From [Mycobacterium] nativiensis (lineage in GTDB: Bacteria; Actinomycetota; Actinomycetes; Mycobacteriales; Mycobacteriaceae), in the NCBI RefSeq assembly GCF_020172685.1, contig NZ_CP083986.1, positions 3,970,067-4,034,066 of the forward strand: a stretch of DNA of 64,000 nucleotides, given 5' to 3'. The position numbers and the translations under genes were made by a program. The notes under the pieces are model-generated. The model was not told where the DNA came from. It saw nothing but the letters and a program-made list of their open reading frames with translations, and did not search any database. Positions within the stretch are counted from its first letter, which is position 1. Each line of letters opens with the position of its first letter. Of this stretch, positions 1 through 64,000 are shown one piece after another.

Positions 1-786
1 GCCGCGGTGCTGCACCAACTCGGCGGCATCCTCACGCAGACCCCGTAATCCCTCGACGGTCGTAGTCGCACTGCCGACATCGATCAACATGCACGCCAGC
101 GCCCACTGCAGCGGAATCAGCCCCAGCCGGCCGGTCTCGGCCAACGCCGTGTCGGCGACCGTGCGGGCCCGCTCGAGATTCCCGGCGCAGCACAGCGCGC
201 CCGCCAATACCACCTGACTTTTCACCCGATGCCGCACCCCGTCCGCGCCCGCGAGATCCAGGGCCTGCTCGGCATTGCGCACGGCGGTGGTGCCGTCGCC
301 GGTGACCATCGCCAGCTCGGCGGTCACCCAATGGCGGCGCACACCCAGGCGGATCGGCGCGGCGGGTGGCTCCGGCAGCTGCCCGGCCCGAGCCAGCAGG
401 GCCGCCGATGCCGCGAAGCGCCCGATCCCGAGAGCGTCCGCGGCCAGCCCGACCAGGGCATCGGCGCCGGCCTCCGGGTCGACTTCGTGGTCGCCACGGG
501 CCAGCGCCAGGGCCCGGCCGTCGAAGCCTCGGGCTCCCCGGTGATCGCCGAGTTGACGCAGGAACGACCCCCGGGTGCTGTGGGCCAGCGAGGCCAGCGG
601 GCCCGCCGGTGTCTCGCGCAGCAGCTCGGCCAGCTCGGCGGTGGCGGCGGCGTAGCGGCCCTGCCCGCCTGCGGCCACGGCACGCAGCCAACGCTGCCGC
701 GGGGTGGTTGCGGCGGGCAGCGGCCACCGGTCGGGTTCGGTGCCGAACGCGGCAGCGGTCAACGCGGCGTCTGGATCCTCAGTCAT
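1..786 (-). CDS. Conserved hypothetical protein, Rv3415c-like (3' end cut by window edge)
   Basis: The frame is open from an ATG at 784-786 leftward to base 1, so the C-terminus lies outside the window and 262 residues are visible. The protein starts MTEDPDAALTAAAF and is alanine-, leucine- and arginine-rich. It has helical repeats with patterns such as GQGRYAAATAELAELL and ALDLAGADGVRH that resemble tetratricopeptide-type helical pairs. No signal peptide or membrane segment is seen. In M. tuberculosis the gene divergent from whiB3 is Rv3415c, a conserved protein next to sigD; position, orientation and composition match that. The molecular role is unknown, and a regulatory role near sigD/whiB3 is only a guess. 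Confidence 0.75.
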   Translation of the reverse strand, partial: MTEDPDAALTAAAFGTEPDRWPLPAATTPRQRWLRAVAAGGQGRYAAATAELAELLRETPAGPLASLAHSTRGSFLRQLGDHRGARGFDGRALALARGDHEVDPEAGADALVGLAADALGIGRFAASAALLARAGQLPEPPAAPIRLGVRRHWVTAELAMVTGDGTTAVRNAEQALDLAGADGVRHRVKSQVVLAGALCCAGNLERARTVADTALAETGRLGLIPLQWALACMLIDVGSATTTVEGLRGLREDAAELVQHRG

Positions 787-1036
787 CGCTGCGCGACGTT
801 ACGCGGTGGGGCTCGCCACCTCGTCGTCTCACCCGGAAAGGCATCCGCTCTCAGGGAATGTCCACCACCTTTGGACCCCCTCTCTTAATAATTACGTTGC
901 CCTAACTTCAGATGCTTTGGCTACGGTCCCCACAGCGCCGGACATCGCCGGCGCTGTTTTACGCGCACCACCAACCGTGACACCGCTCAACGGCCGCGTT
1001 GTGACCCGGCCGATCAGCGGTTGGAGAGGGGCTCTC

Positions 1037-1327
1037 ATGCCACAGGTTGAGCAACTGCCCGGCCGCAATGCGGACGTGTGGGACTGGCAACTCCGCGGAG
1101 CCTGCCGCGGCCTGGACTCGTCGGTGTTCTTCCCGCCCGACGGGGAACGCGGCCGCGCCCGGGCGCAACGAGAACAGAACGCCAAACAGTGGTGCCGAAC
1201 TTGCCCGGTGATGCAACAGTGCCGTGCGCACGCCCTGGCCGTAGGTGAGCCCTACGGCATCTGGGGCGGTATGTCCGAAGCCGAGCGGCACGCCGAACTG
1301 CGCTGCAACCTGCGCCGCAGCGGCTGA
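1037..1327 (+). CDS. whiB3: WhiB-family iron-sulfur redox regulator WhiB3
   Basis: This 96-residue protein starts MPQVEQLPGRNADVWDW. It has the four cysteines of a WhiB [4Fe-4S] cluster (Cys23, Cys53, Cys56, Cys62; the last three form C-x2-C-x5-C) and the C-terminal G-I-W-G-G turn at 74-78, followed by a short basic tail. WhiB proteins bind the sigma factor SigA and redox-sensing DNA targets; WhiB3 in M. tuberculosis links redox state to lipid synthesis. The ATG at 1037 was chosen because GGAGAGGGG lies just upstream and the start matches M. tuberculosis WhiB3; a longer upstream reading of the same frame lacks family similarity. Divergence from the Rv3415c-like gene and closeness to groEL1 repeat the M. 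tuberculosis order. The 250 bases before it (787-1036) hold no gene and probably the divergent promoters. Confidence 0.9.
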   Translation: MPQVEQLPGRNADVWDWQLRGACRGLDSSVFFPPDGERGRARAQREQNAKQWCRTCPVMQQCRAHALAVGEPYGIWGGMSEAERHAELRCNLRRSG

Positions 1328-1386
1328 CGCCTCGGGGACTGCTCGTTCGTCTGGAGCTGTCAGACCGGTCGGGTTGGATCGCGACT

Positions 1387-1638
1387 ATGCGATCTGCACC
1401 AGCCACCCTGCTCATGACGGCACTTGTCGCCTCACTCGGTGTCGGCTTGGCCGCGACGGTCAACGCCGACCCGGCCAGCTGTTTCGATCAACGGCTGTGC
1501 GGCGATCTGAGCGACGTGTACTACTGCCCCGACACTGGCCGCGTGGTCGGCCCGTTCGGCGCCTGCCCGTCACTGGTGACCGGCCCGTATGCGCCGGGCG
1601 GGTTGCGGCCCAACCAGGGGCTCTCGCCGCTGAACTGA
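1387..1638 (+). CDS. Small secreted cysteine-containing protein
   Basis: This 83-residue protein has a clear N-terminal signal peptide (MRSAPATLLMTALVASLGVG, then a cleavage site near ATVNADP). The mature part is about 55 residues with four cysteines (SCFDQRLC, YYCPD, GACPS), which could make two disulfides. It ends in a Gly/Pro-rich tail. It resembles the many short exported proteins of mycobacteria with no assigned function. It lies 59 bases after whiB3 on the same strand and before another small exported protein. The function is not recognised. Confidence 0.75.
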   Translation: MRSAPATLLMTALVASLGVGLAATVNADPASCFDQRLCGDLSDVYYCPDTGRVVGPFGACPSLVTGPYAPGGLRPNQGLSPLN

Positions 1639-1715
1639 GGGTGCGGTGGCCGCCGTGGTCGTACGCTGCCTAAGCGGAGCGCCCAATCCCTGGGCCGCGC
1701 AGCAAAAGGAGCAAC

Positions 1716-2027
1716 GTGAACAGGCAGCTGCTACTCGGATCCTTCATCGCGGCGGGTCTCATCGGTCTCATGGGCGCACCCGCGGCGAGCGCCGATGAGG
1801 CGGGATTCCTCAATGAACTCCGGGCCAATGGATTCCCGGGCCTGACCGTCGGAGACGCCCAGATGCCCGACGGCGTGGTCATTGCCAACGGCTGGATGGC
1901 CTGCAACCGGCTGCATCTGGGCGAGAAGCCCGAACAGACGCTGGCCCAACTGAACCCGAACGACGTTGACAAGGGACGCACGCTGCTGAACGCCGCGCAG
2001 CACAATCTGTGCCCCGACACGCTCTAG
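1716..2027 (+). CDS. DUF732 domain-containing secreted protein
   Basis: The 103-residue product starts MNRQLLLGSFIAAGLIG and has a signal peptide ending near PAASADE. The mature domain (about residues 27-103) has the DUF732 pattern: DEAGFLNELRANGFPGL, then a helix with W-M-A-C and a final conserved Cys (HNLCPDTL), so one disulfide is likely. DUF732 proteins are small exported actinobacterial proteins of unknown function, common in mycobacteria. An AAAGGAG ribosome site precedes the ATG. It sits in a run of small exported or membrane genes pointing the same way. Confidence 0.85.
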   Translation: MNRQLLLGSFIAAGLIGLMGAPAASADEAGFLNELRANGFPGLTVGDAQMPDGVVIANGWMACNRLHLGEKPEQTLAQLNPNDVDKGRTLLNAAQHNLCPDTL

Positions 2028-2055
2028 GATTCCCCTGAACATCCCCACCCAGCGC

Positions 2056-2637
2056 GTGGAATCGATTGCTGCGCAGGAAGACTACGGTCCCTACCGCCGC
2101 TCATACCGGGTCAACCGCAGCCACGACCGTCGGCTGCGCTCGGCGATGGTCGTGCTGCTGTTCGCGCCGCTGCCCTTCCTGTGGATGGCGTACCGCGCCG
2201 GACCGTGGGCAGGCGACGACACCCAATCCTCCATGACCGGCATGCTGGCCTCCGGTATCCCCGGGCTGATCTTCGTGGGACTGACCCTCTTCCTGGCCAT
2301 CCCAGGGCTGATCAGGATGGCCTCAGCCAAAGGCGCCCAGGTGCATGTTTTCGAGCGGGGAGCCATCGCCGAACGTCCTGGTGGCGACCTGTACGCGTGG
2401 CCGTATCGGCGGGCCACGGCCAGGTACGTGTCCTGGCGGGAATCGACCGATGGCCAGTGGCATGACCACCCCCAACTCTGGGTGACCTTCCACCGGGGCG
2501 GCGAGACGATCTGCCTGGACGGACGCGCCCCGAAGGACAGGGCCGTGCTGCCTGACCTCGCCCGCGAATTCGGCATCAGCGACGAGCCCGAACAAGTTGA
2601 CGGGGTCTATCGCAACACCGCTCCCCTACCCTTTTGA
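2056..2637 (+). CDS. Two-helix membrane protein of unknown function
   Basis: The 193-residue product begins with GTG at 2056 and has a basic N-terminus (YRRSYRVNRSHDRRLR). Two hydrophobic segments lie at about residues 29-47 (AMVVLLFAPLPFLWMAY) and 64-88 (ASGIPGLIFVGLTLFLAIPG). The C-terminal half is soluble, with tryptophans and a pattern like a PH-type beta domain (VHVFERGAIAERPGGDLYAWPY). It starts 28 bases after the DUF732 gene and may be co-transcribed. No family name is recognised. The start is less certain than the frame. Confidence 0.65.
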   Translation: MESIAAQEDYGPYRRSYRVNRSHDRRLRSAMVVLLFAPLPFLWMAYRAGPWAGDDTQSSMTGMLASGIPGLIFVGLTLFLAIPGLIRMASAKGAQVHVFERGAIAERPGGDLYAWPYRRATARYVSWRESTDGQWHDHPQLWVTFHRGGETICLDGRAPKDRAVLPDLAREFGISDEPEQVDGVYRNTAPLPF

Positions 2638-2721
2638 TCCGACCGACCCGGGGTGCGAATGGTGGACTCCGGCGAACGCAAAACCCTCGAACACGCTCTC
2701 AGCGTGTGATAAGCAACAGCG

Positions 2722-3717
2722 ATGAGAACACGGGGGTTGTCAGTAAAACGCGCAGTCGCTCATGTCTCCGTCGCCGGCATGGTTGTTGCCGGCGCCGGCG
2801 TGGGGATAAGCCAAACCGTCCACGCCGCAGCGACTCTGCTGGCTTCCACCGGTCCGCTGGCGGGCAGCCAAACGGCGCTCATCCTGGGTGGGACCACTGA
2901 GCCGAGGCCGTCGCCCGAGTTCGCGCGGTCCGCCGAGAACCTGTTCCTGAACCCACTGGGATTCAACGGCGGTTCAACCGGCTCGACGGTCTGCTACATG
3001 GACGGCACCGACCCGTGCAGTGCCCCATTGCAGGTGCTGACCACGCCCGAACTGATCCAGCAGGGCCCGAGCAGTCTGACGGCCGCCTCGGCGATCGTGC
3101 TCGCCGTCCAGAACCAGTTCGACGCCAACCCGGGCGCATTCGACGCCGAGCACCCGCTGACGATCTTCGGCTACTCGCAGAGCGCCACCGCGGAGTCGAT
3201 CGCGATGACCCGCCTCGCTGAACTCGGAATCCCCAGCGACGCTCTGCATTTCGTGTTCATCGGCGACCCCTCCACCCCGGACGGCATCTGGCAGCACATC
3301 CAAGCAGCCATGGACGCCACACTCGGAACTGAGCTGACGAACCATCTGCTCAACCTGTTCGGCATGACCGAGGTGCTCGGTAGCCAGACGCCGAATGACC
3401 TGTACGCAGCCACCATTTACGGCCTGCCCGGCGATCCGGTCTCCAACTTCGTCGACGTCTACGCGGACAAGGGCCTGATCGGTGCCATGCTGGACATCCT
3501 CTGGCCGCACGTGTGGTACCTGGGGCTGACACCGGAACAGGTCGCCGACGCCACCATCTCGGTCGACGGCGCCCTGACCTACGTCAACATCTCCGATGAC
3601 GACATCAACGGCTTCGACGCCTGGATCAACGCGGTCTTCTCCGGCGGGGCGGCCAACAGCGGGCTGTTCGAGAGCGTGTGGGATTCTCTGCAACTGCTTT
3701 TCAACAACTTCTTCTGA
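2722..3717 (+). CDS. Exported PE-PPE-domain serine esterase
   Basis: The 331-residue protein has a signal peptide (residues 1 to about 36, VAGMVVAGAGVGISQTVHA). Its alpha/beta-hydrolase domain is of the kind known as PE-PPE in mycobacteria. The nucleophile elbow GYSQS (Ser152) is preceded by LTIFG. The later segment [13 protein letters not shown] carries the likely catalytic His, and FVDVYAD is a candidate for the acid. PE-PPE-domain proteins characterised so far are serine esterases acting on acyl chains at the cell envelope. It lacks an N-terminal PE or PPE domain, so it is probably Sec-exported rather than ESX-5 exported. A second gene of this type is at 59920-61350. ATG at 2722 was chosen because it begins the signal peptide. 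Confidence 0.8.
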   Translation: MRTRGLSVKRAVAHVSVAGMVVAGAGVGISQTVHAAATLLASTGPLAGSQTALILGGTTEPRPSPEFARSAENLFLNPLGFNGGSTGSTVCYMDGTDPCSAPLQVLTTPELIQQGPSSLTAASAIVLAVQNQFDANPGAFDAEHPLTIFGYSQSATAESIAMTRLAELGIPSDALHFVFIGDPSTPDGIWQHIQAAMDATLGTELTNHLLNLFGMTEVLGSQTPNDLYAATIYGLPGDPVSNFVDVYADKGLIGAMLDILWPHVWYLGLTPEQVADATISVDGALTYVNISDDDINGFDAWINAVFSGGAANSGLFESVWDSLQLLFNNFF

Positions 3718-3816
3718 CCCGGACGAGCGACTCGTCCCGGACGCCGGACGTATCAGCGCGGTCGAACTATATTGGCGCCCTGGACAGATCGTCGACACGT
3801 AGCGAGGGGAGCCGCA

Positions 3817-4632
3817 GTGCCGGACACATCGTCTGAGGGCGCGGCTCCCACCTGGGAGGACACCCTGCCGCACTTCGCCGTGCAGGAGTCGGGCAACCGG
3901 ATCACCGCGCCGCCGCTGGAGAACTCCGGGGCGCTCGGATTTCTGGCGGTGGCCGGCTGGGTGCTGTGGACCACGGCGGGTACCGCCGCCGCGCTCTGCT
4001 TCAACGCCCTGGGCGGGCCCGACGGGCCGGCCTGGTGGGTGGGACTTCTGGTCATCATGTACCTGTTCCTGCCACTGATACTCTCCGACGTCACCGCCGC
4101 CGAAGCCCGCGATCAGTTCGGCCAGCTCACCACCGCCTATCGTCTCGCGGCGGTGCCGGCGCTGGCCGGGATCGCGACCGGCCTCGTGGTCGCCGCCCTG
4201 CGGGCCGGTGGTTTCCGTGGCGCGGTAATGGCGACGGCAGGCGGCGTCTGCCTGATCGGGGCGGGCGTGGCCGCCCTTGCCGCTTGGTCGGGTATCCGAT
4301 ACACCCGCAAGCGTCAAGCCTGGATTGCATGGATGCGGCAGCACGGCAAGCCATCACCCGGGTCGCTGCGCCAGATCACTTTCCGGAAGAAGTGGTCGGA
4401 CGGCAATCCGCAATTCCGAGTGTTGGTGGAGTTCGCCGGCCCATCCGGGCCGCAGCAGGTCACCGCGAACATGGTCACCACGTCACGTCGGGTGCCGCTG
4501 ACCGGAACCCCGGTAGTTGTCACCCAGGCGCCGCAGGATCCGGCGGCCGAACCGCTGATCGACCTCGATCAGGCCGCCGCTGCCCGGTTCGACCCCAACT
4601 TTGCGCGGTACGAGCAGCCGACCGGAAACTGA
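3817..4632 (+). CDS. Four-helix membrane protein of unknown function
   Basis: The 271-residue protein starts with GTG at 3817 behind a GAGGGGA ribosome site; the open frame runs 45 bases further upstream without a better start. Hydrophobic stretches lie near residues 38-60 (LGFLAVAGWVLWTTAGTAA), 69-88 (WWVGLLVIMYLFLPLILS), 107-130 and 135-160, followed by a basic soluble C-terminus that contains KRQAWIAWMRQHGKP and a beta-rich domain. It is convergent with the lysin-B-like gene that ends at 4673. No known family is recognised. Confidence 0.65.
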   Translation: MPDTSSEGAAPTWEDTLPHFAVQESGNRITAPPLENSGALGFLAVAGWVLWTTAGTAAALCFNALGGPDGPAWWVGLLVIMYLFLPLILSDVTAAEARDQFGQLTTAYRLAAVPALAGIATGLVVAALRAGGFRGAVMATAGGVCLIGAGVAALAAWSGIRYTRKRQAWIAWMRQHGKPSPGSLRQITFRKKWSDGNPQFRVLVEFAGPSGPQQVTANMVTTSRRVPLTGTPVVVTQAPQDPAAEPLIDLDQAAAARFDPNFARYEQPTGN

Positions 4633-4672
4633 CGCAAGCCGTCCGCGGGCGCTCCGGGGCACCGATGTTGAA

Positions 4673-5569
4673 CTAGGCCCTGTTTCCGCTGCTCGCATAC
4701 GGTTGGGTCTCAGCTCCGGCCAAAGCAATGAAGTTGGCAATCGGGGCAATGTCGTAGGTGTAATGCGGGGCGCCGGGTCCGGCCTGCACGAACAAGCCGG
4801 CATTGATGATGGCCTCGATTATCGGGATGAGTTCCAGCCCGACGGTGGCAATGACGCCGACGAGCTCCAGGATGATCTGGAAAATGTCAGCCGCGGTAAC
4901 GTTCTGGACGATGTTGTAGATGTTTGTCTCGACCACTCCGGTCGCGAATTCAGCAGTCCATGGATTGCTTCCGACGGGACAGTCGGCGTAGAGATCATCT
5001 CCGTTGCCGATGGTGTTGACGAATTCACCCCAGTAGTGCTTGACCGTTTTGCTCACCGGCACATAGACCTCGGGCTGAAGGTCATCCGGGCCCGCGATGC
5101 CGCCGGTCACCACACCGTCCACTTCGGCTGGATCCGGCCAGCCGGCGAAATCATTTCCCGAAGCAAATCCGGGTGCCCTGCAGGGGTTTCCCCATGTTGC
5201 CACGGCCACGATGTCCGGCCAGCGGGCGTGGCATTCCCCGCCCGGGTTGACCACATGGTCTCTCATGAAGTGCGACACCACGATGGCACCCTGGCTATAC
5301 CCCAACAGGATTATGCCCTGCCCCACAGGGTTTCCCGGCGGATAGACGTCATTGACGAGCCGGATCAGTTCCTGCACACCGTCTTCGACCGACGGCCCCA
5401 TCGGGAAGGCGGCGGCGGGATAATTTCCCACCGGCTGCCAAAAGAATGGGCCACTGTTTCCGTTGGCCACACCAGGCAATGCGTTTGCGACAGCGGCCGG
5501 CTGGGGCGGGGTCTGGTCCCACATATTGGTGCCGGTCCCGCTGACAGTCATGACCACATGCTGAGCCAT
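4673..5569 (-). CDS. Lysin B-like mycolyl-arabinogalactan esterase
   Basis: This 298-residue alpha/beta hydrolase closely matches mycobacteriophage lysin B (LysB of D29), the esterase that cuts mycolic acids from arabinogalactan at lysis. Shared blocks include WQPVGNYPAAAFPM (residues 44-57), PSVEDGVQELI, the nucleophile motif GYSQGAIVV (Ser92), WGNP with a following PGFASG, an acidic motif NGDDLYA (Asp191/192) and APHYTYD (His269), in the D29 Ser-Asp-His order. No N-terminal peptidoglycan-binding domain or signal peptide is seen. The start at 5567-5569 follows a GAGGAGGAG ribosome site; the frame continues 57 bases upstream. The DNA looks less GC-rich than groEL1 next door. It could be a phage remnant or a domesticated host esterase. 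Confidence 0.8.
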   Translation of the reverse strand: MAQHVVMTVSGTGTNMWDQTPPQPAAVANALPGVANGNSGPFFWQPVGNYPAAAFPMGPSVEDGVQELIRLVNDVYPPGNPVGQGIILLGYSQGAIVVSHFMRDHVVNPGGECHARWPDIVAVATWGNPCRAPGFASGNDFAGWPDPAEVDGVVTGGIAGPDDLQPEVYVPVSKTVKHYWGEFVNTIGNGDDLYADCPVGSNPWTAEFATGVVETNIYNIVQNVTAADIFQIILELVGVIATVGLELIPIIEAIINAGLFVQAGPGAPHYTYDIAPIANFIALAGAETQPYASSGNRA

Positions 5570-5664
5570 TTCTCCTCCTCGAAGGTCGAAGGAGTCGAGA
5601 TCTCGGGTACCCGGGCGTACTTGCAAAGCTACGCCGCGAATGAGCCAGTGACGAGCAGACGCGT

Positions 5665-5696
5665 AGGCCCCCGAAACCGAGTGGCTTCGGGGGCCT
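5665..5696 (-). terminator. Hairpin terminator after groEL1
   Basis: An 11-base perfect inverted repeat, AGGCCCCCGAA and TTCGGGGGCCT, encloses a 10-base loop. It begins 24 bases past the groEL1 stop and lies before the lysin-B-like gene, so it probably ends the groES-groEL1 transcript and separates it from the esterase gene. Confidence 0.75.
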
Positions 5697-5719
5697 TAGC
5701 GACTGCTCGGCGGAACTAC

Positions 5720-7408
<1,689 letters not shown>

Positions 7409-7427
7409 GCACGGTGATTGCTTGTGA

Positions 7428-7730
7428 CTACTTGTTGACGATCGCCAGCACGTCGCGCGCAGACAGGATCAGGTACTCCTGGCCGCCGTACTTGATCTCG
7501 GTGCCGCCGTACTTGCTGTAGATAACGACGTCACCCTCCGCAACGTCGAGCGGAATCCGCTTGTCGCCGTCCTCGTCCCAGCGGCCGGGGCCGACGGCGA
7601 CAACGGTGCCCTCCTGCGGCTTCTCCTTGGCGGTGTCGGGGATGACCAGACCGGAAGCGGTCGTGGTCTCGGCCTCGTTGGCCTGAACGAGGATCTTGTC
7701 CTCGAGTGGCTTGATGTTCACGCTCGCCAC
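7428..7730 (-). CDS. groES: Co-chaperonin GroES (Cpn10)
   Basis: The 100-residue protein, [16 protein letters not shown] onward, is nearly identical to mycobacterial Cpn10. It has the mobile loop ([19 protein letters not shown]) and the C-terminal [13 protein letters not shown]. It caps GroEL rings in the cytoplasm. The start is GTG at 7728-7730, matching known GroES N-termini, with GGAGGG upstream; the frame continues six codons further but that extension is not conserved. It is the first gene of the groES-groEL1 operon, with a CIRCE operator about 140 bases upstream, so HrcA repression and heat induction are expected. Confidence 0.97.
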
Positions 7731-8121
7731 GATTGGAGCCCTCCACATGTGTCTGGATGCGACCCGGCGCCTGCCGAGCCCATCGGAACGTACTTACTTA
7801 AGGTGTTCGGCATTCGTGCGAGCCCTCACGTCGTCGTCGCGGGTGCCGAGCAAGGAACCGACCGACTGCCACCTAGCACTCTATACATGAGAGTGCTAGC
7901 ACTCAAGGGTGGCCTGTGCCCGTTACGCCGAGCGTGAACGCCTCGCCGACACCAGCTCCCCCAGTGGCCACGCCCGACTCTCGCACGCCCGGAAATACTG
8001 CCGGAAGAAATCCGCGCAGATATTCATTCAGAAGACTTCGGCGCGTAAGCTTTTCGATGATTCTTGTATAAGAGTCGCATTAGCAATGCCTGATATATCC
8101 CTTTGGTCGGGGAGGTTGGCG
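7731..8121. promoter_or_regulatory. Divergent control region between groES and PGRS1
   Basis: This 391-base gene-free stretch holds the groES CIRCE operator (7873-7899) and, on the right, an AT-richer patch (about 8010-8100) just before the PGRS gene. The patch has a -10-like TATAAG at 8067-8072 but no convincing -35. The GGGGAGG at 8109-8115 is the PGRS ribosome site. An open frame reads through from 7909 but has no start signal or family similarity. Confidence 0.5.
7873..7899 (-). promoter_or_regulatory. CIRCE operator (HrcA binding site) of groES-groEL1
   Basis: CTAGCACTC, nine bases, then GAGTGCTAG: a perfect 9-9-9 inverted repeat matching the CIRCE consensus (TTAGCACTC-N9-GAGTGCTAA) except at the outer bases. 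The right arm runs into a second palindrome, GAGTGCTAGCACTC (7891-7904), giving a third half-site. On the minus strand TATAGAG inside the spacer could be part of the -10 region. Confidence 0.92.
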
Positions 8122-11100
8122 ATGGCTGGTCAGCGCCGCCCGCAGCGCACTCGTTGGTCGCGCATCGCCGAGGCACATCGCCGTCGGACGGTCGGCCTGG
8201 CCGGGGCAGCCGGAGCGTTTCTGTCGTTCGGTTTGATGCCCGTGGCCGCCGCGCCGGCCGCGCACGCCGACGACTTCGATCTGATGGTCGACCAGCTCAT
8301 CAATTCCCTTGCGGCACTGTTCAATCCGGATACGGGAGCCGCGACGGCCGATCCGATTGCGTGGCCGTCCGCGTCCTCGGATGTGTGGTTTGACGAGCTG
8401 CTCTATCAACCACTGCACACCCTGGAGCAGGACTGGATCACCAGCCCGTTCGGCATCCAGGTCGACAACGAGATCAACACCCTCACGGGTGCCTTCGTGA
8501 TCGGCAACGGCGCCGACGGCACCGCCGCCTCCCCCGACGGTGGGAACGGCGGGTTGTGGTTCGGCGACGGCGGGGCCGGCTACGGCCAGACCGAGGCCGG
8601 GCTGGCCGGCGGAAACGGCGGCAACGCCATCGGGATCGGCGACGGCGGGCACGGCGGAGACGGCGGGGCCGGGGCCGATGGCGGAGCCGGCGGCAACGCG
8701 GGCACCGTCGGCGACGGCGGGACCGGCGGTGACGGCGGCGCCGGCCTGGCCGGGATAACAGGGACCACCGGTACGGACGGTAACGGCGGCAATGGCCTGG
8801 CCGGCGAAAACGGCGGCGACGGAGGAGCCGGTGGTCTGGGCGGATCGGTCGAAGGCCTGGGCGGAGCCGGTGGGCACGGCGGCGCCGGCGGCGACGGGGG
8901 CGACGGCAGCGGCGGCCGGGACGGCGGCGACGGGGTCTTCAGTCTGGGCGGCAACACCAGCGTCAACGGCGGCGACGGCCGCAACGGCGGTGACGGCGGG
9001 CAGGGCGGCACCGGCGGGCACGGCGGTAACGGCGGCGGCACCAGGAGCGCATTCGGCGTGGCGGGCCGCAACGGCGACGGCGGTGCCGGCGGGTCCGGCG
9101 GGGATGCGGGCAGACCCGGCAACGGCGGCAACGGCGCCAGCGGCGGAATCATCGGCAACGGCGGAAACGGCGGAAACCCCGGTGAAGCAGGTGCCGGCGG
9201 GGCCGGCGGTTCGGCCGGCACCGGCGGCCTGTCGGGCAGCGGCCAGAGCGGCGGCAATGGTGCCGACGGCGCCGCCGTCACCAGCGGGGGCAACGGCGGC
9301 AACGGCGGCACCCCCACCGTCGAGGGCAACGGCGGGACCGGCGGCAACGGCGGGTCCGTCGGCAATGGCGGCAACGGCGGAAACGGGGCCGACGCCTTCA
9401 ACGGCCGTGCGGGCGACGGAGGGGCCGGCGGCAACGGCGGCGCGACCGGCGACGGGGGCAACGGCGGAAACGGCGGCAAAGGCCTGGCCGGCGTCAACGG
9501 CTCAGCCGGCGTCGGCTCGGGCGCATCAGGCGGCAGTGGCACCGGCGGCGGAACCGGCGGCAACGGGGGCAACGGCGGCCTGGGTGGCTCGATCTCGGGC
9601 CACGGTGGCGCCGGCGGGACCGGCGGTCAAGGCGGCGCCGGTGGTAATGGCGGCAACGGTGTGGCCGGTGCGGCCGGTGTCTCGGGCACCGACAACGGTG
9701 CCGGTCTGGCCGGCGGTTCTGGCGGTAACGGCGGGGCTGGTGGGTCCGGCGGTAACGGCGGCGCCGGTGGCAGTGTGGCCGACGGCGGGCCGGGCAGCGC
9801 GGGCCTCAACGGTCGCGGCGGCACCGGTGGGGCCGGCGGTAACGCGGGCACTGCCGGCGATGGCGGTGTCGGCGCGGCCGGCGCGGTGAACGTGGCCGGT
9901 TCCGCCGGCTTACTCGGGGCCGGCGGCGACGGCGGCACGGGCGGCAACACCGGCGCTGCCGGCGCCGGCGGCAGCGGCGGTGCGGCCGGTACCGGTGGCC
10001 TATCGGGCAGCGGCCACGTCGGTGACGTGGGCACCCTCGGGGCCGCGATCGCCGGCGGGAACGGCGGTACCGGTGGCGTCGGCGTCACCGCAACCGCAGC
10101 CGGGCAGACCGGCGGGGCCGGCGGTAATGGAGGCAATGGCGGTGACCACGGCAACGGCGGTAATGGCGGCGCAGGTGGAACCGGTGCGAGAGGTGTCAAT
10201 GGGGTCGCCGGCGGCGTCGTTCAAATCGGGCCCAACACCTACGTCATTCCCGCTGTACCCAGCACCAATGGTGCGACCGGCGGGATCGGTGGGGCCGGCG
10301 GCTTAGGAGGCTCGATCTCCGGTAACGGCGGCAACGGTGGAGTCGGCGGAACCGGTGGTGCCGGCGGCAATGGTTCGGCCGGGGCCAACGGAGCCAACGG
10401 CGTCTTCAGCTTCAGCGACCCCACCAGCCAAAACGGTGGCAACGGCGGCAACGGCGGCGACGGAGCCGACGGCGGGAATGGCGGGACCGGCGGAACAGCC
10501 GGCGGCGTTGCCGCGGGCGGGTCGGGCCATGCCGGTGTCAACGGCGACGGCGGGGCCGGCGGCAATGGCGGGAACGCCGGCACACCCGGCAACGGCGGCA
10601 ACGGAGCCGACGCCACCATCTTGTCCCTCAACGGCGGCAACGGCGGCAATGGCGGTAACCCCGGCGTTGCCGGTGCCGGCGGCAACGGCGGAGCGGCCGG
10701 CACCGCCCCCGGCGATGGCGGCAGCACCGGGGCACATGGCGCCGGCGGCACCGCGGTGACGGGTGCGGCCGGCAACGGCGGCAACGGCGGGGCGGGCTTC
10801 ACCGCCATCCTCCCGGGCGGCAGTGGGGGCAACGGCGGCAATGGCGGCAACGGCGGGTCGGTCGGCAACGGCGGTACCGGTGGGGCCGGCGGCAACGGCG
10901 CGGCCGGCAACCTGGGCCCGCAGGGCAGCGACGGCACCGGCGGCCCCGCCGGCAACGGCACCAACGGCGGCTCCGGGGGCAACGGCGGTGGCGGCGGCCT
11001 GGGCGGTTCGGCATCGGGTAACGGCGGTGCCGGTGGCAGCGGCGGTCTGGGCGGGGCCGGCGGCGATGGCGGCCGCGGCGGTAACGGCAAATCCGCCACC

Positions 11101-11973
11101 ACGTTCACCGACGCCCAGACCGGCGGTGCCGCCGGCGCGGGCGGCACCGGCGGTAACGGTGGCAACGGCGGCGCGGGCGGTACCGCCCTGGGATCGGGCA
11201 ACGGCGGCAATGGCGGTGACGCCGGCGGCGCCGGGCGCGGCGGTAACGGCGGCGTCGGCGGCTCGGGCGGCCAGGGCAACGACTCGGAGTTCACGCCCGG
11301 CGCCGGCCGCAGCGGCGCCGGGGGCACTGGCGGCAACGGCGGTAAGGCCGGGATGGGCGGTGACGGCGGTACCGGCGGCTCGGCCCTGGGATCGGGCAAC
11401 GGCGGCAACGGCGGTCACGCCGGCGCCGGTGGGGTCGGCGGCAACGGCGGCAATGGCGGTCCCGCCGGGACGAATCCCGACTACCCGAATGTTCCGACCG
11501 CCAACATCTCCAACGGCGGCAACGGCGGCCGGGGTGCCACCGGCGGAGACGGCGGCACCGGCGGCGCCGGCGGTTACTCGGGCTCCGGCACCGCCGGCAA
11601 TGGTGCCACCGGGGGTGCCGGCGGGGCCGGCGGCAACGGCGGCGACATGGGTACGGGCTGGAACGAACCCGACCAGGGCCTCGGCAAACCCGGTCCCGGT
11701 GGTAGCGGCGGCAACGGCGGTCAGGCCGGGCCCGGTGGTGTCTCCAACATCGGCCACGGCGGCAACGGCGCCGACGGCGGCCGCGGCGGCAAGGGCGGCG
11801 ACGCCATCTACTGCGGCCAGTGGGGCGATCCCGAACCCCCGGGCGCAGTCGGCGGGACCGGAGGCGCCGGCAGCATGGGCGGCTTCGGCCTGCCGCGGGG
11901 CGCCAGCGGCGTTGACGGCGGCCCGGGCGCCGTAGGCGACATCACCCGCTCGTGGGGGTGTGGCTTACCCTGA
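8122..11973 (+). CDS. PGRS repeat-containing secreted protein without PE domain (PGRS1)
   Basis: The 1283-residue protein has an N-terminal signal peptide (basic [18 protein letters not shown], then [19 protein letters not shown], cleavage near AAHADD). A conserved region of about 100 residues ([19 protein letters not shown], then [10 protein letters not shown] and [12 protein letters not shown]) leads into about 1100 residues of Gly-Gly-X/GNGG repeats. PE_PGRS proteins have the same repeats but use a PE domain for ESX-5 export; here a Sec-type signal replaces it. Unlike the other four PGRS proteins in the window, the C-terminus is not a GTPG tail; it contains two cysteines ([12 protein letters not shown] and RSWGCGLP end). 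ATG at 8122 follows GGGGAGG. It is divergent from groES and stands alone. The role is unknown; cell-surface location is inferred. Confidence 0.85.
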
Positions 11974-11983
11974 GCCACCGGCC

Positions 11984-13009
11984 TCAGCTCACCTGACCCT
12001 GCACCACGGGCAGGCCCGGGTTGGTGGCCACGTCCAGCGGCGACGGCGGGGCGCCGGCGGCGATCAGGTGTGCCGCGAACGCCGCGATCATCGCCCCGTT
12101 GTCGGTGCACAGTCGCGGAGGCGGGATGCGCAGCGTCAGACCTGCTGCAGCGCAGCGCTGTTCGGCAAGCTCCCGTAGCCGCGAGTTGGCCGCCACCCCG
12201 CCGGCGATCAGCAGGGTGCCGACCCCCAGTTCGGTGGCCGCGCGCACCGCCTTCGCGGTCAGCACGTCGGCCACCGACTCCTGGAATCCGGCCGCCACAT
12301 CGGCGGGCGAATAGTCCGGGGTCTTCTCGACGTAGCGGGCGACGGCGGTCTTGAGCCCCGAGAAGCTGAACGCGTACGGGGCGTCGCGCGGGCCGGTCAT
12401 GCCGCGCGGGAACTTGATCGCCTCGCGGTCCCCGGTGCGGGCCAGCTCGTCGAGCACCCGCCCCCCGGGGTAGCCCAGCCCGAGCAGCCGGGCCACCTTG
12501 TCGTAGGCCTCCCCCGCCGCGTCGTCGACGGTGCTGCCCAACTCGACGATCGGCTCCCCCAGCGACCGCACGTGCAGCAGGTGGGTGTGGCCGCCGGAGA
12601 CCAGCAGGGCCATGCACTCCGGCAGCGGGCCGTATTCGTAGACGTCGGCGGCCAGGTGCCCGCCCAGGTGGTTGACGGCGTAGAACGGCACCCCCCAGGC
12701 CGCCGCATAGGCCTTGGCCGCGGCGGCGCCCACCAGCAGCGCGCCCGCCAGCCCCGGCCCGATGGTGGCCGCCACCGCATCGGGCCGCTGGATGCCCGCT
12801 GTGTCCAACGCCCGGCGCATGGTCGGGCCGAGTGCCTCCAGGTGGGCCCGCGACGCGATCTCGGGCACCACACCGCCGAAGCGCGTGTGTTCTTCGACGC
12901 TGGAGGCCACCTCGTCGGCCAGCAGGGTCAGGGTGCCGTCTGCTGCCAGCCGGGCGATGCCGACTCCTGTTTCATCGCAGGAGGATTCGATGGCCAGGAC
13001 TACCGTCAC
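11984..13009 (-). CDS. tsaD: tRNA N6-adenosine threonylcarbamoyltransferase TsaD
   Basis: The 341-residue protein begins [17 protein letters not shown] and contains the Kae1/TsaD signatures [24 protein letters not shown] and [11 protein letters not shown]. It transfers the threonylcarbamoyl group to A37 of ANN-decoding tRNAs together with TsaB and TsaE, all encoded just upstream. The start GTG at 13007-13009 overlaps the TGA of tsaB-rimI by four bases (GTGA), indicating translational coupling. Length fits the M. tuberculosis Rv3419c protein (about 344 residues). It is the last gene of the alr-to-tsaD operon and converges with PGRS1. Confidence 0.96.
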
Positions 13010-14091
13010 TGCGCCGCCTCCCGCCGCATGGTGTAGGCGTCGGCGCCATTGCGGTAGTAGCGCTTGCGCACGCCCGTCTCGACGAACCCGACGTCGCGGT
13101 ACAGCGCGATGGCCGGGGAGTTGTCGGTACGGACCTCCAGGTACACCACGCCGCCGTCGGCGTAGTCCAGCAGGTCGGCCAGCAGCCGTCGCCCGACACC
13201 ACGACCCTGGTGCACCGGGTCCACCCCGATGGTGTGCACCTCGAACTCGAACGGCGCGATGCGCCCCAGCCGCGCGATCCCGGCGTAGCCGACCAGCACA
13301 CCGTCGACGCGGGCCCCGACATAGTGGCTGGCCGGGGCCAGAATCGCCCGGTAGAACGCCTCGGCCGGCCACGGGTCATCACCGCCGAACAGTTGGGCCT
13401 CCAATTCGGCGCAGCGTGGCGCATCGGATTCGACCAGGGCGCCGAGGCTGACCGGCGGCGCGGCCGATGCCGCCGGCTTGGCATCCGGGCGACGCAGATA
13501 CAGCGGCACCAACGATTCCGGAACGTGGCTCCAATCCCGCACCGCGGCAACCAGTCCCGCAGGATCCGGATAAGAGACGTCGAGCACCGGAAGGCCGAAC
13601 AGCCCGGCGTGCGCGGGTGAGCCCGCCACCGCGACGGCGTCACCGCGGTCGACGTCGGCCGGGGCACACACCGCGGGGCCCGCCACCCGGGCGCCATCGC
13701 GGTAGCGCGCCCAGTAGACCTCGCGGCGACGGGCGTCGGTGACCACCAGGGTCGCGCCGCTGGTGTGCACCCCGATCGCGTCCAGACTGCACACCCCGTG
13801 AACCGGGATCCCCAGCGCGTGCCCGTAGGCGGCGGCGCTGGACATCCCGACCCGCAGGCCGGTGAACGGCCCCGGCCCGCAACCCACCACCACCGCGCTC
13901 AGATCGGCCATGGCCAGACCGGCATCAGAAAGCGCCGCAAGCACATTCGGGGTGAGCTGCTCGGCGTGCGCGCGGGCATCGAGCGTGACCCGCTCGGCCA
14001 GCACGGTCGGTCGACCAGCCTCATCCAGGTTCACCAGGCCCGCGGTGACGGCGGGGGTGGCGGTGTCGATGGTCAGGATCGCCCCGGTCAC
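13006..14091 (-). CDS. tsaB-rimI: Fused TsaB - RimI protein (t6A complex subunit / ribosomal S18 alanine N-acetyltransferase)
   Basis: One uninterrupted frame encodes both proteins that M. tuberculosis makes from Rv3421c and Rv3420c. Residues 1-206 are TsaB ([46 protein letters not shown]). Residues 207-213 are a short Ala/Pro linker, and 214-361 are a GNAT domain of RimI type ([34 protein letters not shown] with the acetyl-CoA loop, [20 protein letters not shown]). TsaB scaffolds t6A synthesis with TsaD/TsaE; RimI acetylates the N-terminus of S18. GTG at 14089-14091 gives a four-base overlap with the tsaE stop; GTG at 14101-14103 is an alternative. Fusion means equal amounts of both activities. 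Confidence 0.93.
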
Positions 14092-14558
14092 GGTGTGTGC
14101 CACCGCCAGGTCGCGGTACGGGCCTCGGAGTCACCAGCGTCCGCGCCACGATCCAACCGGATATCAAGGTGTCGATCGGAGAGCCGCTCGGCCAGTCCCT
14201 CGCCCCACTCCACGACGACGACGGCGTCGTCGAGTTCGGTGTCGAGATCCAGTGAGTCCAACTCGGCCAGCAGATCCAGGCTCGACTCGTCGAGCAGCCG
14301 GTACAGGTCGACGTGGATCATCGCCGGGGTGCCGGGCCGGCGCGGCCGGTGCTCGCGGGCCAACACGTACGTCGGCGAGGTGACTGGACCATCGACATCC
14401 AGCGCGGCGGCGATCCCCTTGGCCAACACGGTTTTTCCCGCCCCGAGCGGGCCCGATAGCACCACCACGTCGCCGGCCCGCAGCTGTTCGCCCAACCGGG
14501 TTCCCAGTGCGACGGTGTCCTCGGCGGTGGCCAGCGTCGCTTGCTGCTCCTCAGCCAC
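14088..14558 (-). CDS. tsaE: t6A biosynthesis ATPase TsaE
   Basis: The 156-residue P-loop protein has Walker A GPLGAGKT (residues 36-43), SPTYVLAREH, HVDLYRL and VVEWGEG, which are the standard TsaE motifs. It powers the TsaB-TsaD cycle in tRNA A37 threonylcarbamoylation. GTG start at 14556-14558. It overlaps the preceding hydrolase gene by eight bases and the tsaB-rimI start by four. An acidic patch, LLAELDSLDLDTELDDA, sits in the middle. Confidence 0.95.
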   Translation of the reverse strand: MAEEQQATLATAEDTVALGTRLGEQLRAGDVVVLSGPLGAGKTVLAKGIAAALDVDGPVTSPTYVLAREHRPRRPGTPAMIHVDLYRLLDESSLDLLAELDSLDLDTELDDAVVVVEWGEGLAERLSDRHLDIRLDRGADAGDSEARTATWRWHTP

Positions 14559-15654
14559 GGCGCCCGGCCTTCCGACGCAGCCGGCGGGTCAGCCCCACCC
14601 GGCGCGGGGTCGCCCGCTCCACCAACCGGACCAGCGCCTCATCGATCACGTCGGGCTCCTCCAACTGCACCAGATGCCCGGCCCCCGGGGCGATCACCAG
14701 CTCACAGTCCCACAACGTGGCCGCCATCGCCCGGGAATAGCCGGCCGGGGTGAGCAGGTCGTGATCGCCGCAGGCGACCAGGGTCGGGATCCTGGCCAGC
14801 GTTGCCAGCCCGGCACTTTCGTCGTGCACTTCCAGGGCGTGCAGGAAACCCACCATGGTGGGGACCGGAGTGGAGTGCATCATCTGCTCGGAGAACGCCA
14901 CAACACTTGGGCTGATCTCATCGGTGCCGTAGGAGGCGGCACGCAGAATCGGTGCGATCACCCAACGGGCCGCGCCGCGACCGCGGTGCACCAGGTTCGG
15001 CGCGTAACGCGCGCTGAACTGCACCGCCTCCAACGCCGGATTGCGCAGGATCTCACCCAGCGGGGACCGTGAAACCCCTTTGGCCGCCGATGAAATCAGC
15101 GCCGCGCCGACGATCCGGCTGCCGTAGTGCTGGGGAAACTGCCGGGCGTGCGCCAGCACGGTCATCCCGCCCATCGAATGCCCGACCAGCACCACCGGGC
15201 CCCGCGGCACCGTCGCGGCCAGCACCGCGTCCAGGTCCCGGCCCAGCCTCGGCACGGTGTAGGTCTCCGGCGGGGCGACGGCGGAGTCGCCATGGCCGCG
15301 CTGGTCGTAGAAGACCATCCGGACCTGGTCGCCCCACTCGGCAGTCAGCCGCGCCCGCTGAAAGTGGAAGGAGCCCATCCGCAGACAGAATCCGTGGGCG
15401 AACACCACGGTCAGCGGCGCGTCGCGCGGGCCGGTGTCGCGCACCGCCAGCTCGACGCCGTCGTCGGTGACCACCACCGAACTGCGGTCGTGATCCAGGA
15501 TCTCGAAATCCTCAGCGGCATAAGGGTCGTCGGCGGTGGTACGCCGGGTCATCGACCGAGCGACGGTGGTTCCGGCGATGGTGCCGACCGCGGCCAGCCC
15601 GGCCGCGCCCGCCAACAGGCCACCGGCCCGCCACCTGCGCCTCCTAGCGGCCAT
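14551..15654 (-). CDS. Alpha/beta-fold hydrolase in the alr-tsaE operon
   Basis: The 367-residue protein starts [20 protein letters not shown], a basic N-terminus followed by a hydrophobic anchor (about residues 9-33). The alpha/beta-hydrolase domain follows: oxyanion region [20 protein letters not shown], nucleophile elbow GHSMGG, acid in CGDHDLLTP and His in [11 protein letters not shown]. The substrate is unknown; the membrane-anchor pattern suggests the outer face of the membrane or an anchored cytoplasmic enzyme. ATG at 15652-15654 overlaps the alr stop by 11 bases and the 3' end overlaps tsaE by eight, so it is translated as part of the same operon. The frame is open upstream but that stretch overlaps alr and is not conserved. 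Confidence 0.85.
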
Positions 15655-16804
15655 CGGCTCCGGCCCCCCGGTAGGTTCTGCCGACCCGCCCGCGCGGACT
15701 GTTGACCACCTCGTAGTGGATGGTTCCCAGCGCATCGGCCCAGTCCTGGGCCAGCGGCTCGCCGGCGGAGCCGGATCCGAACAGCACCACCTCGTCCCCC
15801 TCGGCGACGTCGACGGGCCCGGGCCCGAGGTCCACAACGAACTGGTCCATGCACACCCGCCCGACGTTGCGCCGGCGCCGGCCGTTGATCAGCACGTCGA
15901 ACCGCCCACTCAGCGGGCGGAACACCCCGTCGGCGTAGCCCATCGGCACCAGCGCCACCGTGGTGTCGGCCTCGGCGACCCAGGTGTGCCCGTAGGAGAC
16001 GCCCTCCCCCGCTTTGATCGAACGAACCATCACCACAATGGATTTCAGCGTCATCGCCGGAATCAAGCCCATATCGCCGCGCTCCGGGATCGGGCTCAGG
16101 CCATACATGGCGATCCCGGGACGGACCATGTCGTAGGCCAGGTCGGGCCGGGTCATCGCCGCTGCCGAATTGGCCAGGTGCGCAACCGGGAATTCGACGC
16201 CGTGTTCACGGGCGGTCGCCAGCATGTCGGAGAACCGCCCGGCCTGAATGTCGTTGACCGGACTGTCGGCCTCGTCGGCGCAGGCCAGGTGCGACATCAG
16301 CCCGCGCACCCGGATCGCGTCGTCGGCGACGGCACGGCGCAGCGCAGCCAGCAGCTCCGGGAAATCGGCGGCGCCCACGCCGTTGCGGTTCATACCGGTG
16401 TCGGCCTTGACCGTGACCGTCGCGGTGCGGCCGGTGCGGCCCACCGCGTCGAGCAGCTCAGCCAGTTGCCGCGCCGAGGAGATCGCGATCTGGACGCCGG
16501 CCGCCAACGCCGGAGCGAAGTCGGTACCCGGGCCGTGCAGCCACGCCAGCACCGGCGCGGTGATGCCCGCTGCGCGTAACGCCACGGCCTCGTCGACGGT
16601 GGCCACCCCGAGTTCAGCCGCACCGGCGGCCAGCGCCGCGCGGGCCACCTGGGCCGCGCCGTGACCGTAACCATCGGCCTTGACCACGGCCATCAGGCCG
16701 GCGGCCCCGGCGTGCTCGGCCAGCACCCGCACGTTGTGGGCGATGGCGTCCAGGTCCACCAACGCTTCGGCGAGCAGACCGGAGGTTCGGGATACGGCAG
16801 TCAT
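15644..16804 (-). CDS. alr: Alanine racemase
   Basis: The 386-residue fold-III PLP enzyme has PLP lysine Lys42 in [10 protein letters not shown] and the second-face tyrosine in GVSYGHTW. Other family blocks are [34 protein letters not shown] and [11 protein letters not shown]. It makes D-alanine for peptidoglycan and is the target of D-cycloserine. ATG at 16802-16804 (MTAVSRTSG) was chosen; the upstream open extension has low-complexity residues. First gene of the leftward operon alr - hydrolase - tsaE - tsaB-rimI - tsaD; its promoter should lie in 16805-16890, beside the pseudogene start. Confidence 0.95.
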
Positions 16805-16888
16805 GTCACCGTCAATTGTCCCAGAACCACCCCGGTGCCTGTGGATAGGCGTCGACGCCCGATTCGGCCCCGGTGTCACCCTGCACGC

Positions 16889-17370
16889 ATGCAGGCGCCG
16901 CGGGGACCGTTCCGGGCCACGGAGCTTCTCGCCAAGGGCGCGTTGACCCGCACCCAACTGCGGCGCGACCATCACCGCATCTACCCGGGCGTGTGGTTGC
17001 CCCGGGGGCCCCTGACGACATCAGACCGGTCCCGCGCTGCCTGGCTCTGGTCGCGCCGGCGCGGCGTGCTCGGCGGGCCGGTTTTCCCCGGCCACAGACC
17101 CAGATCCGGGTGTACAACGACCACGGACACGTCGTGGCGTGCATCGACATGGGGTGGAGGGAATACCTGGTCGGCGTCGACTTCGAGGGTAAACACCATT
17201 GGCTTGATCCCAAGCAGCGGCAACACGACGCCGAGCGCTATTACCTGCTGCCCGAGCTCGGCTGGATCGACCTCAGACTCACGGCTCGCAGGCTGCACAA
17301 CAACCCGAAGGTGTTCCTGGACCGCGTCGGCGCGGCCCTGATCGGGCGTGGCTGCCCGAAAACCTGGTGA
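16889..17370 (+). pseudogene. Remnant of a DUF559-type (Vsr-like endonuclease-domain) protein with internal deletion
   Basis: The first part, from ATG 16889, reads [21 protein letters not shown] and ends near AWLWSRRRGVLGG, the typical N-terminus of mycobacterial DUF559 proteins. From about 17075 that frame loses similarity, while the +1 frame reads AGFPRPQTQIRVYNDHGHVV, then DMGWREYLVGVDFEGKHHWLDP, the C-terminal endonuclease-like end of the same family. Intact members have more than 100 residues between these points. The simplest reading is one internal deletion that also shifted the frame. It lies in the gap between alr and gadB, where M. tuberculosis also has a variable region. Confidence 0.7.
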
Positions 17371-17453
17371 CGGCCGTATCGAACGTGCGGTTTAGGTCGC
17401 AAAATCGCGATTTGGCCGACCAAAACGCACGTTCGGCGGGGAAGGCGCCGAGG

Positions 17454-18839
17454 TCAGTGCGAGAAGTGCTGCTGTTCGTCGTAGTGTCCGCCGGGTTTGA
17501 CCCGGTCCAGGGCGGTCACCGACTTCATGATGTCGTCGAACAGCGCCCGGGCGAGGTCCGCGGACAGGCCCTCGCGCACCACGACGCGCAGCACCGCGAC
17601 GTCCTCGGCGCCCTCGGGCATGGTGTAGGCCGGCACCTGCCAGCCGAAGGTGCGCAGCTCGTGGGAGACGTCGAACTCGGTGTAGCCGCGATCCCCGGCC
17701 AGGCGGCATGACACCACCGGGATCGCCGAGCCGTCCGAGATCACCTCGAAGTGCTCGGAGGCAGCCAGTTGGTGCGACAGCCAGCGCGCGGTGTCGGACA
17801 GCGTCCGCATCACCTCGGTGTAGCCGGCCCGACCGAGGCGCAGGAAGTTGTAGTACTGGCCGACGACCTGATTGCCGGGCCGGGAGAAGTTCAAGGTGAA
17901 GGTGGGCATGTCGCCGCCCAGGTAGTTGACCCGGAACACCAGTTCCTCGGGCAGCTGCTCGGCATTGCGCCACACCACGAAGCCGATGCCCGGGTAGGTG
18001 AGGCCGTACTTGTGGCCGCTGACATTGATCGACACCACCCGCGACAGCCGGAAGTCCCACTTGAGGTCGGCATGCAGGAACGGCACCACGAACCCGCCGC
18101 TGGCCGCGTCCACGTGTACCGGCACGTCCGGCCCGCCGCCGGCGGCGAGGGTGTCCAGTGCCGCGCAGATCGCCTCGATGGGCTCCAGTTCCCCGGTGTA
18201 GGTGGTGCCCAGAATGCCGACCACCCCGATGGTGTTCTCGTCGACGGCGCCGACGACCTGCTCGGGGGTGATCACGTAGCGGCCCTGCGCCATCGGCAGG
18301 TAGCGGGGTTCGACGTCGAAGTAGCGGCAGAACTTCTCCCACACCACCTGAACATTGGCACCCATCACCAGGTTCGGTGTGCGGCCTTGCCAATCCCCCA
18401 TCTTTTGGCGCCAGCGCCATTTCATCGCGAGACCGCCCAGCATCACCGCCTCGCTGGATCCGACGGTGGACACGCCGATGGCGCTGGACGGGTCGTCGTC
18501 GCGCAGATTATCGGCATGGAAGAGGTCGGCGACCATGGACACGCAGCGCTGCTCGATGGCCGCGGTGGCCGGGTACTCGTCCTTGTCGATCATGTTCTTG
18601 TCGAACGACTCGGCCATGAGGGCCGACGCCTCGGGGTCCATCCAGGTGGTGACGAAGGTGGCCAGGTTCAGCCGGGAGCTGCCGTCGAGCATCAGCTCGT
18701 CGTGGATGAAGCGGTAGGCGGCCTGCGGGTCCATCGGGTCATCCGGCAGGCGCAGCGCCGGCACCGGCGCGGTGAACATCCGGCCGGTGTAGGCGGGGGC
18801 GATGGTGTGCGCCGGCACGGACGGATGGGAATGGGTCAC
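17454..18839 (-). CDS. gadB: Glutamate decarboxylase (PLP-dependent)
   Basis: The 461-residue protein starts VTHSHPSVPAHTIAPAYTG and matches the GadB family in length (E. coli 466). Its PLP site is VSINVSGHKYGLTYPG, with the lysine in SGHKYG. Other family blocks are STVGSSEAVMLGG, HVDAASGGFVVPF and RVNYLGGDMPTFTLNFSRPG. It converts glutamate to GABA and CO2 while using a proton, giving acid tolerance and a GABA shunt. GTG at 18837-18839 follows a GTAGGAG site. It starts eight bases after nnrD stops, so the two form an operon, as Rv3433c-Rv3432c do in M. tuberculosis. Confidence 0.95.
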   Translation of the reverse strand: MTHSHPSVPAHTIAPAYTGRMFTAPVPALRLPDDPMDPQAAYRFIHDELMLDGSSRLNLATFVTTWMDPEASALMAESFDKNMIDKDEYPATAAIEQRCVSMVADLFHADNLRDDDPSSAIGVSTVGSSEAVMLGGLAMKWRWRQKMGDWQGRTPNLVMGANVQVVWEKFCRYFDVEPRYLPMAQGRYVITPEQVVGAVDENTIGVVGILGTTYTGELEPIEAICAALDTLAAGGGPDVPVHVDAASGGFVVPFLHADLKWDFRLSRVVSINVSGHKYGLTYPGIGFVVWRNAEQLPEELVFRVNYLGGDMPTFTLNFSRPGNQVVGQYYNFLRLGRAGYTEVMRTLSDTARWLSHQLAASEHFEVISDGSAIPVVSCRLAGDRGYTEFDVSHELRTFGWQVPAYTMPEGAEDVAVLRVVVREGLSADLARALFDDIMKSVTALDRVKPGGHYDEQQHFSH

Positions 18840-18847
18840 AACAACTC

Positions 18848-20278
18848 CTACAGTTCGGCGATAGCGGTGCGAATGTGGGCCAGGATGCGTGAGGCCGACG
18901 TCGGGGTGTCGCCGGGTCCGGGGTCGGCGGCCGAGGCGGCGGCGGCCCGGGTGTGTACGAACGCGGCGGCCGCAGCGGCCTGCGCTGGGGGCAGCCCGGA
19001 TGCCAGCAGCGCGCCGATCATGCCGGACAGTACGTCGCCGGAGCCTGCGGTGGCCGCCCACGATCCGCCGGCCGGGTTGAGGTAGACCGGGCCGGACGGA
19101 TCGGCGATGACGGTGACGTTGCCCTTGAGCAGCACGGTGGCCCCGAATCGGTCGGCGAGTTCGCGCGCCGCACCCACCCGGTCCGGCCCGGGCGGGTGGC
19201 CGGCCAGCCGGGCGTATTCCCCGGCGTGCGGGGTGAGCACGGTCGGTGCGGTTCGATCGGCCACCAGCGACGGGTGGGCGGCCAGGATGGTGAGGGCGTC
19301 GGCGTCGACGATCACCGGCAGGTCGGTGCCCAGGGCGAACCACAGCGCGGCGGCGCCGGCCTCGTCGGTGCCCAGGCCGGGTCCGACCACCCAGGCCTGC
19401 ACCTTTCCGGCGGCCGCCGGACTGGGCGCCGCCACCACTTCCGGCCAGTGCGAAACCACTTGTTCGGCAGCACTTCCGGCGTAGCGAACCATGCCGGAGG
19501 TGGCGGCCACCGCCGCCCCGGCGGACAGGATGGCCGCACCGGGGTAGGCCGCCGAGCCGGCCAGAACTCCGGTGACGCCCTGGGTGTATTTGTCGTCGCG
19601 CGGGCCGGGTGCCGGCCAGAGCGCCTCGGCGTCGGCCGCCTCGAAGCCGTGCAGCTCGGTGGCCGGCAGGTCCAGGCCGATATCGATCAGCTCGACGCGC
19701 CCGCACTCCCCCAACGCGTGAACGGGTTTGAGGCCGCCGAAGGTGACGGTCAGGGCCGCGCGCACCGCGGGTCCGTCGGCCGCACCGGTGTGCGGGTCCA
19801 GGCCACTGGGGATGTCAACGGCCACGACGGGAACAGCCGCCGCGCCGGGCTTTTCCAAGGCCGCGAAGACCTCGGCGGCGTTGGGACGCAACGGACCGTG
19901 CCCGGAGATCCCGACCACCCCGTCGATCACCAGATCCGTGCCGGCCGGCACGGCATCGACGATCCGGCCGCCGGCCTGCGTGAACGCCGCCAGGCCCTTG
20001 GCGTGGGCGCGCTGCGGGTTGAGCAGGATCGCGCTGGCCGCCGCGCCGCGCCGGCGCAGCAGCGTGGCCGCCCACAGCGCGTCGCCGCCGTTGTCGCCGG
20101 AACCGACCACCGCACACACACTGCGGCCGGCCACCCCACCGGTACGGGCGGTCAGTTCCCGGGTGATCGCGGTGGCCAGGCCGAACGCCGCCCGGCGCAT
20201 CAGCACCCCGTCGGGCAGGCTCGCCAGCAGCGGCGCCTCGGCGGCACGGATCACCTCGACGGTGTAGTAGTGCCGCAC
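18848..20278 (-). CDS. nnrD: Bifunctional NAD(P)HX epimerase / ADP-dependent NAD(P)HX dehydratase
   Basis: The 476-residue fusion has an N-terminal YjeF_N epimerase domain (VVGSGDNGGDALWAATLL, then VVAVDIPSGLDPHTG; about residues 1-215). The C-terminal carbohydrate-kinase-like dehydratase domain (about 225-476) has VVGPGLGTDE, VLTPHAGEYARL, LLKGNVTVIA and the anion-hole motif AGSGDVLSGMIGALLA. Together they repair hydrated NADH and NADPH. GTG start at 20276-20278 behind GGGAGGTCAG. It is upstream of gadB in the same operon and 25 bases after the rhomboid-like gene, so all three may be co-transcribed. Confidence 0.95.
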   Translation of the reverse strand: MRHYYTVEVIRAAEAPLLASLPDGVLMRRAAFGLATAITRELTARTGGVAGRSVCAVVGSGDNGGDALWAATLLRRRGAAASAILLNPQRAHAKGLAAFTQAGGRIVDAVPAGTDLVIDGVVGISGHGPLRPNAAEVFAALEKPGAAAVPVVAVDIPSGLDPHTGAADGPAVRAALTVTFGGLKPVHALGECGRVELIDIGLDLPATELHGFEAADAEALWPAPGPRDDKYTQGVTGVLAGSAAYPGAAILSAGAAVAATSGMVRYAGSAAEQVVSHWPEVVAAPSPAAAGKVQAWVVGPGLGTDEAGAAALWFALGTDLPVIVDADALTILAAHPSLVADRTAPTVLTPHAGEYARLAGHPPGPDRVGAARELADRFGATVLLKGNVTVIADPSGPVYLNPAGGSWAATAGSGDVLSGMIGALLASGLPPAQAAAAAAFVHTRAAAASAADPGPGDTPTSASRILAHIRTAIAEL

Positions 20279-20303
20279 GTCTGACCTCCCTTGCGATCCC
20301 AGG

Positions 20304-20954
20304 CTAGTGGGCCGGGCCCGACCTCGCGTGCATGTCGACCCGGGTCGGATGGTGGTGGGTCAGCGGGTAGCAGCACAATCCGATCACCAGGGCGGCGGCG
20401 TGGCCGATCGCGGTGAAGTCCGGGTTGATGACCAGGGGCACCGTGAAGATGACGACCAGCCCGGCCAGATAGAACCAGCGCCAGGGCCGGCGGATGCGGT
20501 AGGTGAGCACCGCCATCACGCCGACCAGGAAGTAGCTGACGCCGATGTCACGGGCGTAGGTCAGCCGCTCCGATTCGCGGTGCAGGTGAATCAACACGTA
20601 CAGCGCGCCTTCGCTGATATAGGTGGCGCCGACGTGGGAGATCAGTCCGACCATCAGCCAGCGCAGGTGTCCCAGCCAATGCTCGGCGGGGGCCAGGAAC
20701 AGGGTGAACAGCACCAGGTACGGCGACCAGTCCTTGCCGTCGATCCACAGCAGACTGGAGACCAGCACCTCGAGCGGGTCGGTGGCCAGGTGATGCAGGT
20801 TGGTGGACTGTTCGACGAGCATGGTGTGCAGGTGGCGGCCGACCATGTGCTGGATGGCGGTGGTGACCGCCAGCGCCGCCAGCCACAGGTAGGTCAGCGG
20901 GGCGGTGTGTACGAAGTGCCACGCCGCGGACAGGCGGGCTTTGACATCGGTCAC
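20304..20954 (-). CDS. Rhomboid-like integral membrane protein (Rv3434c-type)
   Basis: The 216-residue protein has about six hydrophobic segments (for example LTYLWLAALAVTTAIQHMV, YLVLFTLFLAPAEHW, FYLAGLVVIFTVPLVI, AALVIGLCCYPL). The order of GVSYFLVG in one helix and IGHAAALVIG in the last helix resembles the Ser and His of rhomboid proteases, but the classical GxSG is only partly kept (GVSY), so protease activity is uncertain. The position next to nnrD and gadB matches Rv3434c. GTG start at 20952-20954. Confidence 0.75.
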   Translation of the reverse strand: MTDVKARLSAAWHFVHTAPLTYLWLAALAVTTAIQHMVGRHLHTMLVEQSTNLHHLATDPLEVLVSSLLWIDGKDWSPYLVLFTLFLAPAEHWLGHLRWLMVGLISHVGATYISEGALYVLIHLHRESERLTYARDIGVSYFLVGVMAVLTYRIRRPWRWFYLAGLVVIFTVPLVINPDFTAIGHAAALVIGLCCYPLTHHHPTRVDMHARSGPAH

Positions 20955-21066
20955 GGCGTACAGCGTCGCACGGTCGGTGCGGGGTGCGGTGGCTCATCCA
21001 CTGATAACGTCTGATGGAAATCAGGCCGTCCGCCTGCGACCGGCACCGATGGGATGGGGTGCATCG

Positions 21067-21972
21067 ATGAACGATCCGCGCGGTCCGATTCCTAACCCGT
21101 ACGACCCGACGCAGTTCGCGCCGATGAACCGGCCCATGATGCCGCCGGGGCCCGTGCCGCCGTCCTGGCCACCGATGCCGCCGGGTCCCCCGCCGCAGCG
21201 TCCCAACCGTGGCCTGTTGTGGGCGCTGTTGGCAGCGGTGTGCGTGCTGGCCGTCATCAGCGTCGTACTCACCGTGATGTTGGTGGGCCGCGGAGAGCAG
21301 GACACGGCCAAGTCCACCGCCAAGACATCGACCGCCGCGACGACATCGGCGGCGGCCCCCGGCAAAGCTCCGGTGCCGGCCTCCGCCATCGAACGGTTGC
21401 TGCCGAGCAAGGACACCATGGCCACGGCGGTGGACGACGACGGACTCGGTGTCGTCCGGAGCGGCGACTCCATGGATTCCGCCACCGTGGTGGACGCGGC
21501 CTGCCAGGGAGTCAATTTCGTCGCCGCAGGACCGGTCTACGCGGGTTCGGGCTGGACCGCGGTCCGCTGGCAACGGTGGTACAGCCCCGCTGACTTCGAC
21601 GCGCCCAAACTGACGCACGGCCTGGTGCTCTCGGTGGTGACCTACCCGAGCGCCGAGGCCGCCGGCGCCATGTACACCAAGCAGAGCCAGGCCTGGCGCG
21701 GTTGTGTCGGCCGGACGGCCAACATGCGGGTCACCAATACCGAGGAGAACGCGTCCGACACGTTCTGGACCGTCGGCGAGGTCACCGACTCCGACGGGTT
21801 GCTCCAGACCACCGCGATCAGCGAGGGCGGTGGCGGCTGGTCATGCCAGAACACCCTGACCGTGCGCAACAACGTCGTGGCCCAGGCCAATGTCTGCGGG
21901 GACAGCATCCGCGCGGCGGCGGCGCGGGACATCCTGAGTTCGATCACGAAGCAGGTCGACGCAGCGGCCTGA
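21067..21972 (+). CDS. Membrane-anchored PknH-like extracellular sensor domain protein
   Basis: The 301-residue protein has a Pro/Met-rich cytoplasmic N-terminus (MNDPRGPIPNPYDPTQ, MMPPGPVPPSWPPMPPG), one membrane helix at about residues 50-73 (LLWALLAAVCVLAVISVV), an Ala/Thr-rich linker and an extracellular domain from about 105. That domain has the PknH_C pattern: a conserved VDAACQGVNF, YAGSGWTAVRWQ, paired cysteines in AWRGCVGR, GGWSCQ and ANVCGD. In PknH this domain is a sensor; here there is no kinase. ATG at 21067 was chosen as the start of the Pro-rich part. A monooxygenase gene follows on the same strand. Confidence 0.8.
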   Translation: MNDPRGPIPNPYDPTQFAPMNRPMMPPGPVPPSWPPMPPGPPPQRPNRGLLWALLAAVCVLAVISVVLTVMLVGRGEQDTAKSTAKTSTAATTSAAAPGKAPVPASAIERLLPSKDTMATAVDDDGLGVVRSGDSMDSATVVDAACQGVNFVAAGPVYAGSGWTAVRWQRWYSPADFDAPKLTHGLVLSVVTYPSAEAAGAMYTKQSQAWRGCVGRTANMRVTNTEENASDTFWTVGEVTDSDGLLQTTAISEGGGGWSCQNTLTVRNNVVAQANVCGDSIRAAAARDILSSITKQVDAAA

Positions 21973-21997
21973 GTTGGCCCTGGGCACCGCACAACCC

Positions 21998-22026
21998 TTG
22001 ATCAGCCCCGGCGCCTCGCGTATCGT
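21998..22026 (+). promoter_or_regulatory. Possible promoter of the monooxygenase-SDR pair
   Basis: TTGATC (21998-22003), 17 bases, then TATCGT (22021-22026) fits the spacing of a SigA-type promoter. It sits just after the PknH-like gene and about 50 bases before the TTG chosen as the monooxygenase start. Confidence 0.4.
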
Positions 22027-22078
22027 CCGAAACAATTTCGCGACGCACAGTAGCGAATCGAGGGAAAAGGCCCGCCTC

Positions 22079-24016
22079 TTGCGCAATCGCTACGCCGGAG
22101 AACCCTTCAGCACACCGACCGCCGACATCGCCGCCGCCCTGGAGCAGGTCAGCATCCCCACCCTGTTGCTGTCGTGTGTGCACATCACCGGCGACGCCCG
22201 CTTCATCCGGGAGTACAAGCAGAACGGGATCTTCCTCAATGAGATCCAGGGATTCATGTCCGAGGAGGACAAGGCCCGCGCTCGAGCCGAAGCCCTGCCG
22301 GTGATCGTCGACTACCGCGACCACGGCTGCCCGCAACCCGCGCCGCTGCCCGCCGACCTGGTCAAGGAGATGATGGACTGGGCGGCCTGCGAAACGGTGC
22401 CGGACGCCTATCTGGGCCTGCTCGCCGAAGAACTCGACCTCGAGGGTGTCGACCCACGCCGTCCCGCTCCCCTGGACCGCGACCGCGCAGCCGATCTTCC
22501 CGTCGTGGTGATCGGCTGCGGCGAGTCCGGAGTATTGGCGGGAATTCGGCTGGCGCAGAGTGGAATTCCCTTCACCATCATCGAGAAGAATGCCGGCCCG
22601 GGCGGAACCTGGTGGGAGAACAGCTATCCGGGCGCCCGGGTGGATGTCGCCAACCACTTCTACTGCTTCAGCTTCGAGCCCAACAATCGCTGGAACCACT
22701 TCTTCGCCGAACAGCCCGAACTGCGGGCCTACTTCGCCGACCTGATCGCCAAACACGGCCTCGACGACCACATCCGGTGGAACACCGAAGTCACCGACGC
22801 CGCCTGGGATGACGACGCCGGGGCCTGGACGCTGACCATCCGCGCCGCTGACGGTGCGGTGTCAGGGGTGCGGGCCCGCGCGGTGATCACCGCGGTCGGC
22901 CAACTCAATCGCCCGCACCTGCCCGACCTCGACGGCGCGGACGGCTTCGCCGGGCCGTCGTTCCACTCCGCGGCCTGGGACCACGGCGTCGACCTGACCG
23001 GCAAGCGGGTGGCGCTGATCGGTGCGGGCGCCAGCGGATTTCAGATCGCGCCGGCGATCGCGGCAAAGGTGGAGCACCTCACGGTGTTTCAGCGCACCGC
23101 GCAGTGGATGTTCCCCAACCCGATGTATCACGACGCGGTCGGCGACGGGGTGCGCTGGGCGCTGGAGCACCTGCCGTTCTACGCCCGCTGGTACCGATTC
23201 CTGCTGCTGTGGCCCGGGGCGGACAAAGGCCTGGAAGCCGCGCGAGTGGACCCGAACTATGCCGACCAGGACTACGCCGTGAGCGAGATCAACGCCATGG
23301 CCCGGCAGATGTTCACCGGCTGGATCACCGACCAGGTCGGCGGCGACGAGGAACTGCTGGCCAAGGTGTTGCCCGATTATCCGGCCACCGGCAAGCGCAC
23401 CCTGCAGGACAACGGCAGCTGGCTGGGGACGTTGCAACGCGACAACGTCGAGCTGGTGCGGACCGCGATCCGGCGGATCACCCCGAACGGCGTCCGGACC
23501 GAGGACGGGGTCCACCACGAGGTGGATGTGATCGTGTACGCCACCGGTTTTCGGCACACCGATGTGCTGGCTCCGATGCAGATCACCGGCCGCGACGGCG
23601 TCGACCTGCACGAGATGTGGGGCAGCCGGCCGTACGCCCACCTGGGCATCACGGTGCCCGGCTTCCCGAACTTCTTCCTGATCTACGGCCCCGGTGCACA
23701 CCTGGCGCACGGCGGCAGCCTGATCTTCAACTCCGAGTTGGAGATGCGCTACATCGATGCCTGCCTGGCCAAACTCGCCGACGAACGCCTGCACTCGATC
23801 GAGCCGACCGTGCAGGCGGCCGCCGACTGGCATCGCCGCACCCAGGACGAGATCACCAAGATGGTGTGGGCACACCCGGCGATCAAGCACTCCTACTTCA
23901 AGAACGCCGACGGTGAGATCCACACCGTCAGCCCATGGCGGCTCGACCAATACTGGTCGGCGGTGCGTGAACCGGATTGGTCCCAGTTCGTCATCAGGCA
24001 AGGAGCCGTGAGTTGA
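22079..24016 (+). CDS. Baeyer-Villiger-type flavin monooxygenase
   Basis: The FAD/NADPH monooxygenase has a first Rossmann motif GCGESG (about residue 146), the flavin-monooxygenase block [15 protein letters not shown], the Baeyer-Villiger fingerprint F-x-G-x3-H-x3-W ([11 protein letters not shown], about 290-300), a second Rossmann motif GAGASG and ATGF near the C-terminus. Such enzymes insert oxygen beside a ketone; the substrate is unknown. The N-terminal extension ([14 protein letters not shown] onward) before the first Rossmann fold is typical of one mycobacterial subgroup. The start is uncertain: TTG at 22079 is preferred because AAAAGG precedes it and a promoter-like pair lies upstream; the frame is open to TTG at 21974. 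It overlaps the SDR gene by four bases. Confidence 0.85.
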
Positions 24017-24750
24017 GCGGAGTCGTCATCACCGGTGCCGCATCCGGGATCGGCCGGGCGTGCGCGGAGGCGCTGATCGCCGACGGACGCCGGGTTGCGT
24101 TGTGGGACATCGCACCGACGGTCCAGGACGTAGCCGACGGATTGGGCGTGCCCGGTGCGGTGGTCGACGTCTGCGACGACGCCGCGCTGCCCGCCGCGGT
24201 CGCTGCCGCGGCCGAGGCGCTCGACGGATTCGACGGGTTGGTGCACGCCGCCGGGCGGGTGCTGCCCGAACCGGTCGGCGCCTACACCGGCGAATCCTGG
24301 GATGCCGTCATGGACGTCAACCTGCGGGCCCAGGCGATGCTGGTGCAGCTGATGCTGCCGCACCTCGAGGCGGTCGTCCGGGCCGGTGGCAACCCGGCGG
24401 TGGTCGGCATCTCCAGCATCGAGGGGCTGACCGCCAATCCGTTCATCCCGGCCTACTGCGCCTCCAAGGCCGGGCTGCTGGGGCTGACCAGGTCGATGGC
24501 CGCGCAGCTGGGCCCGGCCGGAATCCGGGTCAACGCGGTCTGCCCGGGCTTCATCGAAACCCCGATGCTGCAGATGGCGCTCGACGTCGAAGAGGTGGCG
24601 GCCGGTTTCGTCGCGGCCGCCCCGCTGGGACGCATCGGCCAGCCCGCGGAAGTGGCGCAGGCGGTGGCGTTTTTGATGTCGCCGCGAGCGTCGTTCATCA
24701 CCGGCACCCAGCTCGTCGTCGACGGTGGGGTCACCGCACGGCATCCGTGA
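24013..24750 (+). CDS. Short-chain dehydrogenase/reductase
   Basis: The 245-residue classical SDR has the cofactor motif TGAASGIG near the N-terminus, HAAGRV in place of NNAG, Ser in GISSIEG and the catalytic YCASK. The C-terminal [11 protein letters not shown] is standard. It begins with TTG at 24013-24015, overlapping the monooxygenase stop as TTGA, with AGGAG eight bases upstream. The tight coupling suggests it makes or uses the ketone/alcohol of the monooxygenase reaction; that is inference. Confidence 0.88.
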
Positions 24751-24755
24751 CGGGT

Positions 24756-25307
24756 CTAGAAGACCCAGCTCTGCGGTGCGGCGATCACGAAACCGTGGGT
24801 CGCCGCCGGACCCGTGACGGCACCGGATTGCTGGGGTTCCCTGAGCACACAGACCAACTCGGTGGACGGCGGAACCCCGCAGACCATCGACTGGGCGGGT
24901 GACAGATCCCAGAACACGATCTTGTGGCCCACCGGAAGCGTTGCGGCGGGCGGGGTTCCGGCGACCAGAGCGTCCGGCGGGGCGGGTCGGAAACGCGCCG
25001 GCACGCTTTCCTTCCCGTAGATCCCGGGCAGCTCTACGGAGCCCGCGTCCGGCGGCGATCCCGGAATATTGCCGGTACAGCTGACGTCATGGGTGATCCT
25101 GCCGTTCCGGATCTTGCAGACCAGCCCCGAGTCGGTGGCAAAGACCAGGTTGGGAGTCTTCGGCAGATCGCTGACCGAACCCGGCAGTGGCCCGCTGTCG
25201 TCGATCAGCGAGTCCACATCAGGGACCGCCGGTGCCGCACCGGCATTCGGCGCCATCATCAGCACAGCAGCTGACGTCGCCGTCAATACCGATAACCACC
25301 GCGCCAC
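24756..25307 (-). CDS. Secreted four-cysteine protein, paralogue A
   Basis: The 183-residue protein has a signal peptide (VARWLSVLTATSAAVLMMAPNAGA, cleavage before APAVPD). The mature domain has four cysteines (GLVCKIRN, VSCTGN, MVCGVPPS, LVCVLREP), which suggests two disulfides, and a core VGHKIVFWDLSP. It is clearly paralogous to the protein at 26363-26917 (shared PDVDSLIDDSGPLPG-like start, core, and THGFVIAAP end). GTG at 25305-25307 was chosen because it aligns with the paralogue and follows AGGGA; the frame continues nine codons upstream. No function is recognised. Confidence 0.8.
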   Translation of the reverse strand: MARWLSVLTATSAAVLMMAPNAGAAPAVPDVDSLIDDSGPLPGSVSDLPKTPNLVFATDSGLVCKIRNGRITHDVSCTGNIPGSPPDAGSVELPGIYGKESVPARFRPAPPDALVAGTPPAATLPVGHKIVFWDLSPAQSMVCGVPPSTELVCVLREPQQSGAVTGPAATHGFVIAAPQSWVF

Positions 25308-25380
25308 GAGAAGTCCCTGATTCGCCGTAAACATTCAATCTACGAGCAGCGTGCGCGGAGGTCAACGTGGGCGCGAATCG

Positions 25381-26274
25381 CTACCCGACGGTGGTCTTCT
25401 CAGCCGGCTCGGGTTTCAGGTCGCGCCACCAGCAGTAGATGAACAGCAGCATCGACATCACCACCGCGACAATCACCCAGAGCGTGACCGTGGCGTCGAT
25501 CCAGGATCCGATCGGGGGCGCGTCGGGCAGCGCGTTTCTCAGCGGCACCACCGCGAACAGCATGGCCGCGTACCACGTCGTCATCGGCGGCTGGAATTTG
25601 CGCCGGCCCAGGAACGTGAGCACCGCGACAATGACCGACACCGCGGCCAGCGCGACCAAGACACCCATCACGACGGCACCGAACGCCAGCGTGCTCGGCG
25701 ACCGGTGCAGCGTCACCCGGTACGGGCCGCCCGGTGCGCCGTCGCTGGGAATGGCAAGCTTCCAACCCGCGATGTGGTCCACAAACGTCGGCGAAATCCG
25801 TTCCGGCACTGGGGAGTCGCCGCGGAGAACATCGACCGTGATCGGCCCGGTCTGGTAGTGATCGAACGGCCACTTCGCCGAGTTACCGGAGACCGTCAAC
25901 GGGACCGGGAACTCACCGGGCACCATGCCCTTCATCCAGGTGCGCTTGGTCGGCGTGACCGCGGAGTGCACCGCTATGCTCAGATCCTCGGTGAGCCCGT
26001 GGGTGGCCGGGTCGAGCAGCTCAGGACCCGGGGTGATGGCGACCTTGCCGGTCAGCGTGCCCTTCACCGTCTGGAGATCTTCGAGGTCGATGGTCACCGT
26101 CGTTCCGTCGGCCGCCGCCTGACCTTCGGTGAGTTGGAGCGGGCAGCCGCACCCCGCTTTCTCGTACAGAGCGACGGTGACGACGTAGGAGGCGATGAAG
26201 AAAACCGCCATGGCCAGGATCAGCAAACGCCTGGACCGGTGGGCTCGCGGAGAAGGCTCATCGTTGGACAACAC
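25381..26274 (-). CDS. DUF4436 membrane protein
   Basis: The 297-residue protein has an N-terminal membrane segment (LLILAMAVFFIASYVVTVAL), a periplasmic beta-rich part (about residues 40-195, with TVTIDLEDLQTVKGTLTGKV and WPFDHYQTGPITVDVL) and three C-terminal hydrophobic segments (about 198-285). This is the DUF4436 architecture, common in mycobacteria and without known function. GTG start behind AGAGGA. It lies between two paralogous secreted genes on the same strand, so the three may act together at the envelope. Confidence 0.82.
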   Translation of the reverse strand: MLSNDEPSPRAHRSRRLLILAMAVFFIASYVVTVALYEKAGCGCPLQLTEGQAAADGTTVTIDLEDLQTVKGTLTGKVAITPGPELLDPATHGLTEDLSIAVHSAVTPTKRTWMKGMVPGEFPVPLTVSGNSAKWPFDHYQTGPITVDVLRGDSPVPERISPTFVDHIAGWKLAIPSDGAPGGPYRVTLHRSPSTLAFGAVVMGVLVALAAVSVIVAVLTFLGRRKFQPPMTTWYAAMLFAVVPLRNALPDAPPIGSWIDATVTLWVIVAVVMSMLLFIYCWWRDLKPEPAEKTTVG

Positions 26275-26362
26275 TGTCCTCTTTCACTGGTCGACAGCAA
26301 CGGCTGCATCGTCTCATCGACCCCACGGCCACCGTCGAACTTTCGGCGGGATCTGCGACGAA

Positions 26363-26917
26363 CTAAAAGGCTTCGCTGTGCGGTGCCGAGATGACGAACC
26401 CGTGCGTGACGGCCGGGCCGTTCTTGGCGCCGTTCTCGCGGGCTGCTTTGAGCACACAGACCAACTCGGTGCCCTGCGGAATCCCGCAGACCAGCGATTC
26501 GGTGGGCGAGAAGTCCCAGAACACGACCTTGTGGCCGATCTGCAGCATGGTCGTCGGAACCTTCGCGGGATCGCCGAGGAGCCCGTCCGGTGCCGTCGGC
26601 AGAAACTGCGCCGGCCCGCTGCCGTCCGCGTAGACGGTCCCAAGACGCACACTGCGGGTTCCCGACGGCGCTCCCACGACATTCCCGGTGCAGGTCACGC
26701 TGTGCGTCACTTTCCCGCGGCTCTTCCGGCAGGCCATGCCGAAGGGAGTGGTGAACGCCAGGTCCGGGATTCCGGTGAGGTCGCCGACGGCGCCGGGCAG
26801 CGGCCCGCTGTCGTCGATGAGCGGACCGAGGTCGGGAACATCGTTCGCCGCGACCGCATTCGGCGCCTGCGCCAGCACCGCCATCGCGGCGCACACCATG
26901 GCAAACAATTGTCGCAC
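26363..26917 (-). CDS. Secreted four-cysteine protein, paralogue B
   Basis: The 184-residue paralogue of the 24756-25307 protein has a signal peptide VRQLFAMVCAAMAVLAQAPN (cleavage near AVAAND), then PDLGPLIDDSGPLPGAVGDL, the core IGHKVVFWDFSPTESLVCG, LVCVLKAA and a THGFVISAP end, keeping the four mature cysteines. It starts 12 bases after glmS stops, so it may be co-transcribed with glmS. The function is not recognised. Confidence 0.8.
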   Translation of the reverse strand: MRQLFAMVCAAMAVLAQAPNAVAANDVPDLGPLIDDSGPLPGAVGDLTGIPDLAFTTPFGMACRKSRGKVTHSVTCTGNVVGAPSGTRSVRLGTVYADGSGPAQFLPTAPDGLLGDPAKVPTTMLQIGHKVVFWDFSPTESLVCGIPQGTELVCVLKAARENGAKNGPAVTHGFVISAPHSEAF

Positions 26918-26929
26918 TGAAAACTCCCG

Positions 26930-28798
26930 CTACTCGACGGTGACGGACTTGGCCAGGTTGCGTGGCTTGTCCACGTCATAACCCCGGGCCTGGGCCACCC
27001 CGGCGGCGAACACCTGCAGCGGAATGGTCGACAGCAACGGCTGGTAAAGCGTTGACACCGCGGGGATTTCGATCAGGTGGTCGGCGTAGGGCCGCACCGT
27101 CTCATCTCCCTCCTCGGCGATCACGATGGTGACGGCGCCGCGGGCCTGAATCTCGCGGATGTTGGACAGCAGCTTGGAGTGCAGCATCGCGGCGTTCTTC
27201 GGCGAGGGCATCACCACGATCACCGGCAGATCGTCCTCGATCAGCGCGATCGGGCCGTGCTTGAGCTCGCCGGCGGCGAAGCCCTCGGCGTGCATGTAGG
27301 CCAGTTCCTTGAGCTTGAGCGCGCCCTCGAGGGCTACCGGGTACCCGACATGCCGGCCCAGGAACAAGATGCTGGACGACTGTGCGTACTGCCGGGCAAG
27401 GTCAGCGACCGGTTCCATCGTGTCGATGACCCGCCGGATCAGCTCCGGCATGGCCTCCAACTCGTGGTACTCGCGCTCCACCTCGTCCGGGTACTTGGTG
27501 CCGCGCGCCTGCGCCAAAGCAAGGCCCACAATGTAGTTCGCGGTCACCTGAGCCAGGAACGTCTTGGTCGCGGCGACACCGATCTCCGGCCCGGCCCGGG
27601 TGTAGAGCACCGCGTCGGCCTCCCGCGGAATCTGCGAGCCGTTGGTGTTGCAGACCGCCAGCACCTTGGCCTTCTGCTCCTTGGCGTGCCGCACCGCCTC
27701 CAGCGTATCCGCGGTCTCACCGGACTGCGAGATGGCGACCACCAGCGTGCTGCGGTCCAAAACCGGGTCACGGTACCGGAATTCGCTCGCAAGTTCGATC
27801 TCCACCGGCAGGCGCGTCCAGTGCTCGATGGCGTACTTGGCCAGCAGGCCCGAGTGGAATGCCGTGCCGCAGGCCACCACGAACACCTTGTCGATCTCGC
27901 GCAGTTCCTGATCGGAGAGCCGTTGCTCGTCGAGCACGATTCGACCGAGGTCGAAGTGCCCCAACAGGGTGTCGGACACCGCCGCAGGCTGTTCGGCGAT
28001 CTCCTTGAGCATGAAGTACTCGTAGCCGCCCTTCTCGGCGGCCGACAGGTCCCAGTCGATCTTGAACACCCGGGCGTTGTCGGTGTCGTCGTTGCCCTCG
28101 AAGTCGGTGATGCGGTAACCGTCCGCGGTGATCACCACGACCTGGTCCTGGCCCAGTTCGACAGCGTCCCTGGTGTATTCGATGAACGCCGCGACATCAG
28201 ACCCGATGAACATCTCGCCGTCGCCGACGCCCACCACCAGGGGGGTCGACCGACGCGCCGCCACGATGGTGCCGGGCTCGTCGGCGTGGGCGAACACCAC
28301 GGTGAAGTGTCCCTCCAGCCGGCGCAGGACCGCCTGCACCGAGGCCACGAAGTCCCCGGCGGTGTCGCCGTGCCGGTACTGGCGGGCCAGCAGGTGGACC
28401 GTGACCTCGCTGTCGGTCTCGCTGGTCAACTCCACGCCGTCGCGCTCCAACTCGGCGCGCAACGCGGCGAAGTTCTCGATGATGCCGTTGTGCACCACGG
28501 CGAACTTGGACGCCGCGTCACGGTGCGGGTGGGCGTTGGCGTCGGTGGGCCGTCCGTGGGTCGCCCAACGGGTGTGGCCCAGTCCGGTGCCGCCGACCAA
28601 CAGGGCGGGATCGGTCTCGGCGATGGCAGCTTCCAGGTTGGCCAGCCGGCCCGCACGGCGCCGGATGGTCAGCTGGCCGACGCCGTCGACGACGGCGATT
28701 CCGGCGGAGTCGTAACCGCGGTATTCCATCCGGCGCAGGGCCTCGACGACGACGTCCCTAGCCGGTCGCTGCCCGACGTAGCCGACGATTCCACACAT
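26930..28798 (-). CDS. glmS: Glutamine--fructose-6-phosphate aminotransferase (isomerizing)
   Basis: The 622-residue enzyme starts MCGIVGYVGQRPARDVV; Cys2 is the glutaminase nucleophile. The N-terminal class-II amidotransferase domain spans about residues 1-235 (GLGHTRWATHG, HNGIIENF). Two SIS sugar-isomerase domains follow (CGTAFHSG, AISQSGETADT), ending KSVTVE. It makes glucosamine-6-phosphate, the first step to UDP-GlcNAc, with GlmM encoded at 56459-57787. No glmS ribozyme is expected in actinobacteria and none is seen. Confidence 0.98.
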   Translation of the reverse strand: MCGIVGYVGQRPARDVVVEALRRMEYRGYDSAGIAVVDGVGQLTIRRRAGRLANLEAAIAETDPALLVGGTGLGHTRWATHGRPTDANAHPHRDAASKFAVVHNGIIENFAALRAELERDGVELTSETDSEVTVHLLARQYRHGDTAGDFVASVQAVLRRLEGHFTVVFAHADEPGTIVAARRSTPLVVGVGDGEMFIGSDVAAFIEYTRDAVELGQDQVVVITADGYRITDFEGNDDTDNARVFKIDWDLSAAEKGGYEYFMLKEIAEQPAAVSDTLLGHFDLGRIVLDEQRLSDQELREIDKVFVVACGTAFHSGLLAKYAIEHWTRLPVEIELASEFRYRDPVLDRSTLVVAISQSGETADTLEAVRHAKEQKAKVLAVCNTNGSQIPREADAVLYTRAGPEIGVAATKTFLAQVTANYIVGLALAQARGTKYPDEVEREYHELEAMPELIRRVIDTMEPVADLARQYAQSSSILFLGRHVGYPVALEGALKLKELAYMHAEGFAAGELKHGPIALIEDDLPVIVVMPSPKNAAMLHSKLLSNIREIQARGAVTIVIAEEGDETVRPYADHLIEIPAVSTLYQPLLSTIPLQVFAAGVAQARGYDVDKPRNLAKSVTVE

Positions 28799-28918
28799 AA
28801 CTGTTCAGGGTAGTGCAACGACGGTCGGCCCCCATAATTCGTGCAGGTCAGCGGGATAGCGCACGGTCCGGCCATCAAGGTGCTCATGGCCCAACCACCG
28901 GTGCGTTACCGTCATCGG

Positions 28919-29758
28919 GTGGCCACGATCAAGCGCCTGTACACCACTTTGACCCGTCCCGGCCCGCACCGCGTGCTGCGGGGCGATCTGGCCTTCGCCG
29001 GCCTGGCCGGCGTGGTGTACACCCCGCAGTCCGGCTACCGCCTTCCTGCGGTGGCGTTCGGCCACGACTGGCTCACCGGCGCCGATCGCTACGCCGGCCT
29101 GCTGGAACACCTGGCCTCGTGGGGCATCGTGGCGGTGGCCCCCGACACCGGTCGCGGCTTGGCGCCGTCGGTGCTGGACCTGTCCGGCGATCTGGGCCGC
29201 GCCCTGGACATCGCCACTGAGGTCCGGTTGGGGCCCGGACGTATCAGCGTCGACCGCAACCGGGTCGCCGTGGCCGGTCACGGCTTCGGTGGTTCGGCCG
29301 CGGTGTTCGCCGCGGCCGGCCCGTCGGTGAAACCCAAAGCGGTGGCGTCGATCTTCCCGACGGTCACCGCGCCGCCGGCCGAGCAGGCCGCGGCTGCCCT
29401 CGATGTGCCCGGCGTGATCTTCGCTGCGCCCGGCGACGCGAAGGCGTTGCGCTCCAACGCAGTCGAGCTGGCGCACAGCTGGCGATCCGCGACACTGCGA
29501 GTGGTCAGCAAGGCGTCTTCGGCCGGCCTGCCGCAGGGCCGGCGGCTGACGGGGTTCTTCGGGCTTCCGACTTCGGATCGGCGCACTCAGCGCCGGGTGC
29601 GGGCCCTGCTGACCGGCTACCTGTTGGCCCAGCTGGTGGGCGACAAGACCTATCGGGAGTTCACCGACGCCGCGCTGCAGCTGCCGGGTACCGAGGCGCT
29701 GGACGCGCTGCCGGAGCCGGCGAGCCCGGAGGAGAAGATCGCCGCGCTGTTCGGGTAA
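28919..29758 (+). CDS. Rv3438-like alpha/beta-hydrolase-fold protein lacking the usual nucleophile
   Basis: The 279-residue protein starts VATIKRLYTTLTRPGPHRVL, matching the Rv3438 position beside glmS. It has a dienelactone-hydrolase-like fold pattern: AVAFGHDWLTGADRY, GIVAVAPDTGRG, then the elbow VAVAGHGFGGSAAV. The central Gly-His-Gly-Phe-Gly has glycine where Ser or Cys is expected, so it may be inactive or not a classical hydrolase. GTG at 28919 was preferred over upstream in-frame starts (28841, 28886) because it matches the M. tuberculosis N-terminus. It is divergent from glmS and converges on PGRS2 across a shared terminator. Confidence 0.82.
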   Translation: MATIKRLYTTLTRPGPHRVLRGDLAFAGLAGVVYTPQSGYRLPAVAFGHDWLTGADRYAGLLEHLASWGIVAVAPDTGRGLAPSVLDLSGDLGRALDIATEVRLGPGRISVDRNRVAVAGHGFGGSAAVFAAAGPSVKPKAVASIFPTVTAPPAEQAAAALDVPGVIFAAPGDAKALRSNAVELAHSWRSATLRVVSKASSAGLPQGRRLTGFFGLPTSDRRTQRRVRALLTGYLLAQLVGDKTYREFTDAALQLPGTEALDALPEPASPEEKIAALFG

Positions 29759-29794
29759 CGGCCGCGGGCTCAATCCCCTTGGCCCCAAACACGG

Positions 29795-29832
29795 CAACGG
29801 CCGCCGAGTCCTTTCAGACTCGACGGCCGTTG
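29795..29832. terminator. Bidirectional terminator between the Rv3438-like gene and PGRS2
   Basis: CAACGGCCG-c-CGAGTC pairs with GACTCG-a-CGGCCGTTG around a CTTTCA loop: 15 pairs with one internal mismatch. It is placed symmetrically between two convergent genes, 36 bases after one stop and 17 after the other. Confidence 0.85.
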
Positions 29833-29849
29833 CTGTTGTTGGTCGGCGT

Positions 29850-32800
29850 TTAGCCAGCCGCACCCGCGGTGCCCGGAGTGCCGGCCGTGCCGCCGGTCCC
29901 GTCCGGGGTGCCGGTGCCGGCCGCGCCGCCGGCGCCGCCCTTGCCGAGCGCCCCGCCGGCGCCTGCCGTCCCGGTGCTCGCGCCACCGGTACCGCCATCG
30001 CCGCCGTGTCCACCGTCGGCACCGTTGCCACCACCGGCACCGTCGGTGCCGGCACCACCCGCACCTCCGACCCCGCCGGCCGCACCGGCACCGCCCTTGC
30101 CACCGGCGACACCCTCGGTGCCGACGCCACCGGTACCGCCATTGCCGCCGGTTCCGGCCGCGCCGCCGTTACCGGCGGTGTTGCCGGCGCCGCTGGCAGC
30201 GCCACCAGCCCCGCCGACGCCGCCGACGCCGCCGGCTCCGCCGACGCCGCCGGCGCCCGTCGAACCATTGGTGCCCGAGGTGCTCGCCCCGCCCAGCCCG
30301 CCGGACCCGGCAGCACCACCGTTGCCACCAGCACCGCCGGTACCGCCGTCGAAGCCGACACCGTTGTCCGTGCCGCCGACACCACCGGTCCCGCCCTTAC
30401 CGCCGGCACCACCAGTGCCGCCGGCGCCACCGGCGCCACCGTTACCGGTGCCCGACGTACCGCCGTTGCCGCCGACGCCAGCCGCGCCGCCGTTGCCACC
30501 AGTGGTGCCGTTGCCGCCGGCCGCGGTCGTGCCGGCGTCGCCGGCCGTCCCTGCGACCCCGGCCCCACCGGCGCCGCCCCGGCCACCGGTTCCACCGTTA
30601 CCGTCGAGCGCGCCGGCACCGGTGTTGCCCGCAGTTCCGCTGGTGCTGGCACCTCCGCTGCCGGCAATCCCGGCAGCGCCACCGGCCCCGCCGACACCAC
30701 CGTTACCGCCCGCCAGGCCGTTGCCCGCACTGTCCACGCCGCCAGTACCGCCGGAACCACCGGAGCCGCCGTTACCGCCCTTGCCGGCGTTACCGCCGGT
30801 CCCGCCGTTACCGGTGACCGAGTTGCCGCCGATGCCGCCGGTGCCGCCGGTGCCGCCGGTGGCGCCGTTGCCGCCGTTGCCGCCGGCCGTGCCCGCAGTG
30901 TCTCCGGAGGCAGTGCCGCCCGTGCTGCCGGCCGCACCGCTGACTCCGATGCCGCCGTTGCCGGCATTGCCGCCGTTGCCGCCGTTACCGGCCTCGGCGT
31001 TGCCGCCGTTACCGCCGGTGCCGCCGGTACCGCCACCGGAGGCGCCCCCGCCGCCGGTGCCGCCGTTACCGCCGTTGACAGTCCCGTGACCGTCACCGCC
31101 GTTGCCGCCGGCACCCCCGGCATTCCCGTTACCACCGAGTCCGCCGTTACCGCCGTTGCCAGCGTGGCTGGCCGCGATTCCGGCGGTGTTCGCCGGCACC
31201 GCGGTGCCGGCGCTGTCGCCGCCGTTTCCGCCGACGCCGCCGACGCCCTCACCCTTGGATCCGCCGGAACCACCGTTACCGCCGTTACCGCCGGTGGCCG
31301 TGCCGCTACCGCCGTCGCCGCCGGCGCCACCAACCCCGAGGGCGCTGGAGCCACCGTTACCACCGTTGCCGCCGACGCTGACACCGGTGGTGGCGCCGTT
31401 ACCGCCGGCACCACCGGCACCACCGCTGGCCGAGGTTCCTGCCGTCGAGCTGGGTCCGGCACCGCCATTACCGCCGTTGCCGCCCACGCTGTACACCGTG
31501 CCCGGGTTACCGGTGAAGACCGTGCCGTTCACGTCCCGCCACCCGGTTCCGGTGCCGCCGGCACCGCCATCGCCGCCGTTGCCGGCGGTTCCCGCGCCGG
31601 TCAGGCCGGTACCACCACCGGCCCCGCCGTTACCGCCTTGAGCGTGGTTGCCGGAGAGCAGGCCGCCGCCGGCGCCGACGGTGCCATTACCGCCGGCGCC
31701 ACCGTTACCACCGGTTCCACCGATACCGCTGCCGGGCGTACCACCGGTACCACCGGCACCTCCGTTACCGCCAAAGGTCTGGATGGTGTCGTCATCGGTG
31801 GCGCCGTTACCGCCCGCGCCACCATTGCCGCCCGCCCCGGCGGGCCCGCTGGCGCCGGCCCCGCCTGCACCGCCGTTGCCGCCATTGCCGGCAACACCTT
31901 GGACATTGGCAGCGCCGCTGGCGTCACCGCCGCGGCCACCGTCACCGCCGGCTGCACCCACGTGAGATCCGGTCGAGGCACCAGCAGCGCCGCCGACCCC
32001 ACCGTTGCCACCGTTGGTGACACCGGCGCCACCGGCGCCACCGATCCCGCCGATACCACCGGTGCCGTTACCGGCGTTGGCGCCGGCGCCACCGACGCCA
32101 CCGTTGCCGCCCTTGAGACCGTCACCGCCGAAACCGCCCGCGGCACCGTTGCCGGCGACACCGCCGCTGGTACTGCTCATGGGGTCACCGCTGTTGCCGC
32201 CGGCGCCACCGGCACCGCCGTTGCCGCCGTTGCCGAGGAAGTTGCCGCCTGCGTCCTTGAAGCCGTCACCACCATTGCCGGCCGCGCCACCAACGGCTCC
32301 GGTACCGGCGTGGCCCTGCTCCCAGAAGTTGCTGCCGGCCGCGCCACCTGCGCCACCTGCGCCGCCATTGCCACCGTTGACGTGGTCGACGGTGCCGGCC
32401 GCACCGTTACCGCCGGCGCCGGCCTTGCCACCGTCGCCACCATTGCCGAGGTTGAAGGCGCCACGCCCACCGGCACCACCGCTACCGCCGGCGGTGCCGT
32501 TGCCGTTGCCGCCGTTGGCGAAGCTGCCGGCCACGCCGTTACCGCCGTCGCCACCGAGACCGCCGTTACCGAAGGCCCAGGCCACCGAGGCGCCACCGTC
32601 GCCACCGTTGCCACCGATACCGCCGGCACCGCCGTCGCCGCCGTGGCCCAGGCCCCAGGCGCTCGCGCCACCATCGCCGCCTGCGGCACCGAACCCGCCG
32701 GTTCCACCGTCACCACCGTTGCCGAAGTACCCGAGTGCGTCGCCGCCGTTGCCACCGGCCACGCCGTCGACATCGCTGTTCCAGCCGGCCCCGCCGTCGC

Positions 32801-33239
32801 CGAACCACAACCCGCCGTCGCCGCCATCGGGGTTCAGCTCCGTGCCGGCTGCACCGTTACCGATCAGGTAGAGCCCGGACATCTCGTTGATGGCGTTGTT
32901 GACCAGCGCGCCGAAGTCGCTGTCGATCCAGGTGGTCATGCCCATGTGCAGCGGGGTGTAGAACCACTGGTCGAGGATGCTGACCATGTCGAACCCGGCG
33001 GGATCGAAGGAGGCGATTCCGGGGTCGACGTCGGCGGTGACGTCGGCCGGGGTGAGCCAACTGAAATCGAACAGGTCCTCGAGGCCCTCAGCCTGGGCCG
33101 CCGGCGCGCCGGCCAGCGGGGCCATCCCGAAGGCCAGGAATGCTGCCACCGTGCTGCCGGTGCCGATCGCCTGACTGCGGCGACCCTGTCCGTTCTTACG
33201 TTCTGAGCCCGGCTGGCTGCCGGTGTGACGACGAGTCAT
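29850..33239 (-). CDS. PGRS repeat-containing secreted protein (PGRS2), partner of gjpA-a
   Basis: The 1129-residue protein has a basic N-terminus (MTRRHTGSQPGSERKNGQ), a signal helix ([17 protein letters not shown]) and cleavage near AAQAEG. About 100 residues follow with DQWFYTPLHMGMTTWIDSDFG, LYLIGNGAAGTELNPDGG and [15 protein letters not shown]. About 970 residues of GNGG/GGAGG repeats end in GTPGTAGAAG. There is no PE domain. ATG at 33237-33239 follows AGGAGAGGTGTTCGCA, shared with PGRS3 and PGRS4. It starts 67 bases after the gjpA-a stop on the same strand, so the two are likely one transcript. A cell-surface or secreted role is inferred. Confidence 0.87.
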   Translation of the reverse strand: MTRRHTGSQPGSERKNGQGRRSQAIGTGSTVAAFLAFGMAPLAGAPAAQAEGLEDLFDFSWLTPADVTADVDPGIASFDPAGFDMVSILDQWFYTPLHMGMTTWIDSDFGALVNNAINEMSGLYLIGNGAAGTELNPDGGDGGLWFGDGGAGWNSDVDGVAGGNGGDALGYFGNGGDGGTGGFGAAGGDGGASAWGLGHGGDGGAGGIGGNGGDGGASVAWAFGNGGLGGDGGNGVAGSFANGGNGNGTAGGSGGAGGRGAFNLGNGGDGGKAGAGGNGAAGTVDHVNGGNGGAGGAGGAAGSNFWEQGHAGTGAVGGAAGNGGDGFKDAGGNFLGNGGNGGAGGAGGNSGDPMSSTSGGVAGNGAAGGFGGDGLKGGNGGVGGAGANAGNGTGGIGGIGGAGGAGVTNGGNGGVGGAAGASTGSHVGAAGGDGGRGGDASGAANVQGVAGNGGNGGAGGAGASGPAGAGGNGGAGGNGATDDDTIQTFGGNGGAGGTGGTPGSGIGGTGGNGGAGGNGTVGAGGGLLSGNHAQGGNGGAGGGTGLTGAGTAGNGGDGGAGGTGTGWRDVNGTVFTGNPGTVYSVGGNGGNGGAGPSSTAGTSASGGAGGAGGNGATTGVSVGGNGGNGGSSALGVGGAGGDGGSGTATGGNGGNGGSGGSKGEGVGGVGGNGGDSAGTAVPANTAGIAASHAGNGGNGGLGGNGNAGGAGGNGGDGHGTVNGGNGGTGGGGASGGGTGGTGGNGGNAEAGNGGNGGNAGNGGIGVSGAAGSTGGTASGDTAGTAGGNGGNGATGGTGGTGGIGGNSVTGNGGTGGNAGKGGNGGSGGSGGTGGVDSAGNGLAGGNGGVGGAGGAAGIAGSGGASTSGTAGNTGAGALDGNGGTGGRGGAGGAGVAGTAGDAGTTAAGGNGTTGGNGGAAGVGGNGGTSGTGNGGAGGAGGTGGAGGKGGTGGVGGTDNGVGFDGGTGGAGGNGGAAGSGGLGGASTSGTNGSTGAGGVGGAGGVGGVGGAGGAASGAGNTAGNGGAAGTGGNGGTGGVGTEGVAGGKGGAGAAGGVGGAGGAGTDGAGGGNGADGGHGGDGGTGGASTGTAGAGGALGKGGAGGAAGTGTPDGTGGTAGTPGTAGAAG

Positions 33240-33306
33240 TGCGAACACCTCTCCTGATGAAAAGTTCGGCTAGTTGTGGAAGTTGCTGGGGGGGTTGGGC
33301 GAGGGA

Positions 33307-34479
33307 TCAGCCGACCAGGCCGAGGTCGGAGAACATGTCGCCGAAGTTGAAGGCGTCCGCCATCGAGCTGCCGGCGCCGCCGTCGTCGATGACGAAGCCC
33401 TCGGGGGCCGGGATGTTGAAGACGGGGTCCTTGCCGTCCCACGAGCCCCAGCCGAGCTGCGACCCGATGACCTGCGACAGCCCCAGCCAGGCACCCAACG
33501 GGCCGATCGCGTCGCTCGGCGCGTGAAGGTCGCCGACGACCGGGATGCCGGTGAGGTCGAAGCCGATGCTGTTGAAGATCGAGCCGCCGGATGCCGGCGC
33601 CGTGGCGATCTCGTTCCCGTCACCATCCAGGATGTGCATGGGGCCGGCGGTGACGTGACCGCCGGTGCTGAACCATCCGCCGAAGGCGAAGTCCAGGTGG
33701 GTCATCACCATGCCGTCCGGCAGCAGGCCCGTATCGTTGATCGCCGGCAGCAGGCTGTCCAGGTTGAGGGTGGCGCCGTTGAGCGAGGCGTCGAACATGT
33801 TCGCCGGGATGTTGGCCAGGCCCTGCAGCGCCGCAGAGGTGTCACCGTCACGCAGGGCGCCGCTGATGTCGTCCCAGCTGTTGCTCATCGCGACCCAGGG
33901 CGCGATCCAGGGACTCACGGAGCCGAGCATGAGGGCGCTCATCGGCGAACCCAGGAAGTTGATGATCGGGGTGAGCGTCGCGGCCTGATCCTCCGGCAGG
34001 AAGCCCGGGACCTGGTTGAAAATGACTTCGTGCCCGCCGCTGAGGTTGCCGAGCAGGTAGCTGCTGTCCATGGTGTGGCGGATGACGTCGTTGATGGTGG
34101 CCTGATCGGCGTTCATCAAGGTGATCGCCGACCACGCGTTCTTGAAGTCCGTCTGAATCGCGCTGACCATCGCCGGGATGGTTGACGGGTCGTCGATCAT
34201 GCTCTGGACATAGCCCGAGAAGTTGTTCATGGCCTGCGTGAACCCGATGTCGGGCGCCGCGTTGTAGGAGGCCATCATCTGCGCGATGTTGTCCTGGGCG
34301 GTGTTGTAGGCCGCGACGTACGGGTCGGTGAAATCCGACAGGCTGAAGCCGGCCGTCAACGCCACGTCGTGGGCGATGAGGCTGGTCTGCATGGGCGCGA
34401 CCGCCGGGGTGACGGCGACGAGGCCGGCTCCCACGATCGCAACGCCGGCGGTGGCGTAGGGCTTGATGGCGTGGTGCAC
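33307..34479 (-). CDS. GjpA-family outer-membrane porin-like protein (gjpA-a)
   Basis: The 390-residue exported protein starts VHHAIKPYATAGVAIVGAG, a signal peptide ending near TPAVAP. The mature part has the blocks seen in all five copies here: VALTAGFSLSDF, an early helical part, a run like MLGSVSPWIAPWVAMSNSW, NGATLNLDSLLPAINDTGLL, DFAFGGWF and GGSIFNSIGFDLTGIPVVG. The family is commonly labelled 'outer membrane porin GjpA' after a Gordonia protein; porin activity in mycobacteria is not shown by the sequence. GTG start behind AGAGGAG. It is directly upstream of PGRS2 and downstream of two further copies on the same strand. Confidence 0.78.
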   Translation of the reverse strand: MHHAIKPYATAGVAIVGAGLVAVTPAVAPMQTSLIAHDVALTAGFSLSDFTDPYVAAYNTAQDNIAQMMASYNAAPDIGFTQAMNNFSGYVQSMIDDPSTIPAMVSAIQTDFKNAWSAITLMNADQATINDVIRHTMDSSYLLGNLSGGHEVIFNQVPGFLPEDQAATLTPIINFLGSPMSALMLGSVSPWIAPWVAMSNSWDDISGALRDGDTSAALQGLANIPANMFDASLNGATLNLDSLLPAINDTGLLPDGMVMTHLDFAFGGWFSTGGHVTAGPMHILDGDGNEIATAPASGGSIFNSIGFDLTGIPVVGDLHAPSDAIGPLGAWLGLSQVIGSQLGWGSWDGKDPVFNIPAPEGFVIDDGGAGSSMADAFNFGDMFSDLGLVG

Positions 34480-34630
34480 GACAGTCTCCTCTGTTCTAGG
34501 GCGCTTGGCTGTGTCGGGATCTCCACGGTGGAGAGCGACCTTGGATTCATCTGTTGGTGATCTGGTTAAGGGCTTTGGCGATACCGAATGCGCCTGGTTC
34601 TCGCTGGACGACTTCCGTTGACTGCGACGC

Positions 34631-34668
34631 GGGGGCCTCCGCCGCCGACTGCGGCGGCGGAGGCTCCC
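34631..34668 (-). terminator. Terminator after gjpA-b
   Basis: A GC-rich stem, GCCTCCGCCGCCG pairing with CGGCGGCGGAGGC (13 pairs) around a short loop, lies 17 bases past the gjpA-b stop and before gjpA-a, suggesting the two genes have separate transcripts. Confidence 0.7.
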
Positions 34669-34684
34669 GTCGTGGGCGTGACGC

Positions 34685-35767
34685 TTAGGCGCTCAGGCCG
34701 AACAAGTCGCCGAGGTCGAATCCACTGAGCCAGTCGACGTCGGCGACGCCCGCACCGGGATCGACCTCGGCCGGCTCCAGCGCGGGCAGCTCGCCGGACA
34801 GCCACTGCGCCAGGACGTTCTGCATCATCGCGAACGCGCCCAACGGCCCGATGCCGTTCGGCTCCAGGTCGAGTGTGTCCAGGAGGGGCACACCGGTGAG
34901 GTTGAGGCCCAGGGCGTTGAAGATCGAGCCGCCGACACTACCGATCAGGCTCTCGCCGGCACCGCCGTCCGTGACGCCCGCCACGGAGCCGGGGCTGAGC
35001 AGCCCGCCGAAGGCCAGGCTGATGCCGTCTACGCCCATGCCTTCCGGCAATAGCCCCGCACCCTCAAGGGCAGGCGCGAGTGCGTCCAGGTTAAAGGTTG
35101 CGCCGTTGAGCATTCCGTTGACCATGTTCGCCGGAATGTTCACCATCTCCTGCAGCGCGGCCGTGACGTCCGGGGAGGCACCGTCGGCGCCGCTGAGGTT
35201 GGCACTGATGGCCTCGAAGCTGTTGATCAGCGCCACCATCGGGCTGATCGACGGGCCCAATGCGGCGAACAGTTGACCACTGAGCGGTGACGCCGCGAAG
35301 TTGACGAGCGGCAGTAGGTCCTCGGGCAATGCGGGCTCGCCACCGGTCAACTGGCCGGCCGGGTCGGTCAGCACCATGTACACGACCGCGTGCAGGTCGT
35401 CCATGGTCTGCGGGGCCAGCGTGTTGAGGAAGGTCTTCTGGTCACCGGCCAGGAACGTCAGCGCGGCGCTGAGCTGGTTGAAGTCCAGCGTGCTGAAGTC
35501 TGCGGCCTTGAGCGCGTCGGTCAGGGCGCTGGAGGCGTCGGATGCGGCGGCCTGGACCGCGGTGAAGTTGTCCTTCGCGGTGTCGAATGCGTCCGTCCAG
35601 GCCTGGGTGAAGTCGATGTCGCCGAGCCCAACCCCGGCGGTCAGGGCCACTTCGGGCATCGGCTGGATGTCGACGGCGGAAGCGGCGGCCACCGGGGTGA
35701 CTGCGACCATGCCGGCTCCCAGCACCGCGATACCCGCGGTGACATAGGGACGAAGTGATTGGTGCAT
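34685..35767 (-). CDS. GjpA-family outer-membrane porin-like protein (gjpA-b)
   Basis: The 360-residue copy starts [19 protein letters not shown], signal peptide to about VAAASAVD. Family blocks are VALTAGVGLGDIDFTQ, FAALGPSISPMVALINSF, NGATFNLDALAPALEGAGLL, SLAFGGLLSPG and GGSIFNALGLNLTGVPLLD. ATG at 35765-35767 is six bases after GAGGAG; an ATG two codons upstream abuts the ribosome site and is less likely. The C-terminus is acidic (VDPGAGVADVDWLSGFDLGD). It has no PGRS partner of its own and lies between gjpA-c and gjpA-a. Confidence 0.77.
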   Translation of the reverse strand: MHQSLRPYVTAGIAVLGAGMVAVTPVAAASAVDIQPMPEVALTAGVGLGDIDFTQAWTDAFDTAKDNFTAVQAAASDASSALTDALKAADFSTLDFNQLSAALTFLAGDQKTFLNTLAPQTMDDLHAVVYMVLTDPAGQLTGGEPALPEDLLPLVNFAASPLSGQLFAALGPSISPMVALINSFEAISANLSGADGASPDVTAALQEMVNIPANMVNGMLNGATFNLDALAPALEGAGLLPEGMGVDGISLAFGGLLSPGSVAGVTDGGAGESLIGSVGGSIFNALGLNLTGVPLLDTLDLEPNGIGPLGAFAMMQNVLAQWLSGELPALEPAEVDPGAGVADVDWLSGFDLGDLFGLSA

Positions 35768-36168
35768 CGGCATCTCCTCAAAGTTCACATGTGAGCGAGT
35801 CGGACATAAGTCCACTGATGCAAGGTAGCTGATACGGAACTGAGAGGCAACGCGGGGTGTCCACTCAAGAAATCCACCCCGTTCCGGCCGGGTCCCACTC
35901 GATCCCCGACGGACAGTACGTCCAACCGCACAGAGAACCCGCAGTTCATAAGTGATATCGAGCGTTGCCAGATTTTTTTAACGTCCAACGGGTTACATTT
36001 CTTCGCCGCGCGTCTATTTTAGTGAAATCTCCTCTAACATTAGGGAAAGCTGAGAAATATCGTCACGCGAGAGGTGTCCCGCACGGCATGTGCCCCCAAC
36101 GAGAAACGGGCGCCTTGGCCGCGGTTTCACCCGCGGCCAAGACGCCCGTCGATCGGTTGAGGGTCGGC
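35768..36168. promoter_or_regulatory. Gene-free region between gjpA-c and gjpA-b
   Basis: This 401-base stretch contains the leftward control region of gjpA-b (right of 35768), an AT-rich patch at about 35950-36060, and the gjpA-c terminator at 36106-36149. No coding frame with support is seen. Confidence 0.5.
36106..36149 (-). terminator. Terminator after gjpA-c
   Basis: ACGGGCG-c-CTTGGCCGCGG pairs with CCGCGGCCAAG-a-CGCCCGT around TTTCAC: 18 pairs with one mismatch, 20 bases past the gjpA-c stop. Confidence 0.82.
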
Positions 36169-37215
36169 TTAGAACACCGAGCTGAGCCAGTCGCCGTTGA
36201 ACAGGTCAGCAAAGTCCACGGCACTGAGCGAGGCCGCCGCATCCGCGGGCAGCTCCGCATCGCCCCACGGCAGGCTGCCGTCGAGTACATGGGCAAGGAT
36301 CTGCTCCAGGCCCAGCCAAGCGCCCATCGGACCGACCCCTTGGCCGATCACGTCCATCTCGTTGAGGATCGGGACGCCGCTGAGGTTCAGGCCGAGCGCG
36401 TTGAAGATCGAGCCCCCGACACCCTCCCCCATGTTGGCGCTGACCAGCCCGGGACTGAGCAGCCCGCCGAAGGCGATGCTGACGTCATTGAGGGTGGTGC
36501 CCTCCGGCAGCGGGACGATATTGGCCTGCTCGATGAGCGGAATCAGGTCCTTGAGGTCCAGGGTGGCGCCGTTGAGGAAGCCGCCCAGCATGTTGGCGGG
36601 CAGGTTGACCATGCCCTGCAGCGCGGCCTCCCAGTCCGGGTTGTCACCGCTGATGTTGCCGATGATGTCCTGGACACCGTTGTTGAGCGCCACCATGGGG
36701 GCGATGCTGGGACCCAAGGCGCCGATCAGCACTGCGCTCAGCGGTGAGGTCGCAAAGTTGATCAAGTCCTGAGTCTGCTCGCCGGGCGCCGGGAACAGAT
36801 CCGCAGGGAACTGTCCGGTCAGCGCGTAATACAGCAATTGGTGGCCGGACAGGCCGTCACTGACCGACCAGATCGAAAGCGGATTGAGGAAGCCCTTCTG
36901 GTCGCCGCCGAGGAACGTCAGCGCGGCGAGGACCTCCTGCGGGTCGGTCGACGCCCAGTCCGGGTTGGCGGTCATCGCGTCCTTCAGCGCGGCCTGAGCA
37001 TCGGCGGCGGCAGCCTGAAGCGTGTCGGAGTTCGCCTTGGCGGTGGCGAACACGTCCTCCCACGCGGTGGTGAAGTCGAGGCCGGCGGTGAGTACGACGT
37101 CATTAACGTGGGCGGCGGGAAGAAGTGGCGCGGCGACGACCGGAGTGGCGGCGATCATGCTCGCGCCCAGCACCGCGACACCGGCGGTGACATAGGGACG
37201 AAGTACGTGTTGCAC
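36169..37215 (-). CDS. GjpA-family outer-membrane porin-like protein (gjpA-c)
   Basis: The 348-residue copy starts [19 protein letters not shown], with a signal peptide to about PVVAAP. Blocks are VVLTAGLDFTTAWEDVF, IGALGPSIAPMVALNNGV, NGATLDLKDLIPLIEQANIV, SIAFGGLLSPG and GGSIFNALGLNLSGVPILN. It is closest to gjpA-b in length and in its start region (GAGGAGATGCC before the start). GTG at 37213-37215 was chosen; the open frame upstream is unrelated. It is divergent from the FAAL gene at 37467. Confidence 0.77.
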   Translation of the reverse strand: MQHVLRPYVTAGVAVLGASMIAATPVVAAPLLPAAHVNDVVLTAGLDFTTAWEDVFATAKANSDTLQAAAADAQAALKDAMTANPDWASTDPQEVLAALTFLGGDQKGFLNPLSIWSVSDGLSGHQLLYYALTGQFPADLFPAPGEQTQDLINFATSPLSAVLIGALGPSIAPMVALNNGVQDIIGNISGDNPDWEAALQGMVNLPANMLGGFLNGATLDLKDLIPLIEQANIVPLPEGTTLNDVSIAFGGLLSPGLVSANMGEGVGGSIFNALGLNLSGVPILNEMDVIGQGVGPMGAWLGLEQILAHVLDGSLPWGDAELPADAAASLSAVDFADLFNGDWLSSVF

Positions 37216-37466
37216 AGGCATCTCCTCAGTGGTGAGACTCGACATAAACCGACTTACATTTAGACAAGTTACTTGAGAGTAGCTTCGGCGACAAGGAGGA
37301 ATTCCCCTGCGCCGGCCTGAGCTCGCTCTCATCGAGGCGAGATCAGAGGTTGCCTGGGGTTGCCTCGCGTCACCCACGCGAACGGCATCCGGTGGCAGCC
37401 GATATGTTGGGTCCTCGCTCGGGCACAGTGGTCAACAACGATCCGCACGACGGTTGAGGTGAAGAC

Positions 37467-39281
37467 ATGCCAGCGAACACCCATCCCACCCTGGTCGACC
37501 TCCTGCGCCACCAGGCCGACCGGCGCGGCGACAAGCTCGCGTTCACCTTCACCGTGGACGGCCAGAGCGAACAAGACCGGTTGACCTACCGCGAACTCGA
37601 CGCGAAGGCACGAGCGATCGCCGCAGGCCTGCAGCGCGCGGGCGCAACCGGGCGCCGGGTGCTGGTGATCTGCCGGCCCGGATTAGACAGCGTGGCAGCA
37701 TATTTCGGCTGTCTGTATGCCGGAGCGGTGGCGGTACCGGTGCAGGACCGGCTGGTTCGGCTGATGGCGATCGTCCCCGATGCGCGCGCCGGTCATGTCC
37801 TGGCCGACGCCGAGACGCAGACCCGGGTCAAAGCCGCCGTGGACGGCATGGTCCGCCGGCCACTGCAGTGGTCACTGCCGGAGGCGCCACTCGAGGACGC
37901 CGAGAGTTGGACCGCCCCGGACATCCACGCCGGCACCACCGCGATGATGCAATACACCTCCGGGTCCACCCGCGCGCCCAAGGGCGTGGTGTTGACCCAC
38001 GCCAACCTGTTGGCGAACCTGGCCGCCATTCACGAAGCCTGGGGCGGAACTGAGAACGATGTCGCCGTGTACTGGCTGCCCCAGCATCACGACATGGGTC
38101 TGATCGGCGGGATTCTGGAGACCGTCTACGTCGGGTGCAGCACCGTGCTGCTGTCGCCGGCGGGTTTCATCACCCGCCCGATCCGCTGGCTGGAGGTCAT
38201 TTCGCGTTACCGGGGCACCATGACCGCCGCGCCGAACTTCGCCTACAACCTGTGCGTCGAGCGCTCCACCCCGGACGAGCGTGCGGCCCTGGACCTGTCC
38301 AGCCTCGCCACCGCGATGAACGGCGCCGAACCGGTGCACGCCGAGACCCTGCGGACGTTCGCCGAGGCGTTCGCCCCGTCCGGGCTACGCCCCCAGGCGT
38401 TGATGCCGGTGTATGGACTGGCCGAGGCCAGCCTGCTGGTTTCGGGCGGTTCCGAACACGACACCCCGCTGATCCGCTGGGTCGACCGAGGCGAGCTCGG
38501 CGCGGATCGCATCGTCGACGCCGACCCCGAAGCCGCGACCACGGTGAGTCTGGTGAGTTGCGGTCGGCCCCGGGGCGGCCAGCGCATCGTCATCGTCGAC
38601 CCGGAGACCCGCCGGCAGCGTGGCGCCGAGGAGGTCGGCGAGATCTGGGTCGCCGGGCCCAGCGTCGCAGCGGGGTACCGCGGTAAACCCGAAGACACCG
38701 AGAAGACGTTCGGGGCGTACCTGGCCGACACCCGCGAGGGCCCCTTCCTGCGCACCGGGGACCTGGGCTTCCTGCACGACGACGAGCTGTTCATCACCGG
38801 GCGCTGCAAGGACCTGATCATCCTGGCCGGAAACCACTACTACCCCAACGACATCGAGTCGACGGTGCAGGCGTGCCACCCGGTGCTACTGGCCGGCCGT
38901 GGCGCCGCCTTCTCGATCACCTCGGAGGCCGGCACCAGCGAGCAACTCGTCGTAGTCCAGGAGGTGGCCCGCCAGCGGATCCAAGAGAGCGATCTGCCGC
39001 ATCTGGTCGGTGCCGCCGGGGCCGCACTCGGCAAGCACCACGGTGTCGTGCCGCATCGGTTCGTACTGGTCGATCAGATGACCATTCCGACCACGTCCAG
39101 CGGCAAGATCCAGCGCAGCCGCTGCCGGGAGATGTTCCTCGACGGCGAGTTGGCGGCGCTGTTCGACTGGACCGCCCCGGCGCCCGATGGCACTGTGATG
39201 GACCCGGATTCGGCCGCCAAGCGAGCCGCGCTCATCCAGCAGGCGGTGGCGAACCACCAGTTGAAGACGCAGAGGCGCTGA
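37467..39281 (+). CDS. Fatty-acyl-AMP ligase (FAAL1, FadD-type)
   Basis: The 604-residue adenylate-forming enzyme has P-loop motif YTSGSTRAPKGVVLTH (residues 163-178), WLPQHHDMGLIGGI, NGAEPVHAETL, the hinge region GDLGFL, FAAL-type ITGRCKDLIILAGNHYYPND and the catalytic lysine in TTSSGKIQR. FAALs activate long-chain fatty acids as acyl-AMP and normally hand them to a polyketide synthase or acyl carrier protein. No such partner is encoded nearby. It is divergent from gjpA-c (251-base gap) and convergent with PGRS3. It is less similar to FAAL2 and FAAL3 than those two are to each other. Confidence 0.9.
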   Translation: MPANTHPTLVDLLRHQADRRGDKLAFTFTVDGQSEQDRLTYRELDAKARAIAAGLQRAGATGRRVLVICRPGLDSVAAYFGCLYAGAVAVPVQDRLVRLMAIVPDARAGHVLADAETQTRVKAAVDGMVRRPLQWSLPEAPLEDAESWTAPDIHAGTTAMMQYTSGSTRAPKGVVLTHANLLANLAAIHEAWGGTENDVAVYWLPQHHDMGLIGGILETVYVGCSTVLLSPAGFITRPIRWLEVISRYRGTMTAAPNFAYNLCVERSTPDERAALDLSSLATAMNGAEPVHAETLRTFAEAFAPSGLRPQALMPVYGLAEASLLVSGGSEHDTPLIRWVDRGELGADRIVDADPEAATTVSLVSCGRPRGGQRIVIVDPETRRQRGAEEVGEIWVAGPSVAAGYRGKPEDTEKTFGAYLADTREGPFLRTGDLGFLHDDELFITGRCKDLIILAGNHYYPNDIESTVQACHPVLLAGRGAAFSITSEAGTSEQLVVVQEVARQRIQESDLPHLVGAAGAALGKHHGVVPHRFVLVDQMTIPTTSSGKIQRSRCREMFLDGELAALFDWTAPAPDGTVMDPDSAAKRAALIQQAVANHQLKTQRR

Positions 39282-39284
39282 GCT

Positions 39285-39313
39285 GGTCGCACCGCCCGCT
39301 GGGCGGTGCGACC
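39285..39313. terminator. Bidirectional terminator between FAAL1 and PGRS3
   Basis: GGTCGCACCGCCC and GGGCGGTGCGACC form a perfect 13-base stem with a three-base loop, four bases after the FAAL1 stop and 12 after the PGRS3 stop. Confidence 0.88.
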
Positions 39314-39325
39314 CTCGTCGCGGTC

Positions 39326-42949
<3,624 letters not shown>

Positions 42950-43019
42950 TTGCGAACACCTTTCCCTGGGAACAGCCCTGCTGAGAAGTTGGAATTAACC
43001 GGTGGAGTTGGCTTTTCGG

Positions 43020-44267
43020 TCAGCCACCCAGCGCAGTGATGATGCTGGCCATCCAGTCGGGGACGTCGCTGGCAGTGGCGACCGAGCTCAGAAACTCCTC
43101 GACCGCGCTGCTGCTGGCCGCGGCGGCGCCACCGGCGGCGCCGCCGTCGAAGAAGCTGTCGGGGATGGTCGGGATGCTGAAGCCGCTCAACGGCGGTTCG
43201 GCGGGTGGCGGGGTTCCGTTCTTGCCGTCCCAGGCCCAGGCTTGCCCGCCGAGCAGGCCCGCCACGGTCTGAGACCACGCCTCCCAGGCCCCCCACGGGC
43301 CGATCGCGACGGGGTCGACGTTGAGCGGCAGGGACGTCCCCGCCAGGCTTGCCGTGATGTTCAGTCCGAGACTGTTGAAGATCGAGCCGCCGACGGCCGG
43401 GATCGAAACAACGGAATCTCCACTGGAGTCGAAGAGTTGGTACGGGGCGTTACTCACCTCGCCGCCGCTGAGCATTCCGCCGAAGGCGAAGCTGAGGCTG
43501 TTGAGGGTGGTGCCGGCCGGCAGCGGCAGCAGACCCGACTGCTCGATCAGCGGGATCAGGCCGTCGAGGTTGAGGGTGGCGCCGTTGAAGTAGGCACCGA
43601 ACATGTTGGCCAGCGTCTGTCCGATGCCGTCGCCATCGGTGAGGCTGTTGGCCAGTGCGACCCAGGGGCTGATGGAGGGCCCCAGGGCACCGATGATCAT
43701 GGCGCTCGCCGGTGACGCGAGGAAATCGATGATCGGCGTCAGCGTCGCGGCTTGATCGGCCGGCAGGAAGTTCGGAAGCAGCTGGAACAGTGCCGCATGG
43801 CCGGCCTCGATGCCGATGCTGCCATCAGGATTGGAAACGACGTCGAATCCCGGGTTGAGCGTGTGCAGCGTGGTCGTCGTGATGGTGCTCGCATCGGCGC
43901 CCAACAGGGTGAAGGCATCGTTCACCGCTTTGAGATGCGTCTGCATCTCGTTCATCACGTTGGGAATGTTCGCCGGGTCGTCGAAGATCTGCTGGAAGAA
44001 GGCGGCCTGATTGGCAATGAACTGCTGCAGTCCGACAGCCGGAGCCAGGAAGAAGTTGTTGGCCAGCTGGGTAGCGTTGGTCGACATTGCGTTGAACACG
44101 TCTTGCCAGGGCGCCAAGGCGTCGGGCAGGGTTCCACCCGCCGCGAGCGCGACGTCCCGGAAGGCGGGGACGTCTGCCGGCGGTGCGGCCACCGGCGTGG
44201 CCGCGATCAGGCCGGAGCCGACGATCGCGATGCCGGCAGTGACATAGGGGCGAAGGTATTGCTGCAC
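43020..44267 (-). CDS. GjpA-family outer-membrane porin-like protein (gjpA-d)
   Basis: The 415-residue copy starts [19 protein letters not shown]; the signal peptide ends about VAAPPAD. Blocks are VPAFRDVALAAGGTLPDALAPW, IGALGPSISPWVALANSL, NGATLNLDGLIPLIEQSGLL, SFAFGGML and GGSIFNSLGLNI. It is longest of the five because of an extended C-terminal Ala/Ser-rich part (FFDGGAAGGAAAASSSAVEE). GTG at 44265-44267 follows AAGGAGACGG. Upstream DNA is a near copy of that of gjpA-e, with a shared promoter. It precedes PGRS3 by 70 bases. Confidence 0.78.
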   Translation of the reverse strand: MQQYLRPYVTAGIAIVGSGLIAATPVAAPPADVPAFRDVALAAGGTLPDALAPWQDVFNAMSTNATQLANNFFLAPAVGLQQFIANQAAFFQQIFDDPANIPNVMNEMQTHLKAVNDAFTLLGADASTITTTTLHTLNPGFDVVSNPDGSIGIEAGHAALFQLLPNFLPADQAATLTPIIDFLASPASAMIIGALGPSISPWVALANSLTDGDGIGQTLANMFGAYFNGATLNLDGLIPLIEQSGLLPLPAGTTLNSLSFAFGGMLSGGEVSNAPYQLFDSSGDSVVSIPAVGGSIFNSLGLNITASLAGTSLPLNVDPVAIGPWGAWEAWSQTVAGLLGGQAWAWDGKNGTPPPAEPPLSGFSIPTIPDSFFDGGAAGGAAAASSSAVEEFLSSVATASDVPDWMASIITALGG

Positions 44268-44530
44268 AGCCGTCTCCTTTGTGAGGTGCCGCCCTCGGCG
44301 AACGCCCGAAGAAGACCGTGACGCCGCCGTGTTGCTCCTGGATTGACGCTTGTTCACTGATGTGAAATAGGACACTAACCGTGAGGTAACTAAGACACAA
44401 GCATTTGCATCAGATTGATTTTGGCAGCGTATTCACAGCTCACACGGTATGCCACCGATATGTCGTCCTGCGATACCCCTTCGTCAACTATGAGTACACA
44501 CTGAGACCGCTCGGGAGACATGTTCCCGAT
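44268..44530. repeat. Upstream region duplicated between gjpA-d and gjpA-e (copy 1)
   Basis: This region matches 48715-48962. Shared blocks include CAGCCGTCTCCTT, GAGGTGCCGCCCTCGG, CGCCGCCGTGTTGCTCCTGG, TTCACTGATGTGA, ACACTAACCGTGA and, farthest upstream, ATGAGTACACACTGAGACCG followed by TCGGGAGAC. The middle part (about 44405-44480) has diverged. Both ends being conserved suggests function beyond the promoter itself. Confidence 0.75.
44372..44400 (-). promoter_or_regulatory. Predicted promoter of gjpA-d
   Basis: On the minus strand TTGTGT (44395-44400), 17 bases, then TAGTGT (44372-44377). The same two hexamers with the same spacing precede gjpA-e although the spacer differs in sequence, which supports a real promoter. 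Confidence 0.55.
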
Positions 44531-44692
44531 ATGACGCACTACCCGGCGTTTTCTGGTAGTGGACCCGGCTGCGGATGGCTGTGCGGTGCACCGCCGTCTT
44601 CTCGCCGTGTTACCCCCGCGCGCGGTGGTGTGGCCCCATCGAAACCGAAGGGGCAGCAGCTCCCTGAGGGCGAACTCCAGAACGCTCAGAAA

Positions 44693-44736
44693 CGACCACG
44701 GTCGCCGAGTCCGGGTGGACTCGGCGACCGTGGTCG
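44693..44736 (-). terminator. Terminator after PGRS4
   Basis: A perfect 19-base inverted repeat, CGACCACGGTCGCCGAGTC and its complement, encloses CGGGTG, 14 bases past the PGRS4 stop. Confidence 0.9.
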
Positions 44737-44750
44737 CTTTCAGCTGTCGG

Positions 44751-47471
44751 CTACGTGCCCGGAGTGCCGGCCGCGCCGGTGTCGCCGGCGGTGCCGGCCG
44801 TGCCCGCCGTTCCCGGGGTGCCGGTACCGGTGGCCGCGCCAGCTGCACCCGCCGAGCCGGCACCGCCACCGTTGCCGCCGGTACCCGCGGCTCCGCCCGT
44901 GCCGTTGCCGGCGCCGCCGGTGCCGTGGCCGCCGCCGTTGCCGCCCTTGCCGCCGTCACCGCCGTCACCGCCGTTGCCGCCGTTGTAGCCATTGCCGGTG
45001 TCGGGGTTGGTGCCGCCGGGCCCACCGTTGCCACCGCTGCCGCCCCAGCCGCCCGAACCACCGGCACCACCGTTGCCGCCGGTCCCGGAAGTAGAGGCGC
45101 CGCCGACGCCACCATTGCCGCCGTTGCCGCCGGCATTGCCGTTACCGGCATTGCCGCCGGCCTGGTTGGCGCCACCGGGCAGCAGCGGTATGCCGCTGGT
45201 GCCGTCAGCACCGCCGTCAGCCGTACCGCCGGTACCACCAGTGCCGCCGGTACCGCCGTTGCCGGCCGCCGCGGTACCGCCGGCGCCGCCGTCGCCGCCG
45301 TTGCCCGCGGTGACACCGTTACCGCCGGTGCCACCCGCACCACCGGTGCCGCCGCCGACCGAACCTGCTCCGGCACCGCCGGTGCCACCGTTGCCGCCGA
45401 GGCCGCCCGCACCGCTGGACGAGGCCCCACCGCCGGAGCCACCGGCACCGCCATTGCCGGCGTGGCTGGTGCCGAAGCCGGCAGGTCCACCGGCCGGGGT
45501 GGCGACGCCGCCGCTGTTGCCGCCGGCACCGCCGTTACCACCCGCGCCGCCGTTCGACTTCTCGGAGAGGCCCGCGTAACCGGAACCACCGGTACCACCG
45601 TTGCCGCCGTTGCCACCGGATGCGGTGCCGTTGCCACCTGCACCGCCGTCAGCGGCCACGCCGGCGGTCCCGCCGCCGCTGCCGGCACCGGCGCCACCGC
45701 CGGTCCCGCCGTTGCCGCCGATGCTGATGACACCGGCGCCGGTCGCGCCGTCGGCACCGTCCGCGGCGGCACCGCCGTTACCACCGGCGAGGGTCGGGGA
45801 GTTTGCGTCGCCGCCGCTGCCGCCGTTGCCGCCGTTACCGCCGATGCTCCAGATGTTGGTCCCGTCGTTCCAGCCGGTGCCCTTACCGGCCGCGCCGCCG
45901 TCACCGCCGTTACCGCCGGCGCCGGCGGAGTTGTAGCCGGCACCGCCGCCGGTACCACCGTTGCCGCCTCGCAGTGTCCCGTTGCCGGCAGCGCCGCCGT
46001 TGCCGCCGGTACCGCTGGCGCCGGTGTTGCTGCTGCCGCCTTGGCCGCCCGTGCCGCCGTTACCGCCGGTGGTCGCGACCGAGGCGTCATCGGTGGCACC
46101 GTTGCCGCCGTGCCCGCCGTTACCACCGAGCCCGCCGATGCCGGTGCCGGCGGCGGAACCGCCGCCACCACCACTGCCTCCCAGGCCACCACGGACCAGG
46201 GCGCCCAGGCCGCCCGTGCCGCCGTCGCCGCCGGTACCGCCGTTGTTGGCACCCTGCGATTCACCGCCATACCCGCCGGTGCCACCGTTTCCACCGGTGT
46301 TTCCGTCACCGCCGGCACCACCGGTGCCACCGTTGCCGCCCTGATCACCGCTGCCGCCCGTGCCGGCAGAACCACCGGCCCCGCCGTTGCCGAGGTAGTC
46401 GCCGCTGGCGTCCTTTGCCGCCTCACCGCCGGCGCCACCGTTGCCGCCGTCCGCGCCGTCTCCGGTCTGCCCGGCGCTGCCGTAGAACGAGCCGGCGTAG
46501 TAGTCCGAACCGCGGGCGCCACCGGCGCCGCCGTTGCCGCCGCGGCCACCGACGCCACCGGCCAGACCGTTGGTTTCCCCGGTCGTGCCGTTTCCACCGT
46601 CGCCGGCGGCGCCGCCGGCACCGCCCTTGCCGCCGTCGCCGAACATGAAACCGCTGCGGCCGCCGGCACCGCCGTTGCCGCCCTGGCCACCGCTCATACC
46701 CGTGCCGGTGACGTTCTGGGTGCCGTCCATACCCGCCGCGCCGGCCCCACCGGCGCCGCCGTTGCCGAAGAACCAGGCCGCCGCCGCGCCACCGTCACCG
46801 CCGGCGCCACCGAAACCGCCCGCTACGGTCGCTGCGCCGCCCGCACCACCGGCGCCGCCATGACCCATGAACCAGCCGCCGGCACCACCGTCACCGCCGC
46901 CGGCACCCGCCCCGCCGTCACCACCGGCGCCGCCATTGCCCAGCCAGCCCAGCGCAGAGCCTCCGTCACCGCCGGCCACACCGGCGTCTGTGCTGTCCCA
47001 ACCGGCACCGCCGTCACCGAACCACAGCCCGCCGTCACCACCGTTGGGGTTGTCCTCGGTACCAGCGAGACCGTTGCCGATCAGGTGCATACCGGACCAG
47101 TCGTTGATCATCCCGTCGATCGATGAACCGAACGGACTGGTGATCCAGAGCTGGACGGCGCCGTGCAGCGGCTCGTAGAACCACTGGTCCATGATCGAGT
47201 TCCAGGAGAACGCGTCCCCGGCCGCGCTGCCCGGGGCGAACAACGCGTCGAAGTCCCAGGTGGCCGCGGCGTCGCCGGGGCCACCCGACGACAGGAAGTC
47301 GCCGAAGATGTCGCCCAAGTCGAAATCGACATCGGCGTGGGCGGCGGGCGCCGCGGCCAACGGGGCCATCCCGAAAGCCAGGAACGCCCCCACCGCACCG
47401 GTGGCACCGACGACCCTTCTGCGGTACCGCGCTGCGGTCTTACCAGGCTGGCTGCTGCTGCGACGACTCAT
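44751..47471 (-). CDS. PGRS repeat-containing secreted protein (PGRS4), partner of gjpA-e
   Basis: The 906-residue protein starts [19 protein letters not shown], signal helix [19 protein letters not shown], cleavage near AAHADVD. An acidic stretch ([17 protein letters not shown]) and the conserved region [39 protein letters not shown] and [15 protein letters not shown] precede about 700 residues of Gly-rich repeats, ending [14 protein letters not shown] at 47469-47471 follows GGAGAGGTGTTCGCAA; the open frame upstream covers the gap and part of gjpA-e in another frame. It starts 82 bases after the gjpA-e stop. Confidence 0.87.
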
Positions 47472-47553
47472 TTGCGAACACCTCTCCTGTAAAGCGGTTC
47501 TGTAGAGCAGGGGTGAAGTTTGTTGGGGGTTTCGGTATTGCGGGCGCGCCAGA

Positions 47554-48714
47554 TCAGATTTCGATGCCGAGCAGCGCGTTGATGATGTCCTGGAAGTCCA
47601 AGCCCGCCAGCGCGTCGGAGGCGACGCTTGAGCCCGTGCCGCCGTCATCGAACAACGAGTCCGGGATGGTCGGGAAGTCGATCCCCGGCCACGGCGGGCC
47701 GACCTCGACGGGACCCTTGCCGGTCCAACCGGAACCGAGCAGCGCACCGACGGTCTGCCCCCAGGCCTGCATCGCCGCGATCGGGCCGACGGCCTGGCTT
47801 TCGATGTCGATGGGTATCCCGGGCAGGATGCCGGTCTGCAACGTGATGCCCAGGGCGTTGAACATAGATCCGCCGACCGCCGGAACGTCCACCATGTTGC
47901 CGCCGACGTCCACCTGGTAGGGACCCACAGCCACCGAGCCGGGGGTCAGCAGGCCACCGAAGGCGAAGTCCAAATGGGTGATGTCGGTGCCCTCCGGCAG
48001 CAGGCCGGTCTGCGCGATCAGCGGGAGCAGGAAACCCAGATCGAGCTTGGCGCCGTTGAGCAGGCCGTCCGTCCAGCTGGCCATGATCTGGTTGAAGCCG
48101 TCACCGTCTTGGATGCTGTTCATCATCGCGATCCACGGGCTCAGTGACGGCCCCAGCGACCCCATGATGATGCCGCTCAGCGGAGAAGCCATGAAGTTGA
48201 CGATCGGCGTGGCCACCGAGGCCATGTCGGCCGGCAAGAACTGCGGCAGCAACTGGTACAGCAGGTCGTGGCCGATCGCAAAGGTGGTGAGGTCACTGCC
48301 GCTGAGGGTGTGGAAGTTGACCATCTGGATGGTCTCCGCCGAGGCATTCTGCAGTGTGTAGCCCGTCAGAACCGCGTCGAGGTTGTGCTGGATCTGCTGC
48401 ATCACGCCCGGGATCTTCGACGGGTCGTCGAGGACGCTCTGCCAGAACTGGGTCTGGTTGGCCAGCATCTGCTGGAACGCCACCCCCGGGGCCAGCAGGT
48501 AGTTCTGGGTGAGGATGGTCGCGTTACGTGAGGCTTCGTTGAAGACTTCCGTCCACGGCGCCATCAGGTCGGGCAGGCCGCCACCCGCGGTAAGCGCGAC
48601 GTCCCGGAATACGGGTACGTCTGCCAGCGGAGTGACCGCCGGGGTGGCCGCGATCAGGCCGGAGCCGACGATCGCGATACCGGCGGTGACATAGGGGCGA
48701 AGAGTTTGCTGCAC
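47554..48714 (-). CDS. GjpA-family outer-membrane porin-like protein (gjpA-e)
   Basis: The 386-residue copy starts [19 protein letters not shown]; signal peptide to about AVTPLAD. Blocks are [71 protein letters not shown] and [10 protein letters not shown]. It is most like gjpA-d over the N-terminal half. GTG at 48712-48714 behind AAGGAGACGG. It heads the gjpA-e-PGRS4 pair and is divergent from the oxidoreductase-FAAL genes. Confidence 0.78.
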
Positions 48715-48962
48715 AGCCGTCTCCTTAGGTGAGGTGCCGCCCTCGGTCGACGCCTGGAGAGAACGTTGGCGCCGCCGTGTTGCTCCTGGATTCACGTTTT
48801 TCACTGATGTGAGACAGAACACTAACCGTGAAAAAGCTAAGACACAAGCTTTTACGTTAATTAATTATGGCGCGTTTTCAAAGCTCGTTGTGTTCACTTG
48901 TGCGCCACCACTGGTCACCCATGAGTACACACTGAGACCGATCGGGAGACTTGTTCTCGAGT
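48715..48962. repeat. Upstream region duplicated between gjpA-d and gjpA-e (copy 2)
   Basis: Second copy of the block at 44268-44530. It ends with ATGAGTACACACTGAGACCG followed by TCGGGAGAC, 38 bases before the start of the oppositely directed oxidoreductase gene, so it may also control that gene. The middle is AT-rich (TTAATTAATTATGG near 48864). Confidence 0.75.
48829..48857 (-). promoter_or_regulatory. Predicted promoter of gjpA-e
   Basis: On the minus strand TTGTGT (48852-48857), 17 bases, TAGTGT (48829-48834), identical hexamers and spacing to the gjpA-d promoter. Confidence 0.55.
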
Positions 48963-48999
48963 TGGGGCACCATCCTGAACATCGTGATATGGGTCATGG

Positions 49000-50052
49000 A
49001 TGCGGATCGGTGTACAGCTGGGCTACGCAGGTGGCCCGCAGGACTTCAAAGACACGGCCGAGCAGGTAGCCGAACTGGAACGGGCCGGCAGCGACGTGGT
49101 CGCGGTCGCCGAGGCGTATTCGTTCGACGCCGTCAGCCAGCTGGGCTATCTGGCGGCCAAGACGTCGCGGATCGAGCTGGTCTCCGGCGTCCTGCCGATC
49201 TACACCCGTACGCCGGCCCTGCTGGCGATGACGGCGGCCGGGCTGGACTTCGTCTCCGACGGCCGATTCCGGCTAGGCATCGGCACCTCCGGGCCGCAGG
49301 TGGTGGAGGGCTTCCACGGGGTGCCGTTCGACGCCCCGATGGGCCGCACCCGCGAGGTGATCGAGATCTGCCGGGCGGTGTGGCGCCGCGAACGGGTGTC
49401 CTACGAGGGCCGGCATTATCAGCTGCCGCTACCGGGCGGCACCGGGCTGGGCAAACCACTGAAGATGATCAATCATCCGGTGCGAGAACGGATTCCGATT
49501 TCGATCGCCGCACTGGGGCCCAAGAATGTCGAACTGACGGCCGAGATCGCCGAAGGCTGGCAGCCGGTGTTCTTCTACCCCGAGCGAGCCGACGACGTGT
49601 GGGGTGAGGCGCTGCGGGCCGGTGCGGCCAAACGTGCATCGGAGCTGGGGCCGCTGGACGTGATGGTGGGCGCGTCGCTGGCCATCGGCGAGAACGTCGA
49701 AGACCGGCTGGCGTGGGTCAAACCGCAGCTGGCGCTCTATATCGGCGGAATGGGCGCGGTGGGCCGCAACTTCTACCACAACCTGGCAACCCGCTACGGC
49801 TTCGGTGAGGTTGCCAACCACATCCAGGAGCTCTACCTGTCCGGACGCAAAGCCGAGGCGATCGACGCCGTGCCCGACGAGCTGGTACGGCAGACCTCGC
49901 TGATCGGCCCGCGCGGATTCGTCGCCGAGCGGGTCGCCGCATTCGCCGAGGCGGGCGTGACGACGATGCTGGCCGGCCCGCTGGCCACCGAACCGAGCGA
50001 GGCGCTGCGTTTTATGGAGGAGTTGCGCGCGCTGACGCCGGCCAACATGTGA
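49000..50052 (+). CDS. LLM-class (luciferase-like) F420-type oxidoreductase
   Basis: The 350-residue TIM-barrel protein starts MRIGVQLGYAGGPQDFKDTA. It has luciferase-like motifs: VAVAEAYSFDAVSQLGYLAA, SGVLPIYTRTPALLAMTAAG, RFRLGIGTSGPQVVEG and PISIAALGPKNVELTAEIA. Mycobacterial members such as Rv3520c are annotated as coenzyme F420-dependent oxidoreductases; F420 versus FMN cannot be decided here. It is divergent from gjpA-e and 31 bases before FAAL2 on the same strand, so the three genes 49000-53842 probably form an operon. Confidence 0.85.
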   Translation: MRIGVQLGYAGGPQDFKDTAEQVAELERAGSDVVAVAEAYSFDAVSQLGYLAAKTSRIELVSGVLPIYTRTPALLAMTAAGLDFVSDGRFRLGIGTSGPQVVEGFHGVPFDAPMGRTREVIEICRAVWRRERVSYEGRHYQLPLPGGTGLGKPLKMINHPVRERIPISIAALGPKNVELTAEIAEGWQPVFFYPERADDVWGEALRAGAAKRASELGPLDVMVGASLAIGENVEDRLAWVKPQLALYIGGMGAVGRNFYHNLATRYGFGEVANHIQELYLSGRKAEAIDAVPDELVRQTSLIGPRGFVAERVAAFAEAGVTTMLAGPLATEPSEALRFMEELRALTPANM

Positions 50053-50083
50053 CGCACGCTACTTTTATCGGTCAAAATGGACC

Positions 50084-51904
50084 ATGGACTTCAGGCCGAC
50101 AGTCACGCCGCCGACCTCAGCGACCCTGGTCGGGCTGCTGCGCGCCCAAGCTGAACGGTTTGGCGACAAGGTCGCGTTCAGCTTCTCCTACAACGGCGAC
50201 GACGAAGGCCGCACCGAGCTGAGTTTCCGCAAGCTGGACCGGCACGCGCGGGCCATCGCGGCAAACCTGCAGCGCTACGACGTCGCCGGGGAGCGGGTGC
50301 TGGTGCTGGTTCGCCCGGGCCTGGACTTCATCGCCGGGTTCTTCGGCTGCCTGTACGCCGGCGCGGTCGCGGTGCCGGTCCACCAGCAGTTGGCACCGCG
50401 CCTGGCGGTGATCGTTCCCGACGCTGCCGCCCGCTTGGCGCTGACTGCCGTCGAGACCCAACAGGCCACCCGGGACGCGGTCGCCGGGATTCCCGGGGCA
50501 CCCGAACACTGGCTCTTCACCGACGCCGGCGCCGACCCCGAGGACTGGGTGGCCCCCGACATCGACGCCGACTCACCGGCCGTCATCCAGTACACCTCGG
50601 GGTCGACCCGCTCACCCAAGGGTGTGGTGGTCAGCCACGGCAACATCCTGCACAACCTCGATGCCATCCGTCAGGCATGGAACGGCGACGACACCGCCGT
50701 CGGCGTGTATTGGCTTCCCCCGCACCACGATATGGGCCTCATCGGCGGCATTCTCGAGATGCTGTACCTCGGCTGCACCACCTATCTGATGTCGCCGACC
50801 GCGTTCATCAAACGGCCTATGAGCTGGCTGGAATTGATCTCCCGGCATCGGGGCGTGATCACGGCCGCACCGAACTTCGCCTACGAGAAGTGCATTGAAG
50901 CCAGTACCCCGGAAGAGCGAGCCGCCCTGGATCTATCCAGCCTGACCACCGCCATGAACGGCGCCGAACCGGTACGTGCGACAACTTTGGCGGCCTTCGC
51001 CGACGCCTTCGCGCCGGCGGGTTTCCAGCTCTCGTCGTGCTACCCGGTGTACGGGCTGGCCGAGGCCACCCTGTTGGTCTCCGGGGGAACGGATTCCGGG
51101 ATGCCGGGAGTGCGCTACCTCGATCGCAGCGCGCTGGCGCAAGACCGCGTCGTCGACGTCGCACCCGAGGACCCCGCCGCCGCGCCGTTCGTGGGGTGCG
51201 GTAAGCCCCGGGGCGCCGACGTCGTCATCGTCGACCCGGTGACCCGCCGACCCTGCGGAGACGACGAGGTCGGCGAGATCTGGATCGCCGGGGCCTATGT
51301 CACGCAGGGATACTGGGGAAGGCCGGAAGAAAGCGAACAAACCTTCGGGGCGGTGCTGGCCGAGCCGGGCGACCCGACGCGCGGGCCCTTCCTGCGCACC
51401 GGAGATCTGGGCTTTCTTTGCGCAGGTGAGCTTTTCATCACCGGGCGCTGCAAGGACCTGGTCGTGATCGACGGGCACAACTACTACCCCAACGACATCG
51501 AGCTCACCGTGCAGCAATGCGACCCGGCGCTGGCGTCAGGCCGGGGGGCGGTCTTCACGGTGTCAATGGGACCGGGCACTGTCGAGCGGTTGATCGTCGT
51601 CCACGAGTTGGACAGCACGCGGGTTGCCGAGACCGACCTCGACGCAGTGATCGCCACGATCCGGACCGCGGTCCCCGCCCACCACCGGATCGGGGCCGAT
51701 GCCGTCCTCCTGGTGCAATACGTGTCGCTGCCCACCACATCGAGCGGCAAAATTCAGCGCGGCCAAACCCGCCAGCAGTTCATCAACGGCGAGCTTGCCG
51801 AGGTGAGGGGATGGCGCGCGTCGGACGACCTGTCGCTGGAGCAACTGGAGGAGGCGGCCGAAATCGTGTCGTCCCTGCGAGCCTGGGGAACCGGCCAGGT
51901 CTAA
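50084..51904 (+). CDS. Fatty-acyl-AMP ligase (FAAL2, FadD-type)
   Basis: The 606-residue FAAL starts MDFRPTVTPPTSATLVGLLR. P-loop motif YTSGSTRSPKGVVVSH, WLPPHHDMGLIGGI, NGAEPVRATTL, GDLGFLCAGELFITGRCKDL, then VVIDGHNYYPND and catalytic lysine in TTSSGKIQRGQ. It should activate a long fatty acid as acyl-AMP. It is highly similar along its whole length to FAAL3, which follows 114 bases later, so the pair arose by tandem duplication. No polyketide synthase or carrier protein is adjacent. Confidence 0.9.
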   Translation: MDFRPTVTPPTSATLVGLLRAQAERFGDKVAFSFSYNGDDEGRTELSFRKLDRHARAIAANLQRYDVAGERVLVLVRPGLDFIAGFFGCLYAGAVAVPVHQQLAPRLAVIVPDAAARLALTAVETQQATRDAVAGIPGAPEHWLFTDAGADPEDWVAPDIDADSPAVIQYTSGSTRSPKGVVVSHGNILHNLDAIRQAWNGDDTAVGVYWLPPHHDMGLIGGILEMLYLGCTTYLMSPTAFIKRPMSWLELISRHRGVITAAPNFAYEKCIEASTPEERAALDLSSLTTAMNGAEPVRATTLAAFADAFAPAGFQLSSCYPVYGLAEATLLVSGGTDSGMPGVRYLDRSALAQDRVVDVAPEDPAAAPFVGCGKPRGADVVIVDPVTRRPCGDDEVGEIWIAGAYVTQGYWGRPEESEQTFGAVLAEPGDPTRGPFLRTGDLGFLCAGELFITGRCKDLVVIDGHNYYPNDIELTVQQCDPALASGRGAVFTVSMGPGTVERLIVVHELDSTRVAETDLDAVIATIRTAVPAHHRIGADAVLLVQYVSLPTTSSGKIQRGQTRQQFINGELAEVRGWRASDDLSLEQLEEAAEIVSSLRAWGTGQV

Positions 51905-52018
51905 CGCGGAGCGTGCGGCGGCTACCCCGCGCCCGGTTCAGGCCCGTCCACCGGCCGAGGCACTCCCCGAGTCGGGCCGATTGTGGCCCGCGACACCCCG
52001 CAGGCCAAGATAAGGGCC

Positions 52019-53842
52019 ATGGATTTCACTCCCACTGTGACAAAGCCCACCGCAGCAACCCTGGTCGAGATGCTGCAACGCCAAGCCGAGCGGTTTGGCG
52101 ACAAGGTGGCGTTCAGCTTCTCCTACAACGGTGACGACGAAGGTCGCAGTGAGTTGAGCTTCCGCGAGCTGGACCGGCGCGCCCGGGCCATCGCGGCGAA
52201 CCTGCAGCGCTACGACGTCGTTGGGCAGCGGGTGCTGGTGCTGGTGCGCCCTGGTCTGGACTTCATCGCCGGGTTCTTCGGCTGCCTCTACGCCGGTGCC
52301 GTCGCGGTGCCGGTGCACCAGAAGCTGGCACCGCGCCTGCAGGTGGTGGTCCCCGACGCTGCCGCGAAGTTCGCGCTCACCGCCCGCGAGACCCAGCAGG
52401 CCACCCGGGACGCGGTCGCCGGAATCCCCGGGGCACCCGAGCACTGGTTCTTCACCGACGCCGGAGCCGACCCCGAGGACTGGGTGGCCCCCGACATCGA
52501 CATCAACTCCCCGGCGGCCATCCAGTACACCTCGGGCTCGACCCGCCTGCCCAAGGGTGTGCTGCTGAGCCACGGCAACATCCTGCACAACTGCGACGCC
52601 ATCCGTCAGTCGTGGAACGGCGATGAGAACGCCAAGGGCGTCTTCTGGCTGCCGCCGCACCACGACCTGGGCCTGATCGGCGGCATCCTGTCCATGGTCT
52701 ACATCGGGGCCAGCACGGCGCTGATGTCGCCGACCGCGTTCATCAAACGCCCGATGCGCTGGCTGGAGCTGGTATCCGCGCATCGCGGCGTGATCACGGC
52801 CGCACCAAATTTCGCCTACGACCGGTGCGTGGAGACCAGCACCCCCGAAGAGCGTGCCGCACTGGACCTTTCCTGCATGACCGTCGCGATGAACGGCGCC
52901 GAGTCGGTGCGCGCCACGTCGCTGGCGGCCTTCGCCGACGCGTTTGCGCCGGCGGGTTTCCAGCTCTCGTCGTGTTACCCGGTGTACGGGCTGGCCGAGG
53001 CCACCTTGTGTGTGGCGTCCGGATCACCCGCCGGAGTGCCCGGGGTGCGCTACCTCGACCGGGTCGCACTGGAGCAGGATCGCGTCGTAGACGTCTCCCC
53101 CGACGATCCCGCTGCCGCGACGTTCGTGGGCTGCGGCCAGCCGCGCCAAACCGACATCGCCATCGTCGACCCGGTGACCCGCCAGCCCTGCGGTCCCGAC
53201 GAGGTCGGCGAGATCTGGGTCTCCGGACCCAATGTCGCCCTGGGCTATTGGAACAGGCCGGAGGAGACGGCGGCAGTATTCGGGGCGGCGCTGGCCGAGC
53301 CGGGCAATCCGGCGCGCGGGCCGTTCCTGCGTACCGGTGATCTCGGATTCCTGTGTGCCGGTGAGATTTTCACAACCGGACGCTGCAAGGACCTGATCGT
53401 CATCGACGGCCACAACTACTACCCCAACGACATCGAATTCACCGTGCAGCAGTGCGACCCGGTGCTGGTGTCGGGCCGCGGGGCGGCGTTCGCGACGGAC
53501 GCAGTGCCCGGTGGAATCGAGAAGCTGGTCGTCGTCCACGAGGTGGACAGCACTCGGATCGCCGAGACCGACTTCGACACGGTCATCGGCAAGATCCGCA
53601 CCGCGGTCGCCACCCACCACGGGGTCGCGGCCGACGCCGTGGTGCTGGTGCACCACGTGTCGCTGCCCACCACATCGAGCGGCAAGATCCAGCGCGGCCA
53701 GAGCCGGCAGAATTTCCTCGACGGCACCCTGGCGGTGGTCGCGCAGTGGCGCACCCCGACCGAGGAGATGTCGCTGGAGCAACTGGAGGCAGCAGCGAAA
53801 ATCGTTTCGACGCTGGAGACTTGGGGAGTACGCCAAGGATAA
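52019..53842 (+). CDS. Fatty-acyl-AMP ligase (FAAL3, FadD-type)
   Basis: The 607-residue FAAL starts MDFTPTVTKPTAATLVEMLQ. It has YTSGSTRLPKGVLLSH, WLPPHHDLGLIGGI, NGAESVRATSL, ITTGRCKDL-like FTTGRCKDLIVIDGHNYYPND and TTSSGKIQRGQ. ATG at 52019 aligns with the FAAL2 start; the frame is open 36 bases upstream. Differences from FAAL2 cluster in the P-loop surroundings and the C-terminal domain, leaving room for a different chain length or acceptor. It ends the oxidoreductase-FAAL2-FAAL3 run; VapBC follows convergently. Confidence 0.9.
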   Translation: MDFTPTVTKPTAATLVEMLQRQAERFGDKVAFSFSYNGDDEGRSELSFRELDRRARAIAANLQRYDVVGQRVLVLVRPGLDFIAGFFGCLYAGAVAVPVHQKLAPRLQVVVPDAAAKFALTARETQQATRDAVAGIPGAPEHWFFTDAGADPEDWVAPDIDINSPAAIQYTSGSTRLPKGVLLSHGNILHNCDAIRQSWNGDENAKGVFWLPPHHDLGLIGGILSMVYIGASTALMSPTAFIKRPMRWLELVSAHRGVITAAPNFAYDRCVETSTPEERAALDLSCMTVAMNGAESVRATSLAAFADAFAPAGFQLSSCYPVYGLAEATLCVASGSPAGVPGVRYLDRVALEQDRVVDVSPDDPAAATFVGCGQPRQTDIAIVDPVTRQPCGPDEVGEIWVSGPNVALGYWNRPEETAAVFGAALAEPGNPARGPFLRTGDLGFLCAGEIFTTGRCKDLIVIDGHNYYPNDIEFTVQQCDPVLVSGRGAAFATDAVPGGIEKLVVVHEVDSTRIAETDFDTVIGKIRTAVATHHGVAADAVVLVHHVSLPTTSSGKIQRGQSRQNFLDGTLAVVAQWRTPTEEMSLEQLEAAAKIVSTLETWGVRQG

Positions 53843-53922
53843 GGTGCGGTCGGGCCCGTCACGGATTTCGGCCATGCGGAGTTGTGCCCACCTTTGCGCG
53901 ACAACTACGGCGGGCGGGCGTC

Positions 53923-54360
53923 TCAACTCGCCCGGGAATCCAGCGGGTTGATCCAACGTAGGCCGGGGAACCGCTGAAAATCCGAGTCGGCCGACGCCAG
54001 TTCGACTCCGTGTTCCATGGCAAGAGCTGCCAGTTGCGCATCGGGGACGAGGTTGCCCGTCACATCGACCTGGCCACAGATCTTGGCGTAGACCTGGGCT
54101 GTCGTTTCTGTAGCAGGTGGCACCCAGACCACCGGAACCGCTAACCAATCCGCGACGTAGCTCCACGCGTCGGGGCCACTCAACGGATTCTCGGCAACCC
54201 GGGGGTGGGTGACGATGCGAAGGAACGCGCCGATCGTCTGCCAAGGCAGACCAATTCGGTTGGCGCCGCGCAGTGCCTCCTCCAGCCAGGCCGCAGCCGC
54301 CGTGTTGTGCCTGCTGTCGGCGTCAACTGCGTACAACAGCAGGTTCGCGTCGACGATCAT
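53923..54360 (-). CDS. vapC: VapC-type PIN-domain toxin
   Basis: The 145-residue PIN-domain protein starts MIVDANLLLYAVDADSRHN with the first acidic residue in VDAN. Further acidic positions are Glu in AWLEEAL, Asp in LVPDAQLAALA and Asp in ASADSDF, giving the four-acid RNase site. VapC toxins cut tRNA or rRNA when freed from VapB. The start codon overlaps the antitoxin stop by four bases (ATGA). Located at the right edge of the accessory region. Confidence 0.88.
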   Translation of the reverse strand: MIVDANLLLYAVDADSRHNTAAAAWLEEALRGANRIGLPWQTIGAFLRIVTHPRVAENPLSGPDAWSYVADWLAVPVVWVPPATETTAQVYAKICGQVDVTGNLVPDAQLAALAMEHGVELASADSDFQRFPGLRWINPLDSRAS

Positions 54361-54593
54361 CGGTCGTCATCGAGCAGGTCGAGCACGTCTGCAACATTGG
54401 TGACATCGACCTTGAGGCCGATCCGTGCCGTGCGGTGCCGGTACCCGGCCCCGGGAACGGCGGTCTGCGCGGCCATCCCGCGGCGCGCGAGCAGGTTCAG
54501 CGCCTCGCTGACGCCCAGCCCCTCCCGCCGAAGCCGTTGCACCTCTGCGGCGACGTCACTATCGATCACGACAGTTGTCCTCACATCCAGCAT
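54357..54593 (-). CDS. vapB: VapB-type antitoxin
   Basis: The 78-residue protein starts MLDVRTTVVIDSDVAAEVQR, an N-terminal ribbon-helix-helix-like DNA-binding segment (TTVVIDSDVAAEVQRLRREG), and has a C-terminal segment (VTNVADVLDLLDDDR) suited to wrap the toxin. It overlaps vapC by four bases and should repress its own promoter just upstream (54594-54650). Confidence 0.85.
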   Translation of the reverse strand: MLDVRTTVVIDSDVAAEVQRLRREGLGVSEALNLLARRGMAAQTAVPGAGYRHRTARIGLKVDVTNVADVLDLLDDDR

Positions 54594-54650
54594 CGTACTC
54601 CTGACGCATCATGATGCGCAGTACTACGCATGTACGTGCCTTCGCTCCCA

Positions 54651-55976
54651 TCACTGTCCTACCTGCGGTAATTCCTCAGCAGCTGTCTCGCACGGGGTCT
54701 TCGGCGGGACGTCGGCCGGCGACTCGGGGGCCGGTGCGGGCGCCTCGGTATCGACGGATTCAACAGCGGGTTCGGCTTCGGGGGCCGCCGGCCCCGGTTC
54801 GGCTATCACCCCGTTTTCGTCAACCAACTCGGCCTGCGCGGGGTCGACGGCATCAGTGCGCTGCGCGGACTCGGGATCGGTGTCAGGCTCGGCCTCCGGA
54901 TCTTCCGAGTCCTCGACGTCATCAGGACGATCGTCATCCCAGGCGTCCTCATCGAACGGGTCGCCGAATGGCTCGCCGGAGCCGGAATCACCAAACGCAT
55001 CGGCCAGCCGTGGAATCAGCCCTCCCAGACCGCCGAGCCCGCCGAGACCACCGCCCGGCAGTCCGCCCGTCGGCAGGCCCAGATCGCCGGGTAGGCCCAG
55101 TCCCGGCGGCAGGCCGAGATCGGCCGGAACGTCATCCAGCGGCGGCGTGGTGGGCGCGGTGGCCGCCGGCGACGCCGGAGCCGCTGCCCGCTCCACCGGC
55201 ACATCCACGGCGTCCAGCGGCACGCTTACCGGCACAGACGCCGCCGGGGCCACCGGTGCTACCGGCTCGTCGAGTTGCGGGGTCGGCCCGAACTCGCCCG
55301 GGATCGCGAACATGGTCCCCGGCGACGGGTCGGCCGCTGCGACCGCAGCCCGGTAGGCCGCCTCCGCCCCGTCACGCGCCGACCGCACCGCCGAATCCCA
55401 TTCGCCTCCAACGTCGTTGACCACATGCGGCATCACCTGCTTGTCGATGACCTCGGCGGCATGCTCGTCGTCGGCGCCGGAGCTGATCGTGTGTGCGGCG
55501 GCCAGCCACGCCGGACGTTGCGCACCCACCCGCTCGTCCACCGCCAGCACCGCCGCCACCTTGGCGTCGACGAGGCGCCAGAGTTCGTCGCGCAGCACCG
55601 CGCATCCGGTGGCGGCCGCGCGCAACCGTGCGCTCAACTGCGCACCGGCGTCGCAGTGCCGGCGCAAGAAGTCCGCGGCGGACTCGGCACCCGGCCCCCG
55701 CCAGGCCGCGGCCAAGTCGACGAGTTGCCCGCGCTGGCGGCGCAGCGCGTCCTCGGCTGCCTCGGCCAGCGCCGCCAAAGCGGCGCAGTCGGCGTCGAGC
55801 AGCCGCAGATCCAGTCCGGATTGACTGCCGTAGCGGTCGGCGAGCTGCCCGTCGTAGCCGGTCAGATCCGGATGTCGATAGCCCCGCCGGCTACAGGCCG
55901 ATACGTAGATCTGGGTGTGCGCCACCGCGTCTCGGCCCTCGGACAGCCGCGCGGTCACGTCGTACTGCCGCGCCAC
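54651..55976 (-). CDS. Rv3439c-like Ala/Pro/Asp-rich protein
   Basis: The 441-residue protein has an N-terminal helical domain (about residues 50-190: LDLRLLDADCAALAALAEAAED, LVDLAAAWRGPGAESAADFLRRH) like the helical hairpins of ESX-associated proteins, including a W-x-G (AWRG). The C-terminal half is low-complexity: Pro/Val/Ala repeats, a Gly-Leu-Pro run (LGLPPGLGLPGDLGLPTGG) and a very acidic stretch (EDAWDDDRPDDVEDSEDPE). It matches Rv3439c in position, size and composition. GTG start at 55974-55976, one base after the Rv3440c-like stop, so co-translated. Function unknown; possibly an ESX-type substrate or partner. Confidence 0.8.
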   Translation of the reverse strand: MARQYDVTARLSEGRDAVAHTQIYVSACSRRGYRHPDLTGYDGQLADRYGSQSGLDLRLLDADCAALAALAEAAEDALRRQRGQLVDLAAAWRGPGAESAADFLRRHCDAGAQLSARLRAAATGCAVLRDELWRLVDAKVAAVLAVDERVGAQRPAWLAAAHTISSGADDEHAAEVIDKQVMPHVVNDVGGEWDSAVRSARDGAEAAYRAAVAAADPSPGTMFAIPGEFGPTPQLDEPVAPVAPAASVPVSVPLDAVDVPVERAAAPASPAATAPTTPPLDDVPADLGLPPGLGLPGDLGLPTGGLPGGGLGGLGGLGGLIPRLADAFGDSGSGEPFGDPFDEDAWDDDRPDDVEDSEDPEAEPDTDPESAQRTDAVDPAQAELVDENGVIAEPGPAAPEAEPAVESVDTEAPAPAPESPADVPPKTPCETAAEELPQVGQ

Positions 55977-55977
55977 C

Positions 55978-56280
55978 TCAACCGACTCGATCCGCCGCGG
56001 ACAGCTCGGCGTGCGTATAGCGCCCCAGCCCGGCTCGCAGTGCTGCGGCGATCTCGGCGGTGGCCCGCGACCAGCGGGTCAGCTCCGGTGCCCAGCAGTC
56101 CAAGGCACGGCGCAGCGCCTCCCCCGCCGCGACATGGTCACGCCCGGCCACGCCGCCGTGGAATGCTAGCCCGCCCAACCGGATTCGGGTCGCGGTATCG
56201 ATATCCGCGGCGGTGGCATCGAAGCAGTCCGCCAGCAAGCGCAGCGCAGCGGCGTCGAGGTACAGCTGTTGTCGTCCCAT
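55978..56280 (-). CDS. Rv3440c-like small helical protein (ESX-type)
   Basis: The 100-residue protein starts MGRQQLYLDAAALRLLADCFD. It is nearly all helix, with a break at RLGGLAFHGGVAGRDHVAAG, like the helix-turn-helix of EspC/DUF2580-type proteins. It pairs with the Rv3439c-like gene one base downstream, as in M. tuberculosis. A heterodimer with the helical N-terminal domain of that protein is plausible. It is 178 bases downstream of glmM on the same strand. Confidence 0.8.
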   Translation of the reverse strand: MGRQQLYLDAAALRLLADCFDATAADIDTATRIRLGGLAFHGGVAGRDHVAAGEALRRALDCWAPELTRWSRATAEIAAALRAGLGRYTHAELSAADRVG

Positions 56281-56458
56281 ATGGGGTAGGACGGCGGCGG
56301 GGCCGCCGCGGTTCCCGGCAATCGGGCCTCAGGCCCACTCCCGCCGGCAATGGAACATCAACCCTCGCCGGTGATAGCGCCGGCGCTACCGTTTTCGAAA
56401 AGGTCCCACCCCACCTACTCGGAGACAGAGGCGACAGGTGAGACGCTCGCGGCAAGAA

Positions 56459-57787
56459 TCAGCCGCCGCGCACCGTCTCGGCGACGCTGGCCGCGATCTG
56501 ACGCGCGGTGTCTTCATCGGCGGCTTCCACCATCACCCGAACCAGCTGTTCGGTTCCGGAGGGGCGCAACAGGATTCGTCCGGTGTCACCGAGCTCCTCT
56601 TCGGCCCGCTGCACTGCGGTGCGCACCGCAAGGCGCCCCACCGCGGCGGCCTTGTCGGTGACCTCGACGTTGATCAACACCTGCGGCAGCGTGCGCATCG
56701 CCGAGGCCAGGCCGGCCAGCGGGGTGCCGGTCTGCGCCATCCGCGCCATCAGCCGCAGACCGGTGATGACGCCGTCACCGGTGGTGGCCAGCTGCGGCAA
56801 CACGATGTGGCCGGACTGCTCACCGCCGAGGGTGAAGCCACCGGCCCGCAGCTGCTCCAGCACGTAGCGGTCGCCGACGTCGGTGGTGTGCACGGTGATC
56901 CCGGCCTCCCGCATGGCCAGGTGCAGTCCGAGATTGCTCATCACGGTCGCCACCAGGGTGTCGTCAGCCAGCTCGCCGGCGTCGCGCATCGCCAGCGCCA
57001 ACACGACCATGATGGCGTCGCCGTCGACCACCTGACCTGCGGCGTCGACGGCCAGGCAGCGGTCGGCGTCGCCGTCGTGCGCCAGGCCCAGGTCCGCACC
57101 GTGCGCGAGCACCGCGGCACTCAGCGGTTCCAGGTGCGTCGAGCCGCAGCCGTCGTTGATGTTGAGCCCGTCGGGATCGGCGCTGATCGCGATCACCGTG
57201 GCGCCGGCGGCCCGGTAGGCCCGCGGCGCCGCCTGGAAGGCCGCGCCGTGCGCGCAGTCCACCACCACGGTCAGGCCGTCCAGCCGGGTGCGGTTGGATT
57301 CGCCGAGGTGGCGCAGGTAGCAGTCCAGGGCGTCCTTGGCGTCCACCACCCGGCCCAGCCCGGCACCGATGGGGCGCAAGCCGGGGCCGGCGGCGACCAG
57401 ATCCTCGATCTGGTCCTCGGTGGCATCGTCGAGCTTGTGCCCGCCGGGGCCGAAGAATTTGATGCCGTTGTCGGGCATCGGGTTGTGCGACGCGGAGATC
57501 ATCACCCCGAAGTCGGCCTCATAAGCGCTGGTCAGAAAGGCCACTGCCGGGGTGGGCAGCACGCCGGCCCGCAGCACGTCGACGCCCTGGCTGGTCAGCC
57601 CGGCGATGACCGCGGCTTCCAGCATCTCGCCGCTGGCCCGCGGGTCACGGCCAACGACGGCCACCCGCCGCTCGGTGCCTTGGGACAGCCGTTGTGCTGC
57701 GGCGCTGCCCAGCGCAACGGCCAGCTCCGCAGTCAGTTCGCGGTTGGCAACCCCGCGGACTCCATCGGTGCCGAAAAGTCGACCCAT
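56459..57787 (-). CDS. glmM: Phosphoglucosamine mutase
   Basis: The 442-residue phosphohexomutase starts [20 protein letters not shown]. Its phosphoserine is Ser100 in [16 protein letters not shown]. The metal loop is DGDADRCL and the sugar-binding loop GGEQSGH; the phosphate-binding loop [15 protein letters not shown] is near the end. It converts glucosamine-6-phosphate from GlmS to glucosamine-1-phosphate for UDP-GlcNAc. It is downstream of rpsI with a terminator-like hairpin between them. Confidence 0.97.
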
Positions 57788-57873
57788 AACTATCCTTTAT
57801 CGCCGCGAGCGTGCGTGTTGCTGGCCCGACACGCCGGTGTCAAACCGGGAACTCGCACCCTCGAAAACAAGCC

Positions 57874-57905
57874 GGGGGCACCTTCCGCGTGCGGAAGGCA
57901 CCCCC
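57874..57905 (-). terminator. Hairpin after rpsI
   Basis: GGGGG-CA-CCTTCCGC and GCGGAAGG-CA-CCCCC pair as 13 base pairs with one internal loop, 28 bases past the rpsI stop and before glmM. It probably ends the rplM-rpsI transcript. Confidence 0.75.
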
Positions 57906-57932
57906 AACTCGCTGCCAGAATGCAATCGCAGA

Positions 57933-58436
57933 TCAGCGCTTGCTGTACTGCGGAGCCTTACGGGCCTTCTTGAGACCGTACTTCTTGCGCTCGGTGGCCC
58001 GCGGGTCACGAGTCAGGAAGCCGGCCTTCTTCAGCGCCGGACGGTCTTCGGGCTGCACCAAGATCAGCGCGCGAGCCAGCGCCAGACGCAGCGCGCCGGC
58101 CTGGCCGGAGGGGCCGCCGCCGTCGAGGTGGGCGTAGACGTCGAAGCTGTCCACCCGGTCCACTGTCACCAACGGAGCCTTGATCAGCTGCTGGTGCACC
58201 TTGTTCGGGAAGTAGGCCTCCAGGGTGCGCCCGTCCAGGTTGAACTTGCCGGTGCCGGGCACCAGACGCACCCGCACCACGGCCTCCTTGCGGCGGCCGA
58301 CGGTCTGGATGGGACGACCCAGGTCGTGCGGCTCGTAGACCGGCGCCGCTTCCTCGTGAACCTCTACGGTCTCGACAACCTCAACGGTCTCGTCGACCTC
58401 GGGGGCCTCGGTACCTTCAAATGCAGTCTCGGTCAT
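57933..58436 (-). CDS. rpsI: 30S ribosomal protein S9
   Basis: The 167-residue protein has an acidic N-terminal extension of about 40 residues ([20 protein letters not shown]) and then the S9 domain: [55 protein letters not shown]. It ends in the KAPQYSKR tail that reaches the P-site tRNA. Its ATG overlaps the rplM stop by four bases. Confidence 0.98.
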
Positions 58437-58876
58437 TGCGCCACCTGCTTGATTTCGAACGGGATCGGCTGCTGAGCGGTGTGCGGGTGCACCGGGCCGG
58501 CGTAGACGTGCAGCTTGCGCTGAATCTGACGCCCCAGCTTGGTGTGCGGGATCATCCCGAGGATCGCCTTCTCCACGACACGGTCGGGACGGGTCTCCAT
58601 CAGCTCACCGATGCTGCGCTTGCGCAGCCCGCCCGGGTAGCCCGAGTGGCGGTAAGCCATCTTCTTCTGCAATTTGTCGCCGCTGATGGCGACCTTGTCG
58701 GCGTTGATGATGATGACGAAGTCACCGCCGTCAACGTTCGGCGCGAATGTCGGCTTGTGCTTGCCGCGCAGCAGAGTTGCTGCCGCAACGGCGAGCCGGC
58801 CGAGCACCACGTCGGTGGCGTCGATGACGTACCACGACCGCGTGGTGTCACCCGCCTTCGGCGTATAGGTGGGCAC
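58433..58876 (-). CDS. rplM: 50S ribosomal protein L13
   Basis: The 147-residue L13 starts [20 protein letters not shown] and has [36 protein letters not shown] and [20 protein letters not shown]. It binds 23S rRNA early in assembly. First gene of rplM-rpsI; the promoter should be in 58877-59083. L13 has an RNA-mediated regulatory role in other bacteria, but no leader structure is evident here. Confidence 0.98.
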
Positions 58877-59083
58877 AGCGCATACCTCTCGTTATTCGGG
58901 TTGTTACCCGGTTCTAGCGGATCCCGGAGCGAGCCGGGTGCCGGTCCGGCGTGGAATACGGGGTGGTTCTCGGCGACCGACGTTGACCCGAGTACCCGCT
59001 GTGCCCAATAGGCACGCACGCCAACGGTGCAGCTTACCGGCGGTGATCGGGGCGGGTCAAAACGCGTCCGCCAGCACTTGAGC

Positions 59084-59124
59084 CGGTGTGGCCCCGGCGG
59101 CTCTCCTCCGTCGGGGCCACACCG
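59084..59124 (-). terminator. Terminator after esxU-esxT
   Basis: CGGTGTGGCCCCG and CGGGGCCACACCG form a perfect 13-base stem around a 15-base loop, 20 bases past the esxT stop and about 200 bases before rplM. Confidence 0.85.
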
Positions 59125-59143
59125 CGTTCGGGGGTGCTCTCTC

Positions 59144-59440
59144 CTACCGCCCCCAAGCCCCCGCGGCCCGGCGATCGGCGTCGGCGACATCCGCCGCACC
59201 GTCGCGCACCGCGCTGCCCAAGTCGAACAGGATCTGGTTGAGCGCGCTGACGGCGTGTTGCCATCGGAGCTGCTCAGCGTGGTAGGCCCCGGCCGCCTCC
59301 CGGGTCCACACCTGCTGCAGCGGCGCGATCTGTGACCGCAGCTCCTCCAGTGCGCCGTTGAGCCGGCCGGCCGTGGAGTGGATCTCCTGCCGGACGGCGT
59401 AGTCGATCTCCTCGAAGTTGTAGGACAGTGCCGCATCCAT
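59144..59440 (-). CDS. esxT: ESX-4 WXG100-family protein EsxT
   Basis: The 98-residue helical hairpin starts MDAALSYNFEEIDYAVRQEI and matches Rv3444c closely (RSQIAPLQQVWTREAAGAYHAEQL). The turn has W-T-R instead of strict W-x-G, as in the M. tuberculosis protein. It pairs with EsxU as an ESX-4 (type VII) substrate; ESX-4 has been linked to DNA transfer and cell-envelope functions. It starts 12 bases after esxU on the same strand. Confidence 0.93.
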   Translation of the reverse strand: MDAALSYNFEEIDYAVRQEIHSTAGRLNGALEELRSQIAPLQQVWTREAAGAYHAEQLRWQHAVSALNQILFDLGSAVRDGAADVADADRRAAGAWGR

Positions 59441-59452
59441 GGCCGGCCCCGC

Positions 59453-59770
59453 TCAGATTCCGTCGCCGGCGGCGGCGATGTGGTGCGAGTGGGTCTCGGC
59501 CACCTCGCGCAGCGCGCGCTCATTGCGGCGGATGGTCTCGGCGATGCGCGCCAGTGCCTGGTGCAGGCTCAGCGATTCGGCGTTCCAGCGGTCCAGCACG
59601 TCCTGGAACCGGGCTGCCGCCAGGCCGGACCAGACCGACGGCGGCACGGCACGCATCCGGCCGACGAAGGCCTGCAACATGCCCCGGATCTCCTCGTTGC
59701 GGGCGTCGGTGGCCGCCGCGACGGCCAGCATGACGTCGAAGTCGGCACTGAGTGTGGTGGATGTGCTCAC
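59453..59770 (-). CDS. esxU: ESX-4 WXG100-family protein EsxU
   Basis: The 105-residue protein starts [20 protein letters not shown] and matches Rv3445c. It has the W-S-G turn in [21 protein letters not shown] between two helices. It forms a heterodimer with EsxT. GTG at 59768-59770 was chosen from the family start; the open frame continues 222 bases upstream without similarity. The ESX-4 machinery genes that follow upstream in M. tuberculosis (eccC4 and others) are not found here. Confidence 0.92.
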
Positions 59771-59919
59771 ATCTGCCCCTGTCGTTCGGTCGTTGTTATG
59801 TGGTTCGACGGCGACGAGGCACGTTCGGTTCCATCCGATCGCCGGAGCGTTCCCCTTGCCACCGAATGAGATGAAGAACAGAATCTGCTGACAGCGCCTT
59901 AAGGCGTCAAGGAGGGGAA

Positions 59920-61350
59920 ATGCGAGCTGCCGTTCATGGATGCCTGGCCACCGGCATCGTCGTCTCCGGCCTGATGGCCGTCCCGCCGGCACTCGACACC
60001 CAGGCCCGCGGGGTGCAGCTCACCAGCGTCGAGCAATCCCTCGGGGACGGCACCGCGTTGATCATGGGTGCCAGCGGCGTGGCGACCCCCAGTCAGGGGT
60101 GGCTGAACGCCTTCGACAGGCTGTACCTGCAGCCGCACGGGTTCACCGGCGATCTGCAGGCGGTGACCACCCCGGAGTCGCTGTATCCGTTCACCGGGCC
60201 GTTCAGCATGACGTTCGACCGCTCGGCGGCCCAGGGCCAGCAGATCATGCTGGATGCGATCAAGGCACAGATCGCCGCCGGCGGGGTCAGCCACGACAAT
60301 CCCGTTGTGGTGAGCGGATATTCGCAGAGCGCCACCATCGACTCGCTGCTGATGTCGCAGCTGGCGGACGAAGGCGTGGACCCCAACGACGTGCACTTCG
60401 TGCTGCTGGGCAACCCCAGCAATCCCAACGGCGGCATGCTGGCACGGTTCGCGATCCCGGACGGCAACACTCCGGAAGCCCCCAGCCTGGGCCTGACGTT
60501 CAGCGGTGCGGCACCCTCGGATGTCTCTCCCACCAACTCCTACACCTACGAGTACGACGGGTTCGCCGACTTCCCGAAGTACCCGATCAACATCCTGTCC
60601 GTCCTCAATGCCTATCTGGGCATCGTCTTCAACCACATCGCCTACCTGGGACTGACACCGGAGCAGATCGACAACGCGATCCAACTGCCGACGTCGGCCG
60701 ACAGCCTGACCAACTACTTCATGATCGAATCGCCCAGCCTGCCGTTGCTGGACCCGCTGCGGCTGGTTCCGATCCTCGGCAACCCTCTGGCGGACCTGCT
60801 GCAGCCTGCCCTGTCGGTCTTGGTCAACCTGGGCTACGGCAGCATCGACCACGGCTGGTCGCCGGGATTCGCCGATGTCGCCACCCCACTGGAGTTCCTG
60901 CCACCCCAGAGTCTGCTGGACCAGGTCCCCGACGCCCTGCTGCAGGGCCTGCAGCAAGGGGTTCAGGACGCCTTCAACACGTTGATGAATCCGGCCAACT
61001 ACCAACTGATCTCGCCGCAGACGATGGACTACGTACTCGGGCCGCTGATCAACTCCGCGATAGCCGCGTTCAACCTCGACGGATCACCGGACGACATCTC
61101 GAACTACCTCTCGACGTTCCTGTCCGGCGTCGAGAACTGGTTCACGCAGGGCTTGCAGGAGTTGTCGTTCACCCACACCGGCCTCCCACCGATCGACATG
61201 GCCAGCGCATTGCTGTTCACCCTGCCTCCACTGGCCGTGGAACTCTTCAACACCAATATGGCCGCCGGTAACCCGCTCGACGCGATCGGCGAACCATTGG
61301 CGGCGCTGGTCGGGTTGGCACCGCTGATGCTGATTGGAGCACTGCTGTAG
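59920..61350 (+). CDS. Exported PE-PPE-domain serine esterase
   Basis: The 476-residue protein has an N-terminal signal ([20 protein letters not shown], cleavage near ALDTQA) and a PE-PPE hydrolase domain. The start of the fold is [20 protein letters not shown], the nucleophile elbow is GYSQS (Ser135), then [26 protein letters not shown] (candidate acid) and [13 protein letters not shown] (candidate His). The C-terminal 200 residues are helical and hydrophobic, ending [15 protein letters not shown]. Compared with the 2722-3717 gene it has this extra C-terminal part. No PE or PPE domain is present. It is divergent from esxU and may act on envelope lipids. Confidence 0.83.
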
Positions 61351-61429
61351 GCCAGGCCTCGGAGCCGGTATCCACAGACCGAGCTGTGATCCGCACGGCA
61401 GTGGCCCGATCCGGCGGTAGGCTGCCGCC

Positions 61430-61792
61430 ATGGAGCCGGGGAACCTGGAGGCACGCGTCGCCGCACTGGAAACCCAGGTGCGCGACCTTGATGGACGGGT
61501 GCGCGGAAGCGAGCGCGACGCCGCGGCCGCGCGTGTCCTCGCCGGCGCCGCTGATCGGGACGTGAGCGAGATACGCGGCGAACTGCGGGACTTCCGGCGG
61601 GCCACCATCGCGAGCTTCAATGCCCTCCGCGCGGACATGAACGACCGCTTCGAGGGCATGAACGCCCGCTTCGAGCAGGTCAACCTTGGATTCATGGAGA
61701 TGCGCGGAAGATTCGACGCGACAGCGGCCGGTCAACAGCACATCGTCGAACTCATCCAGGGCCTGATCGGCGAGCAGGGCGGCAACCCCTAG
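61430..61792 (+). CDS. Coiled-coil protein of unknown function
   Basis: The 120-residue protein starts MEPGNLEARVAALETQVRDL and is heptad-patterned over nearly its whole length, with repeats such as ALRADMNDRFEGMNARFEQV. No signal peptide or membrane segment is seen. It resembles short coiled-coil proteins found near toxin-antitoxin or phage genes, but nothing specific is recognised. It is 79 bases after the esterase and convergent with PGRS5 across a terminator. Confidence 0.65.
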   Translation: MEPGNLEARVAALETQVRDLDGRVRGSERDAAAARVLAGAADRDVSEIRGELRDFRRATIASFNALRADMNDRFEGMNARFEQVNLGFMEMRGRFDATAAGQQHIVELIQGLIGEQGGNP

Positions 61793-61815
61793 GCCCTGCG
61801 ATAGCCCACAAACGG

Positions 61816-61853
61816 CACGGTCGCCGGGTCCCGTAAGGGACCCGGCGACCGTG
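61816..61853. terminator. Bidirectional terminator between the coiled-coil gene and PGRS5
   Basis: CACGGTCGCCGGGTCCC and GGGACCCGGCGACCGTG form a perfect 17-base stem with loop GTAA, 23 bases past one stop and 15 past the other. The stem shares CACGGTCGCCG with the PGRS4 terminator. Confidence 0.92.
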
Positions 61854-61868
61854 TCGAGGGAGTGCCGG

Positions 61869-64000
61869 CTAGCCGGGGTTGCCCGGGGTGCCGGGGGTAC
61901 CGGTTTCCCCGACGGGGTCACCGGCGCCACCCGGGCCACCGGAGCCGGCCGAGCCGGCGGCGCCACCTGCGCCAGCGGTACCGGCGTTGCCGCTGCCGGC
62001 CCCGCCGTGTCCGGCCTGGCCGGCCGCGCCACCGGCCGCGCCGTTGCCGCCGTTGCCGCCGTTGCCGCCGGCCAGGCCGGCGCCGGTGTCGGGGTTGACG
62101 CCGCCGGGGCCACCGTGTCCTCCGTTACCGCCCCGGCCACCGGTCCCGCCGTTGCCGGCGTTGCCACCGGTGCCGTTCTCCGAGGTGCCGCCATTGCCGC
62201 CTTTGCCGCCGGTCGCGCCGGTTCCACCATTGCCGCCGTCACCGCCGGGCGTTTTGCCGGGGGCGCCGGTGATCGGGTTGTTGCCGGACGAGCCGGGTGC
62301 ACCGTCGGGGCCGTTACCGCCGACACCGCCGTTGCCGCCGTTGCCGCCGTTGACATCGCCGGCGCCGTTACCGCCGTTGCCGCCGCTACCGCCGACGCCG
62401 CCGGTGCCGGTGCCCTGGCCGTTGCCGCCCGATGCGCCCTTGCCGCCGTCACCGGCGTGGCTGGGCCCGATGCCGAGGGTGTTGGTTGGGGTTTCGACGC
62501 CGCCGCTGTTGCCGCCGTTGCCGCCGTTACCTCCGGCGCCAGCAGAAGCATCAGTGGTCGAACCGCCGTAGCCGCCGGTGCCGCCGTTGCCGCCCGACGC
62601 GGTGCCGTTACCGCCGTTGCCACCGTCACCACCGGCACCGCCGGGGGCGCCGTTGCCGCTCGCAAAGTTATCGGAGTAGCCGCCGTTACCGCCGTTACCG
62701 CCGATGCTGACCACGCCGGGCCCGGTCGCGCCGTTGGCGCCATTGCCGCCCTGACCGCCATCGCCGCCGCTACCGGTGCCACCGGTGAGCATGTTGGTGC
62801 TGGTCGAGCCGCCGGCCCCGCCGTTACCACCGTTGCCGCCGATGCTCCAGATCACGCCGTCGGCGTCCTTCCAGCCGGTGGCCACGCCGCCGTCAGCGCC
62901 GTTGCCGCCGGCCCCGCCGTTCACGGCGTTGGCGCCATTTCCACCGCCGCCGCCGTCACCACCCTTGTAAGTGCCGATGCCGCCGGCGCCGCCGTCGGTG
63001 CTGGCTCCGGCGGTCTGGCCGTTGCCGCCGCCGCCGCCGTAGCCACCGCGCCCGCCGACAGTCTTGATGGTGTCGTCAGTGGTGGCGCCGTTGCCGCCGG
63101 CACCGGCTTGGCCGGCGTCGGCGCCGATGCCGGTCTCGCTGGAACCACCCTGGCCGCCAGAACCTCCATTGCCGGCGGTGCCGGTCACCCCGACAGCTCC
63201 GGTCGCGTTACCACCGTTCCCGCCGTTGCCGCCGACGCCGTTGGCGTTGTCGCCGAGGGCGGAGCCACCGCTGCCGCCCCAACCCCCGGCGTTGCCACCG
63301 TTGATGCCGTCGCCACCATTGCCGCTATTGCCGCCGGCACCACCGACACCGCCGGCGGTGATGCCGCTGTTCCCGCCGTCACCGCCGATGCCGCCCTCGC
63401 CGCCGTTACCAATGAAGTGGCCGCTGGCGTCCTTGGCCGCCTCGCCACCGGCGCCGCCGTTGCCGCCGTGCCCGCCGTCGCCGGACTGGCCGGCGCTGCC
63501 GTAGAGCGGCGAGTCGTAGAAGTTGGAGCCGCGGGCGCCGGCCGTACCGCCCACACCGCCGCGACCACCGACGCCACCGGCCAGCCCGTTGGTGCCGTCG
63601 TTCGTGCCGTTACCACCGTCACCGGCCGCGCCGCCGGCGCCGCCCTTGCCGCCGTTGCCGAACAGGAAGCCGGAGACCCCGCCGTTGCCGCCGTTACCGC
63701 CCTGGCCACCGCTCATCCCCGTGCCGCTGACATTCTGGGTGCCGTCCATGCCGAGGCCGCCGGTGCCGCCGGCGCCGCCGTTGCCGAACATCCAGGCCAT
63801 CGCCGCACCACCATCACCACCGGCGCCACCGAAGCCGCCCGCCACAGTCGCCGCGCCGCCGGCTCCGCCGTCGCCGCCGTGGCCCATCCACGTGCCACCG
63901 ATGCCACCGTTACCGCCGGCGGCACCCGCACCACCGTCACCACCAGCGCCACCATTGCCAAAACCGATGGCGTTGCCGCCGTTACCGCCAGCGACGCCGG
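61869..64000 (-). CDS. PGRS repeat-containing protein (PGRS5), N-terminus beyond window edge
   Basis: The last 710 residues of a PGRS protein are visible: the frame stays open to base 64000 with GNGG/GGAGG repeats, so the start and any signal peptide lie outside. Segments such as [20 protein letters not shown] and [20 protein letters not shown] closely match PGRS4, which suggests a recent duplication. It ends in a collagen-like tail ([13 protein letters not shown]). By analogy a gjpA gene may lie just past the window edge. Confidence 0.85.

Follow-up and report, generated by a model that had tools for sequence, protein, structure and literature searches.

Whether GjpA-family proteins and a class of PGRS proteins work together in the mycobacterial envelope is the question raised by a gene cluster at 29850..48714 of a 64,000-nt stretch of [Mycobacterium] nativiensis DNA (GCF_020172685.1, NZ_CP083986.1, positions 3,970,067-4,034,066; the whole stretch is called the window, and coordinates below refer to it). 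PE_PGRS proteins have been heavily studied, yet are poorly understood; a passage of PMC9436101 gives them as ESX-5 substrates, and excerpts of PMC11939664 and PMC10216338 describe them as typical of pathogens. Each of three complete single-contig genomes of the Mycolicibacter-type group contained 30-44 PGRS matches. This group consists mostly of environmental mycobacteria, and one kind of its PGRS proteins travels with the predicted envelope protein GjpA. If the two proteins do cooperate, the pair would offer a straightforward means, independent of ESX, of studying how PGRS sheets reach the mycomembrane and stay there.

The gjpA-PGRS pairs of the window

GjpA membership was defined by the NCBIfam profile NF033942 (named 'outer membrane porin GjpA'; curated cut-off 100 bits) and PGRS membership by Pfam PF21526 (gathering cut-off 27 bits). 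All six frames of the original prediction, three for gjpA and three for PGRS, were open at the coordinates given, and the spacings of 67, 70, and 82 nt between them were correct; all features lay on the minus strand. In pair A, gjpA (33307..34479; GTG start; NF033942 356 bits) and the signal-peptide PGRS gene (29850..33239; 1129 residues; PF21526 42.1 bits; no PE match) were separated by a 67-nt spacer (33240..33306) with a ribosome-binding leader before the ATG and no strong hairpin, and a terminator-like hairpin (29794..29833; perfect 18 bp, -36 kcal/mol) lay 3' of the PGRS gene. Pair B consisted of gjpA (43020..44267; GTG start; 426 bits), a 70-nt spacer (42950..43019), a signal-peptide PGRS gene (39326..42949; 1207 residues; 44.9 bits), and a terminator-like hairpin (39278..39317; 16 bp with a bulge, -31.5 kcal/mol). 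The corresponding features of pair C were gjpA (47554..48714; GTG start; 477 bits), an 82-nt spacer (47472..47553), a signal-peptide PGRS gene (44751..47471; 906 residues; 42.5 bits), and a terminator-like hairpin (44695..44734; perfect 18 bp, -39 kcal/mol). The spacers of pairs B and C likewise contained no terminator-like hairpin. All three PGRS proteins scored above the cut-off, as did all five GjpA-family genes of the window (194-477 bits). The two GjpA-family genes without a PGRS partner, which were absent from the original prediction, were located at 34685..35767 (199 bits; longer start at 35815) and 36169..37215 (194 bits; longer start at 37377), each followed by a strong hairpin (-38 and -37.6 kcal/mol, respectively).

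Compared with PE_PGRS proteins (PF00934 plus PF21526), the paired PGRS proteins had the same glycine-rich domain, recognized by the family model, but were preceded by gjpA and had a signal-peptide-like start in place of the PE domain. Up to an E-value of 1, no PE domain (PF00934) was matched in the three window PGRS proteins, and among all six proteins of the window pairs neither a PE nor a PPE domain was matched. The whole genome had 16 PE matches, all at places other than the window PGRS genes. When the genome was read gene by gene, PGRS genes with signal-peptide-like starts, not PE, were found. The export signals of the GjpA and PGRS proteins were judged by eye, and export of the paired PGRS proteins is presumably by Sec rather than by ESX-5. 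The LIG[N/D]G segment at the start of the PGRS domain was kept and resembles GRPLI, a motif described for PE_PGRS proteins in parts of PMC7550000 and PMC10216338, whereas the G-R-P of GRPLI was not kept. In the N-terminal structure model of PGRS C, two short helices preceded the PGRS domain, a further likeness to PE_PGRS proteins. The motif QW[FIVL]Y occurred in 54 of the 68 paired PGRS proteins and, within the own genome, in 3 of the 35 remaining PGRS proteins, including a tandem second copy; it is typical of paired PGRS proteins, not absolute.

The original prediction took GjpA to be a porin-like protein that may act in the outer membrane in display, anchoring, or passage of PGRS; the porin-like assignment stands on the family name. 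The AlphaFold2 monomer model of pair C GjpA (pLDDT 79.5, pTM 0.71) consisted mostly of helices, had one small sheet, and showed no barrel, and a Foldseek search with this model returned no solved fold under an E-value of 1. The N-terminus of GjpA contained an export-signal-like stretch, which was atypical as a signal and, by eye, without a clear cleavage site. After this stretch, the best 19-residue Kyte-Doolittle averages of the three paired window GjpA proteins were 1.28-1.49; since none exceeded 1.5, no clear membrane-spanning helix was recognized in them. The tail motif W..GK was found in 41 of the 45 paired and 1 of the 17 unpaired aligned rows. It was considered as an invention for PGRS binding and rejected; the Gordonia GjpA, which is without PGRS, also carries it in common with the paired GjpA proteins.

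Spacers, leaders, and hairpins

The near-identical leaders AGGTGTTCGCAATG and AGGTGTTCGCAAATG noted at the PGRS starts were present in the window, but across the 68 pairs with a called PGRS start (of 74 paired rows from many genomes) the leader was common rather than universal, because its core AGGTGTTC was exact in 36/68 and AGGT was found in 61/68. A count of 67/68 was not relied on, as the broad variant list behind it had been drawn up after seeing the variants. The start caller favoured an ATG with a ribosome-binding site, so a count of 68/68 ATG starts and the presence of the site are partly by construction.

The spacers were 47-100 nt long, near-constant inside most subfamilies, and had a G+C content of 0.53. 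None of the 68 contained a hairpin under -15 kcal/mol, compared with 84/136, 125/150, and 116/150 random genome stretches in separate samplings; this difference is mostly one of composition, since composition-matched shuffles of the spacers gave such a hairpin in only 8/204. Because random G+C-rich stretches often pass -15 kcal/mol, gene ends were scored at -25 kcal/mol, and 47 of the 57 PGRS 3' ends were under this value compared with 7 of 150 random stretches. Among unpaired GjpA genes, a hairpin under -25 kcal/mol directly followed the stop codon in 18/27 (22 scan rows and 5 own, out of 43 such rows), compared with 6/150 random stretches. Two PGRS ends had no hairpin under -15 kcal/mol; a proposal that exactly these preceded a second PGRS gene was true for own_g4911550 and false for L108_4. 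Since the spacers were without terminator-like hairpins and such hairpins lay 3' of the PGRS genes, gjpA and PGRS very probably form one transcription unit closed by a terminator after PGRS, as judged from the DNA sequence.

Linkage and inheritance of the pair

The repeated pairing was real and extended beyond the window. In the own genome (5.28 Mb; 12 GjpA-family genes over the cut-off and 42 PGRS matches), 7 of the 12 GjpA-family genes were directly followed by a same-strand PGRS gene, whereas about 0.1 adjacent pairs would be expected by chance, assuming roughly 5,000 genes. These pairs are related by duplication and do not count as independent events, so tree-based counts are the better test. 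The paired units were spread over five places of this genome. In the three single-contig genomes, 17 of the 32 GjpA-family genes were paired with PGRS, and a scan showed the unit in at least 15 named assemblies of the Mycolicibacter-type group among the best 80 of 110 matches, several loci carrying two or three consecutive units. The linkage expected elsewhere was thus found within Mycolicibacter. No report of GjpA-PGRS pairing was found in open-licence papers.

For the GjpA tree, the 95 rows of the scan, less 5 that were fragments or broken genes, were combined with 12 own rows and 28 from other genomes to give 130 rows, reduced to 123 at 97% identity; L092, a short fragment, and L080, whose gene is broken, were excluded. 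All 74 paired rows were inside one clade of 79, in which 74 of the 77 members with enough downstream sequence were paired, three (L107_983, L107_4624, and L146_6001) were without PGRS, and two were at contig ends. A tree of 40 GjpA rows did not reject the paired rows as one group (p-AU 0.247). Distances between GjpA proteins and between PGRS N-termini correlated with an r of 0.73 over the 65 pairs used (at most 0.16 in 2000 permutations), and the subfamily agreement between GjpA and the PGRS N-terminus was 0.90; correlated trees are expected for neighbours inherited as a block even without interaction. In the tree of PGRS N-termini, the paired proteins were not a clade: five changes were needed and eight unpaired proteins were interspersed, with weak support. 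When the 115 PGRS matches of the three genomes were ranked by N-terminus, paired genes took 16 of the top 17 places, the other going to the second PGRS in a gjpA-PGRS-PGRS unit, and one paired gene was only 24th; this ranking is partly by construction because paired genes served to build the model. The data support a conserved module of fixed order, with a spacing specific to each subfamily, which was inherited and duplicated as a block. It was very probably copied in this way into at least six old subfamilies, as far as the sequences indicate.

Each partner also occurred alone. GjpA without PGRS was found by the scan in Gordonia, Mycolicibacterium, and M. shimoidei (other-genus rows L150, L151, L152, and L156), so GjpA has a role for which PGRS is not required. 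The GjpA proteins of Gordonia jinhuaensis and Mycolicibacterium houstonense belonged to the same family (NF033942 377 and 397 bits, respectively), but had no adjacent PGRS gene and extended some 180-220 residues past the region matched by the family profile; in the Gordonia protein this extra part was low-complexity. Both genera had a fatty acyl-AMP ligase gene near gjpA, and in two sister GjpA genes such a gene lay 77-80 nt downstream, in the place of PGRS. About 97 of the 115 PGRS matches in the three genomes had no GjpA gene scoring above the cut-off next to them, which shows that a PGRS protein does not in general need GjpA.

Possible roles of the pair

The conserved and copied pairing suggests that the GjpA and PGRS proteins may cooperate. 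The whole that explains the data best is, tentatively and at somewhat less than an even chance, a unit for PGRS display whose export bypasses ESX and in which GjpA is the envelope partner. In such a unit, gjpA and then PGRS would be transcribed together up to the terminator after PGRS, and both products, given their export-signal-like starts, would pass through the inner membrane via Sec, or perhaps Tat, rather than via ESX. The PGRS protein would be a relative of PE_PGRS with PE replaced by a signal peptide, and its PGRS domain may form a glycine-rich sheet in or on the mycomembrane, as in models of PE_PGRS proteins. GjpA, mainly helical in the model, would be a dedicated partner that helps PGRS to arrive at the mycomembrane, to insert there, or to remain in place. 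The unit could have been duplicated whole because the subfamilies would be different partner sets. The more specific picture of a two-partner mycomembrane display system, with GjpA as escort or anchor, PGRS surface sheets free of ESX, and several matched partner sets, is doubtful.

Alternatively, the genes may merely share a promoter because both envelope proteins are needed in the same circumstances, without contact or mutual help. The hairpin placement indicates a transcription unit equally well for co-expression alone, GjpA is old and occurs elsewhere without PGRS, and the ligase gene found 77-80 nt behind the two sister gjpA genes raises the possibility that this place is merely a useful spot. 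Shared regulation, however, would not need a preference for one kind of PGRS N-terminus or partners that vary in step across at least six subfamilies. Such tracking is also expected from block inheritance, which weakens this argument, and co-expression alone is quite possible. Inheritance as blocks, the paired rows not rejected as one group, and the loci with two or three consecutive units would all fit a single chance neighbourhood that was multiplied by tandem and dispersed duplication, the linkage reflecting mere closeness. Against this, within a clade of deep divergence 74 of the 77 members that could be assessed kept the partner although the units are scattered over the genome, and the only high-scoring PGRS in the three genomes not immediately preceded by a gjpA of its own was a tandem second copy, in a ranking partly made by construction; hitch-hiking is improbable. 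We consider it still less probable that GjpA is a helical oligomeric mycomembrane pore whose outer mouth is covered or gated by PGRS. The pore-forming protein of Gordonia jacobaea is one that we take to be GjpA. Its isolation, mentioned in PMC4559739, and the porin name of the family favour a channel, whereas the predicted monomer was without a barrel and the hydropathy averages gave no clear membrane-spanning helix.

The preferred display unit was also compared with other known systems. Two-partner secretion is characterized by a TpsB barrel with POTRA and a TPS domain; no Pfam match to either was found up to an E-value of 1, and the likeness to TpsB/TpsA is limited to gene order and the would-be role. 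PE/PPE pairs are likewise two-gene units of exported mycobacterial proteins, and for one of them co-transcription and a heterodimer are stated in the abstract of PMC3586085; the gjpA-PGRS products differ in having no PE/PPE domains, signal-peptide-like starts, and a long PGRS domain on the second protein. The part that precedes the LipY domain differs between species and may be PE, PPE, or a signal peptide, according to an excerpt of PMC7550000. LipY is a single lipase and not a two-gene unit, but an exchangeable export part is also true of PGRS and, as PE-GjpA fusions occur, of GjpA.

The gjpA-PGRS pairs in the window and in the genome

On the minus strand of the window, a GjpA-family gene was followed three times by a PGRS gene (pair A, 33307-34479 and 29850-33239; pair B, 43020-44267 and 39326-42949; pair C, 47554-48714 and 44751-47471), and the predicted spacers of 67, 70, and 82 nt were borne out. 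Profile searches revealed that the GjpA proteins of the pairs matched NCBIfam NF033942 “outer membrane porin GjpA” with 356-477 bits (cut-off 100 bits) and the PGRS proteins matched Pfam PF21526 with 42-45 bits (cut-off 27 bits). The glycine content of these three PGRS proteins was 43-45%, and a Pfam search gave no match to the PE domain in them up to E = 1. Two other GjpA-family genes of the window cluster (34685-35767 and 36169-37215) had no PGRS partner. Among the matches listed, the closest named relatives of the window GjpA were Mycolicibacter species (M. terrae group). The cluster of GjpA, PGRS, and ligase genes was located between glmS-like and glmM-like genes (26930-28798 and 56459-57787), and a glmS flank was also seen at four loci with GjpA but no PGRS (L156, L160, L162, and L166).

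The [Mycobacterium] nativiensis genome, a single contig of 5.28 Mb, contained 12 GjpA-family genes above the cut-off and 42 PGRS matches, 39 of them above the cut-off. Seven of the 12 GjpA genes, which were the top-scoring ones, were followed by a PGRS gene on the same strand, and five were unpaired. The 16 PE matches in this genome lay at other places than the PGRS genes. Read by eye, most of the 42 PGRS N-termini were basic at the start and continued with a hydrophobic stretch, A-x-A, and a linker, after which P-[LI]-H and W-I occurred in a conserved stretch and a LIGNG-like segment marked the beginning of the PGRS. These 42 loci (L032-L061, L063, L064, L067-L075, and 7909-11973 of the window) form a large PGRS family with signal-peptide-like starts instead of PE. 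At one of them (L041, near position 4110330), a run of N adjoined a stretch whose translation resembled a library adapter, probably an assembly scar.

Both families are already known, and no published account of the unit, its single clade, or its multiplication was found in searches of open-licence papers. According to a 2025 review, M. smegmatis and Mycolicibacterium have PGRS proteins whose N-termini are uncertain (PMC11939664).

Distribution and descent of the paired GjpA genes

Among 60 sampled genomes of the same GTDB-type genus, GjpA matched above the cut-off in 20 and PGRS matched at E 1e-5 or better in 42. In two other single-contig genomes, both from this sample, 6/13 (G022) and 4/7 (G016) of the GjpA-family genes were paired; one of the six was a GjpA gene split over two frames (L080, 11038-12286), either because it is broken or through an error in sequencing, and was described only. 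Together with the [Mycobacterium] nativiensis genome, PGRS was directly behind 17 of the 32 GjpA-family genes of these three single-contig genomes, as the original prediction of a linkage in other mycobacterial genomes had expected. For the GjpA genes retrieved from G006, G013, G020, G021, G023, G047, and G049, the signal-peptide PGRS profile gave no match downstream. A scan of named genomes, queried with an alignment of the 12 GjpA proteins, covered 70 loci from the best 80 of 110 confirmed matches; within these, pairs were present in at least 15 assemblies (14 with Mycolicibacter in the title, plus Mycobacterium sp. UM_WGJ), and GjpA without PGRS occurred at loci of Mycolicibacterium houstonense, M. 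senegalense, Gordonia jinhuaensis, and M. shimoidei.

In a tree of 123 GjpA proteins (74 paired, 43 unpaired, and 6 unsettled), all 74 paired proteins fell into a single clade of 79 (SH-aLRT 98), the other five members being three unpaired proteins and two at contig ends. The pairing label required four changes, three of them forced by well-supported branches, and none of 500 label shuffles was as low. L077_8684, an unsettled protein just outside the clade, was unpaired on inspection. A careful tree of 40 chosen proteins placed 26 paired members together with 3 unpaired ones in one clade (support 99/94, three changes), and a constraint keeping the 26 paired proteins and L107_983 together was not rejected (p-AU 0.247). 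For two unpaired genes inside the clade, the sister genes L107_4624 and L146_6001, the downstream place taken by PGRS in the others was occupied, at a distance of 77-80 nt, by a fatty acyl-AMP ligase gene. Since the next branch beside the paired clade consisted of Gordonia and Mycolicibacterium, and a ligase took the PGRS place in these two rows, the paired GjpA most likely descended from an older GjpA that worked without PGRS.

Transcription and inheritance of the unit

The spacers of 68 called pairs were 47-100 nt long (median 67.5) and almost constant in most subfamilies, for example 78-87 nt for the subfamily with pair C and 47-57 nt for the largest. With PGRS starts called by a script favouring ATG and a ribosome-binding site, the leader core AGGTGTTC preceded 36/68 starts and AGGT preceded 61/68. 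No spacer contained a 40-nt hairpin under -15 kcal/mol, compared with 84/136 random window stretches of spacer lengths, a contrast mostly due to composition because just 8/204 spacer shuffles reached this value; the relevant point is that a terminator-like hairpin is absent from the spacers. A hairpin under -25 kcal/mol followed 47/57 PGRS genes (7/150 random stretches of equal length), with -36, -31.5, and -39 kcal/mol after those of pairs A, B, and C, and came right after the stop of 18 of the 27 unpaired GjpA genes examined (random, 6/150). The terminator-like hairpin thus stands mostly behind gjpA if it is alone and behind PGRS if paired, and gjpA and PGRS would form one transcript. In the final control, both the contrast for the spacers and the count for the leader lost weight, and the odds given to the readings below were unchanged, since these rest mainly on the clade and the gene-end hairpins. 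At the level of sequence, order and spacing were conserved, the pairs belonged to one clade and had duplicated together, and the hairpins mostly stood at the unit's end; the pair is almost certainly a real, conserved gene unit.

A profile built from 55 paired PGRS N-termini matched 115 places in the three genomes. The top 17 (243 bits or more) were 16 paired genes and a tandem second copy, and those below (221 bits and lower) were unpaired save one paired gene at rank 24, a ranking that is partly by construction because the profile came from paired genes, the window's included. The tree of PGRS N-termini, with few informative columns, grouped the paired genes loosely (five changes, one forced, eight unpaired among paired). 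A CG.IC motif just before the PGRS was found in 14 of the 35 PGRS of the [Mycobacterium] nativiensis genome that were not directly paired, and in 0/68 paired N-termini. One unit of the [Mycobacterium] nativiensis genome was gjpA-PGRS-PGRS (L062, 2409-5348), its second PGRS gene lying behind the first and followed by an apparent tRNA gene, as judged by eye.

GjpA and PGRS N-terminal distances were correlated (r = 0.73 for 65 pairs; the highest value among 2000 permutations was 0.16), and the subfamilies matched (adjusted Rand 0.90, 13 against 10 groups). To judge from these distances and subfamilies, gjpA and PGRS are inherited as a unit, from which contact does not follow. Co-expression of the two proteins without contact is a serious possibility, though somewhat less probable than cooperation of GjpA and PGRS, which itself falls a little short of an even chance as a whole. 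Mere hitch-hiking appears unlikely, and a channel with PGRS as its cap more unlikely still. The two proteins would be made from one transcript and both exported by a Sec-type route. PGRS would be located at the mycomembrane, by analogy with a published model in which PGRS sheets have their hydrophobic edge set in the outer leaflet (PMC9436101), and GjpA might, as a guess, be its escort or anchor.

PE fusions and fatty acyl-AMP ligase neighbours

All five GjpA-like proteins scanned in G006, G023, and G047 had an N-terminal PE domain (86-99 bits). Such PE-GjpA fusions of other mycobacteria were located at 2583-3845 and 14328-15569 of L093, 3811-4950 and 5165-6430 of L094, and 2656-3933 of L095, and each of these loci also had a distant fatty acyl-AMP ligase gene. 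The GjpA and PGRS families therefore both occur elsewhere behind PE and here behind a putative signal peptide. The export part of LipY is described as likewise exchangeable between a PE domain and a signal peptide (PMC7550000). This arrangement fits a common outer-envelope destination that may be reached by either export route. The PE-family control search also matched E. coli, where a family of mycobacteria would not be expected.

A fatty acyl-AMP ligase gene was found within the fetched GjpA flanks at 29 of the 70 scan loci (from the best 80 of 110 matches), including all four outside the Mycolicibacter group, and at 5/8 loci of other sample genomes (L088, L089, L093, L094, and L095, and not L090, L091, or L092). 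With 12 ligase genes in the [Mycobacterium] nativiensis genome at a stricter threshold, the chance expectation per locus is estimated at a few per cent. Three stand-alone ligase genes were located in or near the window cluster on the plus strand (37467-39281, 50084-51904, and 51983-53842). Stand-alone ligase genes also lay in or beside GjpA clusters of Mycolicibacter, Mycolicibacterium, M. shimoidei, and Gordonia (including L107, L146, L150, L151, L152, L156, and L064).
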